Assembly (NCBI RefSeq): GCF_026016325.1
Contig: NZ_CP087203.1
Span: 4,092,001 to 4,156,000, forward strand
Direction: 5' to 3'
DNA from: Pseudomonas sp. B21-056
GTDB taxonomy: Bacteria > Pseudomonadota > Gammaproteobacteria > Pseudomonadales > Pseudomonadaceae
DNA: 64,000 nt
Below are positions 1 through 64,000 of the stretch, in pieces; position 1 is the first letter of the stretch, and each line of letters starts with the position of its first letter. The notes beneath the pieces were generated by a model. The model worked only from the letters and a program-made list of their open reading frames with translations. It ran no database searches and was not told where the DNA came from. Position numbers and translations under genes: made by a program.

Positions 1-119
1 ATGCCTTTGGGAATCCACCGAGCGCCGCTGGGAATGGAGACCTCCGTCATCATGCCCCCCGCCAGTTCGGCAGCATTGCACAGCGCGATGGCGTGAACCG
101 ATTGCAGGTGGTTGGATCG
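1..119 (-). pseudogene. DUF4442-like (hotdog thioesterase-like) fragment, cut by window edge
   Basis: On the minus strand, one open frame from about 119 down to the window edge encodes about 39 residues ending in SIPSGARWIPKG. It includes HAIALCNAAELAGGMM, which matches my memory of the DUF4442 acyl-thioesterase-like family. The expected N-terminus is not in the same frame: upstream the best match (MRPQQAVV) lies in a different frame, joined near 117-122. This suggests a one-base frameshift or a decayed gene, but the 3' part lies outside the window. Family assignment is from recognition only. Confidence 0.45.
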
Positions 120-243
120 ACAACAGCTTGCTGAGGCCGCATGGCTAGCTGTCGGGCGTGCACCGGAATAACCTCGCAGGGGCTGATAGCGTCTACTCTG
201 GAATGTCAAACAGTCCTTCCTGCGTAACCCTGTGGAGCTTGCA

Positions 244-1023
244 ATGTTCAACAACTGGAATGGTCAGGTCGCATTGGTCAGTGGCGCTGGCAGTGAACAT
301 GGGATTGGTCTGGCTATCGCACGGCGGCTCGGGGACTTGGGCGCAAAGCTGATCATCACCGGCAGCAGTGCCCGCATCCATGATCGCGTCGCGGAACTGA
401 GCGCAGCAGGTTATGAGGTGCAAGGACGCGCTGCAGATCTCACTCAGCCGACTCAGGTTGTCGAATTGGTGACCTGGGCTGAATCGCTATGGGGGCGGAT
501 CGATGTGCTCGTGAACAACGCCGGTATGGCGATGCAGGGTGACGCCGAAACGTTCTCAGAAGTGGCCACTATGAGCGTCGACGCCTGGAACACTTCGATT
601 GCCCGCAACCTGACCACTGCATTTTTGCTCACCCGTGCTGTGCTGCCAGGGATGCAGGATCGTCGTTACGGACGCATCGTCCATATCAGTTCTACGACCG
701 GCACCCGCGTCAGCAACCCCGGCGAGGCTGCGTATGCGGCGGCGAAAGCGGGGCTTGTGGGGATGAACATGAGCTTGGCGCTGGAGGTCGCGTCATACGG
801 TATCACCGTGAACTCTGTTGCCCCTGGGTGGATCGCGACGCAATCCAGCACAGCGCAGGAGTTGATCGCAGCGAAATATGTTCCCGTCGGGCGCGCCGGT
901 AGGCCCGACGAGGTCGCTGCCGCGGTGGCTTTTTTTGCCTCCCCAGAGTCCAGCTACATTACGGGCGAGCTTCTCGTGGTCGACGGCGGCAACTGTCTCT
1001 CTGAGAACAAAGGCCCCCGTTGA
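244..1023 (+). CDS. SDR family NAD(P)-dependent oxidoreductase (FabG-like)
   Basis: Classical short-chain dehydrogenase/reductase of 259 residues, likely cytosolic, reducing or oxidising a keto or hydroxy group with NAD(P). Visible motifs: the cofactor loop SGAGSEHGIG (residues 13-22), NNAG (91-94), catalytic Ser at about 149, and the Tyr164-x3-Lys168 pair. The C-terminal ITGELLVVDGG is typical of the FabG subgroup. I chose the ATG at 244 because GGAG lies seven bases upstream; an in-frame GTG at 232 would overlap that ribosome site. Its substrate is unknown. It stands alone, followed by the REPIN array, so context gives no pathway. Confidence 0.85.
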   Translation: MFNNWNGQVALVSGAGSEHGIGLAIARRLGDLGAKLIITGSSARIHDRVAELSAAGYEVQGRAADLTQPTQVVELVTWAESLWGRIDVLVNNAGMAMQGDAETFSEVATMSVDAWNTSIARNLTTAFLLTRAVLPGMQDRRYGRIVHISSTTGTRVSNPGEAAYAAAKAGLVGMNMSLALEVASYGITVNSVAPGWIATQSSTAQELIAAKYVPVGRAGRPDEVAAAVAFFASPESSYITGELLVVDGGNCLSENKGPR

Positions 1024-1192
1024 GTCCTCACTTGACCCTGATCACAACCAGCGAACGTGCATGCTCGCAGCATTGTGCGGTGATGCTGCCCGCAAGGAGC
1101 AAGGGGTTCGCGCTACGCTTGCTGCCGGCATTGAAGCCCAGCTCGCGGTGCTATGTGGTGGAGAGAGCGAAATGAACAGCACCGACGCTGCA

Positions 1193-1972
1193 CATGCTCG
1201 TGACGCGGGACCTGTGGGAGTTGTGCTTGCCCGCGATGGCAGTAGCATATTCAACATCTTCAGTGGCTGACATACCGCTATCGCGAGCAGGCTCGCTCCC
1301 ACAGGGGATCTGCGCAGTACACGACATCTGTGTTCGACGCGGGACCTGTGGAGCTGGGCTTGCCCGCGATGGCGGTAGCACATTCAACATCTTCAGTGGC
1401 TGACATACCGCTATCGCGAGCAGGCTCGCTCCCACAGGGGATCTGCGCAGTACACGACATCTGTGTTCGACGCGGGACCTGTGGGAGCTGGGCTTGCCCA
1501 CGATGGCGGTAGCACATGCAACATCTTCAGTGGCTGACATACCGCTATCGCGAGCAGGCTCGCTCCCACAGGGGATCTGCGCAGTACACTACATCTGTGT
1601 TCGACGCGGGACCTGTGGAGCTGGGCTTGCCCGCGATGGCGGTAGCATATTCAACATCTTCAGTGGCTGACATATCGCTATCGCGAGCAGGCTCGCTCCC
1701 ACAGGGGATCTGCGCAGTACACGACATCTGTGTTCGACGCGGGACCTGTGGAGCTGGGCTTGCCCGCGATGGCGGTAGCACATGCAACATCTTCAGTGGC
1801 TGACATACCGCTATCGCGAGCCAGCTCGGCTCCCACAGGATTTGCGGTGCATATCCTGTGATCACACCCGGAAAGTGTGGGAGCGAGCCTGCTCGCGATG
1901 GCGGCGACACATTCAACATCCCGGTGACTGACATACCGCCATCGCGAGCAAGCTCGGCTCCCACAGGGTGGC
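1193..1972. repeat. Tandem REPIN array (about 133-bp period) plus one diverged REPIN
   Basis: Pairs of inverted REP palindromes (forms of GCGAGCAGGCTCGCTCCCAC and its complement) are joined by a conserved spacer containing ATTCAACATCTTCAGTGGCTG. The marker CAGTGGCTGACAT recurs at about 1261, 1394, 1528, 1661 and 1794, a period of 133-134 bp, with near identity between units. A diverged single REPIN follows at about 1876-1970. Some units read CTGTGGAGC and others CTGTGGGAGC. The stretch from 1024 to 1997 holds no convincing gene; open frames in it are repeat-derived. Confidence 0.92.
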
Positions 1973-1997
1973 GCCTACCAATGAATCCGTCCCGGTT

Positions 1998-3209
1998 TTA
2001 GACGCCTTTGGTCGAAGGCAGCAAAATGGTCAGCACACCAAGCAACGGCAAGTATGAACACAGCGTGTAGACATACTCGATCCCATGGATATCGGCGAGA
2101 TACCCCAGCAAAGCCGCACCGATGCCACCGAAACCAAACATCAGGCCGAAGAACACGCCGGCAATCATGCCGACATTGCCCGGCACCAGTTCCTGGGCAA
2201 AGACAACGATGGCGGAGAACGCCGAGGCGAGGACGAAGCCGATGATCATGCTGAGCACGCCGGTCCAGAACAGGTCCACATAGGGCAGCGCCAGGGTGAA
2301 GGGCGCGACACCGAGGATCGAGAACCAGATGACCTTCTTGCGGCCGATCTTGTCGCCGATGGGGCCACCGAAGAATGTGCCGGCGGCCACCGCGCCCAGG
2401 AACAGAAACAGGTACAGCTGGGAGCTGGTCACCGACAGCTGGAATTTTTCGATCAGGTAGAACGTGAAGTAGCTGGTGAAACTCGCCATGTAGAAATATT
2501 TGGAGAACACCAGCAACGCCAGGACCACCAGCGCAGCGGTCACACGGGCCTTGGACAGACCGTGGGTCGCCTTGCCGCCCTGTTTCAGCTTGAACAGGTT
2601 GAGGTGGTTGCGGTACCAGCGACTCAGGCCGTATTGCACGAAGATGGCGAAGACGGCAAACAGACCGAACCAGGCAACATGACCTTGACCATAAGGGATC
2701 ACAATGGCCGCGGCGAGCAACGGACCGAAGGCACTGCCCGCGTTGCCGCCAACCTGGAAGGTCGATTGCGCCAGGCCATAGCGACCGCCTGAGGCGAGCC
2801 GTGCGACACGCGACGTTTCCGGGTGGAAGGTCGAAGAGCCGATGCCCACCAATGCAGAGGCGATGAGGATTGCTTCAAAACTGCCGACGAACGCCAGCAT
2901 CAGGATGCCGATGAGGGTGCAGACCATCCCGGCAGGCAGCAACCAGGGTTTGGGGTGACGGTCCGTGTGGTAGCCCACCCAGGGCTGCAATAGCGAGGCG
3001 GTCAGTTGGAAGGTCAGTGTGATCAATCCCACCTGCGTGAAACTCAGCCCATAGCTGGCCTTCAGCATCGGGTAGATGGAAGGCAGTACGGCCTGTATGA
3101 GGTCATTGATCAAATGCGCGAGTGCGCAGGCGCCAATGACCCGCATGACGAGCGGGCTCGTTTGGTGGACGACTGATGCAGTGGTCGAGGCGGTGGCTGC
3201 GGTGGACAT
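1998..3209 (-). CDS. fsr: MFS transporter, fosmidomycin-resistance (Fsr) type
   Basis: A 403-residue inner-membrane major facilitator protein with about 12 hydrophobic segments. The N-terminal region LAHLINDLIQAVLPSIYPML and the following membrane segments are characteristic of the Fsr efflux family (fosmidomycin and similar toxic compounds). The ATG at 3209 gives a normal N-terminus; longer in-frame starts add a non-conserved leader that would run into the divergent gene. It is divergent from an AraC-type regulator with 143 bp between them, so that regulator probably controls it. The real substrate cannot be read from sequence. Confidence 0.85.
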   Translation of the reverse strand: MSTAATASTTASVVHQTSPLVMRVIGACALAHLINDLIQAVLPSIYPMLKASYGLSFTQVGLITLTFQLTASLLQPWVGYHTDRHPKPWLLPAGMVCTLIGILMLAFVGSFEAILIASALVGIGSSTFHPETSRVARLASGGRYGLAQSTFQVGGNAGSAFGPLLAAAIVIPYGQGHVAWFGLFAVFAIFVQYGLSRWYRNHLNLFKLKQGGKATHGLSKARVTAALVVLALLVFSKYFYMASFTSYFTFYLIEKFQLSVTSSQLYLFLFLGAVAAGTFFGGPIGDKIGRKKVIWFSILGVAPFTLALPYVDLFWTGVLSMIIGFVLASAFSAIVVFAQELVPGNVGMIAGVFFGLMFGFGGIGAALLGYLADIHGIEYVYTLCSYLPLLGVLTILLPSTKGV

Positions 3210-3352
3210 GACAAAAGCTTCCGGACGATAGGAGTACGAATAAACGTAAACAGAAGATGACGGTATCTTCTGACAGGCTTGCCGCCATCCTAGATTCCAT
3301 GGGAATGTCTGTCTCACCGGACAAGGGAACCAACTGTCGCAAAAAGGACATC

Positions 3353-4126
3353 ATGATCAGACCCCTGAACGAAGCATTGCTCGAGATCGATGAAGGCGCC
3401 TGGACCATGATCGGGAGGGCAACCGATTACCCTGCGGATTGGTTCATCGCACCGCATTCCCATGAAAAGCATCAACTGCTATACGCCATTGAAGGCGTGA
3501 TGGTTGTGCACACGACGTCAAGCCAGTGGACAGTCCCATCGAATCGGGGGCTGTGGATGCCATGTGGGCAGATACATTCCGTGCGCTGCGTGGGTCATGT
3601 GAAAATGCGCAGCGTATTTGTCCGGCCTGATGCAATCGCAGACCTTCCGACCGAAACCAAGGCCGTCAGCATTTCCGCCCTTTTGAGCGAGTTGATCAAG
3701 GTTGCGGTGGACCTCCAACTCCCCTACGCGCCGAACACCCGCACAGCCAGGGTGATGCAGCTGATTCTTGATGAACTCACCCTGCTTCCTACCCTGCCGC
3801 TGCACCTTCCACAGCCGGCCGACCAACGCATCAGGAAGATCTGCATCACGCTGCAGGGAGACCCTGCCGATGGCTCGACGCTGTCAGACTGGAGCGCCCG
3901 CCTTGGCCTTGATGAAAAGACGATCCAACGATTGTTCCGCAAGGAAACCGGGATTACTTTCGGCCAGTGGAGGCAGCAGGTTCGTCTTCTGCAGGCGGTT
4001 GAGCGAATGGCAGGGGGAGAAAAAATCATCGATGTTGCGCTAGGGCTGGGGTATGAAAGCCCGAGTGCGTTTACGAACATGTTCAGGAAGCAGTTTGGTA
4101 AGACGCCAAGCAAGTTTTTTATGTGA
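3353..4126 (+). CDS. AraC-family regulator with N-terminal cupin sensor
   Basis: 257 residues. The N-terminal half has a cupin-like pattern (HSHEKHQLLYAIEGVMVV, then a GLWMPCGQIHSV turn) and the C-terminal about 100 residues carry the double helix-turn-helix of AraC/XylS proteins, ending in GLGYESPSAFTNMFRKQFG. The start at 3353 is preceded by AAAAGGA; an upstream in-frame ATG at 3257 would begin inside the shared promoter region. Divergent from the Fsr-type pump; this pairing resembles NimR/NimT-like regulator-transporter couples, so an effector-sensing role in pump induction is inferred. Confidence 0.85.
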   Translation: MIRPLNEALLEIDEGAWTMIGRATDYPADWFIAPHSHEKHQLLYAIEGVMVVHTTSSQWTVPSNRGLWMPCGQIHSVRCVGHVKMRSVFVRPDAIADLPTETKAVSISALLSELIKVAVDLQLPYAPNTRTARVMQLILDELTLLPTLPLHLPQPADQRIRKICITLQGDPADGSTLSDWSARLGLDEKTIQRLFRKETGITFGQWRQQVRLLQAVERMAGGEKIIDVALGLGYESPSAFTNMFRKQFGKTPSKFFM

Positions 4127-4146
4127 AAGGAACGTTTCCAGGTTCG

Positions 4147-4322
4147 CCAGTGGCAAAGCCGCTATCGCGAGCAAGCTCGCTCCCACAGGTTTTTCGGTGA
4201 ACACAGGTCCGGTACCTGCCCGGAACAATGTGGGAGCGAGCCTGCTCGCGATGGCGGCAGCTCATTCAACATCCTAAGCGACTGATACTCCGCTATCGCG
4301 AGCAGGCTCGCTCCCACAACTG
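4147..4322. repeat. REP cluster (three REPs: one REPIN pair plus a further inverted REP)
   Basis: Three copies of the palindrome are visible: a CGAGCAAGCTCGCTCCCAC form at about 4165, the inverted TGTGGGAGCGAGCCTGCTCG at about 4230, and a third at about 4297. The second and third are joined by the same TCATTCAACATC-type spacer seen in the 1.2-1.9 kb array. Located between the AraC gene and the DUF2986 remnant. Confidence 0.9.
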
Positions 4323-4329
4323 ATTCGGC

Positions 4330-4492
4330 TCAACTCTCAGGGGTGGCGGTCGAGTCTTCGCTGGATTCCGCAGCGAGTTTCAGTCGGTCAGCTTTACTGA
4401 TGTACTTGGGCTTGTTTTTTCGGTGCCAGTTTGGCACTCGCCTTTTTGGCGTGAGCCTTCAATAGCTGCTTGATTTTTTTCTGACGATTCAT
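4330..4492 (-). pseudogene. DUF2986 family small protein, frameshifted
   Basis: From the ATG at 4492 the minus strand encodes MNRQKKIKQLLKAHAKK and then SAKLAPK, the start of the small Lys-rich DUF2986 family common in Pseudomonas. After a run of six A (plus-strand T6 at about 4415-4420) the frame goes to a stop at 4394-4396. Removing one A restores a typical continuation (KPKYISKADRLKLAAE) to a stop at 4330-4332, about 54 residues in all. So the gene carries a one-base insertion in a homopolymer; sequencing error, phase variation or recent inactivation are all possible. Confidence 0.7.
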
Positions 4493-4573
4493 ACGCTTCC
4501 GCTCAGTTCCTGGCTTGCCGGATAATGACAGACCTCAACCCGTGAAAGCCACTGCCCCCTAAGATCGAACCCC

Positions 4574-5368
4574 ATGAACCCAATCGACGCCCTGCCGTTT
4601 CAACGCATCATCACCGCCCATGGCGCGCTTGAGGGTGCGGCGTACTTCGACGCTGAAGAAGACCTCGTCCAGGAGATATTTCCCGATCGCATCGTGTTCC
4701 AGACCAACTACCTGGACTACCGCAGCTACGAAGTCGATCTCGCCGACGGCGCCATACGTGTCCTCAAGACGCGGCTGGACAATTACCAGCGCGGCGATAA
4801 GGCAAAGGTGATCGAAGATGACATGGATGAGGAAGACTGGGAGGAGCTGGGCAATCTGTGGCAGCGTTTGAGCCGAGACCTGGACACCCAAGGGCCACAG
4901 CTCGATTTGGCCGATACCTTGGCCGATCTGTTTGATTGCCTGTTCGACGAGGAACATGCGCAAGCGCTCATTCAAGGCATTCCGGCCCCGACAGCGCAGT
5001 GGGATTGGGCGTGGACTCAAGTCGAGTCAGCGCTCGCCCAGGCCAATCAACTGGCCGGGTTCGAATGGAAAGAGTGGCCGTCCTGCGGCGTCGCTGCCGT
5101 CAACGCCCTTGCACCGCTGCGGCAGTTGAACATCGAGATCGCTACACCCGACCGCAATACCGTCGAGGCCATCAATGGCGCCGACGATTGGGAACGGGCG
5201 CTGCTCCAGTATTTCAACGCACAGCTGGATGCCCATGATCTGAAACTCCTGGCCGTCGGCACTCACTTCGATGAGCACCAGACTTTTGCCTGCCTGCCCA
5301 TGAACGGCTTGGGCCTGGTCAATGCGCTGGAGATCATGGGCAGACTGGGCATCGTCTATAAATTCTGA
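4574..5368 (+). CDS. Conserved hypothetical acidic protein
   Basis: 264 residues, acidic, with no signal peptide or membrane segment, so cytosolic. The central part (residues 75-115) is rich in Asp and Glu (IEDDMDEEDWEELG). A Trp-rich patch (WDWAWTQVESALAQ) and a later LAGFEWKEW follow. I do not recognise a catalytic motif. The start ATG is preceded by a weak ribosome site. It is followed after 16 bp by a small zinc-ribbon membrane protein and may be co-transcribed with it. Function unknown. Confidence 0.75.
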   Translation: MNPIDALPFQRIITAHGALEGAAYFDAEEDLVQEIFPDRIVFQTNYLDYRSYEVDLADGAIRVLKTRLDNYQRGDKAKVIEDDMDEEDWEELGNLWQRLSRDLDTQGPQLDLADTLADLFDCLFDEEHAQALIQGIPAPTAQWDWAWTQVESALAQANQLAGFEWKEWPSCGVAAVNALAPLRQLNIEIATPDRNTVEAINGADDWERALLQYFNAQLDAHDLKLLAVGTHFDEHQTFACLPMNGLGLVNALEIMGRLGIVYKF

Positions 5369-5384
5369 ACCTCGAGTCGACGAC

Positions 5385-5618
5385 ATGAAAATCTGTGATC
5401 AATGCAGGAGCCTCATCCTCGAAGACAACGCGGCCTGCCCGCGATGCGCCGAGGAGATGAGGCTCACCGTAGAGGCTCTCGCGCCGAGGTCCAAGCCGCC
5501 GGTGTTGCTGAAGGTCCTGAAGTGGCTGTTTATCGGCGTGGTAGCCGCAGTGCTCGTCGCGACGGCGGCGATCACATGGATTCTGAATTCGTTGGGGCCG
5601 ATGCCTTCTTTTGGCTGA
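5385..5618 (+). CDS. Small zinc-ribbon single-pass membrane protein
   Basis: 77 residues starting MKICDQCRSLI. Two CxxC pairs (Cys4/Cys7 and Cys19/Cys22) form a probable zinc ribbon at the N-terminus, followed by one transmembrane helix at about residues 46-68 and a short tail. The start at 5385 is the one that gives the intact first CxxC. It lies 16 bp downstream of the acidic hypothetical protein. Role unknown; proteins of this shape are often poorly characterised membrane anchors. Confidence 0.7.
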   Translation: MKICDQCRSLILEDNAACPRCAEEMRLTVEALAPRSKPPVLLKVLKWLFIGVVAAVLVATAAITWILNSLGPMPSFG

Positions 5619-5640
5619 TATCCAGCAGAGGCGTAACCAC

Positions 5641-6390
5641 TCATTGCCCAGTGGGTTGCTCGTACCGACGCTGGATACGCCTCAGTTCGCCCGATTGGCG
5701 CAGCTGTTCCAGGGCGTTGGCCCACGCAGCGATCAGCTTGTCTTCACTGTCAGGACTGAAGGCGATGTACAGCGATGAACGGTACAGCTCGATGGGTATT
5801 TTTCGCAGCGTGCCGGGTGGGATGTTCAACTGGCGGCTGTAATATGCTACCCCCGCATCGGTGTCACCCACGATGATATCGGTGCGTCCCGCCAGCAGCA
5901 TCCGGTAGAGCAACTTGCTCTCGGTTGCACTTTTGTCGAGGTTCTTGAACCCCAGAAATTGCAGTTTCTCGGGCAACAGCCCGGCATGCCGCGTGGTGAT
6001 CTGCGGGGCGCCGAGCAGTTGCTCCAGGGAATTCACCGGCGGCGTACTTGCCAGTTGATAGGGATAAATGGCTTCTTCCACGATCGGCCCGACCCACTTG
6101 TACAACGGCTCACGCTCCGGTGTGCGGAACAGCGAGTACATGATCGTCTTGGGCCGGGTCTTCAGTACCTGGGTGGCTCGCATACTGGGTTGCAGCACCA
6201 TCTCGAATTCATCCCCGGTCAGCGCCATGATGGCCCGAACGATCTCCGTGGTCATGCCGGTGAGCTGACGGTTCTCCTGATAGTTGTACGGCGCCCACTC
6301 CTCGGTAACGACCTGATACTCCCCGGCCCTGACAACACCCGTGCCAAGCAATAGACAGAGCAGCGCCGTGGCGGGTGTCGAAGGTTTCAC
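5641..6390 (-). CDS. Periplasmic solute-binding protein, amino-acid ABC type (SBP_bac_3)
   Basis: About 249 residues. The GTG at 6390 is the best start: AGGAG lies five bases upstream and it yields a signal peptide (LLCLLLGTGVVRA) directly. Longer in-frame starts lack ribosome sites. The mature part reads EYQVVTEEWAPYNYQENRQL, the usual opening of the bacterial extracellular solute-binding family 3, and keeps the two-lobed pattern with the TTEIVRA segment. No permease or ATPase genes are adjacent, so it is an orphan binding or sensing protein. Ligand unknown, probably an amino acid or polar compound. Confidence 0.8.
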   Translation of the reverse strand: MKPSTPATALLCLLLGTGVVRAGEYQVVTEEWAPYNYQENRQLTGMTTEIVRAIMALTGDEFEMVLQPSMRATQVLKTRPKTIMYSLFRTPEREPLYKWVGPIVEEAIYPYQLASTPPVNSLEQLLGAPQITTRHAGLLPEKLQFLGFKNLDKSATESKLLYRMLLAGRTDIIVGDTDAGVAYYSRQLNIPPGTLRKIPIELYRSSLYIAFSPDSEDKLIAAWANALEQLRQSGELRRIQRRYEQPTGQ

Positions 6391-6669
6391 GTGTGCTCCT
6401 GAGGGCTGATCGCTTTCCATGGGTGAAGCTGATTGACAGGTCAAGGTAAGCATAGACCCAAACACCAGCATGTTGGGCTGAGGCAGCCCAATCCATCTGC
6501 AAGACCTCCTCGCAGCAAGCTTTACTGCCAAAGCCCGCAAGTATCTGTTATCCCTATAGTTGCTATCAACACCACCACCGTTCTCGTCATCGCCCTCTCT
6601 CTCTAATCTGCCCACCAACGCGATCGACACCGATCGCAACAGTCAAGCAACCCTTATGGAGAGAGCACA

Positions 6670-7620
6670 ATGAACACACTCAACCGCACCCTGGCCATTG
6701 CTACCCTGGCACTCGCTACCGCCGGCGCAGAAGCCGCGCCTGCTCAGACCAACGCCACTGCCTCCGCCGTCGGCAGCGTCGTCCAGTCCGCCAGTTACAT
6801 CACCACCAAGGGTGGCGTCCAGCTGTATTACAAGGACTGGGGCCCGCGTAATGGTCAGGTCGTCACCTTCAGCCACGGCTGGCCGCTGGACTCCGACAGT
6901 TGGGAAGCGCAGATGATGTTCCTCGCGTCGAAAGGCTACCGGGTAATCGCCCACGATCGTCGCGGCCATGGTCGGTCCAGCCAGCCGTGGGAAGGCAACG
7001 ACATGGATCACTATGCCGACGACCTGGCGGCGGTGATCGAGGCGTTGGACCTGAAGGATGTGACCCTGGTGGGCTTCTCGACGGGGGGTGGTGAAGTGGC
7101 TCGCTATATCGGTCGCCACGGCACTTCGCGGGTGAAGAAAGCGGTGCTGGTGTCCTCTGTTCCACCACTGATGCTCAAGACCGACAGCAATCCCGGTGGC
7201 TTGCCGCTCGCGGTGTTCGACGGCCTGCGCAAGGCGTCCCTGGAGAACCGCTCGCAGCTTTACCTGGACATCGCCTCCGGTCCCTTCTACGGCTACAACC
7301 GCAAGGGCGCCAAGCCGTCCCAGGGTCTGATCCAGTCGTTCTGGGCCCAGGGCATGCAGGGTGGCAGCAAGAATACCTATGACTCGATCGCCGCGTTCTC
7401 GGCCACCGATTTCCGCGACGATCTGAAGAAGTTCGACGTGCCGACCCTGGTGATCCATGGCGATGACGACCAGATCGTGCCGATAGACGCATCGGGCAAG
7501 GCTTCGGCGGCATTGATCAAGGGTGCCCGGCTCATCGTCTACCCTGGCGCACCGCACGGCTTGACCGAGACGCACAAGGATCGCCTGAACCAGGACCTGC
7601 TGACCTTCCTCAAGGAATAA
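6670..7620 (+). CDS. Secreted alpha/beta hydrolase (chloroperoxidase/arylesterase-like)
   Basis: 316 residues with an N-terminal signal peptide (about residues 1-23, ending AEA). The alpha/beta hydrolase core shows the oxyanion segment [13 protein letters not shown], the nucleophile elbow GFSTGG, the acid in [11 protein letters not shown] and the catalytic His in [13 protein letters not shown]. This set matches cofactor-free haloperoxidase/perhydrolase-like esterases, here exported. A GGAGAG ribosome site sits before the ATG. A clear terminator follows at 7644-7666. Monocistronic; substrate unknown. Confidence 0.87.
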
Positions 7621-7643
7621 GAGCGGCGCACTCGCCATGCAAG

Positions 7644-7666
7644 GCCCTTCTCAGGAAGGGCTTTTT
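7644..7666 (+). terminator. Rho-independent terminator of the alpha/beta hydrolase gene
   Basis: GCCCTTC and GAAGGGC form a perfect 7-bp stem around a TCAG loop, followed by five T. Confidence 0.88.
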
Positions 7667-7692
7667 GCGTTGCAAAGGTATGGAGCCGGTGA

Positions 7693-8181
7693 TCAGCGAT
7701 GCAGCAACTTGCGCAGCGGCACGCCATCCTTCAGCACCGGCGATTTGATAACGATGTAGCTGAAGTATTTGGCGATACCGATGTTCTTATCCAGCAGTCC
7801 CTCCATCACCTCCTGGTAATGCGGAATACTGCGGGTCATGAAACGTGCAAGGTAATCGTAACCGCCACTGATCAAATGGCATTCGAGCACCTCATCGACC
7901 AGGCGAATATTGGACTCGAACTTGGCGAAGTCTTCGCGCTTGTGGTCGTGTAGCGTGATCTCCGTAAACACGGTGACCGACTCAGTGATCTTGGCCAGAT
8001 TGAGATGCGCGTTGTACCCTGAAATATACCCGGCTGCCTCGAGCCGCTTGACTCGCTGCAGACATGGGCTTGCCGACAGACCTACCGCATCGGCGAGACT
8101 GACATTGGTAATGCGGCCATCTTTTTGCAGCTCAACCAAGATGTTGATATCAATTCGGTCCAGCTTGACTAAACCTTCCAT
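7693..8181 (-). CDS. Lrp/AsnC-family transcriptional regulator
   Basis: About 162 residues. N-terminal helix-turn-helix (LDRIDINILVELQKDGRITN, then SLADAVGLSASPCLQRVKRL) and a C-terminal RAM ligand-binding domain (ECHLISGGYDYLARF). The start at 8181 gives the usual short N-terminus; a further in-frame ATG at 8208 is possible. It lies downstream of the HAD hydrolase and the GabT-like gene on the same strand, so it probably responds to an amino acid and controls this group. Confidence 0.88.
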   Translation of the reverse strand: MEGLVKLDRIDINILVELQKDGRITNVSLADAVGLSASPCLQRVKRLEAAGYISGYNAHLNLAKITESVTVFTEITLHDHKREDFAKFESNIRLVDEVLECHLISGGYDYLARFMTRSIPHYQEVMEGLLDKNIGIAKYFSYIVIKSPVLKDGVPLRKLLHR

Positions 8182-8222
8182 CGCATGCCTCGTGATTGTT
8201 CTATGCAATCATTCTGTCAGTA

Positions 8223-8879
8223 TCAGCGCCTAAGAGATTGTTGATGCTGTGTCACCAGGTCCGCCATGCTGTTGATGTAAAAGTCCGCAGCGCCAGATAC
8301 ATGAGGTTCGCTGCAACCGCGCTGGATCAGGCACAAACCGTTTGCCAAAGATACGTCGGCAGACGAACCGCACACCAGCAGAATATCCTTGGGTTCCAGG
8401 TCGTTGGTCAATAGCCAGTCGCGATCCTCCAATGGCTTGTTGGTCGGTGACAGAAAATCTTCCGACACGATTCCCAGACGCTCACAGAATGCCTCGCGAT
8501 CTGCGCTGTCACGGTCCCCGTAAACCAGCAGCCGATAAAATTTGCGCAGGTACAGCATCGCGCCAGGGGCGTCCTCGTACAGGGACCAGTCACAAACCGA
8601 ACGGGCGAACGTCATGCCCTCCTCCCAACTGGCCTTGAGCCCCAGACGCTCGGCCAATTGCCGATGTGCAAAACACAGCAGGCCACTGAACCCCAGCTCG
8701 GAGAAGCGAGGATAGAGCCCACGCATCACCTGGTCATATTCAGCCAAGACCTGTTCTCTACTCAGTGTATCTGGACAACTCTGGAGCAGCGGTTGCAATG
8801 CCGTCCAGATGCCAGAGTTCCGATCGAACAGGACCTCATCGCAATCAATCAGCAGTGCACGATAGTCCGTCAGTTCCAT
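8223..8879 (-). CDS. HAD-superfamily hydrolase
   Basis: 218 residues, cytosolic. Motif I is present as LIDCDEVLFD (nucleophile Asp11, acid Asp13). Motif II is seen as VYGDRDS, and a late LLVCGSSADVSLAN segment fits motif IV with an Asp. This is a phosphatase/dehalogenase-like fold of unknown substrate. It sits between the GabT-like aminotransferase (upstream, 94-bp gap) and the Lrp regulator (41 bp downstream), all on the minus strand, and may clear a product or side product of that pathway. Confidence 0.75.
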   Translation of the reverse strand: MELTDYRALLIDCDEVLFDRNSGIWTALQPLLQSCPDTLSREQVLAEYDQVMRGLYPRFSELGFSGLLCFAHRQLAERLGLKASWEEGMTFARSVCDWSLYEDAPGAMLYLRKFYRLLVYGDRDSADREAFCERLGIVSEDFLSPTNKPLEDRDWLLTNDLEPKDILLVCGSSADVSLANGLCLIQRGCSEPHVSGAADFYINSMADLVTQHQQSLRR

Positions 8880-8973
8880 GGCCTAAATGCCTCCCATGTT
8901 GGCATTTCAAAAATAGATACTCGTCAGGGTGCTCGGTCGGCATTTACTTCAATGTGCCGACCGAGACCAGGCG

Positions 8974-10269
8974 TCAGTTCAGAACCCGTGACAACGCTTT
9001 TTCGAGAATATCCAAGGCTTCGTCGACCTGCGCCTCTTCAGCGACCAGAGGCGCGAGGAAACGCAATACGTTGCGATACACACCACACTTGATCACCAGC
9101 AGACCGCCATTGCGTGCCTCATCAATCACTTGCTGATTCAACTCTGGATCCGGACTGCGAGCCGCATCGTCCTTGACCAGTTCGATCGCAAGCATAAAGC
9201 CCGTACCGCGTACATCGCCGATCTGAGGAAAGCGCGTCTGCAGGCGAACCAGCCCCTGACGCAGACGTTCGCCCAGCTTCACGCCGCGTGCCAGCAATTG
9301 CTCCTGCTCGTAGGTATCGATTACCGCTAACGCCGCTGCGCAAGCCAGAGCGTTGCCGCCATAGGTACCGCCCAGACCGCCGGGGGCTGGTGCATCCATG
9401 ATTTCTGCCCGACCCACCACGCCCGAGATCGGCATGCCGGCGGCCAGGCTCTTGGCTACGGTGACCAGGTCCGGCTGAATACCGGCGTGCTGGAACCCGA
9501 ACCATTTGCCTGTACGGCCGAAGCCGGTCTGCACTTCATCGGCAATCAACACGATGCCATGTTGTTCGGTGAGTGCCCGCAGCGCCCGGAGAAATTCGAC
9601 CGGTGCGCTAAGGAATCCGCCGTCGCCCTGAACCGGTTCAATGATGATCGCAGCTACCCGGTCTGCAGAGACCTGAGTGGCGAACAGCTCGTTCAGCGCC
9701 TGCAGTGCCATCTCGCTGGTGAAACCGCGATAAGCATTCGGATAAGGTGTATGGAAGACTTCCGGCGCCATGCCGAAGTTCTGCTTATAGGGCTGGCTCA
9801 TGCCCGTCAGGGTAGTACCGAGCAAGGTTCGACCGTGGAAACCGCCACGGAAAGAAATAACTGCCGGACGCTTGGTATGGGCGCGGGCGATCTTCACGGC
9901 GTTTTCAACCGCCTCAGCACCCGAGGTGAACAGTGCAGCCTTATGCGCAATGCCACTGGAACCACCGACCAACCCGCACAAACGCTGTACCAGGTCGAGG
10001 TAGGGCCGGTAGGCAACCACCTGGAAGCAGGCGTGAGTCACCTTCTGCATCTGCGCCTGTACTGCCGCCAGCACTTTCGGATGATTGTGGCCGATGTTCA
10101 TCACACCGATACCGCCGACGAAGTCCAGGTAACGCTTACCACCCACGTCCCACACTTCTGCCCCCTGGGCCCGATCGATAACCAGCGGGTGGGCAGTGAC
10201 CAAACCGCGCGGCACGAACTGATCACGCTGTTGGAGCAGATAAGGGGTTTCTTCGCATTTGCTGTTCAT
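8974..10269 (-). CDS. gabT: 4-aminobutyrate aminotransferase-like class III aminotransferase
   Basis: 431 residues, class III PLP aminotransferase, the usual GabT length. Visible: LYFTSGAEA-type loop (ALFTSGAEAVENAVK), GGFHGRT, the IIIEPVQGDGGF strand, the PLP-binding Asp in LIADEVQTGFGRTG, and the catalytic Lys in TVAKSLAAGMP. It would transfer the amino group of GABA or another omega-amino acid to 2-oxoglutarate, giving succinate semialdehyde for GabD. A GabD gene is 2.4 kb upstream in a different unit. Other omega-amino acid substrates (5-aminovalerate, beta-alanine) cannot be excluded. Confidence 0.85.
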   Translation of the reverse strand: MNSKCEETPYLLQQRDQFVPRGLVTAHPLVIDRAQGAEVWDVGGKRYLDFVGGIGVMNIGHNHPKVLAAVQAQMQKVTHACFQVVAYRPYLDLVQRLCGLVGGSSGIAHKAALFTSGAEAVENAVKIARAHTKRPAVISFRGGFHGRTLLGTTLTGMSQPYKQNFGMAPEVFHTPYPNAYRGFTSEMALQALNELFATQVSADRVAAIIIEPVQGDGGFLSAPVEFLRALRALTEQHGIVLIADEVQTGFGRTGKWFGFQHAGIQPDLVTVAKSLAAGMPISGVVGRAEIMDAPAPGGLGGTYGGNALACAAALAVIDTYEQEQLLARGVKLGERLRQGLVRLQTRFPQIGDVRGTGFMLAIELVKDDAARSPDPELNQQVIDEARNGGLLVIKCGVYRNVLRFLAPLVAEEAQVDEALDILEKALSRVLN

Positions 10270-10548
10270 GGCATCTCCATAGTGAGCCAGGCAACCAGGA
10301 GGAGGCTGCGATGTGCCTTAGGTTAAGCTTTCGACGCAATGCTCTAAGCCGAACTTGGCCGCTGAGAAATACGGATCGACTGTTTTAACCCCGGAAAACG
10401 GCAGAATCCGTCAGGCGCTGCTGGCCCATGGAATCTGCCAGTTTGTGCCGCCATACAACCCCCCGCCCTCGTTTTCACCACCCTTATCGACAGATTCTGC
10501 TACGCCATTCGGGCATGCTCCATTCTCTGCACATAAGAGGAAATGCCC

Positions 10549-11475
10549 ATGGCCCTGCTTTACAAAGCCGACCCGGTACGCGGCGAACAATGGAAAGCGC
10601 TGTTCGCCGACCAGGCCCCGGATATCGAATGGCGCGCCTGGCCGGATATCGGCGATCCGAAGGATATTCGCTACCTGGCAGCCTGGCAGGCACCGGACGA
10701 TCTGGAAACGCTGCTGCCAAACCTGCAAGTGTTGTTCGCCCTGTCGGCCGGCGTCGATCAACTCGACCTTGGCCGCCTGCCAGCGAATTTGCCGGTGGTG
10801 CGTTTGCTCGACCCGGGCATTACCCAGGGCATGTGCGAATACGCCAGTTTCGCCGTGCTCAGCCTGCACCGGGATATGCTGCGCTATCGTCAGCAACAGG
10901 CCGGAAAGTGCTGGCAAGCACACCGACTGCTGCCCGCGACAAAACGTCGGGTCGGGATTATGGGCCTGGGCTTGCAAGCCCAACAGATACTCGCCACCTT
11001 GCAACCTTATGGCTTCACCTTGTCAGGCTGGGCGCGCAGCCGACATTGCATACCCGGGGTCGACTGCTTTGCCGGCGCTGAGCAACTGCCAGCATTTCTG
11101 AGTCAGTGCGACATCCTGCTCTGTGTCCTGCCGCTGACCGAGCAGACCGAAGGGATTCTCGACCAGCAACTGTTCCAGCACCTGCCCAAAGGCGCCGCGC
11201 TGGTCAATATGGGGCGAGGTGGGCACCTGGTGGAAGAGGATCTGCTGGAAGCTCTGGCCAGCGGCCAGCTCAGTGCAGCAGTGCTAGACGTGCTACAGGA
11301 GGAACCGGCGCAGCCCGAACATCCGTTCTGGCAGCACCCTCAGATTTTACTGACCCCGCATATCGCGGCGATGACTCAGCCGGAAAGTGCGTTTGGCGTG
11401 CTGCTGGAGAATATCCGTCGGCATCAGCGTGGCGAGTCCATGCTCGGCCAGATCGATCGCAGACAGGGCTATTAG
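10549..11475 (+). CDS. ghrA: Glyoxylate/hydroxypyruvate reductase A (copy 1)
   Basis: 308 residues of the D-2-hydroxyacid dehydrogenase family. The NAD(P)-binding loop is present as VGIMGLGLQAQQIL, followed by VNMGRGGHLVEEDLLEAL, and the C-terminal catalytic HIAAMTQPES, typical of GhrA. It reduces glyoxylate to glycolate or hydroxypyruvate to glycerate. Of two in-frame ATGs, 10549 has the better spacing from AAGAGGA; 10543 is too close. Divergent from gabT. A paralogue lies at 28506-29432 with the same HxASMTQPES-type ending. Confidence 0.88.
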   Translation: MALLYKADPVRGEQWKALFADQAPDIEWRAWPDIGDPKDIRYLAAWQAPDDLETLLPNLQVLFALSAGVDQLDLGRLPANLPVVRLLDPGITQGMCEYASFAVLSLHRDMLRYRQQQAGKCWQAHRLLPATKRRVGIMGLGLQAQQILATLQPYGFTLSGWARSRHCIPGVDCFAGAEQLPAFLSQCDILLCVLPLTEQTEGILDQQLFQHLPKGAALVNMGRGGHLVEEDLLEALASGQLSAAVLDVLQEEPAQPEHPFWQHPQILLTPHIAAMTQPESAFGVLLENIRRHQRGESMLGQIDRRQGY

Positions 11476-11502
11476 CGCCTCCACACAGCTACCAGAAAAA
11501 AA

Positions 11503-11521
11503 GCCCGCAGTGTGAGCGGGC
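11503..11521. terminator. Bidirectional terminator between ghrA and the ttuC-like gene
   Basis: GCCCGC and GCGGGC pair around AGTGTGA. Seven A precede the stem (T tract for the minus strand) and a short A5 follows, so it mainly suits the leftward transcript; it lies between two convergent genes. Confidence 0.7.
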
Positions 11522-11554
11522 AAAAAGGGTGAGCCTGATGTTCTGGAATGTGGC

Positions 11555-12634
11555 TTAGAGTGCTTCGGCAATCGCCCTGCCGACATCCTGGGTCGAACCC
11601 TGCCCGCCCAGGTCCGGTGTGATCGGCCCTTCGGCAATCACCCGCTCGATGGCCTTGAGAATCCCGTCATGGGCCGCCCGGTAACGCTCATCCCCATTGC
11701 CCAGGAAATCGAGCATCAAGGCACCTGACCAGATCATCGCAATCGGGTTGGCAATGTTCTGCCCGTAGATATCAGGGGCCGAGCCATGCACCGGCTCGAA
11801 CAGCGACGGGAACCGTCGTTGCGGGTCAAGGTTGGCCGAAGGCGCGATGCCGATGGTGCCGGCGCAGGCCGGGCCGAGGTCGGAGAGAATGTCGCCGAAC
11901 AGGTTCGACGCCACCACCACATCAAAGCGATCAGGCTGCAGGACGAAACGCGCGCACAGAATGTCGATGTGCTGCTTGTCCCACTTCACCTCGGGATACT
12001 GCTCGCCCATCAACGCCGTGCGTTCGTCCCAGTACGGCATGCTGATGGAAATCCCGTTGGATTTGGTCGCCGACGTCAGGCGCTTGCGCGGGCGGGTCTG
12101 GGCCAGGTCGAAGGCGAACTTGAGAATCCGGTCGACGCCACGCCGGGTAAACACCGACTCCTGGAGCACGAATTCGTTATCGGTGCCTTCGAACATCTTG
12201 CCGCCGACCGAGGAATATTCGCCCTCGGTGTTTTCACGGATGACGACGAAATCGATGTCCCCCGCCTCGCGTCCGGCCAGCGGGCACGGCACGCCGGGAA
12301 ACAGGCGCACCGGGCGGATGTTCACGTACTGGTCGAAGTCGCGACGGAACTTGAGCAACGAGCCCCACAGGGAAATATGATCCGGCACCTTGTCCGGCCA
12401 GCCCACGGCGCCGAAATAGATGGCGTCGAAGCCTTTCAACTGCTCAAACCAGTCGACGGGCATCATTTGCCCATGTTCCAGGTAATAATCGCAGTGGGCC
12501 CAGTCGAGCACTTCGATGCTCAGGTCCAGATCCCACTTGCGCGCAGCCTGTTCCAATACCCGCAGCCCCTCGGGCAATACTTCCTTGCCGATACCATCGC
12601 CGGCGATCGCGGCAATCTTGAATGTCTTGCTCAT
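11555..12634 (-). CDS. ttuC: Tartrate/D-malate dehydrogenase (decarboxylating), LeuB-like
   Basis: 359 residues, NAD- and metal-dependent beta-decarboxylating dehydrogenase. Visible: GDGIGKEVLPEGLRVLE at the start, the IRENTEGEYSSVGG loop typical of the tartrate/D-malate branch, the metal-site region SNLFGDILSDLG, and the nucleotide region EPVHGSAPDIYG. It would oxidise D-malate or tartrate to pyruvate-level products. ATG at 12634 preferred over an upstream in-frame start because GAAGGT lies just before it. It follows gabD by 53 bp and is likely in the same operon. dmlA is an equally good name. Confidence 0.85.
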   Translation of the reverse strand: MSKTFKIAAIAGDGIGKEVLPEGLRVLEQAARKWDLDLSIEVLDWAHCDYYLEHGQMMPVDWFEQLKGFDAIYFGAVGWPDKVPDHISLWGSLLKFRRDFDQYVNIRPVRLFPGVPCPLAGREAGDIDFVVIRENTEGEYSSVGGKMFEGTDNEFVLQESVFTRRGVDRILKFAFDLAQTRPRKRLTSATKSNGISISMPYWDERTALMGEQYPEVKWDKQHIDILCARFVLQPDRFDVVVASNLFGDILSDLGPACAGTIGIAPSANLDPQRRFPSLFEPVHGSAPDIYGQNIANPIAMIWSGALMLDFLGNGDERYRAAHDGILKAIERVIAEGPITPDLGGQGSTQDVGRAIAEAL

Positions 12635-12687
12635 GTCGTTACCTTCGCGGATTCGCGTCAATCAAGCCTATGCAAACAACCGTTGCT

Positions 12688-14145
12688 CTACAGTCCACCG
12701 ATATGGAAAGCCTTGACTTCCAGGTACTCGTCCAGACCGTACTTGGAACCCTCGCGGCCCAGACCGGACTGCTTGACGCCACCAAAGGGGGCCACTTCCA
12801 TGGAAATCAGCCCGGTATTGAGGCCGATCATGCCGAACTCCAGCGCCTCGCCGAAACGCCATGAGCGACGCAGGTCCTGGGTGAAGAAATAGGCACCCAG
12901 ACCATAGGGCGTGGCATTGGCCAGGGCCAGGGCCTCTTCCTCAGTGCTGAAGCGCATCAACGGAGCAACCGGACCGAAGGTTTCTTCCTTGGCCAGCAAC
13001 ATCCCGGCATGAGCCTCGGCAAGCACCGTCGGCTGAACGAACTGGCTGTCACCCGCAGGGATGCCACCACAGAGCAGACGAGCACCATTGCCCAGGGCAT
13101 CGTCAATATGCCGGGCGACCTTGCTGACCGCCGCCGCGTTGATCAGTGGGCCGATAGTCACGTTGGCCTCCAGGCCATTGCCGACCTTGAGCTTGCCTAC
13201 CTCCTCCACCAGGCGCTGAGCAAAGCGTTCGTAGATCCCGTCCTGCACCAGAATCCGGTTGGCGCAGACGCACGTCTGCCCGGCATTGCGGAACTTGCTC
13301 TGCATGATGCCGGCCACCGCCTGTTCCAAGTCCGCATCGTCAAACACAACGAAGGGGGCATTGCCGCCCAGCTCAAGGCTCAAACGCTTGATCTGCTCGG
13401 CGCTCTGGCGCATCAGCAAGCTCCCCACGGCGGTCGAACCGGTGAAGGAAATCTTGCGCACCGTCGGGTTACCGGTCAGTTCTTCGCCGATACCCGCCGG
13501 CATGCCGGTCACGACGTTGAACACCCCCGCCGGTATCCCGACTCGCTCGGCCAGCACCGCCAGTGCCAAGGCGGAAAGCGGCGTCAGGTCCGAAGGCTTG
13601 ACGATGACCGGACAACCGGCAGCCAGGGCTGGCGCGCACTTGCGGGTGATCATCGCGTTGGGGAAGTTCCAGGGGGTGATCGCGGCGCAAACCCCGACAG
13701 GTTGCTTCAGAGTAAGCAGACGACGATCACCGCTGGGGGCCGGTATGGTTTCGCCGTAGATCCGCCGGGCTTCCTCGGCGAACCACTTGACGAAGCTGGC
13801 GCCGTAACGGATCTCGCCCTTGGCTTCGTTGAGAGGCTTGCCTTGCTCGCAGGTCATGATCAAGGCGAGGTCGTCGAGGTTATCGAGCATGGCTTGATAC
13901 CAGCGCTCCAGCAGCGCCGCGCGCTCCGCCGCGGGCCGTGCGCGCCAGGCCGGCCAGGCACGGTCGGCGGCCTCGATAGCGCGACGGGTTTCCACGCCTT
14001 GCAGGGCCGGCACCCGGGCCAGGCACTCACCCGTGGCGGGGTTGATGACATCCAGGGTGGCAGCGTTATCGGCGCTCACCCAACGGCCATCAATGTAAGC
14101 GTGTTCTACCAGCAGGCTGGGGTCTTGCAAGCGATTCTTGAGCAT
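12688..14145 (-). CDS. gabD: NADP-dependent succinate-semialdehyde dehydrogenase
   Basis: 485 residues, full GabD length, cytosolic. Visible aldehyde dehydrogenase motifs: the PWNFPNAMITRK strand, SFTGSTAVGSLLM, the catalytic Glu in LSLELGGNAPFVVFDD, and catalytic Cys in NAGQTCVCANR, with the C-terminal YGLDEYLEVKA. It oxidises succinate semialdehyde to succinate, the second step after GabT. It is the first gene of a probable two-gene unit with the TtuC/DmlA-like gene. Confidence 0.92.
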   Translation of the reverse strand: MLKNRLQDPSLLVEHAYIDGRWVSADNAATLDVINPATGECLARVPALQGVETRRAIEAADRAWPAWRARPAAERAALLERWYQAMLDNLDDLALIMTCEQGKPLNEAKGEIRYGASFVKWFAEEARRIYGETIPAPSGDRRLLTLKQPVGVCAAITPWNFPNAMITRKCAPALAAGCPVIVKPSDLTPLSALALAVLAERVGIPAGVFNVVTGMPAGIGEELTGNPTVRKISFTGSTAVGSLLMRQSAEQIKRLSLELGGNAPFVVFDDADLEQAVAGIMQSKFRNAGQTCVCANRILVQDGIYERFAQRLVEEVGKLKVGNGLEANVTIGPLINAAAVSKVARHIDDALGNGARLLCGGIPAGDSQFVQPTVLAEAHAGMLLAKEETFGPVAPLMRFSTEEEALALANATPYGLGAYFFTQDLRRSWRFGEALEFGMIGLNTGLISMEVAPFGGVKQSGLGREGSKYGLDEYLEVKAFHIGGL

Positions 14146-14346
14146 GATCGAGTCCTGTTCCGAGACAGCCTTCAGTCTATTCAGGCGCCACAGGCCAGGA
14201 TGCTGAAAGCGCCGTCGCAGCAGCGTTGGCTGCTGAATATCAGCGGATGACAGCAGGCTCTACCGGAGAAATTCACTGATGATGTGAGCGACCGGCTCGC
14301 AGGGTCGTGGTGCACCAGGGTATGCGCCGATGCACCTGATCCCGAG

Positions 14347-16389
14347 TCAGACATTGAAGTGCTTGACCCGCCCACTCAGCTCGCTGGCCAGGCCGGCAAG
14401 TTCCTGGCTGGACTCGCGGGTCTGCCTGGCGCCGGCCGAGGTCCGTGCGCAGACATCGCGGATATTCAACAGATTGCTATCAACCTCACGGGCGACCTGG
14501 GATTGCTCTTCGGTGGCGCTGGCAATACTCAAACTGCGCTCATTGATCTGTCCGATCGCCTCGACGATGGCATTCAGTGCTGTACCTGCTCCGCGTGCGA
14601 GCCCCAGGGTATCGCGGGTTTTTTCGTTGCTGCTGTGCATGGCACTGAGGGCGCTGCAGCTGCCTTGCTGTACCGAGCCGATGATGCCCTCGATCTGTCG
14701 GGTCGAGTCCTGGGTCCTTTGCGCCAGGGCCCGTACCTCGTCCGCCACCACGGCGAAACCGCGGCCGCTCTCGCCCGCCCGAGCTGCCTCGATCGCGGCA
14801 TTCAGGGCCAACAGGTTGGTTTGCTCGGCGATGCCTCGAATCACATCCAGTACCGAGCCGATATCGCCTATCTGGCCCGCCAGGTTCTGCAGCGCATCAG
14901 CGGTATGCGCCATATCGCCGGTCAGAGACTCGATAGCGCCGACGGTTCGGGTGACGCTGTCTTCGCCTTGTCGCGCACAGTGGTCGGCGGCCTGGGACAC
15001 CTGCGAGGCCGAGGCCGCATTACGCGCCACCTCCTCAATGGCACAGGTCAACTCGGTAACGGCAGTCACGGCCTGGTCGAGCTCCTCGCTCTGCCTTTGC
15101 AGCCCTCGACTGGCGTCGTCGGTCACTGCGCTCAATGCCTCGGAAGTCGAACCCAATTGTTTGGCAGAACTCACCACCTGGCTGACGGTGTCACGCAGGT
15201 CCGTTTGCATGCACTGTAATGCCTGCAGCAGGCGTGCCGCCTCATCCATACCGGTGGTATCAAGCGTCTGGGTCAGGTCGCCCTTGGCGATCCGCTCGGC
15301 TGCCGCCATGGCGATAGCCAGCTGTTTGAGCAGGCGCAGTACGATCAAGGTGGCCAGAGTGCCACCCACCAGCAGCAACGCCAGCAGACCGGCGGACATC
15401 AGCAGGGTGTCCTGCCGATAGCTGTCGCGCCTCGCCGCCAGCGCCTCGTCGAGCATCGTCATTGCGGAGTCGCCAAGGGCCTGCAGAGCGCCGATCGGTC
15501 GATCATACGCGGCCAGATAATCAGCTACCGGGTAGGTCAACTTCACTCCGTAGCCACCACCGGCAGAAAGATCCATTTCGACGGCCGCGACCAACTGCGT
15601 ATCGGTCAATGCCAGCGCCTGCTCGATCTGTGGGCGCAGCGCCGCCAAAGGTGTTTCCAGCGCAGCGGCGAACGCCTGATTGGTTGCCGCAGCCTTGGTG
15701 AAGGCCCGAGTCATCCTGTCGAGGCTGGACAGAGCCTGGGCGGTCAACCCCACCACGGCACCTTGTTGCTCGGGCATGATTCGTCCCTGCACCAGATACA
15801 GGCTGCCATAGCCGCGCAACTGACCGAACAACTCGGCGGTTTGCGGCATTTCGATCAGCGCGGCGTACATCAACGAATAGGTTTCCAGGACCGGGTCCAG
15901 GGCCAGTTCGAACTGATCGAGCAAGGCATTCTCGATCAACAGGATAGAGGCGATCAGTTGCGAATGCAGTTGCAGGCTCTGCCTGGCTTTGACGGCGCCT
16001 TGGCCGATCTGCTCGGACAGCGCCTGCCATTGTTCGCGTACCTTGCGCCAGGCCGTCAACAGTTCCGCATCGACCCCGGCCGCTTGCAGCGCCAGCTCGC
16101 TCGCCTCGAAGGCGCGCTGCACCTGCGCCTGCTTGGCCAGGCGCGCCTGTTGCAGGGTGCCGTCGCCGCCGAGCACGGTGGCAGCCAGGTCGCGATGCTG
16201 TTGGGTCAACGCGACCAGATGGAGCAGCGCCTGGACCGGTGGCAGACCCTGCACTTCCCGGTCGGCCTGACGGCCCGTTTGCAGCGCGCCAAGCACGTAC
16301 AAAGTGCTCGGCACGGCAATCAGGGCAAGGACCAGCAGACCGAGCAAGGCGAACTTGGCGGAGAAGGAAAGGCGTTCGAGAACTTTCAT
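14347..16389 (-). CDS. Methyl-accepting chemotaxis protein
   Basis: 680 residues. TM1 at about residues 13-33, a large periplasmic helical ligand domain (about 35-340), TM2 at about 345-367, a HAMP region, and a C-terminal signalling domain with the hairpin tip [19 protein letters not shown] and [18 protein letters not shown]. The ligand domain is all-helical and longer than a simple four-helix bundle; I cannot name its ligand. It lies just downstream of the importer/dehydrogenase/deacylase operon on the same strand, so it may sense that operon's substrate. Confidence 0.9.
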
Positions 16390-16594
16390 GGACGGACTCC
16401 CGGAGTGTTATTGGGGACTTGTCAGAGTCCCGCTTTTTTCTGGGTTACTCGGTTGAGGTATTGGCCCTTGGCAGACACGCGTACGCTTTCCTCGAGCGAG
16501 AAATCCGCCGACCATCAAGGGGTATCGGGTGAATGGCAAGAACGCGAAGTAACCCTCCCCGGACTCGGCAAGGGTCACATGAGCAACAACGGCG

Positions 16595-17752
16595 TTACAG
16601 CTTCAACGAGCCCAGCAGCCCATCAAGAAAGCGCTCCCCGGCCCGCATCTGGCTCAGCTCGACGAACTCATCGGGCTTGTGCGCCTGTTCGATGGAACCC
16701 GGCCCGCAGACCACCACCGGTATATCCAGGCGCTGGCTGAATAAACCGCCTTCGGTGCCGAAGGAAACTTTTGCGTTGCCGGTATCCGCTGGAGCGAAGC
16801 TCCTCAGAAAGCGCACAGCTTCCACACTGGGGTGGGTATCCAGCCCTGGGTAGACGTTCAGCGTCTCGATCTCGATATCGGTTGCGCCGGACAGGCGCTT
16901 GGCCTCGCGCACGATCTGCTCGGCCTGTTCGCGCATCTGCTCAAGAAACAGGTCGAGGTTGTCGGCCGGCAAATTGCGCACCTCAAAATCCAGGCTGCAC
17001 AGGTTCGGGACTATGTTCAGGGCCTTGCCGCCGGTAATCTGCCCGACGTGCACGGTGCTGTAGGGGACGTCGTAATCCGCGTCGCGCGCACCCTGCTGTT
17101 CCAGACGCCGTTGGCCCTCGCGCAGCATGGCGATAAAGTCGCAGGCCACATGAATGGCGTTGACCGACCGCGGGGCCAGGGATGAATGGGCTTCCTGACC
17201 CCGACACAGAGCTCGGTAGGAACCCTTGCCCTTGTGCCCGAGAACGAACTGCATGTTGGTAGGCTCACCGACGATGCACAGCATCGGCCGCAACGGCGCC
17301 AGGTGCAGGACGTCGAGCAAACGGCGTACGCCAACGCAGCCGATTTCCTCGTCATGGGACAGGGCCAGTTGCAATGGGCGGTTCAACGAGCAATCAGCGG
17401 CCTCGAGCATGGCGTCGATCGCCAGGGCAATAAAACCCTTCATGTCGCAGCTGCCCCGGCCATAAATCCGCTCATCCTTGAGCGTCGCCTGGAACGCCGG
17501 CACGCTCCAGGCCTGGCCGGCGGCCGGCACCACATCGGTGTGCCCGGACAGCAGGATGCCGGGCTGATCATTCGGACCGGTACTGGCGAACAGATTGGCC
17601 TTGCGCCCGCTCTCGTCCTTGACGATCAATGACTCGATACCCTTGCTCAGCAGCAGCTCGCGCACATAGTCGATCAGCGCCAGGTTGGACTCCGAGGAGA
17701 CGGTGTCGAAAGCGATCAATCGCTTGAGGATTTCCAGTGTCCTCGCTCTCAT
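16595..17752 (-). CDS. argE: ArgE-like M20 deacylase (acetylornithine deacetylase family)
   Basis: 385 residues, zinc-dependent M20 amidohydrolase. Visible: LLSGHTDVVPAAGQAW (first zinc His), GRGSCDMKGFIAL (bridging Asp), the catalytic Glu pair in LSHDEEIGCVG, and the closing zinc His in GSIEQAHKPDEFVE. The family removes acyl groups from alpha-amino nitrogen. Its start overlaps the preceding oxidase stop by four bases (ATGA), so it is the last gene of the operon with the ABC importer and flavoprotein. It therefore probably hydrolyses an imported N-acyl amino acid rather than serving arginine biosynthesis. Confidence 0.85.
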   Translation of the reverse strand: MRARTLEILKRLIAFDTVSSESNLALIDYVRELLLSKGIESLIVKDESGRKANLFASTGPNDQPGILLSGHTDVVPAAGQAWSVPAFQATLKDERIYGRGSCDMKGFIALAIDAMLEAADCSLNRPLQLALSHDEEIGCVGVRRLLDVLHLAPLRPMLCIVGEPTNMQFVLGHKGKGSYRALCRGQEAHSSLAPRSVNAIHVACDFIAMLREGQRRLEQQGARDADYDVPYSTVHVGQITGGKALNIVPNLCSLDFEVRNLPADNLDLFLEQMREQAEQIVREAKRLSGATDIEIETLNVYPGLDTHPSVEAVRFLRSFAPADTGNAKVSFGTEGGLFSQRLDIPVVVCGPGSIEQAHKPDEFVELSQMRAGERFLDGLLGSLKL

Positions 17753-18903
17753 GACGCCATGGTCCGTTGCTCAGCGACGCCGGCGAAGCGCGTGACATTG
17801 AAAGGGGCAATATGCGTGCTGGTGCTGCCGGTGCTGATCAACTCGGCCATCACGTCACCGACACCCGGCCCGAGCTGGAAGCCATGCCCGCTGAAGCCGA
17901 AAGCGTAGTACAGACCGTCAACCTTGCCGCTGGAGCCCAGCACCGGAAGCCCGTCCGAGACGTACCCCTCGATACCGCTCCACGTGCGGATGATGTTCAG
18001 GTTGGCCATATGCGGCGCAAGCCGACGCATTTGCTGCAACTGCTTGAGGATGCTTTGCGGCTCGAAATGGGCGCGCCGGGTGAGCATGTCCGGCTTGCTG
18101 TGGTGACACCCACCGATGATGATATTGCCACGGGGAATCTGCCGGAAATACAGCATTTCCTCGGGGTTCTTGGTGAACACGCCGATCACCGTTTTCAGCG
18201 CATAGGGTACGGGTTCGGTGACCGACATCTGCGGCCCCTTGGTGACCAGCGGCACCGGTTCACCGAACTGCGCGGAGAGCTTTTCGCCCCACGCGCCGGC
18301 AGTGATCAACAGTCGATCGGCGCGATACTCACGACCGTCAGCGGTGTTCACGTGGAACTGCCCGCCGACCTTTTGTACCTGCGTCACTTCCGTGCGCTCC
18401 TCGATACGCGCACCGGCCCGGCGTGCGGCGCGAGCGAAGGCCGGCGCAGCGAGGCGTGGGTTCGCGTGACCGTCATGCGGTGCGTAGGAGCCGCCCTTGA
18501 CCTCCGGGCCGAGGAACGGGAACCGCTCGTGCAGCTCACGACCGCTGTAGACGCGCAGATCCAGTTCGCGTGCCTGCGGCGCCGCCGCGTAGGCCTCCAG
18601 TTCGGCGATCTCGTCCTCGCGATAGCAGACGCGCATGTGCCCGCTGGGAATGAATTCAAGGTCGTCGCCGATCAGTTCCGGCAGGCGCTTCCACAGCGCG
18701 AAGGAGCGATTGGCCAACTCCAGTTGACCGAGAAAACGGCCTTGGCGACGCACGTTGCCAAAGTTCACCCCGCTGGCATACTGGCCGATCTGGTCACGCT
18801 CCAGGAGTATCACCGACTGACCACGCTGGCGCAGGAAAAACGCCGCGGCAGCGCCCATCAGGCCGCCCCCGACAATCAGTACATCGGCTTGTTGCGGGAT
18901 CAT
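17749..18903 (-). CDS. FAD-dependent oxidase subunit (DAO family; opine/hydroxyproline dehydrogenase beta-like)
   Basis: 384 residues. Starts MIPQQADVLIVGGGLMGAAA, a Rossmann GxGxxG for FAD, and ends with GFSGHGFQLGPGVG, the standard DAO C-terminal motif. Beta subunits of opine oxidase (OoxB), HcnC and D-hydroxyproline dehydrogenase share this shape. The ATG at 18903 overlaps the upstream alpha-subunit stop (ATGA) and itself overlaps argE by four bases. It should carry the amine-oxidising site, passing electrons to the alpha and 2Fe-2S subunits. Substrate not readable from sequence. Confidence 0.85.
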   Translation of the reverse strand: MIPQQADVLIVGGGLMGAAAAFFLRQRGQSVILLERDQIGQYASGVNFGNVRRQGRFLGQLELANRSFALWKRLPELIGDDLEFIPSGHMRVCYREDEIAELEAYAAAPQARELDLRVYSGRELHERFPFLGPEVKGGSYAPHDGHANPRLAAPAFARAARRAGARIEERTEVTQVQKVGGQFHVNTADGREYRADRLLITAGAWGEKLSAQFGEPVPLVTKGPQMSVTEPVPYALKTVIGVFTKNPEEMLYFRQIPRGNIIIGGCHHSKPDMLTRRAHFEPQSILKQLQQMRRLAPHMANLNIIRTWSGIEGYVSDGLPVLGSSGKVDGLYYAFGFSGHGFQLGPGVGDVMAELISTGSTSTHIAPFNVTRFAGVAEQRTMAS

Positions 18904-20291
18904 GACGATACCTCCTCGGTAAGCATCGAGAGGGGTTTGACCGGCGCCTGACCACGCTGGCGCCCCACTTCCTGAACGCAGACGCCAGCAGCGGCGGCAA
19001 TCACTTGCGCCCCGGCCTGCGAGCAGTAGCGGCCTTGGCACCGGCCCATCCCGACGCGGCTGAAGGCCTTGGCGCGATTGACTTCACAGGCACCCTTCTC
19101 GCGCACCGCATCGCGCAACTCGCCAACCGTAATCATCTCGCAACGACAAACGATCGCCTCGTCCGGCAAAGCCTGGGCCTGCGCTGCTGGCCAGGGGAAA
19201 GCCTCGGCCAAGCCAAGGCGAAACTCATCCATCACCTGCAGCGCACGACGTTGCGCGGTGACCAACCCGGCATCCACCGGCAGGTGCAGGTCGCGTAACA
19301 ATGCCAATGCAGCCAGGCGTCCGCCGTGCTCTGCTGCATCGGCACCCCGGATAACAGAGCCGTCGCCAGCGGCATATACGCCGCGGACCGAGGTGCGGCC
19401 ATCCTCATCGGTGTCCAGCAGCCATTGGCTGGTTGCCTCGTCGAAACGCAAACGGCAACCGGCCAGGTCGGCCAGTTGGGTTTCCGGACGCAGGTGATAC
19501 CCCATGGCCACGGCATCGCAATCGAACTGCGCGGTTGCCCCGTTCGCCGTACGCACCCGCACGCCGCTGACCCCGCTGTTCGCATCCCCCAACACCTGCT
19601 GCGGCTCGACGCCCAGGTGCACCGGGATGCCAGCCAGATACAGCTTGGCCAACAGCTTCATCCCGGTGAACAGGACCCCAGGACGGGCAAGCAACTTGGG
19701 TAAAGCCGCGATACGTTTGCGCAACGGCGAGGTGTCGAGCACCCCGGCCACCTTGGCACCGGCCTTGAGGTATTGGCTGGCCACCAGGTACAGCAGCGGT
19801 CCGCTCCCCATGAACACCACCTGATGGCCAATGGAGACTGCCTGCGCCTTCAGCGCAATCTGTGCACCGCCCAGGCTATAGCAACCCGCCAGCTGCCAGC
19901 CGGCGACCGGCATCAAGCGGTCGGTGGCCCCAGTGCAGAGGATCAGCGCATCGTAATCCACGGTCGAATGTTTGCCCTGGCTGACGCAGCACAGTTGGCC
20001 AGGGGTCAGGCTCCACACCAGGGTGTCCGGCCGATAGTCGATCTGCTCACGCAAATGGTCGAAGCTCTGGTGCAAGGCCTCGGCCTTGTCCGCTTCGCTG
20101 CCATACAGCGTCGCATAGTCACGGCTGAAGCCCTCGGGCTGGCGGCGATAGATCTGGCCGCCGTCGCGACGGTTTTCGTCGATCAGGATCGGCTTGATCC
20201 CCGCCGCCAGCAGTGTCTCGGCGCAGCGGGTACCAGCAGGGCCGGCACCAATGATGACCACCCTTGCAGGCTCTACCCGTGAAATGGCCAT
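18900..20291 (-). CDS. FAD/NAD-binding dehydrogenase alpha subunit with C-terminal Fe-S domain (OoxA/HcnB-like)
   Basis: 463 residues. N-terminal RVVIIGAGPAGTRCAETL FAD site, a second nucleotide fold near VVFMGSGPLLYLVA, GVYAAGDGS, and a C-terminal BFD-like [2Fe-2S] region with CRCEMI and GMGRCQGRYC. This is the alpha subunit architecture of opine oxidases, D-hydroxyproline dehydrogenase and hydrogen cyanide synthase. It overlaps both neighbours. The neighbouring importer and deacylase argue for amine or opine oxidation rather than cyanide production. Confidence 0.87.
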   Translation of the reverse strand: MAISRVEPARVVIIGAGPAGTRCAETLLAAGIKPILIDENRRDGGQIYRRQPEGFSRDYATLYGSEADKAEALHQSFDHLREQIDYRPDTLVWSLTPGQLCCVSQGKHSTVDYDALILCTGATDRLMPVAGWQLAGCYSLGGAQIALKAQAVSIGHQVVFMGSGPLLYLVASQYLKAGAKVAGVLDTSPLRKRIAALPKLLARPGVLFTGMKLLAKLYLAGIPVHLGVEPQQVLGDANSGVSGVRVRTANGATAQFDCDAVAMGYHLRPETQLADLAGCRLRFDEATSQWLLDTDEDGRTSVRGVYAAGDGSVIRGADAAEHGGRLAALALLRDLHLPVDAGLVTAQRRALQVMDEFRLGLAEAFPWPAAQAQALPDEAIVCRCEMITVGELRDAVREKGACEVNRAKAFSRVGMGRCQGRYCSQAGAQVIAAAAGVCVQEVGRQRGQAPVKPLSMLTEEVSS

Positions 20292-20581
20292 ATCGCCTCC
20301 GGCTGTATGGTAACTATCTCCAGGCCCTCGCGAACCTCATTGCTGCAGGCGCGTAGACGCTCGCCGCTGCGGGTCCAGACCCAGCAGTCCTGACACGCCC
20401 CCATCAGGCAGAAGCCGGCGCGGCGCCCTGGGTCGAACTCCGACTGACGCAGCACTGACACCTGGGTCAGCATCGCAACCATCAAGGTGTCGCCCTGTTT
20501 TGCCTCGATCGGCTCTCCATCGACCATCAACCTCACCGTCGTCCGGTCGCGCTCGGCCAAGCGCACAAAACGCGCATTCAT
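20273..20581 (-). CDS. Small [2Fe-2S] subunit (OoxG/HcnA-like)
   Basis: 102 residues. Cys cluster CLMGACQDC with a fourth Cys in RACSNEV matches the plant-type [2Fe-2S] fold of the gamma subunit in three-subunit amine dehydrogenases. Start at 20581 overlaps the ATPase stop (ATGA); its stop overlaps the alpha subunit by 19 bp. Order small-alpha-beta is that of hcnABC and of opine dehydrogenase operons. Confidence 0.85.
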   Translation of the reverse strand: MNARFVRLAERDRTTVRLMVDGEPIEAKQGDTLMVAMLTQVSVLRQSEFDPGRRAGFCLMGACQDCWVWTRSGERLRACSNEVREGLEIVTIQPEAIWPFHG

Positions 20582-22410
20582 GCGTAGGTACCTATCAGTT
20601 TCATGCTGTTTGATCCTTGCTGTGCCTTGAGCAGCTCGGCGCTTTCGTGGTGGCACAGAACCTCGCTGCCGCCGGCGATGCTTCGGCGTGGCGGCGCACT
20701 GCGATTACACAGCCCGTCGATGCGTACCGGGCAGCGGTTGAGGAATGGACACAGGTGCGCAGTGGTATCCACCGCACTGATCGGAGGCAGGTTGCCGCAG
20801 GAGGCAGCGCAGCTCTCCAGCCACCCCTGACGCAGCTCCGGTACCGAGTTGATCAACAGGTCGGTATAGGGATGGAACGGCACCTGGACGAATGACTCAC
20901 AATCACCCGCCTCGACCTTGTGGCCGCTGTACATCACCACGATGTCGTCACACAGCGCGCGGACGGTAGAGATGTCGTGGCTGATGAAGAGGTAGGAAAC
21001 CCCCAGCTCGCGACGCAGGTCACGCAGCAGTTCGAGAATTGCCGCCCCTACCACGGTATCCAGTGCCGAGGTCACTTCGTCACACAGGATCAGGTCCGGC
21101 TCTGCCGCCAGTGCCCGTGCCAGGTTGACCCGCTGCTTCTGCCCGCCGGACAACTCGCCGGGGCGGCGTTGCGCGATGCTTGCCGGTAGCTGCACCAACT
21201 GCAGTAACTCAGCCACCCGGCGCTGGCGCTGCGCGCCCTTCATGCCGTGATAGAAACGCAACGGACGGCCCAGGATATCTTCGATGCTGTGTCGCGGATT
21301 CAGCGCCGTATCGGCATTCTGAAAGACGAACTGAATTCGTCGGAACTGCTCGCGGGTCCGTCCGACCAGCGTCTTGCTCAGAGGCTGGCCATCCAGCAGG
21401 ATCCGCCCGGCCGATGGCTCCGCCAGGCCGGCGATAGCCTGGGCCAGCGTGGTTTTCCCTGATCCCGACTCACCGATCACACCGACTGCCGAGCCCTTGC
21501 GGACCTGGAGGTCGACATCCTGCAACACCTTCTTCAGGCCATAGCAAATCTCGAGACCACGGACGTCGAGCAGCAAATCATTACCCGTGGCGGGCGTGCC
21601 TTGATCGGTCGTATCCTGGTTCGCCGAGGGCTTCATCGCCGACAGCAGGCTACGGGTATAAGGATGTGCCGGTTCTATCAGGATCTGCTCGGTACTGCTG
21701 TTTTCCTGGATCTGGCCGTCGCGCAGCACGACGATACGGTCGGCCATCTGCGCCACCACCGCCAGGTCATGCGAGACGTAAACGGCCGTTGTGCCGAGTT
21801 CACTGACCACCCGTTTAAAGGCCCGCAGGACCTCGATCTGCGTCGTGACATCCAGCGCCGTGGTCGGCTCGTCGAGAATCACCAGTGCCGGATCGGTGAT
21901 CAGGGCCATCGCAGCCATCAGCCGCTGCAACTGCCCGCCCGAGACCTGGTGCGGATAGCGCGCCCCAATGCCTTCGGGATCCGGCAACGCCAGCGCCCGG
22001 AACAACCCGACAGCCTTGGCCTGCGCCTGCTGCCGTGACAGCGTGCCGTGGATCAGTGCGCTTTCGATCACCTGCTCCATGATGCTCTTGGACGGATTGA
22101 ACGCCGCGGCCGCGCTCTGCGCGATATAGGCCACGGTGCGTCCGCGCAGCTTTGCCAGCTCGGCATTCGACAGCTTGAGCACGTCGACATCGCCGATATG
22201 TACCGAGCCGCCTACGATGCGACAACCGCTGCGAGCGTAGCCCATCAATGACAACGCGATGGTGCTCTTGCCGGAACCGGACTCGCCGATCAGCGCCAGT
22301 ACCTCACCTTTTTTCAGACTGAAATCGGCACCGTGTACGATCGGTACATCGATCCCCTCTTCATTTCGCGCAGCCACGCGCAGGCCACTTACCCTGACGA
22401 TTTCGTTCAT
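20578..22410 (-). CDS. ABC importer ATPase, fused double-domain (DppDF/GsiA-like)
   Basis: 610 residues with two ABC modules. Walker A appears as GESGSGKST (about residue 41) and GESGSGKTT (about 315); signatures SGGQLQRLMAA and LSGGQKQRVNLA; Walker B strands LVILDEPTTALD and LILCDEVTSALD. The C-terminal oligopeptide-family region with Cys residues (HLCPFLNRCPVR) is present in the second half. Fused ATPases of this kind serve dipeptide, glutathione or opine importers. Starts two bases after the permease stop. Confidence 0.93.
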   Translation of the reverse strand: MNEIVRVSGLRVAARNEEGIDVPIVHGADFSLKKGEVLALIGESGSGKSTIALSLMGYARSGCRIVGGSVHIGDVDVLKLSNAELAKLRGRTVAYIAQSAAAAFNPSKSIMEQVIESALIHGTLSRQQAQAKAVGLFRALALPDPEGIGARYPHQVSGGQLQRLMAAMALITDPALVILDEPTTALDVTTQIEVLRAFKRVVSELGTTAVYVSHDLAVVAQMADRIVVLRDGQIQENSSTEQILIEPAHPYTRSLLSAMKPSANQDTTDQGTPATGNDLLLDVRGLEICYGLKKVLQDVDLQVRKGSAVGVIGESGSGKTTLAQAIAGLAEPSAGRILLDGQPLSKTLVGRTREQFRRIQFVFQNADTALNPRHSIEDILGRPLRFYHGMKGAQRQRRVAELLQLVQLPASIAQRRPGELSGGQKQRVNLARALAAEPDLILCDEVTSALDTVVGAAILELLRDLRRELGVSYLFISHDISTVRALCDDIVVMYSGHKVEAGDCESFVQVPFHPYTDLLINSVPELRQGWLESCAASCGNLPPISAVDTTAHLCPFLNRCPVRIDGLCNRSAPPRRSIAGGSEVLCHHESAELLKAQQGSNSMKLIGTYA

Positions 22411-22411
22411 T

Positions 22412-23317
22412 TCATTTCTCCGTCCCGCGCGTGGATCGCCCGCCGAAGCTGTCGATGAGCAAGTTGACCCCCATGGTCAGAGTGGCGATGGCGAGCGCTG
22501 GCACCAGTACCGCCGGAGCTCCCTCTTCCAGGCCCTGGATGTTTTCTCGCACCAGCGACCCCCAGTCCGCGTCCGGAGGCTGTATGCCCAGCCCGAGGAA
22601 GCTCATCGCGCTCAGCAGCAGCACCACATACACGAAGCGCAGGCCGAAATCGGTCAACACCGGACGAAGCATGTTCGGCAGCACCTCGACGAAGATGATG
22701 TACGGCATGGCCTCACCCCGGGTGCGAGCGACCCGGACGAAGTCCATCGTCATGACGTTCACCGCAACCGCACGTGCAATACGGAACGAGCCCGGCATGT
22801 AGGCAAATGCAGCCATGCACAACAGCAACGGCACAGAGGAACCGAACGAGGCCACCATCAACAACGCGAAAATCTTGTTCGGAATGGAGATCAGCGCATC
22901 TTCGGTGCGGCTTATGAGCGCATCGATCCAGCCTCCGGAGGCCGCCGCCACCAGCCCCAACATCACACCCGCCGAACAGGCAAGTACGGTTGCCACCAAT
23001 GCCAGACCGATGGTGTAGGGAGCTCCATGCAATAATCGGCTGAGAATATCCCGGCCCAGATAGTCGGTGCCCAACGGAAACTGCGTGCTGAGTGGACCAA
23101 AGAAACCGTCGCTGGGCATGGCATTGACATCGTAGGGCGCCAACAGGGGGCCGAAGATGGCCATCAGCGCCCAGAAGCTCACGATCAGCAGGCCGATGAA
23201 GCCGCCGAAGGACAACTTGAGCCGGCGTCGATGGGGGTGCGCAACGGGCTGCTTCAGTCCATCCTGCTTAATGCTGTTTCCTGTGCCCGGCGTCGGTGGA
23301 TTAGTGTCAAGTTTCAT
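22412..23317 (-). CDS. ABC importer permease (DppC-like)
   Basis: 301 residues, about six membrane helices, with a soluble Pro-rich N-terminus and then GGFIGLLIVSFWALMAIFGP. The LGTDYLGRDILSRLLHGA segment is the family hallmark, and VARTRGEAMPYIIFVEVLPN fits the EAA loop. ATG at 23317 overlaps the first permease stop (ATGA). Inner-membrane partner of DppB-like 23314-24267. Confidence 0.92.
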   Translation of the reverse strand: MKLDTNPPTPGTGNSIKQDGLKQPVAHPHRRRLKLSFGGFIGLLIVSFWALMAIFGPLLAPYDVNAMPSDGFFGPLSTQFPLGTDYLGRDILSRLLHGAPYTIGLALVATVLACSAGVMLGLVAAASGGWIDALISRTEDALISIPNKIFALLMVASFGSSVPLLLCMAAFAYMPGSFRIARAVAVNVMTMDFVRVARTRGEAMPYIIFVEVLPNMLRPVLTDFGLRFVYVVLLLSAMSFLGLGIQPPDADWGSLVRENIQGLEEGAPAVLVPALAIATLTMGVNLLIDSFGGRSTRGTEK

Positions 23318-24267
23318 TTGCGCAGCCTCGGGTTGGACAGAATTGCACACAGGTCAGCCAGCAGTACCAGCACCAGAAACCCGAGGCAAAACAACATGAC
23401 GCACGCCTGTACCAGCGGCATGTCGCGGGTGACCACGCCGTTTACCATCAGCGTCGCGATACCCGGATAGTTGAAGATCGACTCGACGATGACCACACCG
23501 CCCAGCAGGTACGACAGGCTCAATGCGATGGCATTGGCGATCGGTCCGATTGCATTCGGCAGCGCATGACGAAGGACCACCCGTATCGGTCTGGCGCCTT
23601 TGAGCACTGCCATTTCGACGTAGGGGCTGCTCAGTTGGTCGATCAGCGCCGCCCGTGTCATGCGAGCCATCTGCGCCACCAATACACAACACAGCGTCAG
23701 CACCGGCATCGCGTAGACGCGTACCAGTTCACCGAAGGTCTCGACCTCGACATCACGCGACAGGGCCGACAACCAGCCCAGCTTGACCGCGAAGATCAGT
23801 ACCGCGACGGTGGCAATCAGGAACTCCGGCACGGAGACGGCGAACACCGCCAGCATGTTGCTGTAACGGTCGAAAATCGAGCCACGGTACATGGCCGACA
23901 AAATACCTATCGTCAGCGCCAGCGGCACCGAGACCAGCGCTGCGATGGAGGCCAGGCGCAGGGTATTGGGCAGGCGACTGGCGATCATTTCGTCAACCGC
24001 CATGCCATTGACCAACGAAACACCGGGAGTGCCGGTGATCAATCCGCCCAGCCAGTGCAAGTACCGCAGGTACACGGGCTGGTCCAGGCCCAGCACCGCG
24101 CGCATTGCCGCCACCGCTTCCGGAGTTGCATCCTGGCCAAGCTGTTCCTGGACTGCGTCGCCCGGTAGCAGGCTGGTGAGAAAAAACACCACAAGCGACA
24201 CGATAAGCAGCGTAAGCACACCTACAGCCAGACGACTGGAAACAAGCCGTGCGATAGTGCTGTTCAT
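23314..24267 (-). CDS. ABC importer permease (DppB-like)
   Basis: 317 residues, about six membrane helices. N-terminal VGVLTLLIVSLVVFFLTSLL, then LPGDAVQEQLGQDATPE, a conserved DppB-type periplasmic segment. The EAA-like loop is at VLKGARPIRVVLRHALPNAI. Separated from the binding-protein gene by 82 bp that contain a strong hairpin. Confidence 0.92.
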   Translation of the reverse strand: MNSTIARLVSSRLAVGVLTLLIVSLVVFFLTSLLPGDAVQEQLGQDATPEAVAAMRAVLGLDQPVYLRYLHWLGGLITGTPGVSLVNGMAVDEMIASRLPNTLRLASIAALVSVPLALTIGILSAMYRGSIFDRYSNMLAVFAVSVPEFLIATVAVLIFAVKLGWLSALSRDVEVETFGELVRVYAMPVLTLCCVLVAQMARMTRAALIDQLSSPYVEMAVLKGARPIRVVLRHALPNAIGPIANAIALSLSYLLGGVVIVESIFNYPGIATLMVNGVVTRDMPLVQACVMLFCLGFLVLVLLADLCAILSNPRLRK

Positions 24268-24290
24268 AATGAATACCTTTACTTGATGAC

Positions 24291-24316
24291 CGCGCCTGCA
24301 TCACCCCACAGGCGCG
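24291..24316 (-). promoter_or_regulatory. Intercistronic hairpin between binding-protein and permease genes
   Basis: CGCGCCTG and CAGGCGCG form a perfect 8-bp stem around a 10-base loop. No T tract follows on the minus strand, so it is unlikely to be a full terminator. Such hairpins commonly stabilise the upstream binding-protein mRNA. Confidence 0.6.
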
Positions 24317-24349
24317 TCTTGGTTATCGAGCTGTCGTTGCTCTATTCGC

Positions 24350-26005
24350 TCAGGCATCCAGCCAGACGTGCTCGGCGAACATGTAGCCCATCAAACCGCC
24401 GAGCGGGTGTGGAACCAGACCTTTCAACTTGGCATTGTGGCCATCGAGGCTGCTGGTGAACTGCGGGATACCGACACCGCATTTCTCATGCACCAGCACC
24501 TGCATGTCGGCGTACATCTGCTTGCGCTTGGCGTCGTCGGTTTCCCCGCGCGCAGCCACCAGTAACTGGTCGAACTGCTCGTTCTTCCATCCCGATTCGT
24601 TCATGCCGGCACTGGATTGGAAGAACAGGCTGAACAGCAAATCGGCGGTTGGACGCGCGCCGATGTTGCCGAACCCCAGGGGATGCTTCATCCAATGATT
24701 GGACCAGTAGCCATCCGCCGGCACCCGCTTGATGTCGAACTTGAGTCCGATCTGCTGGGCCGACAGTTGTAACAACTGGGCGATGTCCAATGAACCGGTG
24801 GCAGCTTCGGAAGCCACCAGCGGCAGGGTGCGTCCGACCATACCGGACTTTTGCAGGTGGAACCTGGCCTTCTCCGGATCGAACTCGCGCTGCGGCAGAT
24901 CGGCGAAGTAGTAACGGTTATTCGAGGCGATCGGCTGGTCATTGGCGATGGCGCCGTAACCACGGAAGGCGGCTCGATTGATCTGTTTACGATCGAACAG
25001 ATACTTCATCGCCAACACGAAGTCAGGATTCTGGTTAGGGCCCAGTTCATCGCGCATCACCAGATTGGTATAGCCACCGGTGCGGGACTCCATCAGCGCC
25101 ACCTTGTTGCTCTCCAGGATGCGCGAAGTCGAACGGGGGTTGACCGGGTTGATGAGGTCGACGTCACCGGCGAGCAAGGCGCTGATGCGCGCGGCCTCGT
25201 CCGGGATCGAGAAAAACTCGACTTCGTCCAGGTAAGGCAGGCCTGGCTTCCAGTAACTGTCGTTGCGCACGCCGATCGAACGCACGCCCGGCTGGAACTC
25301 CGAGCATTTGAAGGGCCCGGTCCCATTGGCGACAGCGAAGTCGGTGGTGCCGTCACGCACGATGAGAAAGTGCGTCGTGGCGAGAATGGCCGGCAAGTCG
25401 GCGTTCGGGCTGGTCAGGCGGATCTGCACCTCATGCGGCCCGGTGGCTTTCACCTCGTCCAACTGCTGTGCGGTGGTCAATGCCTTGGAACCGACCTGGG
25501 GAAGCTTGTGTCGATTCAACGAATAAATGACATCGGCCGAGGTGAACGGTTTGCCGTCGTGAAAGACGACGTCCTTGCGCAGCTTGATCGTCCAGGAGGT
25601 CGCGTCAGTTGTATCGAACGACTCTGCCAGCGCCATACGCGGCACCAGCGCCTCGTCCAGGGTCGTCAGGCCGTTATAGAACATGTTATGACGGCAGTAA
25701 TCGGTGTAGTTCGAGCCCTTGGCCGGATCCAGCGTATCGGCGGTCGAGCTGGTCGCACTGGCGACCTTGATGCGGCCACCGCGCCGACCTTTGCCCGTCC
25801 CACCAGCCGCTGCGCCGGCCTCCGCGGCAAACAGCCGACCGGCCGGGCCGAACAGGCTGCCGGCACCCGCGACGGCAACGCCTGCCATACCCAGCATACG
25901 CAACGCATCACGGCGTGACATGCCCCGATTGAGTCCCTCGAAAACACGCAGGCTTTGTTCGCCGGTGATCAGTGGGGATTCGGATTTATTCTTGTTGTCA
26001 GTCAT
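24350..26005 (-). CDS. ABC importer periplasmic binding protein (SBP_bac_5), Tat-type signal
   Basis: 551 residues, peptide/nickel/opine-type solute-binding protein. The N-terminus has MSRRDALRMLGMAGVAVAGAG: a twin-arginine motif and hydrophobic segment, so Tat export is likely. The mature part carries DTTDATSWTIKLRKDVVFHD, then GKPFTSADVIYSLNRH, family 5 hallmarks. First gene of the importer-dehydrogenase-deacylase operon. Family members bind dipeptides, glutathione or opines; the operon's ArgE-like and opine-oxidase-like enzymes suggest an N-substituted amino acid. Confidence 0.92.
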   Translation of the reverse strand: MTDNKNKSESPLITGEQSLRVFEGLNRGMSRRDALRMLGMAGVAVAGAGSLFGPAGRLFAAEAGAAAGGTGKGRRGGRIKVASATSSTADTLDPAKGSNYTDYCRHNMFYNGLTTLDEALVPRMALAESFDTTDATSWTIKLRKDVVFHDGKPFTSADVIYSLNRHKLPQVGSKALTTAQQLDEVKATGPHEVQIRLTSPNADLPAILATTHFLIVRDGTTDFAVANGTGPFKCSEFQPGVRSIGVRNDSYWKPGLPYLDEVEFFSIPDEAARISALLAGDVDLINPVNPRSTSRILESNKVALMESRTGGYTNLVMRDELGPNQNPDFVLAMKYLFDRKQINRAAFRGYGAIANDQPIASNNRYYFADLPQREFDPEKARFHLQKSGMVGRTLPLVASEAATGSLDIAQLLQLSAQQIGLKFDIKRVPADGYWSNHWMKHPLGFGNIGARPTADLLFSLFFQSSAGMNESGWKNEQFDQLLVAARGETDDAKRKQMYADMQVLVHEKCGVGIPQFTSSLDGHNAKLKGLVPHPLGGLMGYMFAEHVWLDA

Positions 26006-26148
26006 ATCGGTTCTACCTGTCGATAATGAGAAGGCTCAATGCTCACGGTTAAGCCTGAGCGACCTGGTAACGCAAACGACGGTGAAGCAACAAACTCGGT
26101 TATCCGGATAACAGCGTCCCTGCACACAACCCGGTGCAAGGAACAGCC

Positions 26149-27423
26149 TCAATGCAAATAGTCCTGTAGCCGGTAGTAGAGGCCCACCGCCGGGAGGAAC
26201 CAGGGCTTGCCGAAGTGCCCGGGAATCGCAGGCCAATCCAGTTCACCCCAGGGATTGGCCTCGACCTTGCCGTCCATGACCTCTGCCATCACCTGACCCA
26301 TGTGCACCGACATCTGCACCCCATGGCCGCTATAACCCATGGAGTGGTAGATGCCGCCATGCTGGCCGGCGCGAGGCAGTCGATCAGCGGTCATGTCCAC
26401 CAACCCGCCCCAGCAATAATCGGTACGGACCTCGGCCAACTGCGGGAACATCCGTGCCATCGCCGCCTGCAGCACCTTGCCGCTCTTGGCATCGGAATTG
26501 CCGCCGGACATGGCAAAGCGTGCCCGGCCACCGAACAGCAGGCGGTTATCCGGTGTTACCCGGAAGTAGTTGCCGATCATGCGGCTGGTGACGTACGAGC
26601 GACGCTCCGGCAGGAGGCGGTCGAGCAGCGCTTCAGGCAGTACTTCGGTGGCAACGATGAAACTGCCCACCGGCACGATCCGGCGCCGATACCAACCCAA
26701 CCCGCCATGCTGGCAGGCACCGGTTGCCAAGAGGACTTGCCCAGCCAGCAGGCTGCCGCGGCTGGTGTTCACCCGATAACCGTTGGCCTCGGCCTTCCAG
26801 CCCTGGACCGTGGTCTGCTGGTAGATCAGCGCACCGCGCCGAGCCGCCGCCTCGGCCAAACCGACACCGAAGCGCCCGACGTGCATCTGCATGCCGTTGC
26901 GTTGCAGCAGTCCACCGTGAAACTCTGCCGAATCCACTTCGGTGCGGACCTGGGCGGCGGACAGCAACTCGACCTCGGAATCGACCTCACGGCGAATCAG
27001 CTCGCAGGTCCGCGCCAGCCCTTCATAGTGCTGAGGCTTGGCCGCCAGTTTGAGCTTGCCGCTGCGCCTGAAGTCGCAGGCAATCCGCTCCTGCTCAACC
27101 AGCGTAACCACACTCTGGACCGCGCTTTCATAAGCACGGTAATAAGCGCGAGCCTGTTCGGCGCCGAGGGTGGCAACGAGGCCGCTGTAGTCCTGGGCTA
27201 CCCCGGTGTTGCAATGACCACCGTTGCGCCCGGAGGCTTCGCCGATCACCCGCCCGGCTTCCAGCACCGCAACGCTCGCGCCCTTCAGAGCCAGCGCCCG
27301 GGCCGCCGATAGACCGGTGAAACCGCCACCGACGACGACAACATCGACCCGTGCCGGCAGCGCTCCGGTCTGAGCCCCGGTGAACACCGGTGCGGTATCG
27401 AGCCAATAGGACTCACTGCGCAT
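26149..27423 (-). CDS. puuB: FAD-dependent amine oxidase, PuuB-like
   Basis: 424 residues. DVVVVGGGFTGLSAARALA is the FAD site; RNGGHCNTGVAQDYSG is the flavin-contact loop of gamma-glutamylputrescine oxidase-like enzymes; the C-terminus has MGYSGHGVQMSVHMGQ. Start MRSESYW at 27423; a longer in-frame extension into the HAD gene is a shadow of that gene. It oxidises a terminal or secondary amine giving an aldehyde and peroxide in the family. Follows the HAD gene by 32 bp. The symbol is family-level only. Confidence 0.82.
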   Translation of the reverse strand: MRSESYWLDTAPVFTGAQTGALPARVDVVVVGGGFTGLSAARALALKGASVAVLEAGRVIGEASGRNGGHCNTGVAQDYSGLVATLGAEQARAYYRAYESAVQSVVTLVEQERIACDFRRSGKLKLAAKPQHYEGLARTCELIRREVDSEVELLSAAQVRTEVDSAEFHGGLLQRNGMQMHVGRFGVGLAEAAARRGALIYQQTTVQGWKAEANGYRVNTSRGSLLAGQVLLATGACQHGGLGWYRRRIVPVGSFIVATEVLPEALLDRLLPERRSYVTSRMIGNYFRVTPDNRLLFGGRARFAMSGGNSDAKSGKVLQAAMARMFPQLAEVRTDYCWGGLVDMTADRLPRAGQHGGIYHSMGYSGHGVQMSVHMGQVMAEVMDGKVEANPWGELDWPAIPGHFGKPWFLPAVGLYYRLQDYLH

Positions 27424-27453
27424 GGCTAACCCCTTATAGGTTGAGGAATGACG

Positions 27454-28308
27454 GCTCAGAGACCGACCAGGCCGGCCAGTCCACCGATATCGGCGATCTG
27501 ACGATAGTTGTAGCAAGCGTTGCCCGGCTGCTCGTGACCACGGGCGACGAAGGCCTTGTTCTTGATCTTCATGTCTTCGGCCGGCATCAGGTCGTAACGG
27601 AAGCTCGAGGACACGTGCATCACGTCCTCCGGACCGCAGCCGAGGTTGTCGAGCATGTATTCGAAGGCTTGCAGACGTGGCTTGTAAGCCTGGGCTTCCT
27701 GGGCGGTGAAGACCTTGTGGAACGGCACGCCCAACTTGCCGACGTTGGACATGATCTGTTCGTTCATCGCGTTGGAGAAGATCACCAGGGGGATCTTGTC
27801 GGCGATCTTCGCCAGACCGGCCGTTACGTCGGGATGCGGACCCCAGGTCGGCACTGCGTCGTAGTAAAGTTGGCCTTCGCCGCGATACTCGATGCCCCAA
27901 CGCTTGCACAACCGCGACATGGCGGTCTTGAGAATTTCATCGTAAGGCAGCCAGTCACCCATCACCTGATCCAGGCGATAAGCAGTGAAATCCTTGACGA
28001 ACTGGTCCATCTGCTCAGGGGCAACGCGATCGGCGAACAGCTCGCGCGTCAGGGGGCCCATCTGAAAGTTGGTCAGCGTGCCGTAGCAGTCGAAGGTGAT
28101 GTACTTGGGGCGCAGAAAGCTCATGTGGGCAGTCCTGGAGGTTCGTTAATGAATATGCTGTCGACGGCACTGGCCCCGTTTCAGGAGCGACGATGCGTCG
28201 CATCACTACAACTTCATTACAGCACCGAGAAACCAGCATATGGCGTTAAAAGTGCGACCTGCTTGATATAAACCACCGTTTTGCCAGCCAGACTCAGCAG
28301 ACTTTGCG
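27454..28308. repeat. Direct duplication, copy 1 (HAD gene plus upstream region)
   Basis: About 855 bp, repeated at 31312-32166 in the same orientation (offset 3858 bp). The coding part differs at about six bases; the upstream roughly 180 bp is clearly more diverged but alignable, up to the shared ACTCAGCAGACTTTG. Confidence 0.9.
27456..28124 (-). CDS. Haloacid dehalogenase type II-like HAD hydrolase (copy 1)
   Basis: 222 residues. Motif I TFDCYGTLTNF (nucleophile Asp), motif II IFSNAMNEQ, motif III Lys in AQAYKPRLQAFE, motif IV VSSSFRYDL. This is the L-2-haloacid dehalogenase type II subfamily; many members have non-dehalogenase roles. Followed by the PuuB-like oxidase 32 bp downstream. Its second copy at 31314-31982 differs in one residue (Gly versus Asp in KVGKLG-like segment, VGKLG here). 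Confidence 0.87.
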   Translation of the reverse strand: MSFLRPKYITFDCYGTLTNFQMGPLTRELFADRVAPEQMDQFVKDFTAYRLDQVMGDWLPYDEILKTAMSRLCKRWGIEYRGEGQLYYDAVPTWGPHPDVTAGLAKIADKIPLVIFSNAMNEQIMSNVGKLGVPFHKVFTAQEAQAYKPRLQAFEYMLDNLGCGPEDVMHVSSSFRYDLMPAEDMKIKNKAFVARGHEQPGNACYNYRQIADIGGLAGLVGL

Positions 28309-28424
28309 GGGCGCTTCAGAGCAGGGCATTTCCAGGCCCTCTGCACCCTTGCGGCTCATTGCTTCCAGCTCATAAAGCAAGTGTAGGCGGGATCTACCGC
28401 AGAAAATGCGCCCGAAAAAAAGAC

Positions 28425-28462
28425 AAAACGGGCGCCTTCCGAGGAAAGCACCCGTTGCCGTT
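28425..28462 (-). terminator. Terminator downstream of second ghrA
   Basis: On the minus strand ACGGGTGC and GCGCCCGT flank a short inner stem (CTTTCC/GGAAGG type), followed by a T-rich run that includes seven T at about 28419-28425. Located 45-80 bp after the ghrA stop. Confidence 0.7.
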
Positions 28463-28505
28463 GTTTGCGACTTGCGAGCCACGTCACGCGTATCTCGATA
28501 CCCAC

Positions 28506-29432
28506 TCAATAACCACGGGAACGATCGATAACATCCGAAAGCGGCTCGCCCTGCTGGTGTCGACGGAGGTTCGCCAGCAGGATCGGTGCAGCCGATTCGG
28601 GCTGGGTCATACTCGCCACATGGGGGGTCAGGAACACTCGCGGATGCGCCCAGAAGGGATGTTCGACTGGCAGGGGCTCAGGCTCGGTGACATCGAGGAT
28701 CGCACGAGACAGCCGCCCCGAATCCAGCGCCTCGAGGAGATCTGCATCGACCAGGTGCGGACCACGAGCGACGTTGATCAACGCCGCACCAGCAGGCAGC
28801 GCAGAAAAAACTTCCCGGTTCAGGATACCCTTGGTCGCCGGGGTAAGCGGAAGCAGGCAGACCAGCACATCGCACCCCTCAAGGAAGGTATGCAATTGAT
28901 CGGGGCCGGCGAACCCCTCAACGCCATCCATCTCGCGCAGGGAACGATTCCAGCCGCGCAAACGGAAACCGTAACTCGCCAGCCGCGCCAGCACGGCGCA
29001 ACCAAGCGCTCCCATACCCATCACACCGATCGTACGGGCCGAGGCAGGCGGAACCTCGAGTGGATCCCAGACGCGCGCCGCCTTTGCCGCAACATAGTCG
29101 AAGAAGTCACGGTGAAGGGCCAGGACAGCCAGGCTGACATATTCCACCATGCCGTTGATGATGCCCGGCTCGACCATCCTGACGATGGGAATGTGCGCCG
29201 GCACGGCGGAAAAATCGACATGATCGACCCCCGCTCCCGATGAGAAGAAAACCTTTAGCCGAGGCAACGTGACGATGAACTCCGCCGGTGCTTGCCAGGC
29301 GATCAAGTATTCGACCTCGTCGAGGTCGCCGGCATCAGGCCAGACACGAAAGTCGAGGTCAGGGGCATGCTCGGCGAAGTAGTTTGCCCAAGCGGCCGCA
29401 CGCGCTGCATCAGATCGATAGAGAATGCTCAT
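28506..29432 (-). CDS. ghrA: Glyoxylate/hydroxypyruvate reductase A (copy 2)
   Basis: 308 residues, same family and length as the copy at 10549. Visible: IGVMGMGALGCAVLARLASYG (cofactor loop), LINVARGPHLVDADLLEALD, and HVASMTQPESAAPILL. It reduces glyoxylate or hydroxypyruvate. Its start lies nine bases after the IlvD/Edd stop, so the two are co-transcribed; a dehydratase followed by a glyoxylate-type reductase suggests handling of a sugar acid or hydroxyacid. Confidence 0.88.
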   Translation of the reverse strand: MSILYRSDAARAAAWANYFAEHAPDLDFRVWPDAGDLDEVEYLIAWQAPAEFIVTLPRLKVFFSSGAGVDHVDFSAVPAHIPIVRMVEPGIINGMVEYVSLAVLALHRDFFDYVAAKAARVWDPLEVPPASARTIGVMGMGALGCAVLARLASYGFRLRGWNRSLREMDGVEGFAGPDQLHTFLEGCDVLVCLLPLTPATKGILNREVFSALPAGAALINVARGPHLVDADLLEALDSGRLSRAILDVTEPEPLPVEHPFWAHPRVFLTPHVASMTQPESAAPILLANLRRHQQGEPLSDVIDRSRGY

Positions 29433-29441
29433 ATGTAAGTC

Positions 29442-31199
29442 CTACCAGCCGCCTACCCAGCCGTCGAAGAGCCCTTCCGGGAGGGTCTCTTCGTCGGCAC
29501 CACGGAGAAAATCGAAATCACAGCCGAGATGCGCCTGCTCGATATGTCGGTTGTAAAGATTGCGGTAACCACGCACGTGCCGGGATAGCGGCGGCTGCCA
29601 CGCCAGGCGCCGGCGCTCGAGTTCCTCCGGCTCGACGCAAAGTTCCAGCCGGCGAGCGGCAACGTCCAGTTCAATGATGTCGCCGTCACGCACCAGGGCG
29701 AGCGGACCGCCGACGGCTGCCTCGGGGGAGACGTGCAGCACTGCGGCACCGTAGGCAGTGCCGCTCATGCGGGCATCCGAGATGCGCAGCATGTCGCGCA
29801 CGCCACGCGCCATCAAATGGCGCGGCAGTGGCAGCATGCCCCACTCCGGCATCGCCGCACCCACGGGTCCGGCATTGCGCAGGATGAGTACGCTGTTCTC
29901 GTCGATACCAAGCGCCGGATCATCGATCCGGTCGGCGATCGTCTGTACGTCCTCGAATATCACCGCAGGGCCGCGATGACGGAACAGTTTCGGATCCGCA
30001 GCACAGGTCTTCATCACCGCTCCGTCCGGCGCAAGGTTGCCCCTCACCACGACCATCGCCTCGCCGGACCTCACCGGATTGTCCAGCGCGCGAATGACTT
30101 CGGTATCAATGACCTCGGCGGTCTCGATGATCTCGCCCATCGTGCGTCCGTCGACAGTCTGCGCATCCAGGTGCAAAAACGGCTTGAGGGTCTTCAGTAG
30201 ACCCGGTACGCCGCCGGCAGCCATCAATCGCTCGGTCAGATGTTCGCCGGCGGGCTGGACGTTTGCGATCAGCGGTACGCGCCTGGCAATCTCATCGAAG
30301 CGGTCGAGGGTCAGCGGCACACCGACGCGGCCGGCGAGAGCCAGCAGGTGGATGATGGCGTTGGTCGAACCGCCCACCGCACACAGGAGCGTGATGGCAT
30401 TGTCGAAGGCCCGTGCATCGAGAACCTCATCCGGGCACGGGCTGCCTTCGGCGGCCATGCGCACGCTACGGCGCCCCACCTCGCGAGCGATCTGATTGCG
30501 ACGCCGGTCAACCGCCGGAACCAGGCTACTGCCAGGCAGCGACACACCCAGCGCCTCGCATATGACCGCCATCGAGGAGGCGGTACCCATCTCGGAACAA
30601 TGGCCGGCAGTGCCCATGACACTTCGCTCGAACGCCGCGAAATCACCTTCAGCGAGCTCGCCGGCACGCAACTGGTCGACCAGACGCCAGACACCGGTGG
30701 CATTCGCCAGATTCCCGCCGGTCGATGACCTGGGTGTAGCCGGACCGCTTCCCAGGAAGATAAACGGAACGCCGGCACTGGCGGCTCCCATCAGCAGAGC
30801 CGGCTGAGTCTTGTCGCACCCTCCCAGGAGCACCACCGCATCGAATGGATAAGCGCGGATGGACTCTTCAGCCTCCATTGAAAGCAGGTTTCGAAATGGA
30901 AACGAGGACGGCTTGATGATGTTCTCGCTAAGCGACATCAGCGGAGCCTCGAATGGAATACCGCCTGCCTCGAGAATCCCGACCCTTACCTCTTCCGCAA
31001 GGGCGCGAAGGTTGAGATTGCATGGGTTGATGTCAGACCAGGTGTTCAGGATGCCTATAACAGGACGCTCCATCAGGTCTTCACGGCTCCAGCCGACGGC
31101 CGATAAGGTCGAGCGATGTACGAAGCCAGGCAGGTCATCCTTGCGGAACCAGCGGGCGCTGCGTAGCGGCCGGCTGTGTTTGGTTTTGTTATCGCTCAT
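29442..31199 (-). CDS. IlvD/Edd family dehydratase (sugar-acid dehydratase-like)
   Basis: 585 residues. Fe-S Cys are seen in WSDINPCNLNLR, GGCDKTQPALLMG and GTAGHCSEMGTASSM; the MGTAS variant is typical of arabonate/galactonate-type dehydratases, whereas biosynthetic IlvD has a different loop. It would dehydrate an aldonic acid to a 2-keto-3-deoxy acid. Cotranscribed with ghrA copy 2. No sugar transporter is adjacent, so the substrate is unresolved. Confidence 0.82.
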   Translation of the reverse strand: MSDNKTKHSRPLRSARWFRKDDLPGFVHRSTLSAVGWSREDLMERPVIGILNTWSDINPCNLNLRALAEEVRVGILEAGGIPFEAPLMSLSENIIKPSSFPFRNLLSMEAEESIRAYPFDAVVLLGGCDKTQPALLMGAASAGVPFIFLGSGPATPRSSTGGNLANATGVWRLVDQLRAGELAEGDFAAFERSVMGTAGHCSEMGTASSMAVICEALGVSLPGSSLVPAVDRRRNQIAREVGRRSVRMAAEGSPCPDEVLDARAFDNAITLLCAVGGSTNAIIHLLALAGRVGVPLTLDRFDEIARRVPLIANVQPAGEHLTERLMAAGGVPGLLKTLKPFLHLDAQTVDGRTMGEIIETAEVIDTEVIRALDNPVRSGEAMVVVRGNLAPDGAVMKTCAADPKLFRHRGPAVIFEDVQTIADRIDDPALGIDENSVLILRNAGPVGAAMPEWGMLPLPRHLMARGVRDMLRISDARMSGTAYGAAVLHVSPEAAVGGPLALVRDGDIIELDVAARRLELCVEPEELERRRLAWQPPLSRHVRGYRNLYNRHIEQAHLGCDFDFLRGADEETLPEGLFDGWVGGW

Positions 31200-31311
31200 G
31201 AAATCACCTTGGCGCGGGAAAATTCTAATTGGGCATTTGCAAACAAGTACCCGTCCGACGCACTCCGACCAGGCGTCGCAATCGCCAGGCCGGAGTGAAG
31301 TGACGGTGCTG

Positions 31312-32166
31312 ACTCAGAGACCGACCAGGCCGGCCAGTCCACCGATATCGGCGATCTGACGATAGTTGTAGCAAGCGTTGCCCGGCTGCTCGTGACCACG
31401 GGCGACGAAGGCCTTGTTCTTGATCTTCATGTCTTCGGCCGGCATCAGGTCGTAACGGAAGCTCGAGGACACGTGCATCACGTCCTCCGGACCGCAGCCG
31501 AGGTTGTCGAGCATGTATTCGAAGGCTTGCAGACGTGGCTTGTAAGCCTGGGCTTCCTGGGCGGTGAAGACCTTGTGGAACGGCACGCCCAACTTGTCGA
31601 CGTTGGACATGATCTGTTCGTTCATCGCGTTGGAGAAGATCACCAGGGGGATCTTGTCGGCGATCTTCGCCAGACCGGCCGTTACGTCGGGATGCGGACC
31701 CCAGGTCGGCACTGCGTCGTAGTAAAGTTGGCCTTCGCCGCGATACTCGATGCCCCAACGCTTGCACAACCGCGACATGGCGGTCTTGAGAATTTCATCG
31801 TAAGGCAGCCAGTCACCCATCACCTGATCCAGGCGATAGGCGGTGAAATCCTTTACGAACTGGTCCATCTGCTCAGGGGCAACGCGATCAGCGAATAGCT
31901 CGCGCGTCAGGGGGCCCATCTGAAAGTTGGTCAGCGTGCCGTAGCAGTCGAAGGTGATGTACTTGGGGCGCAGAAAGCTCATGTGGGCAGTCCTGAAGTT
32001 TGTTGATAAACATGATTGCCGACAGCATTGACCCCGTTTCGGGGCGACGATGCGTCGCAGCAACACGACCTCATTACAGCACTGTGAAACCAGCATATGG
32101 CGTTAAAAGCCCGATCTGCTTGGTATAAACCACTATTTTGCCAGTCACACTCAGCAGACTTTGCCG
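31312..32166. repeat. Direct duplication, copy 2
   Basis: Second copy of the 27454-28308 segment. The junctions are at CTCAGAGACCGACC on the left and ACTCAGCAGACTTTG on the right. Flanks outside these points are unrelated (PuuB-like gene on one side of copy 1, IlvD gene near copy 2). Confidence 0.9.
31314..31982 (-). CDS. Haloacid dehalogenase type II-like HAD hydrolase (copy 2)
   Basis: 222 residues, one residue different from copy 1 (VDKLG instead of VGKLG). All four HAD motifs are intact. Of about six nucleotide differences from copy 1, five lie in the first fifth of the gene next to the diverged upstream region. Upstream of the IlvD gene by 115 bp, so it may lead the HAD-IlvD-GhrA transcript. 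Longer in-frame starts enter the non-conserved leader. Confidence 0.86.
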   Translation of the reverse strand: MSFLRPKYITFDCYGTLTNFQMGPLTRELFADRVAPEQMDQFVKDFTAYRLDQVMGDWLPYDEILKTAMSRLCKRWGIEYRGEGQLYYDAVPTWGPHPDVTAGLAKIADKIPLVIFSNAMNEQIMSNVDKLGVPFHKVFTAQEAQAYKPRLQAFEYMLDNLGCGPEDVMHVSSSFRYDLMPAEDMKIKNKAFVARGHEQPGNACYNYRQIADIGGLAGLVGL

Positions 32167-32261
32167 AGCGGTAATCGTAGCCGCCACTCACGTTGCAGCA
32201 GCACCTGCGGTGCCGAGCGAGCGGTCTCCCGGAAGGAGCAATTCACCCTTTGCTGTTCAAC

Positions 32262-32292
32262 AAAACAAAACGCCCCTCCATGAAAGAGGGGC
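32262..32292 (-). terminator. Terminator of the threonine dehydratase-like gene
   Basis: On the minus strand GCCCCTC and GAGGGGC form a 7-bp stem around a TTTCATG-type loop, then a GTTTTGTTTT tract. It lies about 70-100 bp after the gene's stop. Confidence 0.85.
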
Positions 32293-32360
32293 ATTTGTCA
32301 CACACGGTCCGCGGCATCACCACGGCTTCATAGGCACACTATCCATCGTGCGCCGCAAGC

Positions 32361-33332
32361 TTACTCGCCACCCTTGTAAACCTCGGCAAGGTCGCACAGA
32401 TCCCAGTTGCCGCCGGTCAATACCACGCAAACTTTTTCATCCGGCCTGACTTTGACGACGCCCGCCAACAGCGCACCGATGCCGATCGAAGCGGCGGGCT
32501 CGGCGATCAGTTTCGCGTCCTTGGCCAGGACACGCATGCCTTGAATGATGTGCTCGTCCTCGACCAGAACAATCTCATCCACGTAGCGCTCGATGATGGG
32601 ATAGGGGTTCTGCCCCGGCACACTTAACCGCAAGCCGTCGGCAATGGTGTTCTTCAAGGGGAGCGTGGTGCGCTGCTTGTTCAATCGACTGTGATAGTAC
32701 TTGGGGGTCAACGCTGGCTCCGCGCCGACGATCCGCACCGATGGCTTGGTCTCCTTGATTGCGGTGGCGATGCCAGAAATCAGACCGCCACCGCCCATTG
32801 GGACAATGACCGTGTCCACATCCTCCAGATCCTCCAGGATCTCGCAGCCTATCGTTCCCTGACCGGCCATCACCACCGGGTCTTCAAAGCCATGGACGAC
32901 GGTATAGCCATTCTCTGCCGCAATTTCATACACCCTCTTCCACCGCGCCAAATTGTCACCATCGAAAAGAATGACCTCGGCACCCAGGGCTTCCGTATTG
33001 GCGATCTTGATTTTCGGCGTGGTAACCGGAAGCACCAGGAATGCTTTCACACCCAGCATTCGAGCAGCGTAGGCGAGCCCTTGGGCGTGATTGCCGGAAG
33101 ACGTGGCAATGATGCCATTGGCGATCGCCTCCCTGGGCATCGAGAGCGTCTTGTTCAGCGCACCGCGAATCTTGAACGCCCCGGTGATCTGCAGGGTTTC
33201 AGGCTTGAGATAGAGCTGACAACCCACCGCCTTTTCTATTTTCTCCGCACGCAGTAGCGGCGTATGTCTGACATGGGGTTTCAGCCGTTCCTGGGCTTCT
33301 CGAATGTCCTGAATGGTTGGATAGTCACGCAT
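32361..33332 (-). CDS. eutB: PLP-dependent threonine dehydratase-like enzyme (EutB/BhcB-like)
   Basis: 323 residues, fold-type II PLP enzyme of the serine/threonine dehydratase family without a regulatory ACT domain. PLP Lys lies in LQITGAFKIRGALNK; the SSGNHAQGLAYAARM loop and the VPMGGGGLISGIA phosphate loop are present. It pairs with an ornithine-cyclodeaminase-like gene, the arrangement of ectoine-catabolic eutBC and also of the dehydratase/reductase pair of the beta-hydroxyaspartate cycle. The symbol is tentative. ATG at 33332 chosen for the GAGAGA ribosome site. Confidence 0.8.
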   Translation of the reverse strand: MRDYPTIQDIREAQERLKPHVRHTPLLRAEKIEKAVGCQLYLKPETLQITGAFKIRGALNKTLSMPREAIANGIIATSSGNHAQGLAYAARMLGVKAFLVLPVTTPKIKIANTEALGAEVILFDGDNLARWKRVYEIAAENGYTVVHGFEDPVVMAGQGTIGCEILEDLEDVDTVIVPMGGGGLISGIATAIKETKPSVRIVGAEPALTPKYYHSRLNKQRTTLPLKNTIADGLRLSVPGQNPYPIIERYVDEIVLVEDEHIIQGMRVLAKDAKLIAEPAASIGIGALLAGVVKVRPDEKVCVVLTGGNWDLCDLAEVYKGGE

Positions 33333-33368
33333 GGATGTTCTCTCTCCGTACTGTCGAAAAATCACAAT

Positions 33369-34358
33369 TCAAAGGAACGCAAAAAAAGTCCCGACCTTGT
33401 TTTCCAGCGCATTGCGGTAGATTTTTTCGGCAGTGGTGTTGTCCTGGATGGCCATGCCCGTGGAATCGAAAATGGTAATTTCGTCATCGTTTTCCCGGCC
33501 AGGCTTTCTGCCCAGCAGTATCTCGCCGAGCTCACCATGGATATCGTCCTGGGTGATGATCTTCGCGTTCAGCGGATGCCAGGTTTCGCCTTTTTCGATG
33601 CACTGTGAGATCGAGTCGTTGACTATCTTGGCGTGCCTGAATATTTCAGGATCCAACTCCTGCTTGCCTTTCATATCCGTACCTATGGCGACGATATGGG
33701 TTCCAGGTTTCACCCAGCTCGCATCCACCAGTGAGCCTTTGCCACGAGTGGTCGTGATCAGAATATCGGCCTGCTCGACTGCCTCTTTCTTCGAGTCGGC
33801 CAAGATCACTGGAATATCGAACTCGCCTTCGATATCCGTTTTGAATCTGGCGAGCGCCTCCGGGTTTCTGCTCCAGGCATGGATCTCTTCGATCTGCATC
33901 ACCAGGCTGATGGCCCGAATCTGCATCCGGGCCTGGTTCCCTGTACCTATGGTGGTGATTTTCTTTGCGTTCTTCCTTGCCAGCGCCTTTACCGAAACGG
34001 CCCCCGACGCCCCCGTCCTGAGACCGGTGAGCAGACTTGCGTCCATGACGCAGATCAGCGCGCAGCTCCTGGCATCAAACAGGAGAATGGAGCCCATGCC
34101 ATTAGGCACGCCGTATGTCGTCGGATTATCGAGAAAGCCTCCGGAAGAGGCTTTCATCGAGATCATTTCGTTGCTCTTGCAGTAACCGACCTTGAAGTCG
34201 ATTTCTCCGCGAGGCGCCGGGAGATGTATGCCGATGTAATCAGGCTGTATCACCTGTCCACTGCAGAAGGCCTTGTACGCTTCTTCCACCGTACCGATGA
34301 CCTCTTGCATGGATATCAATTTGCCGACTTCTTCTTTAGTCAGTAGCAATGTTTTCAT
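33369..34358 (-). CDS. eutC: Ornithine cyclodeaminase/mu-crystallin family enzyme (EutC/BhcD-like)
   Basis: 329 residues. NAD-binding [37 protein letters not shown] and the [19 protein letters not shown] segment are hallmarks of the ornithine cyclodeaminase superfamily. Members include EutC, iminosuccinate reductase BhcD and alanine dehydrogenases. First gene of the pair with the dehydratase, 36-bp gap. No ectoine hydrolase or beta-hydroxyaspartate aldolase gene is in the window, so which pathway is served is open. Confidence 0.8.
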
Positions 34359-34373
34359 CTACACCAACTCGCT

Positions 34374-34900
34374 GTGATTGGATGAGCATCTGTCAGGTTC
34401 ACGCATAGGTTCCCAAGCCGAGTTTGCTCACCCTCTCAGGTGCGAGCTCTACGAGAGTGCATGACCCGTTTGCCTGTAATCATTATGCTGCCGAGCGCTC
34501 AGCAGAAAATCCCGGATACCCTGGAAATACGCAACTTCCAGTTTTTTTCATCATCTGCGACCAAAGCTAACGCTCCCAAAGACGAGCAATAAGTGGCGGA
34601 TGGAACATTCGCTGCTGAGGCCTCTGTGCCTGCCGCGTCGATCATTCCGGCCAGCACAGCAGAAACTTCCGAACGCCCCCTCGAAAATGCCCGATCCTGC
34701 GATTGCGCGCACCCAATACGGCAGTCCTCCCGGGGTCCGGATGTCTACTATGGGACCAACAACGGCAGTGGCTGCCAGATGCCTGCACGTACCGATAACT
34801 TCTTCGGGAAGTAATAGCGTTACGGTATTGGGACGACGCTGCCGCATTGCGCATTGCTCACTACAAAGCGATAAACCAATAGGCTCCAGGCCAGGAGAAT
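34374..34900. other. About 530-bp stretch without a convincing gene
   Basis: Between the divergent OCD-family gene and the FAD oxidase gene. Open frames on both strands are short and overlap one another without recognisable family features. It likely holds two divergent promoters and possibly decayed coding sequence on the minus strand near 34560-34800 (one frame there reads PIVDIRTPGGLPYWVRAIAG). Confidence 0.5.
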
Positions 34901-34903
34901 AGA

Positions 34904-36229
34904 ATGCCGGCCCCCTTGATAACCATTGAGTCCACACCGCAGCTGCCGCGAAGCGCCGATGCTGTCGTTATCGGCGGCGGTATCATCGGCGTATGCGCCG
35001 CCTATTTCATGGCCCGTCAGGGTATGAGCGTTGCTGTCATCGAGAAGGGCCGCATAGGTGCCGAGCAATCCAGCCGCAACTGGGGATGGTGCCGCCAGCA
35101 GAACCGCGACGCCCGCGAGCTGCCGTTATCGACCAGAAGTCTCGCGCTCTGGGAGGAGATCACCGCTGACCTGAACGAGGACCTGGGTTTTCGCCGCTGC
35201 GGATTGTTCTATCTTTCGGACAGCCAGGCCGAACTGGACGGTTGGGCAAAATGGCGGGATTTCGCGCTCACCCAGGGCGTCACGACTCATATGCTGAGCG
35301 GTGCCGAAGCCACGCAACGTGGCGCGGCAACCGGCAAGCCCTGGTTGGGTGGTGTATTTTCGCCGTCCGATGGCATCGCTGACCCATCGCGGGCGGCCCC
35401 GCTGATTGCCAAGGGTGTGATCAAGCATGGCGGTTCGATACACCAATTCTGCGCAGCCCGCGGCGTCGAGACCGAAGCCGGCCGAGTGTCGGGGGTCATC
35501 ACGGAAAAGGGTGTGATCAAGACCCGTCAGGTGGTGATGGCTGGCGGCGCCTGGGCCTCTTCCTTCTGTGCCCAGCTTGGCATTCGCTTTCCCCAGGCGT
35601 CGGTGCGATCGAGCATCATGTCGGTCATGCCGGGAGCCCAGGGGCTTCCCGACACGCTTCATACCAGCGATGTGACCGTCACCCGGCGCGGGGACGGCGG
35701 CTATACGCTGGCTATTTCCGGACGGGCCTGCGTGGATCCGACGCCGCAGCAGCTTCGGTTCTCATCGTACTTTCTGCCGATGTTCGCCAAGCGCTGGCAA
35801 ATGCTCTCGCCCGGTGATCTGCAAGGTTGGCAGTATGGACACGAGACGCGCCGCAAATGGGCGCTCGACCGACCTACACCGATGGAGCGCGTTCGTATAC
35901 TCGACCCTCGCCCCTCAGATGCAATCCTGAAGGAAACCCTTGCCCGTGCGCGCCGGCTGTTGCCCGCCCTGGGCAGCGTGCCCATTCAGGCCGGTTGGGC
36001 AGGCTATATCGACAGCACCCCCGACGGTGTGCCGGTTATCGACGAAGCGCAAAACCTGCCGGGCTTCATTCTGGCCGCCGGCTTCTCGGGGCACGGCTTC
36101 GGCATAGGCCCCGGCGCCGGGCGCCTGATTGCCGAACTGGCGTCCGGTACGAGGCCATTTGTGGACCACACTCAGTATTCACTTGCCCGCTTGAACAGAG
36201 GTGTTTGGGGTAAGGTCTCCGAGTTCTGA
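34904..36229 (+). CDS. FAD-dependent oxidoreductase (DAO family)
   Basis: 441 residues. FAD site ADAVVIGGGIIGVCAAYFMA, the SSRNWGWCRQQNRD flavin loop, and the C-terminal GFSGHGFGIGPGAG. It resembles D-amino-acid/sarcosine-like or PuuB-type oxidases and, unlike the DAO gene at 17749, is not followed by alpha or Fe-S subunits, so it probably acts alone. Preceded by AGGAG and followed by a strong terminator at 36250. Next downstream is OprD, under its own promoter. Confidence 0.85.
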   Translation: MPAPLITIESTPQLPRSADAVVIGGGIIGVCAAYFMARQGMSVAVIEKGRIGAEQSSRNWGWCRQQNRDARELPLSTRSLALWEEITADLNEDLGFRRCGLFYLSDSQAELDGWAKWRDFALTQGVTTHMLSGAEATQRGAATGKPWLGGVFSPSDGIADPSRAAPLIAKGVIKHGGSIHQFCAARGVETEAGRVSGVITEKGVIKTRQVVMAGGAWASSFCAQLGIRFPQASVRSSIMSVMPGAQGLPDTLHTSDVTVTRRGDGGYTLAISGRACVDPTPQQLRFSSYFLPMFAKRWQMLSPGDLQGWQYGHETRRKWALDRPTPMERVRILDPRPSDAILKETLARARRLLPALGSVPIQAGWAGYIDSTPDGVPVIDEAQNLPGFILAAGFSGHGFGIGPGAGRLIAELASGTRPFVDHTQYSLARLNRGVWGKVSEF

Positions 36230-36249
36230 CAATCGTTCTTCGTTGTTTG

Positions 36250-36276
36250 GCGGGAGCTTTGCTCCCGCTTTTTTTT
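36250..36276 (+). terminator. Strong terminator of the FAD oxidase gene
   Basis: GCGGGAGC/GCTCCCGC, 8-bp perfect stem with a TTT loop, then eight T. Confidence 0.93.
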
Positions 36277-36459
36277 ATTCGTCAGAACCACCTGCCCGGC
36301 AAAAAAACCAGGCATGGACTGCTCCCGAAAACGGTTGAAAACCTATTCGGCCAAGCGCGACAACCAAGCCTCTATCCCTGAAAAACCAGCCGACATTTGC
36401 TGCCGGCCTTGCCCTTGATTTGAGCCGTAGATGCGGTCTGTCGCGCCATCTTTTATGCA

Positions 36460-36512
36460 ATCTGCCGAATTACTTTCAGCCCCTTGTCAGGCCTGGCGAC
36501 AGCTGCGATACA
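36460..36512 (+). promoter_or_regulatory. Predicted sigma-70 promoter and upstream box of oprD
   Basis: TTGTCA at 36484-36489 and GATACA at 36507-36512 are separated by 17 bp. A box ATCTGCCGAATT lies 12 bp upstream of the -35. The same arrangement precedes the GNAT gene at 38191-38243 with identical spacings. Confidence 0.65.
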
Positions 36513-36674
36513 GCCACCGCTCCCAAGGCAACAGAGAACGGACTGCCAATGCAACGAGGTCGCCGGCAAGGCTCTTCATTCTCGCGAGTTTGCCCAGGAG
36601 CCGGTTCTGCCGCAGACCCGTTGTCCACCGTAAGAGCAACGAAAAACTAATAAAAAAACCAATGGAGTCACCCC

Positions 36675-38015
36675 ATGAACGTCGTGAAACACAGCTGTCT
36701 CGCCCTGGCCGTCACCACCACGGCCTCGCAACTGGCCGTCGCCGGCCAGCAGGAGGAAGCCAAGGGGTTTATCGAGGAGAGCAGCCTGAATCTGCTCAAC
36801 CGTAACTTCTACATGAACCGCGACTTGCGCAACGGCGGCAGCAACAGTCAGGGCAGCAACGGCGCCAAGCCGGCCAGTGAGCGCAATGGCTACCGTGAAG
36901 AGTGGGCGCAGGGCGCCATGCTCAACTTCGCATCAGGCTTCACCCAAGGCACCATAGGCTTCGGCACCGATGCCTTCGCTTACGGCGGGGCCAAGTTGGA
37001 TACCGGTCGCGGTCGGGTCGGTAACGGCCTGCTGCCGATCAGCAACAACCGAACCTCCGACGCCAATGTGCCGGACGCCTACGGCGAGATCGGTGGAGCA
37101 GTGAAGATGCGCGTCTCCTCCACTGTGCTGAAGTACGGCGAACAGCGCCCGACCGCCCCGGTATTCGCCATGGGTGACAACCGCTTGTTGCCGGAAGTGG
37201 CCACCGGCTTCCAGCTGTCGAGCAAAGAGTTCGATGATCTTTTCCTCGAGGCCGGTCACTTCACCGCGTACAACGGCAGGAACTCGACCAACTCCAATGA
37301 CAAGCTGGTCACCAGCTATGCGGGTGTCGAAGCCGACAGCGTGGACTTCGTCGGCGGCTCCTACAAGGTCAGCGATAACCTCCGGCTGATGGCCTACACC
37401 AGCAGAGCCGAAGAGGTCTGGCGCCAGTACTTCGGCAGCGCTTCCTACACCCTGCCGTTGGCCGACAAGCAGTCATTGAACTTCGGCCTGACGGCCTACA
37501 AGACCAACGACGAGGGGCAAGCCCGCGCCGGCAAGATCGACACCACCAGTTGGTCGGCCAAAGCCGCCTACACCTTCGGCCCGCACAAGGTCAGCCTGGC
37601 CTACCAGAAGATTGATGGCGACGAGACCTTCGACTACATCGGTGTCGACTCGATCTGGTTGGCGAACTCGGTGCAGTACTCCGACTTCAACAGTCCCAAT
37701 GAGCGCTCCATGCAGATCCGCTACGACATCGACATGGCCAGTTTCGGTGTGCCGGGCCTGAGCCTTATGACCCGCTACGTCAAGGGTGACCAGATCGATT
37801 TCACCAAGGCCGATCCCAACGGTGCCTATTTCCGTGCCGGAGCCGACGATGAGAAGCAATGGGAGCGCGATATCGAAGCCAAATACGTGGTCCAGTCGGG
37901 TTCGGCCAAGGACCTGTCCTTGCGCCTGCGCCAGGCCACCCATCGCTCCAGCTCGTTTGAAAGCGATGTGGATGAGGTGCGGCTGATCATCGAATATCCG
38001 CTGAGCATCCTGTAG
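36675..38015 (+). CDS. oprD: OprD-family outer-membrane porin
   Basis: 446 residues with a signal peptide of about 24 residues (ending AVAG). Mature start EEAKGFIEESSLNLLNRNFYMNRD is typical, as is the ending DVDEVRLIIEYPL, with alternating aromatic beta-strands between. OprD-family porins are substrate-selective for basic amino acids, dipeptides or aromatic acids. TGGAG precedes the ATG. Its location beside the catabolic genes suggests it admits their substrate through the outer membrane. Confidence 0.92.
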   Translation: MNVVKHSCLALAVTTTASQLAVAGQQEEAKGFIEESSLNLLNRNFYMNRDLRNGGSNSQGSNGAKPASERNGYREEWAQGAMLNFASGFTQGTIGFGTDAFAYGGAKLDTGRGRVGNGLLPISNNRTSDANVPDAYGEIGGAVKMRVSSTVLKYGEQRPTAPVFAMGDNRLLPEVATGFQLSSKEFDDLFLEAGHFTAYNGRNSTNSNDKLVTSYAGVEADSVDFVGGSYKVSDNLRLMAYTSRAEEVWRQYFGSASYTLPLADKQSLNFGLTAYKTNDEGQARAGKIDTTSWSAKAAYTFGPHKVSLAYQKIDGDETFDYIGVDSIWLANSVQYSDFNSPNERSMQIRYDIDMASFGVPGLSLMTRYVKGDQIDFTKADPNGAYFRAGADDEKQWERDIEAKYVVQSGSAKDLSLRLRQATHRSSSFESDVDEVRLIIEYPLSIL

Positions 38016-38094
38016 CGGTTTTTCCCGGTCGGCTTTTCTCTCTCGTGGGTCGACCGGTTTTCTTGAAGGCTTTCTCCACGCTCCTTCGCCTTGA

Positions 38095-38119
38095 GGCGCC
38101 CATTCGGGCGCCTTTTTTT
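38095..38119 (+). terminator. Terminator of oprD
   Basis: GGCGCCC and GGGCGCC form a perfect 7-bp stem with an ATTC loop, followed by seven T. Confidence 0.93.
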
Positions 38120-38190
38120 CCAAGTATTTATTGCTGCTAACGGGTCTCAATTAAGTAAAAAATTGGGCCTGAAAAGCTCTCGCGTGGGGA

Positions 38191-38243
38191 ATCTGCCGAA
38201 TTGACTCCCCCCCCTTGTCAGGCCTCGTGGCAAGTGGGATATA
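38191..38243 (+). promoter_or_regulatory. Predicted promoter and upstream box of the GNAT-cupin unit
   Basis: ATCTGCCGAATT box, then a 12-bp gap, TTGTCA at 38215-38220, a 17-bp spacer, GATATA at 38238-38243. Same layout and near-identical core as the oprD promoter. Confidence 0.65.
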
Positions 38244-38298
38244 GCCTTCATCGCCGGTGAATTTTTGCCACCGTCCCCACCATTAATGGAGATCTGCC

Positions 38299-39156
38299 AT
38301 GTCCGTCTCGCAGAAGCCATCGTATCGCTACCGTCCGATGATCGCCGCCGATGTATCAGCGGCCCACGCCTTGTCGGTCCGATTGAAGTGGCCTCACCGC
38401 CTGGAGGATTGGGCCATGCTGCAGCGCATCGCTGAGGGCTTCGTCGCCGAAGATGGCGATCGCTTGATCGGTACAGCATTCACTTGCCCACAGGGCTCCT
38501 ATGCCACTATCGGCCTGGTTATCGTCAGTGATGATTACCAAGGCCAAGGCATTGGGCGCAAATTGATGGATCTGGCCCTGGAGGCCTGCACGCCACGCAC
38601 GGCTATCCTCAACGCCACACTGGCCGGTGCCCCGCTTTATATCAGCCAGGGCTTTGTCGAGTTCGGTCACATCCTGCAGCATCAGGGCCAGGCGCAAGCC
38701 ATCGATCCCCCTGCCCTGTCAGACGGTGAACAGTGTCGGTCCTTGACCGTATCCGACCGGGCTCGCCTACTCGAACTGGCCAATGCCGGCAGCGGTCTGG
38801 ACCGGGAAACCGTACTCAACGATCTGTCCGATGTCGTCGAACACGCGGTCGGTATCGAACGCGATGGCCAACTTCGCGCATTCGCCATCCTGCGCCCCTT
38901 CGGCCGAGGCCACTGCGTCGGACCGATCATCGCGCAGAATCCGGAGCAGGCCAAACACCTGATAGCTACGTTGTTGGCACGGGTGCCGGATCAGTTCTTC
39001 CGCATTGATACTCCGGCGGATAGCGGCCTGTCCGACTGGCTCGACACAGCGGGTCTGAAACAGGTCGACAAGGTTGCGCAGATGGCACGCGGGACGCCCC
39101 CTCAGTCCGTCGGCGGCGTCAAGCAATTCTCCCTGGTGAGCCAGGCCATTGGCTGA
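38299..39156 (+). CDS. GNAT N-acetyltransferase with C-terminal YitH-type domain
   Basis: 285 residues. An N-terminal GNAT domain (about 10-140) contains LVIVSDDYQGQGIGRKLMDL, where QGQGIG is the acetyl-CoA pyrophosphate loop. The C-terminal half (about 150-280) resembles the second acetyltransferase-like domain of YitH/HolE proteins (GLDRETVLNDL at its start). Target unknown; a small-molecule amine is likely given the catabolic neighbours. Followed by the cupin gene after 48 bp, probably in the same unit from the promoter at 38191. Confidence 0.82.
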   Translation: MSVSQKPSYRYRPMIAADVSAAHALSVRLKWPHRLEDWAMLQRIAEGFVAEDGDRLIGTAFTCPQGSYATIGLVIVSDDYQGQGIGRKLMDLALEACTPRTAILNATLAGAPLYISQGFVEFGHILQHQGQAQAIDPPALSDGEQCRSLTVSDRARLLELANAGSGLDRETVLNDLSDVVEHAVGIERDGQLRAFAILRPFGRGHCVGPIIAQNPEQAKHLIATLLARVPDQFFRIDTPADSGLSDWLDTAGLKQVDKVAQMARGTPPQSVGGVKQFSLVSQAIG

Positions 39157-39204
39157 CGGCCTCAACACACGACTCCCCTACTTACCCTACCTGGAGAATC
39201 CCAG

Positions 39205-39918
39205 ATGTCAGAACCCATCTCAGTGCTGCTGGCTCGCGCCGATGGCACCCCTGTCTCGACTGCCTTTATCCCTGGTCCATTGGGCGCCGGAGATCCTTTC
39301 GGCGCGCAGCGCAAAACCGCCTACACCGGCCCGGGAGATATCACCGCCGGGGTGGTCGAGGCCCGTGGCCAGTTCAACGTCGATGAGTATCCTTATGCCG
39401 AGATGATCGTGGTCCATTCCGGACGAGTCATCCTGCAGAGCCATGACAGTACTCTTGATCTGGGCCCCGGCGGCAGCGCCGTGATCGGCCGCGGCTCGCC
39501 GCTGCGGGTTGAGGTGCAGGGGGATGCCGTTTGGGCGTTCTGCGCCGATATCCAGAGCATCGGCGAACGCAGTCCAGGTCTCACGCTGCTCGACCCGCTC
39601 GCCGCGCTCTCCTCCTCCAATCCCCCGGACGCCGAGATTCTGCTCAGCCCGACACCGCAATGCCGCTCACACAGCATGTTCGTCGAAGAACCAACCAATC
39701 TGATCATTGGCGTCTGGGATTCGACACCCTATACACGCCGATCGCGCCCCCACAAGCTGCATGAGCTGATGCACCTGATCGAGGGCAGCGTCACCCTGCA
39801 GGCGGAGGACGGCAGTGAGCTGGTGGTCAACGCCGGCGATACGGTATTTGTGCCCAAAGGCGTTCCATGCGCCTGGAAGAGCACCGTCTACGTTCGCAAG
39901 CTTTACGTCGTCAAATAA
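39205..39918 (+). CDS. Bicupin protein (DUF861/EutQ-like cupins)
   Basis: 237 residues with two cupin domains: residues about 50-110 (EMIVVHSGRVILQSHDSTLDLGPG type) and about 165-235 (HELMHLIEGSVTL..GDTVFVPKGVPCAWKS). Metal ligands are not all obvious in the first domain, while the second retains His/Glu. Such bicupins appear beside DAO oxidases and aldehyde dehydrogenases in amine-catabolic clusters; an isomerase, hydrolase or sensor role is possible. Function unassigned. Confidence 0.8.
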   Translation: MSEPISVLLARADGTPVSTAFIPGPLGAGDPFGAQRKTAYTGPGDITAGVVEARGQFNVDEYPYAEMIVVHSGRVILQSHDSTLDLGPGGSAVIGRGSPLRVEVQGDAVWAFCADIQSIGERSPGLTLLDPLAALSSSNPPDAEILLSPTPQCRSHSMFVEEPTNLIIGVWDSTPYTRRSRPHKLHELMHLIEGSVTLQAEDGSELVVNAGDTVFVPKGVPCAWKSTVYVRKLYVVK

Positions 39919-40079
39919 CGCGAACAGTGTTGGGTGCCGGCGGAGGATATTGAGTCGCGGGCACCATTGACGTTCGACCTGCGGCGAAAAGCCCGGTGGG
40001 TACAACGCCGTCATGTCCATGCTGGCGTGAGCATTCATCCTTCCCCGATCCATCGACCACTCATTACGGAGCGCACATC

Positions 40080-40274
40080 ATGGGAATAGGCGGCATCAGT
40101 ATCGGCAAGTTTCTGATCATCCTGCTGATCGTGATCATGCTGTTCGGCACCAAACGCCTGAGGGGGTTGGGCTCGGATATCGGCGACACGATCAAGGGGT
40201 TCCGCAAGGCCATGGGAGATGACAACAAGTCAGCCATTGAAGAACACCCTACGGACCAGGCGAAAAAGTACTGA
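40080..40274 (+). CDS. tatA: Orphan TatA/TatE-family translocase subunit
   Basis: 64 residues: one membrane helix ([18 protein letters not shown]), the conserved FG hinge, an amphipathic helix beginning [19 protein letters not shown], and an acidic tail. No tatB or tatC adjacent. An extra TatA/E can supplement a genomic tatABC; the Tat-signalled binding protein of the catabolic operon is a possible client. Preceded by CGGAGCG. Confidence 0.88.
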
Positions 40275-40561
40275 ACGCCATTCACCATCAGTTTCGGCAA
40301 ATATCACGGGTGGCCTTGTCCGTTGAATGCCGGCTGATGCTGGCAACGCCCCATGCAGCAAGCGCGTGATCCTGGCGCAGCGCTGTCTCGAATCGGTCTG
40401 CATTACGTTCTCGTAAAGTTGACGCGATATACAGCAGATTCTCCTTCGCCAACCTCAAGAACGGCATACCCCATCAGGGCCGCTTTGCTAGTTTATTGAG
40501 CAGAGACGACACCACGATCTGCTGCTGGCAGTGCTTTCACCACTCAATGGGAGCCCATTGC
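40275..40561. other. Intergenic region without recognised features
   Basis: 287 bp between tatA and the aldehyde dehydrogenase gene. No hairpin with a T tract and no credible ORF were seen; it should hold the promoter for the aldehyde dehydrogenase gene. Confidence 0.5.
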
Positions 40562-42022
40562 ATGACGACCCAATCTTCGAACCCCTACAGCGTCGACCCG
40601 CAAATGTGTCGGCAGTTTTATATCAATGGCATGTGGTCGTCGCCGGACCACCTGGTTACACAACAGGTGTTCAATCCGGCGACCGAGGAAGTGATCGCCG
40701 AAGTCGCTCGGGGTTCCACCGAAGACGTCGACCGGGCAGTGGCGGCCGCGCGCACCGCGTTTGCCGATTGGTCCGCCACCTCGGTGGAAACCCGCGTTTC
40801 GATCCTGGGAAAAATTCATGAGCTGATCCTGGAGCGCAAGGAAGTGCTGGCCCAGGCATTGTCGCTGGAGATGGGCGCGGCCATTGGTTTCGCACGGTCC
40901 ATGCAGGTGCCGCTGGCCGCCGAACACGTTCGGGTGGCCCGTGATGTGCTGTCCACGTATCAATTTCAGAAGGTCGAAAATGGCACCGCCATTCAACGCG
41001 AGGCCATTGGTGTCTGCGGCCTTATCACACCGTGGAACTGGCCGCTTTACCAGATCACTGCCAAAGTCGCCCCGGCAATTGCCGCCGGTTGCACGGTGGT
41101 ACTCAAGCCCAGCGAACTCTCACCGCTGAGCGCCCTGCTGTTCGCCCAACTGCTGCATGACGCGGGACTGCCGCCGGGCGTGTTCAACCTTGTGAACGGC
41201 AGCGGGGTCAACGTCGGCGCGGCCATGGCAGCTCACCCCGATATCGACATGATTTCCATCACCGGCTCCAACCGTGCAGGCGCACTGGTAGTCCAGGCTG
41301 CCGCCCCCACGGCTAAACGCGTCACCCAGGAGCTGGGCGGCAAGTCGCCGAATGTGCTGCTGCCAGACACTGACTTCGCCAAGGCCGTGCCTCCCGGCGT
41401 GATGTCGGCGTTCCGTAATGTCGGCCAGTCATGCAGTGCGCCGACCCGGATGATCGTGCCCCGCAACAGGCTGGCGGAAGTTGAAGCGTTGGCCGCCGCG
41501 ACGGCCAACGCCATCGTCGTTGGGGATCCACAATCGGAAGAAACGGTACTCGGCCCTATCGCCAACAAAGCTCAGTTCGATCGCGTGCAGGCCATGATCG
41601 AGATGGGCCTGTCTGAGGGTGCAAAACTGATCTGCGGCGGACCAGGACGCCTGCAAGGTTTCGAGAAAGGTTTTTACACCCGACCGACCATTTTCTCGGA
41701 CGTCGACAACGCCATGAACATTGCCCAGGAGGAGATCTTCGGACCGGTGCTGTGCATCATCCCCTATGACACAGTGGAAGAGGCCATCGCCATCGCGAAC
41801 GACACCGTCTACGGCCTCGGTGCCCATGTGCAAGGCCAGGACCTCGAAGCGGTACGCGCCGTGGCCTCGCGCATCCGCGCCGGACAGGTGCTGTTGAACT
41901 ACCCGGCGTGGAACCCGTTGGCGCCGTTCGGTGGCTACAAGCGCTCAGGCAATGGTCGGGAATTCGGTGTTCATGGGTTTGAGGAGTACACCGAGGTCAA
42001 AGCGATTGTCGGGTTTGGCTGA
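40562..42022 (+). CDS. NAD(P)-dependent aldehyde dehydrogenase
   Basis: 486 residues, class 1/2 ALDH. Visible: ITPWNWPLYQITAKVAPA, ITGSNRAGALVV, the general-base Glu in VTQELGGKSPNVLL, catalytic Cys in FRNVGQSCSAPTRM and the C-terminal NGREFGVHGFEEYTEVKA. Distinct from GabD at 12688. It may oxidise the aldehyde released by the flavin amine oxidases nearby. The ATG at 40562 is preceded by TGGGAG; a longer in-frame start at 40496 looks non-conserved. Substrate unknown. Confidence 0.88.
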   Translation: MTTQSSNPYSVDPQMCRQFYINGMWSSPDHLVTQQVFNPATEEVIAEVARGSTEDVDRAVAAARTAFADWSATSVETRVSILGKIHELILERKEVLAQALSLEMGAAIGFARSMQVPLAAEHVRVARDVLSTYQFQKVENGTAIQREAIGVCGLITPWNWPLYQITAKVAPAIAAGCTVVLKPSELSPLSALLFAQLLHDAGLPPGVFNLVNGSGVNVGAAMAAHPDIDMISITGSNRAGALVVQAAAPTAKRVTQELGGKSPNVLLPDTDFAKAVPPGVMSAFRNVGQSCSAPTRMIVPRNRLAEVEALAAATANAIVVGDPQSEETVLGPIANKAQFDRVQAMIEMGLSEGAKLICGGPGRLQGFEKGFYTRPTIFSDVDNAMNIAQEEIFGPVLCIIPYDTVEEAIAIANDTVYGLGAHVQGQDLEAVRAVASRIRAGQVLLNYPAWNPLAPFGGYKRSGNGREFGVHGFEEYTEVKAIVGFG

Positions 42023-42027
42023 TCGCC

Positions 42028-42417
42028 CTACTCCTCGAACCGACCTTTCGTCTCCCGGTCATGCTCGTATCGCGTCAACGGAAACGCCGGCAGCCACGCC
42101 TCGCGACGCACGGTCCAGCATTCGTAGGTAGGCAGCAATTGGTCAGGGGCATCCAGGCTTCCCAGGTTCACTTCGATCTCGTCACCGCTGCGGGCAAAGA
42201 CCGGCGAGCCGCAGCGGGGGCAAAAGCAGCGACCGGCGTAATCGCGGGTTTCACCTTCGACTTTCACCGCGTCCTGGGGGAACATGGCGGCGGCGTAAAA
42301 AAGCGCGCCATGGTGCTTGCGACAGTCGAGACAGTGGCAGAGGCCAACCCGGTACGGGCGTCCCGACGCTTCGAAGCGAACGTTGCCGCACAGGCAGCCG
42401 CCGGTGAATCGGTCCAT
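42028..42417 (-). CDS. GFA-family (CENP-V-like) zinc protein
   Basis: 129 residues. Cys pattern GGCLCGNVRFEA, LCHCLDCRKHHGALF and FCPRCGS is that of the glutathione-dependent formaldehyde-activating (GFA) family, which binds two zinc ions. Enzymatic function of most members is unproven. GAGGAGA precedes the ATG at 42417; the longer in-frame start is not needed. Convergent with the aldehyde dehydrogenase gene (stop to stop 5 bp). Confidence 0.87.
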   Translation of the reverse strand: MDRFTGGCLCGNVRFEASGRPYRVGLCHCLDCRKHHGALFYAAAMFPQDAVKVEGETRDYAGRCFCPRCGSPVFARSGDEIEVNLGSLDAPDQLLPTYECWTVRREAWLPAFPLTRYEHDRETKGRFEE

Positions 42418-42480
42418 GGTGTGTCTCCTCTGCAATCGAGCATATGAGCCTTCGACCACCCCCGCCGCCGCTGGTTTAAC

Positions 42481-43224
42481 TTACTGACTCCCCACCATCG
42501 GCACTGCAATCAGCAATATCGCAGTCCCATGGGCGGCAGTCGACGCCACGACCCCATAACGCATGCGAATGAGCCCGCACGCCAGCCCTTCGATCAGGGT
42601 AAACAGCAGGACGGGCCAACCGAGTTGGGTGACGCTCAGCGCCAGGAACGTATGGCACGCCGAAAACGCCACGGCACTGGTCAACGCCGCCCGCAACGCG
42701 CTGATGTGCTGCTCCAGATAACCTTGCAGCAATCCGCGAAACAGCACTTCTTCCAGCGCGTTGGCGCCGTAGGCCAATACCGCCATGCCCGCCAGCCAGG
42801 TCCAGTAGCCTGGAATGACGCCCGCTTCGACGCCTTGGTAAAGCCGCAAGGGCAAACCGATCAAGCACCCCGCGACGATACCCAGCAGCAGTCCAGCCAG
42901 TCGGTTGCCCTTGAACACAACGACGAGCTGCCACAATTGCGCAGACAAACGCCGGATCAGCGCGACCAACGCCAGCGACAACCCTCCCAGTGAAGCCAGC
43001 AGGAACGGATTGGCGAGGAAGCCGATTTGCATGTCGTCATTGAGGAACCACATGCGCAGCGGCGTCATTGCGTCGCGCATCAACACGAACGCCAGGATCA
43101 GGATCGCGATGCGCAATCCGACCTGGCTCTTCGGCGTCAGACCGAACCAGAGGCCCAGGAGGGTGAGGCCCGGTAGCAAGTAAAGTGCATAGTCCAGCAG
43201 TACAACGAGTCCTTCGGCGATCAT
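42481..43224 (-). CDS. CPBP-family intramembrane metalloprotease
   Basis: 247 residues with about eight hydrophobic segments. The CPBP/Abi signature EEVLFRG (Glu-Glu-x3-Arg) is in ALEEVLFRGLLQG, with further His in FSACHTF and AAHGTAI. Members include CAAX-processing proteases and bacteriocin-immunity proteins. Alone in its unit between GFA and LysR; substrate unknown. Confidence 0.86.
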   Translation of the reverse strand: MIAEGLVVLLDYALYLLPGLTLLGLWFGLTPKSQVGLRIAILILAFVLMRDAMTPLRMWFLNDDMQIGFLANPFLLASLGGLSLALVALIRRLSAQLWQLVVVFKGNRLAGLLLGIVAGCLIGLPLRLYQGVEAGVIPGYWTWLAGMAVLAYGANALEEVLFRGLLQGYLEQHISALRAALTSAVAFSACHTFLALSVTQLGWPVLLFTLIEGLACGLIRMRYGVVASTAAHGTAILLIAVPMVGSQ

Positions 43225-43275
43225 TCGGCATTCCTTGGGTATCGCAAGTCAGTGTGCATAACGCGTCCCGGCAGT

Positions 43276-44202
43276 TTACAAAGCTCGGCGGTCTGCGAGG
43301 GGCGCATGTTGCGCCATCAGTTTCCCCATCCATTCGATGAACACCCTCAACCGGGCGCTGATGTGCCGGTTCGGCGGGTACGCCAGGTAGAGCGGCATCG
43401 GGTCTATGCGCCACGTTTGGAAAAGCGGCACCAGTTCGCCTTTCGCTTCGTGGGGCCGGGACATGTATTTGGGTAGCCACAGCACCCCCAGCCCCGCCAG
43501 GCCCGCCGCGAGGTAGGCGTTGCCGTCGTCGACAGCCAGGGTGTAGCGGCCATTGATGTGCAGGTGTTCATTGTCGTTGTGCATGGCATAGGGCACGGCT
43601 TTGCCGGTACGGGCCCACAGGAAGCCGACGATGCGATGCTGGGAGTCTTCAAGGTCGCGTGGATGCGCGGGGGTGCCGACACGTGCCAGGTAACTCGGCG
43701 CCGCGAAGACGCCCAGCTCAAGGTCACCGATGCGCCGGGCGATCAGCGACTGATCCGTCAGCTCGCCGCCACGCACCACGCAATCGACGCTTTCATCGAT
43801 GATATCGACGATGCGATCACTGACGCCCATGTCGATCTGGATGTCCGGGTAGCGCTCATGGAAGGTCGGTAGCGCCGGCATCAGGATCAGGGCGGCCAGT
43901 GGGCTCGGGACGTCTACCCGCAACCGTCCCCTGGGCAGCGCCTGGGCCTCGGACAGACTGGTTTCGGCATCCTCCATGTCGGCCAGCAGCCGCAGCACCC
44001 GTTGGTAATAGACGGCGCCCTGGGCAGTGACGTTGACTTTGCGTGTCGTGCGGTTGAGCAACTTGACCCGCAGGCGCGCCTCCAACTGCTGCACCAGTTG
44101 GGTCACGGTGGTCTTGCTCATGTGCAAGGTTTCGGCGGCCTTGGTGAAGCTGCCCGCCTCCACCACCCGGACGAATGCCTGCATCGCGTCAAAACGATCC
44201 AT
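43276..44202 (-). CDS. LysR-family transcriptional regulator
   Basis: 308 residues. N-terminal winged helix (MDRFDAMQAFVRVVEAGSF, then TKAAETLHMSKTTVTQLVQQLE) and a C-terminal periplasmic-binding-like effector domain. Divergent from the RidA-like gene (137 bp between starts), which it probably regulates. The CrgA/DmlR-like subgroup is suggested by the GSFTKAAETL start. Confidence 0.9.
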   Translation of the reverse strand: MDRFDAMQAFVRVVEAGSFTKAAETLHMSKTTVTQLVQQLEARLRVKLLNRTTRKVNVTAQGAVYYQRVLRLLADMEDAETSLSEAQALPRGRLRVDVPSPLAALILMPALPTFHERYPDIQIDMGVSDRIVDIIDESVDCVVRGGELTDQSLIARRIGDLELGVFAAPSYLARVGTPAHPRDLEDSQHRIVGFLWARTGKAVPYAMHNDNEHLHINGRYTLAVDDGNAYLAAGLAGLGVLWLPKYMSRPHEAKGELVPLFQTWRIDPMPLYLAYPPNRHISARLRVFIEWMGKLMAQHAPLADRRAL

Positions 44203-44339
44203 TGCTGCTCCGCGTATCGATCAGATTGTTTGGATTTCACAAACAGTGATCGCCAAGGTTGCGCGTTTATCGCCCCGGCACAAGCCCCTAGAGTGACTTC
44301 ATCGTTGATTGACCTATTTGATCCCTGATGGAGGTTCCC

Positions 44340-44741
44340 ATGACACCCCGTGATGTCGTTTTCCCACCTGGACGCCAGGCGCTTTACGAGCGCAATCGAT
44401 ATTCGCCGGCGATCCGCTCCAATGGTTTTTTGTTCGTCTCGGGCCAAGTCGGCAGCACCGACGACGGTTCACCGGAACCCGACCTGGAGGTTCAGGTCCG
44501 GCGTGCCTTCACGAACCTGGAGGCAATTCTCGCCGCTGCCGATTGCACCTTTGACGATGTGGTGGACGTCACCGTTTTCATGGTCGATCCCGAATCGAAG
44601 TTCGAGACCATCTGGAAAGTAGTGCCTGAATTCTGGGGCAACGCACCGCACCCGACGCTGACGGCGGTGGGGGTGACGTGGTTGTATGGGTTTCAGTTCG
44701 AGATCAAGGTGATTGCCAGGTTGCCTGACGCTGTGCGGTGA
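44340..44741 (+). CDS. RidA family enamine/imine deaminase-like protein
   Basis: 133 residues. The Rid core shows RSNGFLFVSGQVGS, QVRRAFTNLEAILAAADCTF and VVDVTVFMVDP. Canonical RidA keeps an Arg in a C-terminal R-x-x-x-E; here the end is PTLTAVGVTWLYGFQFEIKVIA, so the Arg of the usual loop is replaced by Trp and it may belong to a Rid4-7-like subgroup. ATG at 44340 chosen since GGAGG lies 7 bases upstream; 44328 overlaps that site. Confidence 0.82.
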   Translation: MTPRDVVFPPGRQALYERNRYSPAIRSNGFLFVSGQVGSTDDGSPEPDLEVQVRRAFTNLEAILAAADCTFDDVVDVTVFMVDPESKFETIWKVVPEFWGNAPHPTLTAVGVTWLYGFQFEIKVIARLPDAVR

Positions 44742-44751
44742 GTCAGTGATG

Positions 44752-44833
44752 GCGCTATCGCGAGCAAGCTCGCTCCCACAAGGGTTTGGGTGTGCTGCGG
44801 ATATCGAGCCCACTGAAGATCCATTGTGGGAGA
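44752..44833. repeat. REPIN with second REP truncated at the IS110 element
   Basis: A full REP (CGCGAGCAAGCTCGCTCCCAC) at about 44757-44780, then about 45 bp, then TTGTGGGAG at 44825-44832, which is the beginning of an inverted REP. It should continue with CGAGC but passes into ATTCTATGG instead. Confidence 0.75.
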
Positions 44834-44835
44834 TT

Positions 44836-45804
44836 CTATGGTGCATGACTAGCCTTCAAATGCCTTTCTGGCAGGTATTCGCTCTGATTCTGCAGCAGAG
44901 CGAATACTACGCGGGCAAGCTTGCGCGACAGCGCCACCATGGCCTGAGTTGTACTCATCCCCCGGGCTAATAACGCCTCATAGAACCCCTTCCATCGCTC
45001 CGTGCGCCTTGCCGACATCGCTGCGTTGTGCAGCAGTCGGCGAGCTTCTGGATCACCTCGTTTGGTCAAGCAGCGGCGACCCTGTTTTCGCCCTGATTGC
45101 GATATGCGCAGGTCCAGCCCCAGAAAAGCGATGAAGGCATCGGCATTTTTGAAATCCCCCCGCTGAAACGAGGTGAGCAACCGGGCGCCGGTCAACAGGC
45201 CAATGCCTTCAACTTTCATGCAGCGCTTGAGCTGACCCAGCAAGCCTGCGTCCTTCAGCTCATCCTGGATCTTTTTTTCGACCAGGGTTTCCAGCCGTTG
45301 CATCGCGCCTATCTGGCGTTTGAACGCGGCTTTGAGTAACGGCTCGTTCGCCCAGCTTTGGCTCAGACTGACACGGGCCTGGACCACAGCCGCACGGCGC
45401 CGGAAAAGGCTTACGAGCCGGCGATACAAGGGCGATGGCGGGTTCCAGGGATGCAGTTCCTGGCCTTCGTTCTTCAGGTAACGGGCCAACAGGCGAGCAT
45501 CCAGTGCATCGGTTTTGGCGCGCACGTTCACGCCTTTGCGGTAGTGACTAAGCTCATAGCCACCGACCATGTAGATCACGCAGCCGGCCTTGTGAGCCAG
45601 ATCGGCGAACTCCAGGTGATAGATATTGGTGGCCTCAATGGCGATATCCACCTGCATGGACAAGGCCTTAAGCCACTTATTGATCGCGGTTTTGTTATTG
45701 GGGACTATCTCAAGCTGATCGGTTTCGGCGTGATACATCACCAACTCATCCTTGGCGACATCCACACCCACAATCGGCTTGACGAGGGGAATCGGCATTG
45801 CCAT
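44836..45804 (-). CDS. IS110-family DEDD transposase
   Basis: 322 residues. RuvC-like DEDD tetrad visible as Asp15 (VGVDVAKDEL), Glu57 (IAIEATNIY), Asp99 and Asp102 (RAKTDALDARLLA). The C-terminal transposase_20 domain follows (EGIGLLTGARLLTSF, then LGLDLRISQSGRKQGRRCLTKRG), with the Ser of ISQSG as candidate catalytic Ser. Intact and full length. An in-frame ATG two codons in is an alternative start. Confidence 0.93.
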   Translation of the reverse strand: MAMPIPLVKPIVGVDVAKDELVMYHAETDQLEIVPNNKTAINKWLKALSMQVDIAIEATNIYHLEFADLAHKAGCVIYMVGGYELSHYRKGVNVRAKTDALDARLLARYLKNEGQELHPWNPPSPLYRRLVSLFRRRAAVVQARVSLSQSWANEPLLKAAFKRQIGAMQRLETLVEKKIQDELKDAGLLGQLKRCMKVEGIGLLTGARLLTSFQRGDFKNADAFIAFLGLDLRISQSGRKQGRRCLTKRGDPEARRLLHNAAMSARRTERWKGFYEALLARGMSTTQAMVALSRKLARVVFALLQNQSEYLPERHLKASHAP

Positions 45805-45842
45805 TGAAAACTCTCCGGGCTAAGGTTTGAACACTTGAAGGG

Positions 45843-45915
45843 TTCACCCAGAGGCGCAGGCTTGTTCCTATCGTCGGTCTAGGCCAGATGCATTCTTTAT
45901 CGGCGCTTGGGTGAA
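45843..45915 (-). ncRNA. Candidate bridge-RNA-like structured leader of the IS110 element
   Basis: The transposase leader can fold into a long hairpin: TTCACCC (45843-45849) pairs with GGGTGAA (45909-45915), GCGC (45854-45857) with GCGC (45903-45906), and an inner CCTA/TAGG (45867-45870 and 45880-45883) encloses a loop. IS110-group elements are known to encode a targeting bridge RNA in this position upstream of the transposase. Structure is from reading only; no expression or covariation evidence. Confidence 0.45.
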
Positions 45916-45975
45916 AGGAGGAGGGGTAAAATCTCCCACGGTCTGTACTGCTGCGAACAGTCAGATGTTTAGGAC

Positions 45976-46007
45976 TGAGATAAATACCAGGGGGAACGTG
46001 AGATAAA
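45976..46007. promoter_or_regulatory. Candidate transposase-binding repeats at prophage left end
   Basis: TGAGATAAA occurs at 45976-45984 and 45999-46007, 23 bp apart, followed by TATTCCGGGATAGG. Repeated sites of this pitch near the terminus resemble MuA end-binding sites. Confidence 0.4.
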
Positions 46008-46091
46008 CCCGGGCTATTCCGGGATAGGCTGGCACAGGTTGGGATGATTATGGAAATTCAGTTGCAACCTGTGCAATAGGTGACGCCCCGC

Positions 46092-46454
46092 TCAATCGTC
46101 ACTGAGCGAGGCAAACATATCAACCTGACGGCGCGCTATCTCATCCTTTCGGACCGCCTTGACGATCTTATAGATCCACTGAAGCGACACCCCCCACTTG
46201 CGCGCCAGTTCGCTATGGTTGGTGCCGTTGAATTCGTCGTAGATCTGGCGATCCCGGCGGCTCAACTTGACCGACAGCCCCATCGGAAAATAGAGGTTCT
46301 GGCCGCCCCAGTGCGCCGCCATGCGGTCAGAGACTTCCTGCGCAACGTGGCGAGCGGCGGCGTCCTCCATCGATACCAGCTCAACGAGCGCAACGGCGAT
46401 GTGCTCGGTGAGATCCGTGAGCAGTTCGGGGCCTTTGCTTCTGAACTCAGTCAT
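46092..46454 (-). CDS. mor: Mor-family late transcription activator
   Basis: 120 residues. The Mor/C family: HWGGQNLYFPMG is the conserved dimer segment, followed by a C-terminal helix-turn-helix (NHSELARKWGVSLQWIYKIVK). In Mu, Mor activates the middle promoter; here it should switch on the rightward late genes. Its start overlaps the GemA stop (ATGA). It is the last gene of the leftward early operon, so late activation needs full early transcription. Confidence 0.9.
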   Translation of the reverse strand: MTEFRSKGPELLTDLTEHIAVALVELVSMEDAAARHVAQEVSDRMAAHWGGQNLYFPMGLSVKLSRRDRQIYDEFNGTNHSELARKWGVSLQWIYKIVKAVRKDEIARRQVDMFASLSDD

Positions 46455-46918
46455 ACACCCTCCTTTACAGCGGTCGGAGCCGGCTCGATACGTTGCTGCC
46501 ACTGCTTCAGGCTCTCAATCACCCGACTGGCTTGCGCGCCGTTGAGCCATTGCAGGGCCGCGACGCCTGTCATGTTCAGCACGAACTTCGCCAGCGCCTC
46601 TTCGGAAGAGTCACGCACCGCGCCGAGGCCGTGCAATGCCAGCCACAGGGACCGCATCTTCTTCGACTGCCCGTCAGCCGCCATGGGGCGCTGTTTGGTC
46701 TTGCTTGGACGAACCGTGAAGCCGCGCCGTTTGAGCTGTTCCAAAACCCGCAGCAGGTTTGGAACGCTCAAGTCAGCGGTAGACGTCGCGCCGTCCAACC
46801 CCTTCATGCTGGCCAACATCAGGCGGTAGGTGTCGTCATCCATACGCAGCTCGCGCCGGGCGACGTGGATCAGCTTGATTAAAGGCAGGCGGTTCGGGTT
46901 GGCGGGCGCTTTTTTCAT
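46451..46918 (-). CDS. gemA: GemA / gp16 family regulatory protein (DUF1018)
   Basis: 155 residues. KLIHVARRELRMDDDTYRLM, then LLRVLEQLKRRGF, is the DUF1018 signature. GemA in Mu modulates host gene expression and DNA supercoiling. ATG at 46918 overlaps the upstream small gene stop (ATGA) and its stop overlaps mor. Confidence 0.88.
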   Translation of the reverse strand: MKKAPANPNRLPLIKLIHVARRELRMDDDTYRLMLASMKGLDGATSTADLSVPNLLRVLEQLKRRGFTVRPSKTKQRPMAADGQSKKMRSLWLALHGLGAVRDSSEEALAKFVLNMTGVAALQWLNGAQASRVIESLKQWQQRIEPAPTAVKEGV

Positions 46919-47094
46919 TGGGCACCTCCAGAACGCGAGCCGCCGCGTCGCTCGTTCCGGGCCGCGTGTATCTGCTGGCGGATCTTGCTGCACTTCACGT
47001 GACTGCCAACGGCACGGGGCCGGTCGCACTGATCGCAAATAGCCCGAAACTCCAACACCCCGGACGCGAGTTTGCCTGTGCTTGTAGATGTCAT
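46915..47094 (-). CDS. Small phage protein with partial zinc-knuckle
   Basis: 59 residues from the ATG at 47094 (a GTG at 47103 is also possible). Contains AICDQCDRPRAVGSHVKCSK: a CxxC pair plus a third Cys, and a basic tail. Tight overlap with gemA downstream and adjacency to the DUF2786 stop support it being real. Function unknown. Confidence 0.65.
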   Translation of the reverse strand: MTSTSTGKLASGVLEFRAICDQCDRPRAVGSHVKCSKIRQQIHAARNERRGGSRSGGAQ

Positions 47095-47096
47095 AA

Positions 47097-47789
47097 TCAG
47101 CACCCCGCCGTCAGCAGAGCGCGGGGCTGATGCCCTACGGCCTGGTGCAACTGTGCCGACTTGCCCGCCGCGTAACCGGCGGAAACGGCGCCCTCGTCGC
47201 GGGCTTTAAGCTTGCGGCGTTTGAGTTCGGCCGGCTCCAGGTCCGGGTGATGCTTCTCCATGAAGGCCTCGATAGCCTCAGCGACGTTGTCCTCAACGCC
47301 CGCGAACTCATCCACCTTGTGATACACCGCATCGATCCACCCGTTGGCGAAATGATCGCCCCTGGCAACTTTGGTGGATCGTTTGCAGCGCTTCTGCTTC
47401 GGCAGAGAGAGGAATTCCCGGCGGGCCTTCTGTAGCTGACGCACTAGCACCTCATACGCATAGCCGGTCAGCTCAGGCGCCGCCGCGCATCCTACAAAGA
47501 TAAATCCGCCACCGTGCCAGCCGTGCGTAATGATCATGCGGGTGCCGAAGGCGTGGGCGCACACATGTGCCAAGCGCACCCGCCAAGTTGGCGGCACGCC
47601 GTCGGACCCGGCGGCGATTTTGGTTTCGCACGCCATGCTGGCCAGTACATCGCCCATTTCAAGGTTGTACAGCTCCATCAGCTTGTGGGCCTGGCGCAGT
47701 GCGATCTCGGCTTCGTTCGGGTTGCTGGTTTTGGACTTTGCCATTTCCAGGCATTTTTTGATTTTTTCGAGCGTGCGGTCGTTGTCCAC
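47097..47789 (-). CDS. DUF2786 phage protein
   Basis: 230 residues from the GTG at 47789, which lies one base after the DUF3164 stop. N-terminal TLEKIKKCLEMAKSKTSNPNEAEIALRQA is the DUF2786 domain; a middle HVCAHAFGTRMI segment follows, and a basic C-terminus. Common in Mu-like phage early regions. A longer in-frame ORF upstream overlaps DUF3164 and is not the gene. Function unknown. Confidence 0.82.
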   Translation of the reverse strand: MDNDRTLEKIKKCLEMAKSKTSNPNEAEIALRQAHKLMELYNLEMGDVLASMACETKIAAGSDGVPPTWRVRLAHVCAHAFGTRMIITHGWHGGGFIFVGCAAAPELTGYAYEVLVRQLQKARREFLSLPKQKRCKRSTKVARGDHFANGWIDAVYHKVDEFAGVEDNVAEAIEAFMEKHHPDLEPAELKRRKLKARDEGAVSAGYAAGKSAQLHQAVGHQPRALLTAGC

Positions 47790-47790
47790 G

Positions 47791-48417
47791 TCACACCCCC
47801 GCCAAATCAAGAGGGATAGCTTCGTACCGGTCGGTATCGCCGACGCGCTTGTAAAAGCGGATATAGCTGCGGCTACCCGCGACTTGGATCGCATCGCCGA
47901 TGGCCTCCATCGCCTTTTTCCAGCGCGGATCATCAATGTCATGGCGGCGTAGTGACAGGATTCGGGCGGTACGCAGTTCCCCGTTGCGGTCAGCCCGGAA
48001 CGCGTCATTGATCAACACTTTGACGCCGGGGTGGGAGTTGGCCGTCCACTCATGCGCGCATTCATCGAGCAGCGCCTTGGCAGACTGCAGGTGCTCGTTG
48101 AACTCGATCTGATCCTGATTGGCGCGCATCAGCTTGTAGCGCCCGTCGAAGCTGATCAGGGTCAGATTGCCCTTCGTGCCACGCGACACAACGCCGTATT
48201 GCTCCTTGCTGATCTGCAGCAGCGCGTCAATTTCACCGAAAACGTGCGCTTTGAAATTCACCAACATTGCACTGATGGCCATGGCCTGGTCAACGGCTTC
48301 AATCACCACCTTGTCGCGCAACAGATCCGTAGGCTTGATGGAGGCCTCGGGCACCATGCGCCCGAGGGCGTCGACGCGGTAGCCGAGTGGGACTTGCAGA
48401 ACGTCGTTATTGGTCAT
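47791..48417 (-). CDS. DUF3164 phage early protein
   Basis: 208 residues, cytosolic. DALGRMVPEASIKPTDLLRDKVV at the start and GNLTLISFDGRYKLMRANQDQIEFNE are typical of DUF3164, found in the early operon of Mu-like phages next to the transposition genes. ATG at 48417 sits inside the end of the upstream gene (11-bp overlap). Function unknown. Confidence 0.85.
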   Translation of the reverse strand: MTNNDVLQVPLGYRVDALGRMVPEASIKPTDLLRDKVVIEAVDQAMAISAMLVNFKAHVFGEIDALLQISKEQYGVVSRGTKGNLTLISFDGRYKLMRANQDQIEFNEHLQSAKALLDECAHEWTANSHPGVKVLINDAFRADRNGELRTARILSLRRHDIDDPRWKKAMEAIGDAIQVAGSRSYIRFYKRVGDTDRYEAIPLDLAGV

Positions 48418-48889
48418 TGGTCTTTTCCTCCAGAAGTTGGCGGAGCTGCTGTGCAGCGCGCCCGCAAGTTTCATCAGCGCCCAAACCACTGGACTGCACG
48501 ACCACGCGCTCTGTGCCGCCGGCTTTGTCGTAAACGGTGACGGCCCAGTCGCTGACCCGGTTGTAGCCAATCTCCAGCCATAGGAACGGCATTACCGCGT
48601 GGGCCTGGTCGAAGGCGTCCAAGAGTTCGGCCTGACGTACAACGCGTTCGCCGGTACGAATGTCCAAAGCAATCAATGCCCGGCGAAGATGCCGACCGGC
48701 ATCGTAAAAACGGCTTTCAGCTATGGCGGCGCTGGCCGCCGACAGATGCTCGGCCGGCACGGATGGGCGATGCACATGCTCGAGCACCGTTGAAACGTGC
48801 TTCATTGCGTCTGCCCAGGACATGGTTGGCAGCTCCGCCCATACCGCGTCTTGCAAGGCCTCAATTGATGCATTCAGTGACAGGCTCAT
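48407..48889 (-). CDS. Hypothetical phage early protein
   Basis: 160 residues, mostly helical, no membrane segment. LSAASAAIAESRFYDAGRHLRRALIALD is a notable helix pair. Overlaps DUF3164 by 11 bp and the next upstream gene by four. Not recognised. Confidence 0.7.
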   Translation of the reverse strand: MSLSLNASIEALQDAVWAELPTMSWADAMKHVSTVLEHVHRPSVPAEHLSAASAAIAESRFYDAGRHLRRALIALDIRTGERVVRQAELLDAFDQAHAVMPFLWLEIGYNRVSDWAVTVYDKAGGTERVVVQSSGLGADETCGRAAQQLRQLLEEKTNDQ

Positions 48890-49203
48890 TTGTCCTGCTC
48901 CTTGACCAGGGTGAACCAGACAACGCCTACGCCCCGAATCGAAGCTGTGTTGCGCGCAAGTCGCCCCTCGACGTTGCAGCGCATCCCGCGAAGTTCATGC
49001 CCAAAGCGCCGCGCCAGAAGTTCGAGGCTATCGGGGGAAACAAAAATCTTGTTATCCGCGAGTACCAACGCCTTGATCACGATCCCGGCCTCACGCATGT
49101 CGCGGGTCAGATCGTTGAAGGTGGCCAGCTTCTTCGGAAAATCTTCGGTGAGGATGCTCAGCGGCCGTGCCAGGGCTGGCGGTACCAGATGTAGGGCGGC
49201 CAT
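48886..49203 (-). CDS. Hypothetical phage early protein
   Basis: 105 residues, small mixed alpha/beta. DLTRDMREAGIVIKALVLADNKIFVSPDS suggests a compact fold. Starts one base after the ATPase B stop and overlaps the following gene by four bases, so part of the early operon. Not recognised. Confidence 0.68.
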   Translation of the reverse strand: MAALHLVPPALARPLSILTEDFPKKLATFNDLTRDMREAGIVIKALVLADNKIFVSPDSLELLARRFGHELRGMRCNVEGRLARNTASIRGVGVVWFTLVKEQDK

Positions 49204-49204
49204 T

Positions 49205-50389
49205 TCACACCCCCTTCACTACATCAGCGGTGACAATTGGTACGCCCAATTGGGCAGCCAGATTCATCGCTGCGATCATCAGATTGCCAATAGCCAGGGG
49301 GTAAAGCAGCGACACCGTTTCGTCCCGGCCGCCGCTACGCTTGGGCTGGGACAGGCGCGCAGCAATTGCCTGAATGCCGCCCTCGTCAATGACCTCGGCG
49401 AGCGCTTTGCCGGCCCGGTCGAAGCGGAACTTCAAGAACTCTTCCAGCCGGGAGGTATCAACCGGCGTCAACGTGACTCGTTCGCAACGCTGCACAACCT
49501 CACGCACATCGGCGTTGCGTTCGCTGAGTTTCACGCCCAACTCCGGCTGGCCGATCATGATGATGCTGACGAGTTTGGTGAACCCGACCTCCAACTCCAG
49601 GATGCGCTTGAGATGCTTGAGCGTCGGAATCGGCAGGCTGTGGGCCTCTTCAATCACCAGGCAGTGGCGGTAGCCGGCAGCATGGGACTCCTTCAACGCT
49701 TTATGTAACTGGGCGAAGCGCGCCTCCGGGCTGCTCTTGGGCTTAGCGAGGGGCGCTACGGCCGCCATCATCGATTCGGCTATGTGGGTGCTTTTCAAGG
49801 ATTTGCCCTTGGCGTCGTTGTCCTCGGAGGCCAACACATAGGGCTCGATGATGATCACCGGGTCGTTGTTCTCGGCAATGCGGTTCACCAGGTCACGGCG
49901 AAGCGTGCTTTTGCCCGCGCCCGATTCCCCCTCCACCGCGAGGAAGCCGCCGTGGCGCGCAGTCTGGTACATCACCTCCCGGACATAGCGAATATCCGGG
50001 CTGACCCACATGTCCTGGGCGCACTGCAATTCATCAAACGGGTCGCGAAACAAGCCAAAGGCTTTACGAGTACTTGGCTGAATGGTCTGTTTTGGCAGTA
50101 ACATAGGTTCGTCCTCCCCGGACGGCTCTTTTTTAAGGGCCGGACCTGCCGTGTTGGCGCACGGCGGGTCCACTTCTTCAAAAGCGTTGGCGATATCGGC
50201 GTCATTGGCGCCGGATTCGGTCAGGAACACGCGGATGCGCCCCTGTAGTTCTTCGCTGTCCAGGCTGCGCGGCCAATGGCCGTGGTTCAGCAACTGGGCG
50301 ACCGTGGCGCCGCTGAGGCTCAGTGATTCGGCCAAGGCCGATTGAGGGCGGCCCACCTCCTGTAGGATTTTCTTAAGCTTCAACATCAC
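49205..50389 (-). CDS. Transposition ATPase B (AAA, Mu B-like)
   Basis: 394 residues. N-terminal helix-turn-helix (GRPQSALAESLSLSGATVAQ) followed by an AAA ATPase: Walker A GESGAGKST at residues 154-162, Walker B HCLVIEEAHSLP, and an Arg-rich sensor region (RCERVTL). MuB binds target DNA and activates the transposase. Its start overlaps the transposase stop by four bases (ATGA). Confidence 0.93.
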   Translation of the reverse strand: MMLKLKKILQEVGRPQSALAESLSLSGATVAQLLNHGHWPRSLDSEELQGRIRVFLTESGANDADIANAFEEVDPPCANTAGPALKKEPSGEDEPMLLPKQTIQPSTRKAFGLFRDPFDELQCAQDMWVSPDIRYVREVMYQTARHGGFLAVEGESGAGKSTLRRDLVNRIAENNDPVIIIEPYVLASEDNDAKGKSLKSTHIAESMMAAVAPLAKPKSSPEARFAQLHKALKESHAAGYRHCLVIEEAHSLPIPTLKHLKRILELEVGFTKLVSIIMIGQPELGVKLSERNADVREVVQRCERVTLTPVDTSRLEEFLKFRFDRAGKALAEVIDEGGIQAIAARLSQPKRSGGRDETVSLLYPLAIGNLMIAAMNLAAQLGVPIVTADVVKGV

Positions 50390-52161
50390 TCACCTCCAAC
50401 CGCTGCCAGCACCAGGCTGAACGGTTTGCGCATGACCTCAACGGGCCGTTTCAGCTCAGCCTCGACGGCATCGAGCTGCTCTTCGGGAACTCCTTCCGGG
50501 TAACGCTGCAGCAGCCAACCGAACGTTTGCGCCGTCCAGAGGTTGCCCAGGCGCGGGCGCAGCAGCTTCGCGGCTTCAACATGACTGAGCGGGGCAACCT
50601 CGACGGTTGGGGCGTTGACGTTAAGGCTGGTGCCGCGCCGTGGCATGTAGGCCGGCAGCACGGTGTCGGTAACGTGTTTGTGCGGATCAATCAGGCCGCC
50701 GAACGGAACCGCCTTGGCCTTGCGGGCCGCCTCGGCGTCCGCCTGATTTGCGGTGCCGGTTGCGATTTGCTCCAACACCTTGCGCGACAGTTGGGCCGGC
50801 GTTTCGGCGTGATGCTTGTACGTTTCGCCGATGGTGGCGGAGGTCTCGGCGAAGCCGAATTCATCCACCCCAATACGCTCGATGACGTGGTAATTTTCGC
50901 GGCCGTCTTCCCCAACAAGGACGGCAATGGCCGTGTCCTTGTCGCGCCAGCAGTTGCGAGTGATCAGCAGCTTTTCGCCGACCATTACGCTTGGCACCGA
51001 GCTGACATCGAACTGAGCCCCCCGGAACGAAACCCGCAGCAGATTGCTGACCTTGCGGTATTCCGGCGTGCTGACCGCCAACTCGCGGCAAACCTCGACG
51101 CCGGGCGCTAGCCGCAATTGTTCCTGCCGGATCATCTGCCAGACGCCGTAGCGTGTGCGCCGGGTGCGGGTATGAATGGAGGTGGCGTTGAAATAACGCA
51201 TCCACTTGCCGGCCCACGCGTTGATCTGCTCCAGGCTCTCAGCGGCCTGAAACTTGAGGGCGCTTTCAAATTCGCGCTCGACGATGTTGTGCGCCTGCTC
51301 AACTTGGCCCTTTGCCCGCGCATTGCCGACCTGGTTGATGATCAGGTCAATGGACATGGCACGGCACAGGTTGCGGAAAATACCGCTGGTCATGGCCGCC
51401 CCGGGGTCAGTCATCAGCACCCACGGCACGCCGTGGAACGGATCTGATTCGCCGCGCTTTTGCATGGCGTTGATCAAAACGTTGCACAGGTTCTCGGCCG
51501 ACTCGGCGCCCAGGACATATTCCACGTACAGGGTGCCGCTGGTATGGTCGGTGATCACGTACCGCCACAGGCGCTGGCGCTCAATCTTTTTGAGATTGCC
51601 GGGCTTACCGTCGTAGAACTCGGCCTTGTTCATCGCCCGCGCCCCGTCATCGGCCAGGTAGAACTGAGTCGAGATTGACGCGTCCACCTGCCAAACGTGG
51701 TTGGGGTGCTTGCTGGCCAGCGAGACCGCCGGGGCATCGTGTAGCAGTTGTTCGGGGTGCAACTTGTAAGCCCGTAAAGCCCGGTTGATTGCGCCGCCGG
51801 TCAACGGGCGGAACAGCCCCGTTTGTTCGTCCACCCGGCCGGCCACGATCAAGTTGTTGCTGCGCAGACGTTCAACTGCCCGCTCGATGGTAGACAGCTG
51901 CTTATTGTTGGCGCGGATCGATTCGAGCAGCACGGCAGATATCATCCGCGCCTCTTCAATGGGCAGCGCGCTGCAGCCGGCATCACTACGACGTTTGCGG
52001 GGCTTCGTCACGCGGATCTCCTTCAGCTTGCGCTGCAGGGTTTGAAGGGACACACCCAGCTCGGCCGCACCCGCCTGGTAAACGGCGGTACGCTGGCCGT
52101 GTGGGGCGTTCTCGGCGCGTTGGGCGATTTGGGCCAACTGCTGGATCTGTACCGGGTTCAT
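50386..52161 (-). CDS. Mu-like DDE transposase A
   Basis: 591 residues. N-terminal HTH (GVSLQTLQRKLKEIR), rve-type core with Asp160 (HVWQVDASI), Asp252 (LMTDPGAAMT) and Glu289 (GQVEQAHNIVERE), a DDE triad with 36-residue last spacing, and a C-terminal beta-barrel/MuA-C-like domain. Responsible for replicative transposition and prophage integration. Full length, intact. Confidence 0.94.
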   Translation of the reverse strand: MNPVQIQQLAQIAQRAENAPHGQRTAVYQAGAAELGVSLQTLQRKLKEIRVTKPRKRRSDAGCSALPIEEARMISAVLLESIRANNKQLSTIERAVERLRSNNLIVAGRVDEQTGLFRPLTGGAINRALRAYKLHPEQLLHDAPAVSLASKHPNHVWQVDASISTQFYLADDGARAMNKAEFYDGKPGNLKKIERQRLWRYVITDHTSGTLYVEYVLGAESAENLCNVLINAMQKRGESDPFHGVPWVLMTDPGAAMTSGIFRNLCRAMSIDLIINQVGNARAKGQVEQAHNIVEREFESALKFQAAESLEQINAWAGKWMRYFNATSIHTRTRRTRYGVWQMIRQEQLRLAPGVEVCRELAVSTPEYRKVSNLLRVSFRGAQFDVSSVPSVMVGEKLLITRNCWRDKDTAIAVLVGEDGRENYHVIERIGVDEFGFAETSATIGETYKHHAETPAQLSRKVLEQIATGTANQADAEAARKAKAVPFGGLIDPHKHVTDTVLPAYMPRRGTSLNVNAPTVEVAPLSHVEAAKLLRPRLGNLWTAQTFGWLLQRYPEGVPEEQLDAVEAELKRPVEVMRKPFSLVLAAVGGE

Positions 52162-52164
52162 GGG

Positions 52165-53097
52165 TTAAGCCTCGGCCGCCGTCATCCACACAGGGGCGCC
52201 GCCCTCGGCGTGTTCGGGGAGGTTAAATTCGCTACGGATGGTGGCCAGCGTGATTTCCAGCTGCCGGATCAAATCGGCCTTGTAGGCCCGGTGATCAACG
52301 CCGTTTGCGGCGCCGTGTTCGGCCATTAGGGAAAAGCCTTCGCGCAGCTCTCCCAAGATCTTCGCCTCAACCTCAAACTGAACGCCGACAAGTTCAGCAC
52401 GCAGGTCCTTGATAACCTCGTCCGGCGTGGCGGATTGGATGCGTTTGCGGTGTTTCGAAAGTTCCTGTTTTGTGCTGTCCAGCTCTTTGGTCTTCTTCGC
52501 CATAACCTCGCTTTGCGCTTCATAGTCGGCGTTGGTTTCGTCCAGCCGCTGGGTCAGTTCTTCTTTTTCCTTGGCGTGTTTGGCGATGATCTCCTCGGCC
52601 AAATCGACAAACGCCTCTTTGTCGCCAGTCTTGGCGATTTCGATCAGGGCTGTTTTTTGATCTTCCGGCAGGCGCCGGTATTGGCGCAGTTCGCGGTAGC
52701 CGATGCCCATGCGGCTCATGGATTCGAGCGCCTCTTCGCCGAGCGTGCGCAAGTTGGCGATATCCTCATCCACCTGCTGGCGAGAGCGGCCAAGTAGCGA
52801 ACAAAATTCGTCCCAGGTGCCGGTAAACTGCTGACCGTCAGCACTTACTTTCCCGCTCAAGCCCCGGTAAAGCTTGGTTTCCTTGACGTAAGCAAGTTTT
52901 GAAGTGCTGACCGTCAGCGAAAATTTCGCAAAAGATTCGGCCATCTGAGCCTGGCCGAGCAGTTGATTGACCAGATCACGTTCATCGCTGTGCGAGGCCA
53001 GGATTGACGTCATCGCGTTCTGGTTCGCGGTCAAGGTTTCACCGTCCAGAACGGGCAACTCAGCGGCGTCTACGGGTTGGTTTTTGGTGCGAGCCAT
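52165..53097 (-). CDS. Phage early protein with central coiled coil
   Basis: 310 residues. Lys/Gln/Glu-rich region at about 190-245 (AKEKEELTQRLDETNADYEA and KELDSTKQELSKHRKR) forms a long coiled coil; the N-terminal half contains GTWDEFCSLLGRSRQQVDEDI, helix-turn-helix-like. Homologues precede transposase A in related Mu-like Pseudomonas phages as I recall. Role unknown, perhaps DNA binding or partition-like. Confidence 0.72.
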   Translation of the reverse strand: MARTKNQPVDAAELPVLDGETLTANQNAMTSILASHSDERDLVNQLLGQAQMAESFAKFSLTVSTSKLAYVKETKLYRGLSGKVSADGQQFTGTWDEFCSLLGRSRQQVDEDIANLRTLGEEALESMSRMGIGYRELRQYRRLPEDQKTALIEIAKTGDKEAFVDLAEEIIAKHAKEKEELTQRLDETNADYEAQSEVMAKKTKELDSTKQELSKHRKRIQSATPDEVIKDLRAELVGVQFEVEAKILGELREGFSLMAEHGAANGVDHRAYKADLIRQLEITLATIRSEFNLPEHAEGGAPVWMTAAEA

Positions 53098-53107
53098 GGG
53101 GTTCTCC

Positions 53108-53410
53108 TTAGTTCATCGAGCCAGCGGCAATGCGCTGATTGATTTCCTGCATGCGGTTGGTCAGACGGGCCATATGCTCGGCGTGGGCCTGGGCGATTTG
53201 CAGCACGCCCACTGAATGAGCGAACCGACCGTTATCGAGCTTCACCGCAAGCCCTTCCTCAATGAGGGTCTGCATGGCGCGGGTGATATTGCTCGGGCTG
53301 TCCTGCGTGAGATGGGCCAGCTCGGTGTTGCTGAGGCCAGTCACGGTGTGGCCCTTCAAAGCCTTGAGCACACGCAACACACGTGCTGCGGCTGAGACGG
53401 TGCGGCTCAT
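53108..53410 (-). CDS. Small winged-helix DNA-binding protein (IclR-type HTH)
   Basis: 100 residues. VLRVLKALKGHTVTGLSNTEL and LTQDSPSNITRAMQTLIEEGL form an IclR/MarR-like winged helix, then a helical tail. Overlaps the upstream gene stop by four bases (ATGA). Likely an early regulator; target unknown. Confidence 0.72.
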   Translation of the reverse strand: MSRTVSAAARVLRVLKALKGHTVTGLSNTELAHLTQDSPSNITRAMQTLIEEGLAVKLDNGRFAHSVGVLQIAQAHAEHMARLTNRMQEINQRIAAGSMN

Positions 53411-53886
53411 GGCTGCCCCTCCAGTTCAAGTTGTGGGTGTTGGGTTTGGCTGACGTTGCCCCGGTGCCAAGCGAGCGCTTCCATTGCGGCTTGTATTGCC
53501 GCCAAGGTTTCCTCGGTGTCGCTGTTCTTTGTGTAGAACGCCAACAACTTTCCGGCGGCGGTAGTGAGCAGCTCTTGAAGCGCCTGCATATCCTGGGCAT
53601 CGCAGTTGCGGCCGGTTGGGATATCAATGGTCAGCCGGCCGGCGCTGGCGGCGATCCACCGGGTGACGTAATCACAGCCACAAGCCCGTTCGTAAGGGCG
53701 GATCAAATTGGCCGGCATGCGGCCAGTTTGTAGCCATTTGTAAACTGACCAGTGATCAGCCACGCCCATCTCATCCGCGATTCGCTCCACGCTTTTGTTG
53801 TGGGTTTCCCGCGCAAAGTCCTTGCACAGCTCTAGCGCGTGGCGCAATGAGGTTGGCTGGAGGGTCTTCCAGCGGCGGCGGCTCAT
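53407..53886 (-). CDS. Phage early protein with HTH-like N-terminus
   Basis: 159 residues. LRHALELCKDFARETHNKSV then ERIADEMGVADHWSVYKWLQTGRMP suggests a helix-turn-helix of phage CII/Cro style. ATG at 53886; a longer in-frame start is non-conserved. First of the contiguous early genes before the gap at 53887-54241. Function unknown. Confidence 0.68.
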   Translation of the reverse strand: MSRRRWKTLQPTSLRHALELCKDFARETHNKSVERIADEMGVADHWSVYKWLQTGRMPANLIRPYERACGCDYVTRWIAASAGRLTIDIPTGRNCDAQDMQALQELLTTAAGKLLAFYTKNSDTEETLAAIQAAMEALAWHRGNVSQTQHPQLELEGQP

Positions 53887-53998
53887 TGGAAAGCCCCCGC
53901 TAGAGCGTTTTCCAAACAAACCGCGCCTTTGCACATAGGCAAAAGGATTACTCCAGGCGCAATCTTTTCGGGTACATTCCCCAACATGGACATGAGAA

Positions 53999-54238
53999 AT
54001 GACCAACCGCATCGAGAAGCTTGAAGCTCAAGTGAACGCCCTGGCGCAGGGCTGGTTACGCCTTGCCGCAGCGTTGGAAGTTGCCGGGGTTGTAGCGCCA
54101 GAGTGCATTGAGCAGGCACTGCGGCCTGTGCGCTGGCCTGGGCAGTCGATAGACGCTGAAGCGGCAAGAACGCTGGTATGGCTATGTGACCAGTTGGCTG
54201 ACGCGAGAAGCGCCCGTTTAACTTCATCAGCAAGGTAG
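53999..54238 (+). CDS. Small helical protein, opposite strand inside early region
   Basis: 79 residues, amphipathic helices (IEKLEAQVNALAQGWLRLAAAL). Sits on the plus strand in the gap between two leftward early genes and ends 4 bp from the Ner-like stop. A TTTGC/GCAAA inverted repeat lies upstream at 53928-53943. Ribosome site weak. Probably real but unproven. Confidence 0.5.
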   Translation: MTNRIEKLEAQVNALAQGWLRLAAALEVAGVVAPECIEQALRPVRWPGQSIDAEAARTLVWLCDQLADARSARLTSSAR

Positions 54239-54241
54239 CCA

Positions 54242-54454
54242 TTACGCTGCCAACGCTGCGGAAGGTTTGAGACCGAGCTTCACCGCAATGTCATGGGCCT
54301 TGCCATAGTTGGCTTTGGCTTGGCCGTTGAGGACGCGATAGACCTCATTGCGGGTGTAACCGTTTTCGATAGCCCATTGGGTGATGGTTTTGCCTACCCG
54401 GCGAAAGTTTTCTTTCACCTGGTCGGCGGTTAGGGCTTTGGCATGGGTGGCCAT
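54242..54454 (-). CDS. Ner-like/Cro-like DNA-binding protein
   Basis: 70 residues. The helix-turn-helix KTITQWAIENGYTRNEVYRVLNG resembles Ner/Nlp-type phage regulators. First leftward gene after the operator region, divergent from the repressor; expected to turn down early transcription as Ner does in Mu. AGGAG with eight-base spacing precedes the ATG. Confidence 0.82.
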   Translation of the reverse strand: MATHAKALTADQVKENFRRVGKTITQWAIENGYTRNEVYRVLNGQAKANYGKAHDIAVKLGLKPSAALAA

Positions 54455-54505
54455 GGTGGTGGCTCCTGTGATGCAAAGATAATGGCTGGATGTGCGAATG
54501 ATTAT

Positions 54506-54521
54506 GTGATCTATACATCAC
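54506..54521. promoter_or_regulatory. Operator O1 (GTGATCTATACATCAC)
   Basis: Inverted repeat with arms ATGTGAT/ATCACAT in the extended form 54504-54523, between the divergent Ner-like and repressor genes. Confidence 0.65.
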
Positions 54522-54538
54522 ATCGTCAAGGATATTTT

Positions 54539-54554
54539 GTGACTGATACATCAC
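54539..54554. promoter_or_regulatory. Operator O2 overlapping the repressor start codon
   Basis: GTGACTGATACATCAC, 13 of 16 bases matching O1, 33 bp away (about three helical turns). Its first GTG is the start codon of the repressor. Confidence 0.6.
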
Positions 54555-55060
54555 CTTTTTTGCGACTCAAAGAAGAGCGGAAACGCCTCAAGCTCACCCA
54601 AGCGGCGGCGAGCGCCGTCGCGGGGGTCAGCCGGGAAACCTGGAGTCGATACGAAGGGGGCACGGTGTCGCCGGGAATGGAAGTGCTGGTAGCTTTTGCG
54701 TCAGCCGGCGCAGACGTTCAGTACGTTCTAACGGGGTTGCACGGTTCCGCGTCGCCGACGATGAGGGAGCGGTTGTTCCTCGATCAGTTCAGGCGCAGCA
54801 CTGAGGCGCAGCAGGACGCAGCCTTACGTGTCCTCTTGAATGAAGAACGCGTTCAGGCTGAAAAATCGCAGTTGGCGGCAGATGAACAAATGCTGCTTGA
54901 TGGATACCGCGCATTAGACGCGGCCAGCAAAAAAAGAATGCTTGCCAGCATGATCTTGGGCGAGCCAGGCGACGCCGTGGGGGCACAGGCGTCAACTAAC
55001 ACCACAGTGACTGGCTCAGGTAACCGCGTAGCGGGTAGGGATTTTCATACGAAGGAATGA
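54539..55060 (+). CDS. Phage repressor (XRE family) with C-terminal VAGRD-type tag
   Basis: 173 residues from a GTG at 54539 preceded by AAGGA. N-terminal XRE helix-turn-helix (FLRLKEERKRLKLTQAAASA, then VAGVSRETWSRYEGG), a middle helical region, and a C-terminal low-complexity TNTTVTGSGNRVAGRDF. No LexA-type peptidase motif is visible, so it is not a self-cleaving CI; the tail may mediate assembly. Divergent from the leftward early operon. Confidence 0.8.
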   Translation: MTDTSPFLRLKEERKRLKLTQAAASAVAGVSRETWSRYEGGTVSPGMEVLVAFASAGADVQYVLTGLHGSASPTMRERLFLDQFRRSTEAQQDAALRVLLNEERVQAEKSQLAADEQMLLDGYRALDAASKKRMLASMILGEPGDAVGAQASTNTTVTGSGNRVAGRDFHTKE

Positions 55061-55069
55061 GGTGGGGAG

Positions 55070-55489
55070 ATGCACGTTGAAGGGCAAAACAACAGAGTTG
55101 CGATGAGGGATTATTACGAAAAGCCGAGCCTAAACCTAACGCCTGAACAGCTTAAAGAGCTATCGGTTAAACCATGTGGAAGCTGTGAGACACGACTGGT
55201 CGCAGGGAGCGCCAGTATTTGTAGACACTGCCGGGAAGCGTTGAGAGAACGCGCGTGGAAGGATCGTATGGGCCGATATTTCTTCGCGCTCTTGTGTACT
55301 TGGGGAATGCTGATTCAAATTCAGGAAAAAACGACCGTGATTGATGCCTTCCGTTTTTTCGAATTGGGTGCATGTGCCGGCGCGATAGTTTTTTTCGGCG
55401 CTATCCTCTGGGCGGGATTCAAGGACTGGTGGCTGTTTCACGGTGACGAGCTTGGCGATGCGATTAAAAAGCGACTCGGGGGGCAATAG
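55070..55489 (+). CDS. Two-TM zinc-ribbon protein with N-terminal VAxRD tag
   Basis: 139 residues. N-terminal VEGQNNRVAMRDYYEKP repeats the NRVAxRD tag of the repressor tail. Next, a zinc ribbon (CGSCETR ... CRHCRE, two CxxC), then two membrane helices (about 67-84 and 97-117) and a charged tail. Begins 10 bp after the repressor stop, lower GC than surrounding phage genes. Not recognised; a membrane-acting accessory (exclusion) protein is inferred. Confidence 0.7.
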   Translation: MHVEGQNNRVAMRDYYEKPSLNLTPEQLKELSVKPCGSCETRLVAGSASICRHCREALRERAWKDRMGRYFFALLCTWGMLIQIQEKTTVIDAFRFFELGACAGAIVFFGAILWAGFKDWWLFHGDELGDAIKKRLGGQ

Positions 55490-55496
55490 GCATCTT

Positions 55497-56042
55497 ATGA
55501 AGCACTATTTGAAGTGCATTGGAATCGGATTATTGACCCAGTCAATGTCCGCATTCGTATTCGCCGCAGCCCCCGGCCAGAAGGGCTCGGAAGCATTTGA
55601 AAGCGCCTCCCGTTATTTGAGCGAATTGGATAAGGCAATGGCAAATGCCGTCGCCGTACTACAAGGCGGAGACCTTGCCGTAGTAAACGCACAAAGCAAA
55701 AGGTTCACGGCGTTAGCCACCGAGGGCAAAAATCAGTTTGGGGGCTCAGTTTTCGAACCCCTGGGTAGCTGTGGGGCCGCGGGCGTATTCGCGCAAAGCT
55801 GGTGGACATCCCAGCTCGCCGCTGCCACCAAAGGCGGCAAAGAGTCGAGCCCCGGCGCCATCAAAGGAGCCCTCGAAAGCTATCAATCGAGTCGAGCGCA
55901 GTGCCTAACAGATGCTCAACCTGCAAGTGCACAGGACGCAAAAGGCGGTGACGGCAATTGTCTAACCACCTACGCCCTTGACCCGAAGACGCAAGAGCTG
56001 GTCGAGGTTCCCTTGCCGAAGGACTGTAAGACAAAAATTTGA
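55497..56042 (+). CDS. Secreted accessory protein with conserved Cys
   Basis: 181 residues with a signal peptide (about 1-26, MKHYLKCIGIGLLTQSM then SAFVFAAA). The mature region is helical and contains four Cys in two clusters (SCGAAGVF; AQCLTD; NCLTTY; PKDC). ATG at 55497 is 8 bp after the previous stop. Periplasmic location expected. Not recognised. Probably co-transcribed with the neighbours. Confidence 0.68.
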   Translation: MKHYLKCIGIGLLTQSMSAFVFAAAPGQKGSEAFESASRYLSELDKAMANAVAVLQGGDLAVVNAQSKRFTALATEGKNQFGGSVFEPLGSCGAAGVFAQSWWTSQLAAATKGGKESSPGAIKGALESYQSSRAQCLTDAQPASAQDAKGGDGNCLTTYALDPKTQELVEVPLPKDCKTKI

Positions 56043-56176
56043 GCCACGGACAGGGCCGGGTTATCAATGCCACCGATAACGGGGACCGGATTCTGGCCGG
56101 ACTGTTTCAAAATAAAAGGGGCCGAAAAGTGCTCCTGACAACTGCCAAAAACACAACACATAGCAAGGAGTCAAAA

Positions 56177-56380
56177 ATGAGAAGGGATAGAGATGATCAC
56201 AGCAGAGACCGTGGCCGCCGAGACGACAGCGACGGTCTCAACAACAATCGGGACAAAGGGGAAGGCAGTCGCGATGGCTTCGAAAACTACAGAGACCGGG
56301 GGTTTCCTGAAGTGGTAGATACTCTCTCACCCCCACCACGGCCCGACAGAGGAAATGGTGATGGGAGAGACAACGGCTGA
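56177..56380 (+). CDS. Arg/Asp-rich disordered 67-residue peptide
   Basis: 67 residues, strongly charged (MRRDRDDHSRDRGRRDDSD and similar), no hydrophobic segment, so predicted disordered. AAGGAG before the ATG is a near-perfect ribosome site. Its end overlaps the start of the SLATT-like gene by about 20-26 bases in another frame, indicating translational coupling. Role unknown; an inhibitor or scaffold of its partner is one guess. Confidence 0.65.
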   Translation: MRRDRDDHSRDRGRRDDSDGLNNNRDKGEGSRDGFENYRDRGFPEVVDTLSPPPRPDRGNGDGRDNG

Positions 56381-56906
56381 TCTTTCGGATCGCTGGTGGG
56401 CCACCCTGTTTAGTGTGCGCCGCTCAATCCGGTATCACCAACGCCGTCGAGCCTTCTATGACAGGCTGGATCAATTTTCCAACATGCTGTCTTTGATTTT
56501 CGGATCCGCTGCGATTTACGGCGTACTTGAGGATAACGCGAAGAATGTGGCCTTGGTGGCATCTGCCACGGTGACCGTTGTCTCATCCATTAACCTAGTT
56601 GTTGGAAGTGCTCAACGCGGACGCGCTCACGCGGACTTCATGCGCCGGTACGTTGATTTAGAAAAACGCATGCTTGGGAATGAGTCGGAAGAGCGATTAC
56701 TTGAGGTCGCAGAGGCCCGACTGAGCATTGAGGCCGAAGAGCCCCCCGTGATGCATGTTTTAAACATCATCTGTCACAACGAAACAATGCGTGCAATGGG
56801 ATTCAAAAAGGAAGAATTACCAAAGATCGGCTGGTTCCAATCGTTTGTTTCCCAAGTCTTTGATTTTCGCGAAAGCAGTATCCACAACCCCGAGCGTAAA
56901 GAGTGA
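56361..56906 (+). CDS. SLATT-like two-transmembrane protein
   Basis: 181 residues. N-terminal WWATLFSVRRSIRYHQRRRAF, then two adjacent membrane helices (about 38-56 and 62-82), a short RGRAHADFMRRYVDLEKRML segment and helical tail. This layout matches SLATT domains (SMODS/SLOG-associating two-TM effectors) as I know them. SLATT proteins are predicted pore-formers in nucleotide-signalling conflict systems, but no SMODS or SLOG gene is adjacent. Alternative start ATG at 56355. Confidence 0.65.
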   Translation: MGETTADLSDRWWATLFSVRRSIRYHQRRRAFYDRLDQFSNMLSLIFGSAAIYGVLEDNAKNVALVASATVTVVSSINLVVGSAQRGRAHADFMRRYVDLEKRMLGNESEERLLEVAEARLSIEAEEPPVMHVLNIICHNETMRAMGFKKEELPKIGWFQSFVSQVFDFRESSIHNPERKE

Positions 56907-56946
56907 CCGGATGGAATCTCTTTAAACCCGATTAAAAGCCCCCCTG

Positions 56947-56976
56947 ACACACGCCGCCCATCATGGCGGCGTGTGT
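56947..56976 (+). promoter_or_regulatory. 12-bp hairpin before the lysis/late genes
   Basis: ACACACGCCGCC pairs perfectly with GGCGGCGTGTGT around a six-base loop, without a proper T tract (ATTTCTGG follows). It separates the accessory cassette from the endolysin. May be a weak terminator or late-promoter element. Confidence 0.5.
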
Positions 56977-57021
56977 ATTTCTGGCGCCCGAAACTGGCGG
57001 CGCCGTTACAGGAGGCGCCCC

Positions 57022-57519
57022 ATGCGACCCGAAACCCCTCGCGGCATCCGCAACTTCAACCCCGGCAATATCCGCCACGCTAAAGGCGTCCGTTGGCAGG
57101 GCATGACCGTCGCCCAGTCCGACGCCAACTTCGTCCAGTTCAACGGCCCGCGTTGGGGAATCCGCGCCATCGCCCGCGTGCTGATCACCTACCAGGACAA
57201 ACGCCGGGCCGCTGACGGCAGCCGTATCGACAGCGTTCGCGAGATCATTGAGCGCTGGGCCCCGGCAACCGAAAACAACACCGACGCATACGCCGCCGCC
57301 GTAGCCAGCGTCCTGGCGGTCGATCCTGGCTTCGAAGGTTTGGACGTCTACCAGTACGACACCATGCGCGCCCTGGTGCTTGCCATCATCCGCCATGAAA
57401 ACGGCCCCGGCCCTTTGCCAGGCGGCCAATGGTACGGCGACGCAATCGTTGCCGACGGATTGGCACTGGCGGGGGTTGAACGTGGCATCGTGCACGGCAA
57501 GGGCGAGGTGCCGGCATGA
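57022..57519 (+). CDS. Phage endolysin/lysozyme-like (structural protein P5-like)
   Basis: 165 residues. GIRNFNPGNIRHAKGVRWQGM at the start and the catalytic-like EIIERWAPATENNTDAYAAAV match the lysozyme-like P5 family used by BcepMu-type phages. AGGAGG precedes the ATG at 57022. No signal peptide, so it relies on the holin for access to peptidoglycan. First gene of the lysis cluster; overlaps the holin gene by four bases. Confidence 0.82.
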   Translation: MRPETPRGIRNFNPGNIRHAKGVRWQGMTVAQSDANFVQFNGPRWGIRAIARVLITYQDKRRAADGSRIDSVREIIERWAPATENNTDAYAAAVASVLAVDPGFEGLDVYQYDTMRALVLAIIRHENGPGPLPGGQWYGDAIVADGLALAGVERGIVHGKGEVPA

Positions 57520-57734
57520 AGCTGATCTGCGATTGGCGTTGCTGCTACAAGCTTTACAGCGTCCAACTCGGCGTGCTGATTGCGCTCCTTGGCTTCGCCC
57601 AACTTGAAATCCTGCCCTTGTGGCAGGCGCAGCTTTCGGACAGGGCTTACGCCGCCTGCAACAGCGCGTTGGGGCTGATCCTGTTCGTTGCCCGGCTGAT
57701 CAGGCAAGGCCCCCCTCAAGAGGTTCAGCCATGA
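57516..57734 (+). CDS. Holin candidate
   Basis: 72 residues with two hydrophobic segments (LYSVQLGVLIALLGFAQL at about 13-30 and NSALGLILFVARLI at about 49-62) and a charged C-terminus. ATG overlaps the endolysin stop (ATGA). Position between endolysin and Rz genes supports holin; not identified by family. Confidence 0.72.
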   Translation: MKLICDWRCCYKLYSVQLGVLIALLGFAQLEILPLWQAQLSDRAYAACNSALGLILFVARLIRQGPPQEVQP

Positions 57735-57943
57735 AACTGAACCTGTTTGGCCGAACCTTTGCCGCCTTCCTCGCAGGCCTGTTGGGAGCCTACCGCTGGA
57801 CCGTTCCCATCGCGGCAGCCGGCAGCTGGATTAACCCCACAGTCATCCCGCCGTACCGTCACGGCAAGACCGGCATCGCGGCGGCAAAACGCCGGGCGCG
57901 CAAATCCCGCAACCGTATGAGGCAACACCATGGCCGCGCTTGA
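57731..57943 (+). CDS. Small basic membrane-associated phage protein
   Basis: 70 residues: one hydrophobic stretch (FAAFLAGLLGAYRW) and a Lys/Arg-rich tail (AAKRRARKSRNRMRQHH). Overlaps the holin stop (ATGA) and the Rz start (14 bp). Function unknown, perhaps a second holin or antiholin. Confidence 0.65.
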   Translation: MKLNLFGRTFAAFLAGLLGAYRWTVPIAAAGSWINPTVIPPYRHGKTGIAAAKRRARKSRNRMRQHHGRA

Positions 57944-58544
57944 CCGATTGCCATGGCCGCTACCGTCGGGGCTGACCGTTGCCCTGTTGGCCTGCGTGGT
58001 CAGCGCGGCGGCCGCCGGCTCCATCGCCTATGGGTTTGGCTATCGGTACGCCGCCGCACTGGGCGATACCGCGCTGGCCAATCTTCAGAGCACACATTCG
58101 GCCCAAGCCCTGGCCGCAGAACAAGCCAACCGGGTGCTGCTTCTGCAACAGGTCTCCCGCGCCCAACAAAGCGAGTCGTTGTTGTTCGATTTCATGACTC
58201 AGCACGCCAACGAGAAACAACAACTGCAGGAGCGTATCCCCCATGTCACGACCCAATACCGGCCGGCGCCCGGCGCGGCGGCTCAGCCTATTCCTCGTTG
58301 CGTGTTCACTGCTGGTTGGCTGCGCGACTTCAACGCCGCCCTCGGCGTGCCCGCCCCAAGACCGGGCGCCGTTGCCGCCGCTGTTGAAGAAGCGGCCCGG
58401 CCCGCCGCCGGCACTGACGCCGAACTATTGGAAAGCGGCGTCACTCCGGCCGACATCTTGGCCCACGCCCAGGACTACGGCCTGTGGGCCCGAACCAATT
58501 TCGCGCAACTCAACGCCTTGCTCGACCTCCAGGAAAAGGACTGA
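57930..58544 (+). CDS. Rz-like i-spanin
   Basis: 204 residues. One N-terminal membrane helix (LTVALLACVVSAAAAGSIAY) then a periplasmic helical region (ALAAEQANRVLLLQQVSRAQ). This is the shape of an inner-membrane spanin. An Rz1-like lipoprotein gene lies inside it in another frame (58243-58560). Disrupts the outer membrane at lysis. Confidence 0.82.
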   Translation: MAALDRLPWPLPSGLTVALLACVVSAAAAGSIAYGFGYRYAAALGDTALANLQSTHSAQALAAEQANRVLLLQQVSRAQQSESLLFDFMTQHANEKQQLQERIPHVTTQYRPAPGAAAQPIPRCVFTAGWLRDFNAALGVPAPRPGAVAAAVEEAARPAAGTDAELLESGVTPADILAHAQDYGLWARTNFAQLNALLDLQEKD

Positions 58545-58560
58545 CGCCCTATGGATGTAG
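58243..58560 (+). CDS. Rz1-like o-spanin lipoprotein embedded in Rz
   Basis: 105 residues in a different frame inside Rz. Signal anchor and lipobox LVGC with lipidated Cys27, then Pro-rich mature part (TPPSACPPQDRAPLPPLLKK). Nested Rz1 genes with Pro-rich lipoproteins are a standard spanin arrangement. It runs 16 bases past the Rz stop. Confidence 0.78.
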   Translation: MSRPNTGRRPARRLSLFLVACSLLVGCATSTPPSACPPQDRAPLPPLLKKRPGPPPALTPNYWKAASLRPTSWPTPRTTACGPEPISRNSTPCSTSRKRTDALWM

Positions 58561-58769
58561 CTGAGCACGCTACAGATGACGACATCAGCGCTTCGGAGTT
58601 GCGCGTCCGCAACAGCGCCCTGCGACGAGGCTCCGGCCGGTCGGTTTATCGCTGCGAAGAGTGCGGCGATGCGATCCCTGAAGACCGCCGCCAGGCCGAG
58701 CCCGGCACCGAACATTGTCTTGATTGCATAGACGCCTTGGAACACTTGGCAACGCGGGGTTTTGAATGA
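58551..58769 (+). CDS. TraR/DksA C4-type zinc-finger protein
   Basis: 72 residues. Four Cys (Cys35, Cys38, Cys56, Cys59) in CEECGD...CLDC, the TraR/DksA C-terminal zinc finger, preceded by a short acidic N-terminus. Members bind RNA polymerase or are structural; function in phages is unclear. Overlaps Rz1 and the next gene. Confidence 0.85.
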   Translation: MDVAEHATDDDISASELRVRNSALRRGSGRSVYRCEECGDAIPEDRRQAEPGTEHCLDCIDALEHLATRGFE

Positions 58770-59071
58770 ACTTGAACGAGCTGAACTTCGGCTTCCAAAC
58801 CGTTCAGTGGCTGATGCTCACAGTGCTCAGCATTTACACCTGGATGACCAAGCGACAAGCCGCCAGCGCTCAGGAACTCCTGGAACTGCGCACCCGTATC
58901 GTCGCCCTGGAAGAACACGTGCGCCACCTGCCTGACCAGACCGCCGTCACGGATCTGCTCGGCGACATGAAGGCGGTACGCGCTGAACTCTCTGGGGTTA
59001 AGGAGGCCCTCGGCCCTTTAGCCCGTTCGCTGGACCGGATCAATGATTACCTGCTGCGAGAAAAAACATGA
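58766..59071 (+). CDS. DUF2730 family protein
   Basis: 101 residues: an N-terminal membrane helix (about 11-27) and a coiled-coil region (LLELRTRIVALEEHVRHL). DUF2730 is found between lysis and terminase genes of Mu-like phages. Overlaps both neighbours by four bases. Function unknown. Confidence 0.8.
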   Translation: MNLNELNFGFQTVQWLMLTVLSIYTWMTKRQAASAQELLELRTRIVALEEHVRHLPDQTAVTDLLGDMKAVRAELSGVKEALGPLARSLDRINDYLLREKT

Positions 59072-59361
59072 CCGAATACGCCGACTTTTTGCGCCAGGAT
59101 TACCGCCTGGTGATCCTGCGCCTGCTCGTCGAGATGACCGGCTACCGCGCCAATAGCTCCGTACTGACCATGGCGCTGGACAACTACGGGCACACCCTCA
59201 GCCGTGACCAGGTGAAAACCGAGCTGCACTGGCTGGCAGAGCAAGGCGCGTTGACCCTGGCCGATGTTGGCCCGGTGCTGGTGGCAACGCTCACCGAGCG
59301 CGGCCAGGACATTGCGGCCGGGCGCGCCCGCGTCCCCGGCATCAAACGGCCGGGGGCATAA
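59068..59361 (+). CDS. VpaChn25_0724-family phage protein (winged-helix-like)
   Basis: 97 residues. RLVILRLLVEMTGYRANSSVL then DNYGHTLSRDQVKTELHWLA looks like a winged helix, as in this Mu-like family. It could bind DNA near the packaging machinery. Four-base overlap upstream; 2-bp gap to the small terminase. Confidence 0.78.
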   Translation: MTEYADFLRQDYRLVILRLLVEMTGYRANSSVLTMALDNYGHTLSRDQVKTELHWLAEQGALTLADVGPVLVATLTERGQDIAAGRARVPGIKRPGA

Positions 59362-59363
59362 CC

Positions 59364-59915
59364 ATGGCGGGCAAGTCATCCATCAACCGTCTGCCGCCGA
59401 TGGTCAAGGCGTACATCCAGAAGCTGTTGCGTGAAGACCGCATGACCCTGGATGACATGTTGGCCGATATCCAGACGCGCTTCCCCAACGAGAAAGCCCC
59501 GAGCCGCAGCGCGTTGGGCCGCTTCAAGTTGGGCTTCGATGAACTCACCGACAAGGCCCGCCAACAACGCGAAATGGCCGAGGCCTTTGTAGGGGCCTTC
59601 GGCGAAGACTCTTCGGACAAGACCGGCGCGCTGCTGGTGGAAGCGATCTCGACGCTTACCTATCAGGCCGCCATGGGCGCCCATGAGAAAGACGAGGTCA
59701 CCATTGCCGAAGTGTCCGCGTTGGCGCGCGCCGCCAAGGCCACCATGGAGGCACGGACGATGAGCGTGAAAGAGCGCCAAACCATCGAGAAAGCGGCCCG
59801 CGAACGACTGCTACGCGAGCAGGCCGCCGAGTTGGATAACGCCGTGAAGGCCAAAGGCATGACCGAAGACCAGGCCCTGTTCTGGCGCCAGAAATTCCTG
59901 GGCGTGAAGCAATGA
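59364..59915 (+). CDS. Small terminase subunit (DUF3486)
   Basis: 183 residues, all-helical. SSINRLPPMVKAYIQKLLRE then MTLDDMLADIQTRFP is the DUF3486 signature, equivalent to Mu gp27. Recognises phage DNA for headful packaging. Overlaps TerL by four bases. Confidence 0.88.
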   Translation: MAGKSSINRLPPMVKAYIQKLLREDRMTLDDMLADIQTRFPNEKAPSRSALGRFKLGFDELTDKARQQREMAEAFVGAFGEDSSDKTGALLVEAISTLTYQAAMGAHEKDEVTIAEVSALARAAKATMEARTMSVKERQTIEKAARERLLREQAAELDNAVKAKGMTEDQALFWRQKFLGVKQ

Positions 59916-61519
59916 AACCCTCATCCAGTACGCTGCGCGTCGTAGAGTGGGAGGAGCTGCCGCCGAGCGTCCGGGAGATTCCGGCGGGTTACAACCCGCT
60001 GGACGAAGGGATCTTGATGGCCCATCAATCGGAATGGTTGGGCATCGACGCGCAGATCAAGCTGTGTGAGAAAGGCCGGCGCACCGGCATCACCTTCGCC
60101 GAGGCATTGGACTCGGTCATCACCGCCGCCTCGCAAAAAGTCGCGGGCGGCATGGACTGCTTCTACATCGGCGACACCAAGGAAAAAGGCCTGGAGTTCA
60201 TCGGCTACTGCGCCAAATTCAGCCGCGTGATGGCCGAGGCTCAGGCATCCGGCGTCAGTGAAATCGAAGAGTTTTTGTTCGATGACCAGGACGAGGCCGG
60301 CAACACCCGGCAAATCAACGCCTACCGCATCCGCTACGCCTCGAGGTTCAAAATCGTCGCGCTGTCCAGCAACCCGGCCGGCGTGCGCGGTTTGCAGGGC
60401 AAAGTGATCATCGACGAGGCGGCGTTTCACCGTGACGTTTCGGCCGTGCTCGATGCCGCTACGGCGCTGCTGATTTGGGGCGGACGCATCGTCATCATCA
60501 GCACCCACAACGGCAAATCCAACCCGTTCAACCAGATGGTCAGCGACATCCGCGACAAGCGTTACGGCGACAGCGCCCAGGTCTACCGGGCCACCTTCGA
60601 CGACGCCGTCGCCAACGGCCTGTTTGAGCGGGTCTGCTTCATGGCCGACAAGCAAGCCACGGCCGAAGACAAAGAGGCCTGGTACAAGAAGATCCGCAAC
60701 GCCTACGGCCCGCGCAAGGCGCAAATGCGCGAAGAGCTGGACGCTATCCCCCGCGACGGCAACGGCGTCTGCATCCCCGGCGTGTGGATCGATGAAGCCA
60801 TGCGCCCCGGCCGTACAGTGCTGCGCCTGGCGCTGGATGATGACTTCACCCTGGAGCCGGTCTACCGCCGCGAAGCCTATGTCGATGACTGGATCGGGCG
60901 CTACCTAACGCCCCTGATGCAACAGGCATTGGCGCCCGACCTGCGGCATTTCTTGGGCATGGACTACGCCCGGCACCGGGACTTTTCCATCATCTGCCCG
61001 ATGTCGGTCGATCAGGTTCGCCACCGTGACATTCCATTTGTCATCGAGATGCACAAGGTCCCGACCCGGCAACAAAAGCAGGTGCTGTTTTACATCCTGC
61101 GCGGCCTGCCGCGTTTTGTCGGCGCCGCATTGGACGCCACCGGCAGCGGCGAAACGCTCGCCGAAGAAACGGCGGACGAGTTCGGCCGCAACCGCATTCA
61201 ACAGGTAAAGATCAGCCGCGCCTGGTACGGCGCCTGGATGCCGAAGTTTGTGCAATTGTTCGAAGATTCGACCATCACTCTTCCGCTCGATGATTCGCTG
61301 CACCAGGACGTGCGGGCTATCGAAATGGTGGACGGCATTCCGATGATTGTTAAAGCCCGTTCCCAAGACCTCAAAGACCCGGACCTCTACCGCCACGGCG
61401 ACTTCGCCGGGGCCGGCGCGTTGGCGAACTTTGCGACGTTGGAGGTTTCCGCCGGCCCGGTCTCCGTCAAATCACGCCGCCCGCGCCAGGGCAAACGCAT
61501 CACCCAGGGGTACGCATGA
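59912..61519 (+). CDS. Large terminase subunit (TerL, Mu gp28-like)
   Basis: 535 residues. ATPase part with CEKGRRTGITFAEAL (Walker A-like) and VIIDEAAFHRDV (Walker B); nuclease part with FLGMDYARHRDFSIICPM (Asp) and ALDATGSGETLAEETADEFG. Cuts and packages the transposed phage DNA. Overlaps the portal gene by four bases. Confidence 0.93.
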   Translation: MKPSSSTLRVVEWEELPPSVREIPAGYNPLDEGILMAHQSEWLGIDAQIKLCEKGRRTGITFAEALDSVITAASQKVAGGMDCFYIGDTKEKGLEFIGYCAKFSRVMAEAQASGVSEIEEFLFDDQDEAGNTRQINAYRIRYASRFKIVALSSNPAGVRGLQGKVIIDEAAFHRDVSAVLDAATALLIWGGRIVIISTHNGKSNPFNQMVSDIRDKRYGDSAQVYRATFDDAVANGLFERVCFMADKQATAEDKEAWYKKIRNAYGPRKAQMREELDAIPRDGNGVCIPGVWIDEAMRPGRTVLRLALDDDFTLEPVYRREAYVDDWIGRYLTPLMQQALAPDLRHFLGMDYARHRDFSIICPMSVDQVRHRDIPFVIEMHKVPTRQQKQVLFYILRGLPRFVGAALDATGSGETLAEETADEFGRNRIQQVKISRAWYGAWMPKFVQLFEDSTITLPLDDSLHQDVRAIEMVDGIPMIVKARSQDLKDPDLYRHGDFAGAGALANFATLEVSAGPVSVKSRRPRQGKRITQGYA

Positions 61520-63012
61520 ACAAGAGAGGCCTGTGGGTCAGCCCCACCGAATTCGTCAGCTTTGCCGAGGCCAAGCGCAGCACAACACTCAACCAACACA
61601 TTGCCACCCGCAGCCGCTCAGACGCGGGCGGCTTCAGCGGGGCCAACCTGCCGAATCCCGACCCCATCCTCAAGGCGCAGGGCAAAGACATCACGGTTTA
61701 CCGCGACCTGCGCAGCTCGGCGTTGGTCGGCGGCAACGTTCGCCGCCGTAAGGCCTCGGTGCTTTCCCTGGAGCGCGGCATCAAACGCGGCGACGCGCCG
61801 CCCAAAGTCGAGCGTTTCATTCGCGATTGGCTCACCGACCTGGACCTGGACCGCATTATCCGCGAATTGCTCGATGCGCCATTGTTCGGTTACCAGCCCG
61901 TCGAGCTGATGTGGCAGCCGCTGGGCATGCACCTGGTGCCGCAAGACCTGCTCGGCAAGCCCGCCGAATGGTTCTTCTACGACAAGGACAACGCGCTGCG
62001 CTTTCGCTCGAAAGAAGCTGGCCAGGACGGCGAACTGTACGACCCGCAACGCTTTATCGTTGCCCGGCAAGACGCGACCTACGCCAACCCCTACGGCTTC
62101 CCGGACCTCAGCATGTGCTTTTGGCCGGCGACCTTCATGAAAGGCGGCCTGAAGTTTTGGGTGCAGTTCACCGAGAAGTACGGCAGCCCGTGGGTCATCG
62201 GCAAACACCCACGCGGCGCCAACGACGGCGAAACCGATTTGCTGCTCGATAGCCTGGAGGCCATGGTGCAGGACGCCGTTGCGGCCATCCCGGACGATTC
62301 CAGCGTGCAGATTATCGAGGCGGCGGGCAAAGCCGGCAGCGCCGAGGTCTACCGTGAACTGCTGGAGTACTGCCGCAGCGAAATCAACGTGGCCATGCTC
62401 GGGCAAAACCAGACCACCGAGAAGGACAGCAACCGCGCCAGCGCCACAGCCGGCGCCGAGGTCACCAAAGATATCCGCGACGGCGACGCCGGCATCGTTG
62501 CCGCCGCGTTGAACGCCTGCATTCGCCTGGTCGTGGACCTCAACTTCGGCGCCGACGTCGCCGCGCCGCTGTATGAGTTGTGGGAACAGGAGGAAATCGA
62601 CAAGACCCTGGCCCAGCGCGACAAGGCATTGACCGAGTCCGGCGTGAAGTTCACCGACGCGTACTGGAAGCGCACCTACAACCTGCAGGACGGTGATCTC
62701 GCAACGGCGCCGACCGCCGCTGACTCGCCGGACTTCGCCGAGGCAACCGTGCGGCCGCTGCTGGACCAGATCGCCCTCGATCAGGCCATCAATGGCCTGC
62801 CCGCCGAAGTGCTGCAACAACAGGCCGAACAGGCCGCGGCCCCGTTCATTGAAGCGCTGCAGCGCGCCCGCGATGGCTCAGAGGCCCTCGGCCTGTTAGC
62901 CGAGGCGTTCCCGCAAATGGATGACCAAGCGCTCCAGGAGCAGCTCGCCAATCTGTTGTTCATCGCCGATACCTGGGGCCGCCTGAGCGCCCGCGCCGAC
63001 CGGGAGGACTGA
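61516..63012 (+). CDS. Portal protein (DUF935, Mu gp29-like)
   Basis: 498 residues. NPDPILKAQGKDITVYRDLR, then a central YGSPWVIGKHPRGANDGETD, then GQNQTTEKDSNRASATAGAE are typical of the Mu-type portal family. Forms the dodecameric channel at one vertex. Full length. Confidence 0.92.
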   Translation: MNKRGLWVSPTEFVSFAEAKRSTTLNQHIATRSRSDAGGFSGANLPNPDPILKAQGKDITVYRDLRSSALVGGNVRRRKASVLSLERGIKRGDAPPKVERFIRDWLTDLDLDRIIRELLDAPLFGYQPVELMWQPLGMHLVPQDLLGKPAEWFFYDKDNALRFRSKEAGQDGELYDPQRFIVARQDATYANPYGFPDLSMCFWPATFMKGGLKFWVQFTEKYGSPWVIGKHPRGANDGETDLLLDSLEAMVQDAVAAIPDDSSVQIIEAAGKAGSAEVYRELLEYCRSEINVAMLGQNQTTEKDSNRASATAGAEVTKDIRDGDAGIVAAALNACIRLVVDLNFGADVAAPLYELWEQEEIDKTLAQRDKALTESGVKFTDAYWKRTYNLQDGDLATAPTAADSPDFAEATVRPLLDQIALDQAINGLPAEVLQQQAEQAAAPFIEALQRARDGSEALGLLAEAFPQMDDQALQEQLANLLFIADTWGRLSARADRED

Positions 63013-63013
63013 C

Positions 63014-63844
63014 ATGGCCGCCGCAGAGAAGCGCCTCAACCCGGCCGACCTCAAAACCGTCTTCGGACTTGAGCCGGCGAAGGCCATTGCCTACCTCAAG
63101 TTCAAGGGCTACGCGGTCACCTGGAATTGGCAAGACATGCTCGACCAGGCGCATGACCAGGCCTTCACCGTGGCGAAGGCCATGCGCCTCGATCTGTTGT
63201 CTGATATTCGGGCCGCACTGGAAGCTGCGCTGCAGAACGGCCAAACCCTCAAACAGTTCACCGCAAACATGCAGCCGACCCTGGAAGCCCAAGGCTGGTG
63301 GGGGCAACAGGTCATTGTGGACAGCGACGGCGTCGGGGAACTGGTGCAACTCGGCAGCCCGCGCCGGCTCAAGACGATTTATCAGACCAACCTGCAAAGC
63401 GCCTACATGGCCGGCCGCAAGGCCGACATGGAGCAGACTGCCGACACGCACCCGTATTGGATGTACGTCTCCATTCTGGACGGCAAGACCCGGCCAAGCC
63501 ACCGGGCGCTCCACGGCCAGGTGTTCCGCCACGATGACCCCATCTGGTCGGCGATCTTCCCGCCCAACGGCTTCAACTGCCGTTGCCGCGTGGTCGCTTT
63601 GACCGAGGTGGCCGTCAAGCGCCGGGGCCTCACCGTCGTATCGAGCGCGGGGCGGATGTTCACCGAAACTGTCGAGACCGGAATAGACAAACGTACCGGC
63701 GAAATCAGAACGGCCACGGTCACCGGCCTGCGCACTACCGCCGCCGAGGGCCGGGCGACCACCTTCCGCACCGATCCGGGCTTCAACCACGCGCCGGGCG
63801 CCGGTTTGGCCGAGGCGTTGAAACGCAAAGAAGCGGCCGCATAG
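63014..63844 (+). CDS. Minor head/morphogenesis protein (Mu F-like)
   Basis: 276 residues. The F-like core is seen in TNLQSAYMAGRKADMEQ, then VSILDGKTRPSHRALHGQVF and FPPNGFNCRCRV. Starts after a 1-base gap from the portal stop. Needed for capsid assembly; often carries injected proteins. Confidence 0.88.
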   Translation: MAAAEKRLNPADLKTVFGLEPAKAIAYLKFKGYAVTWNWQDMLDQAHDQAFTVAKAMRLDLLSDIRAALEAALQNGQTLKQFTANMQPTLEAQGWWGQQVIVDSDGVGELVQLGSPRRLKTIYQTNLQSAYMAGRKADMEQTADTHPYWMYVSILDGKTRPSHRALHGQVFRHDDPIWSAIFPPNGFNCRCRVVALTEVAVKRRGLTVVSSAGRMFTETVETGIDKRTGEIRTATVTGLRTTAAEGRATTFRTDPGFNHAPGAGLAEALKRKEAAA

Positions 63845-63853
63845 GAGCACAAC

Positions 63854-64000
63854 ATGTTCACCGTTGAGTTGGATCACCAGCGCCTGCAGGACGCGTTGCG
63901 CAAAGTCGAATGGGCCGTCGGCGAACTGGCGCCGTTGATGCGCGGCATTGCCGCCGAGCTGCTCAGCCAAACAGAGGAAAACTTTGAGAACGAGGGGCGG
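63854..64000 (+). CDS. Phage virion morphogenesis protein (Mu G-like), cut by window edge
   Basis: First 49 residues only (MFTVELDHQRLQDALRKV and onward to the edge). Start ATG at 63854 after TAGGAG. Matches the beginning of phage virion morphogenesis family proteins (Mu gpG-like); this is consistent with its place after the F-like gene. Confidence 0.75.
   Translation, partial: MFTVELDHQRLQDALRKVEWAVGELAPLMRGIAAELLSQTEENFENEGR

What the first reader, a model, noticed from the sequence alone, without database searches (positions are those of the whole stretch)
55070..56906. Candidate novel exclusion/defence cassette in the Mu-like prophage
Four genes between repressor and lysis: zinc-ribbon 2TM protein with tag, secreted Cys protein, Arg/Asp-rich peptide, SLATT-like 2TM protein. 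Base composition is visibly more AT-rich than the flanking phage genes, and position is that of moron genes expressed by the lysogen. SLATT domains are predicted membrane effectors; here no nucleotide-signal enzyme is present, so triggering would be by another route. A membrane sensor/effector set with a peptide regulator is plausible and undescribed to me.
Basis: partly seen in the sequence, partly recalled or inferred. Interest (0 to 1): 0.78.

Follow-up and report, generated by a model that had tools for sequence, protein, structure and literature searches.

The report
Prophage repressor tagged to membrane protein
In many dormant bacterial viruses the repressor protein ends in a short tag that is matched by a tag at the start of the neighbouring, usually membrane, protein, and the two tags switch type together between viruses, which suggests that the dormancy switch is physically wired to the cell membrane.

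Summary
They are not one four-gene cassette. Gene 1 (zinc-ribbon 2TM protein) belongs with the repressor just upstream: the repressor ends VTGSGNRVAGRDFHTK and gene 1 begins VEGQNNRVAMRDYYEK. In 81 repressor/next-gene pairs, 54 of 56 tagged repressors have a next protein with the same tag class at its N-terminus (three classes), and 25 of 25 untagged repressors have an untagged neighbour. DNA-binding domains and partner bodies are exchanged, yet the tags still match (17 of 17 doubly tagged combinations; 0 of 20,000 permutations). Codon use shows that the match is kept at protein level. Phage B3 and an E. coli P2-like phage carry such pairs. In 14 of 30 class-B loci one or two more proteins bear the same tag. 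Gene 2 (exported) is exchangeable cargo; genes 3 and 4 (peptide plus SLATT-fold protein) recur as a two-gene unit. Best reading: matched tags tie the repressor to lysogen-expressed membrane partners, as amyloid-signalling motifs tie sensors to effectors elsewhere. Tag binding, amyloid formation and any defence or induction phenotype are untested.

The parts
54539..55060 (+). Prophage repressor (Xre-type HTH, 173 aa from GTG), with a C-terminal tag and no recognised peptidase domain
   Evidence: Pfam HTH_31 E 9.4e-10, HTH_3 E 2.7e-7; PHROG 8 transcriptional regulator E 2.7e-11
55007..55054 (+). Repressor C-terminal tag VTGSGNRVAGRDFHTK
   Evidence: read; aligned to the partner's tag
55070..55489 (+). 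Tagged zinc-ribbon 2TM partner (139 aa), 9 nt after the repressor stop
   Evidence: model pLDDT 72.8, tag residues under 50
55076..55123 (+). Partner N-terminal tag VEGQNNRVAMRDYYEK, matched to the repressor tag
   Evidence: 8 of the 13 invariant columns among 17 aligned sequences lie in the tag; tail versus head score against shuffled head z 10.3
55175..55231 (+). CxxC...CxxC zinc-ribbon-like segment (C36, C39, C51, C54)
   Evidence: all four Cys invariant in 17 aligned sequences; Pfam DZR_2 only E 0.063
55497..56042 (+). Exported Cys protein (181 aa), exchangeable cargo
   Evidence: PHROG 23218 E 2e-36; family in 11 of 398 genomes of the genus; found after tagged and untagged repressors
56177..56380 (+). 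Arg/Asp-rich peptide (67 aa) with a VVDTLSPPPRP segment shared with peptides at other SLATT loci
   Evidence: 12 of 18 SLATT loci have a peptide with the V-x-D-[TS] plus proline end just upstream
56355..56906 (+). SLATT-fold 2TM protein (183 aa)
   Evidence: PHROG 11791 E 6.8e-68; model pLDDT 85.3; best viral-library matches are SLATT proteins, prob 1.00
54242..54454 (-). Ner-like HTH protein, divergent from the repressor
   Evidence: PHROG 925 E 8.6e-30
57016..57519 (+). Endolysin homologue, downstream border of the slot
   Evidence: PHROG 873 E 1.2e-56; anchor

Best explanation
The repressor and gene 1 form a tag-coupled pair. Shown: a 15-20-residue tag at the repressor's C-terminus is matched by a tag at the N-terminus of the next protein, usually a membrane protein, and the two tags change class together while the DNA-binding domain and the partner body are exchanged. 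Inferred: the tags bind each other (matched-tag co-assembly, perhaps a beta-arch stack of the kind proposed for amyloid signalling motifs), so that in the lysogen, where both probably come from one transcript, the repressor is held in a complex with membrane proteins. Inferred, less sure: the membrane proteins are output devices (exclusion or abortive effectors, in the way of lambda Rex) kept quiet or triggered through the repressor's tag. Several unrelated bodies share the tag, and up to three tagged proteins sit behind one repressor, which is the architecture of one sensor with several effectors. The tag can lie on the same chain as a domain that is a separate lipoprotein elsewhere (class C), so the chain may cross the membrane. 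In the window, gene 2 is exported cargo, and genes 3 and 4 are a separate peptide plus SLATT unit, probably an independent membrane effector with its regulator. The confidence given is for tag coupling; I put exclusion/effector output at about 0.4 and feedback on the repressor at about 0.3.
For: Class concordance in 79 of 81 pairs: A-A 20, B-B 28, C-C 6, none-none 25. Class-free test: 18 clusters, summed own-pair score 516; 0 of 20,000 permutations reached it, the best being 511. Collapsed to 33 distinct HTH/body/tag combinations: 31 concordant (best permutation 21), 17 of 17 doubly tagged ones, 0 of 20,000 permutations. The window's HTH is 90% identical to that of L031, which has a class-B tail and a class-B partner. 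One partner body (61.7% identity over 167 residues, L017 against L099) carries class A or B as its repressor does. Identical tag residues share codons no more than codon usage predicts: 185 of 504 against 175.7, so the match is at protein level. 14 of 30 class-B loci and 0 of 51 others have further class-B tagged proteins downstream. B3 and E. coli phage 520873 carry pairs. In class C (6 of 6) the partner is fused to a domain that is a separate protein in 11 of 30 class-B loci (E 3e-23). In Fc02 the repressor and the ORF just downstream are transcribed in the lysogen (PMC9936078).
Against: No binding data. The tag is unstructured in the single-chain model. Two of 56 tagged repressors lack a class-matched neighbour: L002 (Komp_PAO1_1) has no tagged neighbour, and L204's match is weak (p 0.028). 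L200 is called concordant by class, but the 40-residue score missed it (p 0.43). L094, left out of the 81 by the gap filter, has a class-B tail but no adjacent partner in my ORF call. Class rules were written after seeing the sequences and contain strings fitted to single loci (L191, L200). The loci are related, 69 of 81 come from one viral collection, and one anchor was itself a class-B partner. The class-free permutation margin is narrow because the class-A clusters resemble each other. Some partners seem to lack a TM segment (my reading of L108 and KS10). I know of no exclusion phenotype for a tagged partner.
Confidence: 0.62

Rival explanations
1. The tags bind each other, but the purpose is control of the repressor: the membrane partner stabilises, sequesters or releases the repressor and so sets prophage induction, as 434 Hex protects its repressor or as membrane sequestration silences Mlc (the latter recalled).
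For: Partner directly downstream of the repressor: gap between -4 and 17 nt in 53 of 56 tagged loci. Family-1 partners have faint ORF6C/GemA resemblance (E 0.07-0.16), domains of phage regulators. 434 Hex, co-transcribed with cI, prevents RecA-stimulated repressor cleavage and is lethal when overexpressed (PMC3564112, abstract and passages).
Against: Does not explain why one repressor can have up to three tagged proteins or why partner bodies are unrelated.
Confidence: 0.3
2. Both tags are read by a third factor (host protease adaptor, chaperone or another phage protein) and do not bind each other.
For: Short terminal tags can be degrons or localisation signals; Mu repressor turnover through its C-terminus by ClpXP is recalled, not from a call.
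Against: Class matching in one slot of related phages needs a different reader for each class; the tag is N-terminal in one protein and C-terminal in the other.
Confidence: 0.15
3. One reading: a four-gene membrane sensor/effector defence cassette, in which the tag is incidental.
For: AT-rich slot, SLATT fold, recurrent peptide plus SLATT unit, lysogen-transcribed slot in Fc02.
Against: Homologues of gene 1 occur with other downstream cargo (L004, L005); gene 2 and genes 3-4 occur without gene 1; the tag is the best conserved part of gene 1 apart from the cysteines.
Confidence: 0.1
4. The similarity is a DNA or RNA repeat (operator, tandem duplication) that happens to be translated at both places.
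For: In the window the two copies start 69 bp apart.
Against: Codon sharing at chance level (185 of 504 against 175.7 expected); tags stay matched across classes.
Confidence: 0.02

Closest known systems
Bacterial amyloid signalling sequences (BASS1-10) linking NLR proteins and Bell effectors
   Same: A short motif shared between adjacent genes, at the end of one product and the start of the other; many sequence classes; effectors thought to act on membranes (PMC7889193 and PMC8086366, passages). Class A here ends in GRD; ARD is reported at the C-terminus of BASS2 (PMC9815663, passage).
   Different: The supposed sensor is a phage repressor, not an NLR; the tag is C-terminal in the repressor and N-terminal in the membrane protein, the reverse of NLR/Bell. 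No homology to BASS tested; no amyloid shown.
Lambda cI-rexA-rexB and CarolAnn gp43/gp44 exclusion operons
   Same: Repressor co-transcribed with a membrane protein in the lysogen (PMC6426606 and PMC7542560, passages).
   Different: No RexA/DUF4747 hit among the window proteins; no four-TM RexB; that Rex proteins share no tag with cI is recalled.
Phage 434 Hex
   Same: Gene directly behind the repressor on one lysogen transcript; acts on its own repressor class (PMC3564112, abstract and passages).
   Different: No tag reported in the passages read; Hex acts on RecA-stimulated repressor cleavage, and no peptidase domain was found in the window's repressor.
SLATT 2TM effectors
   Same: Gene 4 has the fold: best matches in the viral structure library are SLATT proteins; UniRef names several homologues SMODS and SLOG-associating 2TM effector.
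   Different: Below Pfam cut-offs; partnered with a small polar peptide rather than a nucleotide-signal enzyme.

Membership tests
BASS / amyloid signalling pair | Short motif shared by adjacent genes | tested here: met
   54 of 56 tagged repressors have a neighbour with the same tag class; permutation tests
BASS / amyloid signalling pair | One partner is an NLR (NB-ARC/NACHT) | tested here: not met
   The window's repressor has HTH matches and no NB-ARC/NACHT hit
BASS / amyloid signalling pair | Motif at the NLR N-terminus and the Bell C-terminus | tested here: not met
   C-terminal in the repressor, N-terminal in the membrane protein
BASS / amyloid signalling pair | Beta-arch amyloid or prion behaviour | not testable with these tools
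   Single-chain model leaves the tag disordered, pLDDT under 50
BASS / amyloid signalling pair | Sequence match to BASS1-10 profiles | not tested
   Profiles not held; only the remark on ARD in BASS2
Lambda Rex-type exclusion | Co-transcription with the repressor in the lysogen | tested here: inconclusive
   9-nt gap and no terminator-like site found between the genes; RNA-seq only for Fc02, from a paper
Lambda Rex-type exclusion | RexA (DUF4747) and four-TM RexB | tested here: not met
   No such Pfam hit; two long helices in gene 1
Lambda Rex-type exclusion | Exclusion phenotype | not testable with these tools
   Needs phage challenge
SLATT | 2TM helical SLATT fold | tested here: met
   Model pLDDT 85.3; top two viral-library matches named SLATT, prob 1.00, E 3.2e-3 and 3.8e-3, TMq 0.56 and 0.63; no match at E 1e-3 or better there or in the PDB
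SLATT | Pfam SLATT profile match | tested here: not met
   No family for gene 4; SLATT_6 in 1 of 31 aligned homologues, E 0.02
SLATT | Partnered nucleotide-signal enzyme | tested here: not met
   None among the slot proteins by Pfam or PADLOC
B3-like Mu-like phage (Beetrevirus-type) immunity region | Divergent Ner-like gene and repressor, followed by lysis genes | tested here: met
   PHROG matches; same order in B3

The most novel reading that the evidence does not exclude
A new signalling principle in temperate phages: prophage repressors use amyloid-signalling-type terminal tags to recruit matched membrane effectors, so that the lysis-lysogeny switch and a membrane response are one assembly. 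It would be an NLR-independent use of such motifs, found in Mu-like and P2-like phages of Pseudomonas and E. coli, with tag class as the specificity code.
Probability: 0.35. Interest if true: 0.92.

Novelty: new variant of a known kind. Interest (0 to 1): 0.74.

Why it matters
Phage repressors are treated as DNA-binding switches sensed through RecA, ClpXP or antirepressors (recalled). A matched tag shared with co-encoded membrane proteins would give them a direct wire to the envelope, explain part of the morons in the repressor operon, and supply natural, exchangeable interaction tags. A review of amyloid signalling asks whether such motifs act in bacterial pathways that do not depend on NLRs (PMC7889193, passages); these pairs make that testable in a laboratory phage, B3.

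Tried and rejected
Single four-gene cassette: rejected because gene 1, gene 2 and genes 3-4 each occur without the others. DNA repeat or duplication: weakened by codon comparison. RHIM-like cargo protein (NNVQIG; L018, L070, L077, L019) as a component: not tag-matched, since L019's repressor is untagged; Pfam RHIM E 0.06, below cut-off. A DNA pattern for the class-A tag over 398 genomes was too loose: 40 hits in 37 genomes, against 10 hits of the reversed control pattern. Among the 30 loci it returned, only L260 and L268 bear the tag on a repressor tail (L268 also on the neighbouring partner); three other proteins bear it mid-chain. ZnR-2TM homologues in genome contigs: none confirmed. Fold searches: no match at E 1e-3 for gene 4 in the PDB or the viral library, nor for gene 1 in the viral library. 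Ten partner-type proteins: no clear Pfam family; ORF6C/GemA only at E 0.07-0.16, one DUF7544 hit at E 5e-4 below its cut-off. First automatic tag classes mislabelled 5 class-B heads as A; the order of rules was corrected. A first count of extra tagged proteins that demanded a Shine-Dalgarno-like site gave 6 class-B loci; without that demand 14. Promoter/terminator scan: nothing above chance.

Rows dropped: of 91 repressor candidates, one had no downstream ORF; of the other 90, 9 were left out because the first ORF lay more than 130 nt away or was under 90 aa: L003, L069, L094, L121, L199, L212, L216, L218, L231. Eight of these have untagged tails; L094 has a class-B tail without an adjacent partner and speaks against a strict pair. 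The phage records fetched are not among the 81.

Full report
Observation. The finding's coordinates hold. Four ORFs lie at 55070-55489, 55497-56042, 56177-56380 and 56355-56906, in an AT-rich stretch: 52.8% GC against 60.3% for the window; 1 of 172 equal windows in 45000-64000 is as low. Around them are a divergent Ner-like gene, an Xre-type repressor and an endolysin homologue, the order of phage B3. The window lies in a 6.45-Mb single-contig genome; its name is not given, but named homologues and the phage matches point to Pseudomonas.

What gene 1 is. Gene 1 has few relatives: five proteins in the large protein collection, one of them a 96% near-copy, two viral contigs at first search, none in the annotated phages by tblastn, and 1 of 57 related genomes, which is its own. 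In both viral contigs it again follows a repressor, but with a different DNA-binding domain and different genes behind it. The constant element is a tag: the window repressor ends VTGSGNRVAGRDFHTK and gene 1 begins VEGQNNRVAMRDYYEK. Among 17 aligned sequences (window included, some near-identical), 8 of the 13 invariant columns lie in that tag and 4 are the zinc-ribbon cysteines. They were collected with the whole protein, so the tag helped to find them.

Survey. I collected B3-like immunity regions by three anchors in viral contigs: endolysin (80 loci kept of 108), a 196-aa class-B partner (30) and the Ner-like protein (80 kept of 248). To these came genomes of the window's genus and two phage records. 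Ninety-one repressor candidates with distinct ends were found, 90 of them with a downstream ORF; 81 had an ORF of at least 90 aa within 130 nt: 69 from viral contigs, 11 from genomes, 1 from a phage record. The partner anchor favours class-B loci but does not select on the repressor tail.

Matched tags. Three tag classes occur: A (GNRVAGRD-type), B (VGQ...GD/GN-type) and C (GNVIKGNV-type). Tail class and head class agree in 79 of 81 pairs: 20 A, 28 B, 6 C and 25 untagged on both sides. The exceptions are Komp_PAO1_1 (L002), whose tagged repressor has no tagged neighbour, and L204, a weak match. The class rules were written after seeing the sequences. A test without classes, by Smith-Waterman scores over 18 sequence clusters, gave a summed own-pair score of 516; none of 20,000 permutations reached it, the best being 511. 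That margin is narrow because class-A clusters resemble each other. In that test 6 of 9 clusters with a tagged repressor have an own-pair score above all 500 shuffles, L204 reaches p 0.028, and L002 and L200 show nothing; none of the 9 untagged clusters does. The L108 pair has an idiosyncratic shared tag (NVHAPGGNAAGRDL and KVNAPKGNAAGRDI).

Exchange of parts. Four HTH clusters occur with more than one tail class, and two partner-body families with more than one head class. The window's HTH is 90% identical to that of L031, which has a class-B tail and a class-B 194-aa partner. One partner body carries class A, B or C heads, with A and B bodies up to about 60% identical (E 2.8e-72). Another body is class B in L105 and L107, class A in L195 and untagged in L230, each time as its repressor is. 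Collapsed to 33 distinct combinations, 31 agree (best permutation 21), and all 17 that are tagged on both sides agree; 0 of 20,000 permutations reached either value.

Protein level, not DNA level. At 504 identical residues in matched tags the same codon is used 185 times, against 175.7 expected from codon usage.

One repressor, several tagged proteins. In 14 of 30 class-B loci one or two more proteins with class-B N-terminal tags follow (127-132 aa or 137 aa; hydropathy marks two segments in most of those listed); none of the other 51 loci has a further tagged protein. In class C, all 6 partners carry C-terminally a domain that in 11 of 30 class-B loci is a separate protein behind the partner, with a lipobox in the example read (E 3e-23, 35% identity). 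A homologue also follows one untagged repressor (L211). This suggests that class-C partners reach from the tag to the periplasm. The gene next after the partner looks exported in 28 of 30 class-B loci, 12 of 20 class A, 1 of 6 class C and 12 of 25 untagged (crude rule; that rule missed the window's own gene 2, which I read as exported from its ATG at 55497).

Named phages. B3: repressor B3ORF18 ends SVTGDGNRTAGRDFHERKE, and B3ORF20, which begins 5 nt past the repressor's end, starts VNIEVTGSNNIVAGRDFIEN. The P2-like Escherichia phage 520873: repressor ends LNISGGNNRIAGRDYNETKGR, and the next reading frame begins MAVNSNGSNNRVAGRDFHEK; that gene does not read through in one frame in this record. 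Similar DNA lies in 521 of 5,426 E. coli genomes, 509 of them with at least 80% of the query. Burkholderia KS10 has a possible further variant by eye (not scored). Fc02, JBD67 and Ps60 have untagged repressors. In Fc02 the repressor and the accessory ORF behind it are transcribed in the lysogen (PMC9936078, section 3.2 read), so the slot is one that lysogens express; for the window this is inferred.

Genes 2-4. Gene 2 belongs to PHROG 23218, found in 11 of 398 genomes of the genus and behind tagged and untagged repressors alike. Gene 4's family is in 9 of 398, some of these only weakly. Gene 4 has a SLATT-like fold: model pLDDT 85.3, top viral-library matches named SLATT at prob 1.00 though E only 3e-3, several homologues so named by UniRef; Pfam profiles do not reach cut-off and no solved structure matches at E 1e-3. 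A small polar peptide with a V-x-D-[TS] plus proline-rich end lies just upstream of the SLATT start, overlapping it by about 17-26 nt, in 12 of 18 loci. By the script's looser rule it is 14 of 18, adding L030 (proline-rich end only) and L121 (a longer protein with a similar end); 4 of 18 have none, and 2 further loci lay too near a contig end to count.

Mechanism and rivals. The strongest inference is that the tags bind each other within a class. The closest functional parallel is amyloid signalling, where adjacent genes share a terminal motif; sensor type and orientation differ, and no amyloid has been shown, so I do not file it as a BASS member. For the output I prefer membrane effectors under repressor control, by analogy with lambda Rex and CarolAnn, over control of the repressor by the partner, by analogy with 434 Hex; the present data separate the two only weakly.

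Literature. No held paper combined 'amyloid signaling motif', prophage, repressor and bacteria (listing); further searches on repressor tails, membrane partners and B3ORF18/B3ORF20 listed nothing on such pairs. Only open-licence PubMed Central papers are held, so absence there is weak evidence. Papers were seen as passages, except PMC9936078 (abstract and sections 3.2, 3.3) and PMC8086366 (passages and the background section).

Noticed in passing
window 56177-56906; L029, L031, L063, L072, L075, L078, L087, L088, L090, L094, L107: Small polar, often Arg/Asp-rich peptide with a V-x-D-[TS] plus proline end, overlapping the start of a SLATT-fold gene by about 17-26 nt; recurrent two-gene unit (12 of 18 loci).
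   Followed up: partly
L035 6709-7215; also L018, L070, L077, L019: 168-171-aa cargo protein with a RHIM-like core (NFHGANNVQIGDNNIQN); Pfam RHIM E 0.06, below cut-off.
   Followed up: partly
L192, L202, L205, L221, L224, L225: Tagged partner fused to a C-terminal domain that is a separate protein, with a lipobox in the example read, in 11 of 30 class-B loci.
   Followed up: yes
L249 4453-5500 (Escherichia phage 520873): P2-like phage with a tagged repressor and a partner gene that does not read through in one frame; similar DNA in 521 of 5,426 E. coli genomes.
   Followed up: partly
L019, L024, L079, L086, L090 and others: Untagged repressors ending ..RILKLVVNR are followed by another recurrent protein family (SARLSEEIENLPRDGK), mostly 160-180 aa, with CxxC pairs in the two members read in full; a possible tag-free version of the same coupling.
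   Followed up: no
G000:C1:4381964-4382377: Second PHROG 23218 homologue in the same genome, outside the window.
   Followed up: no
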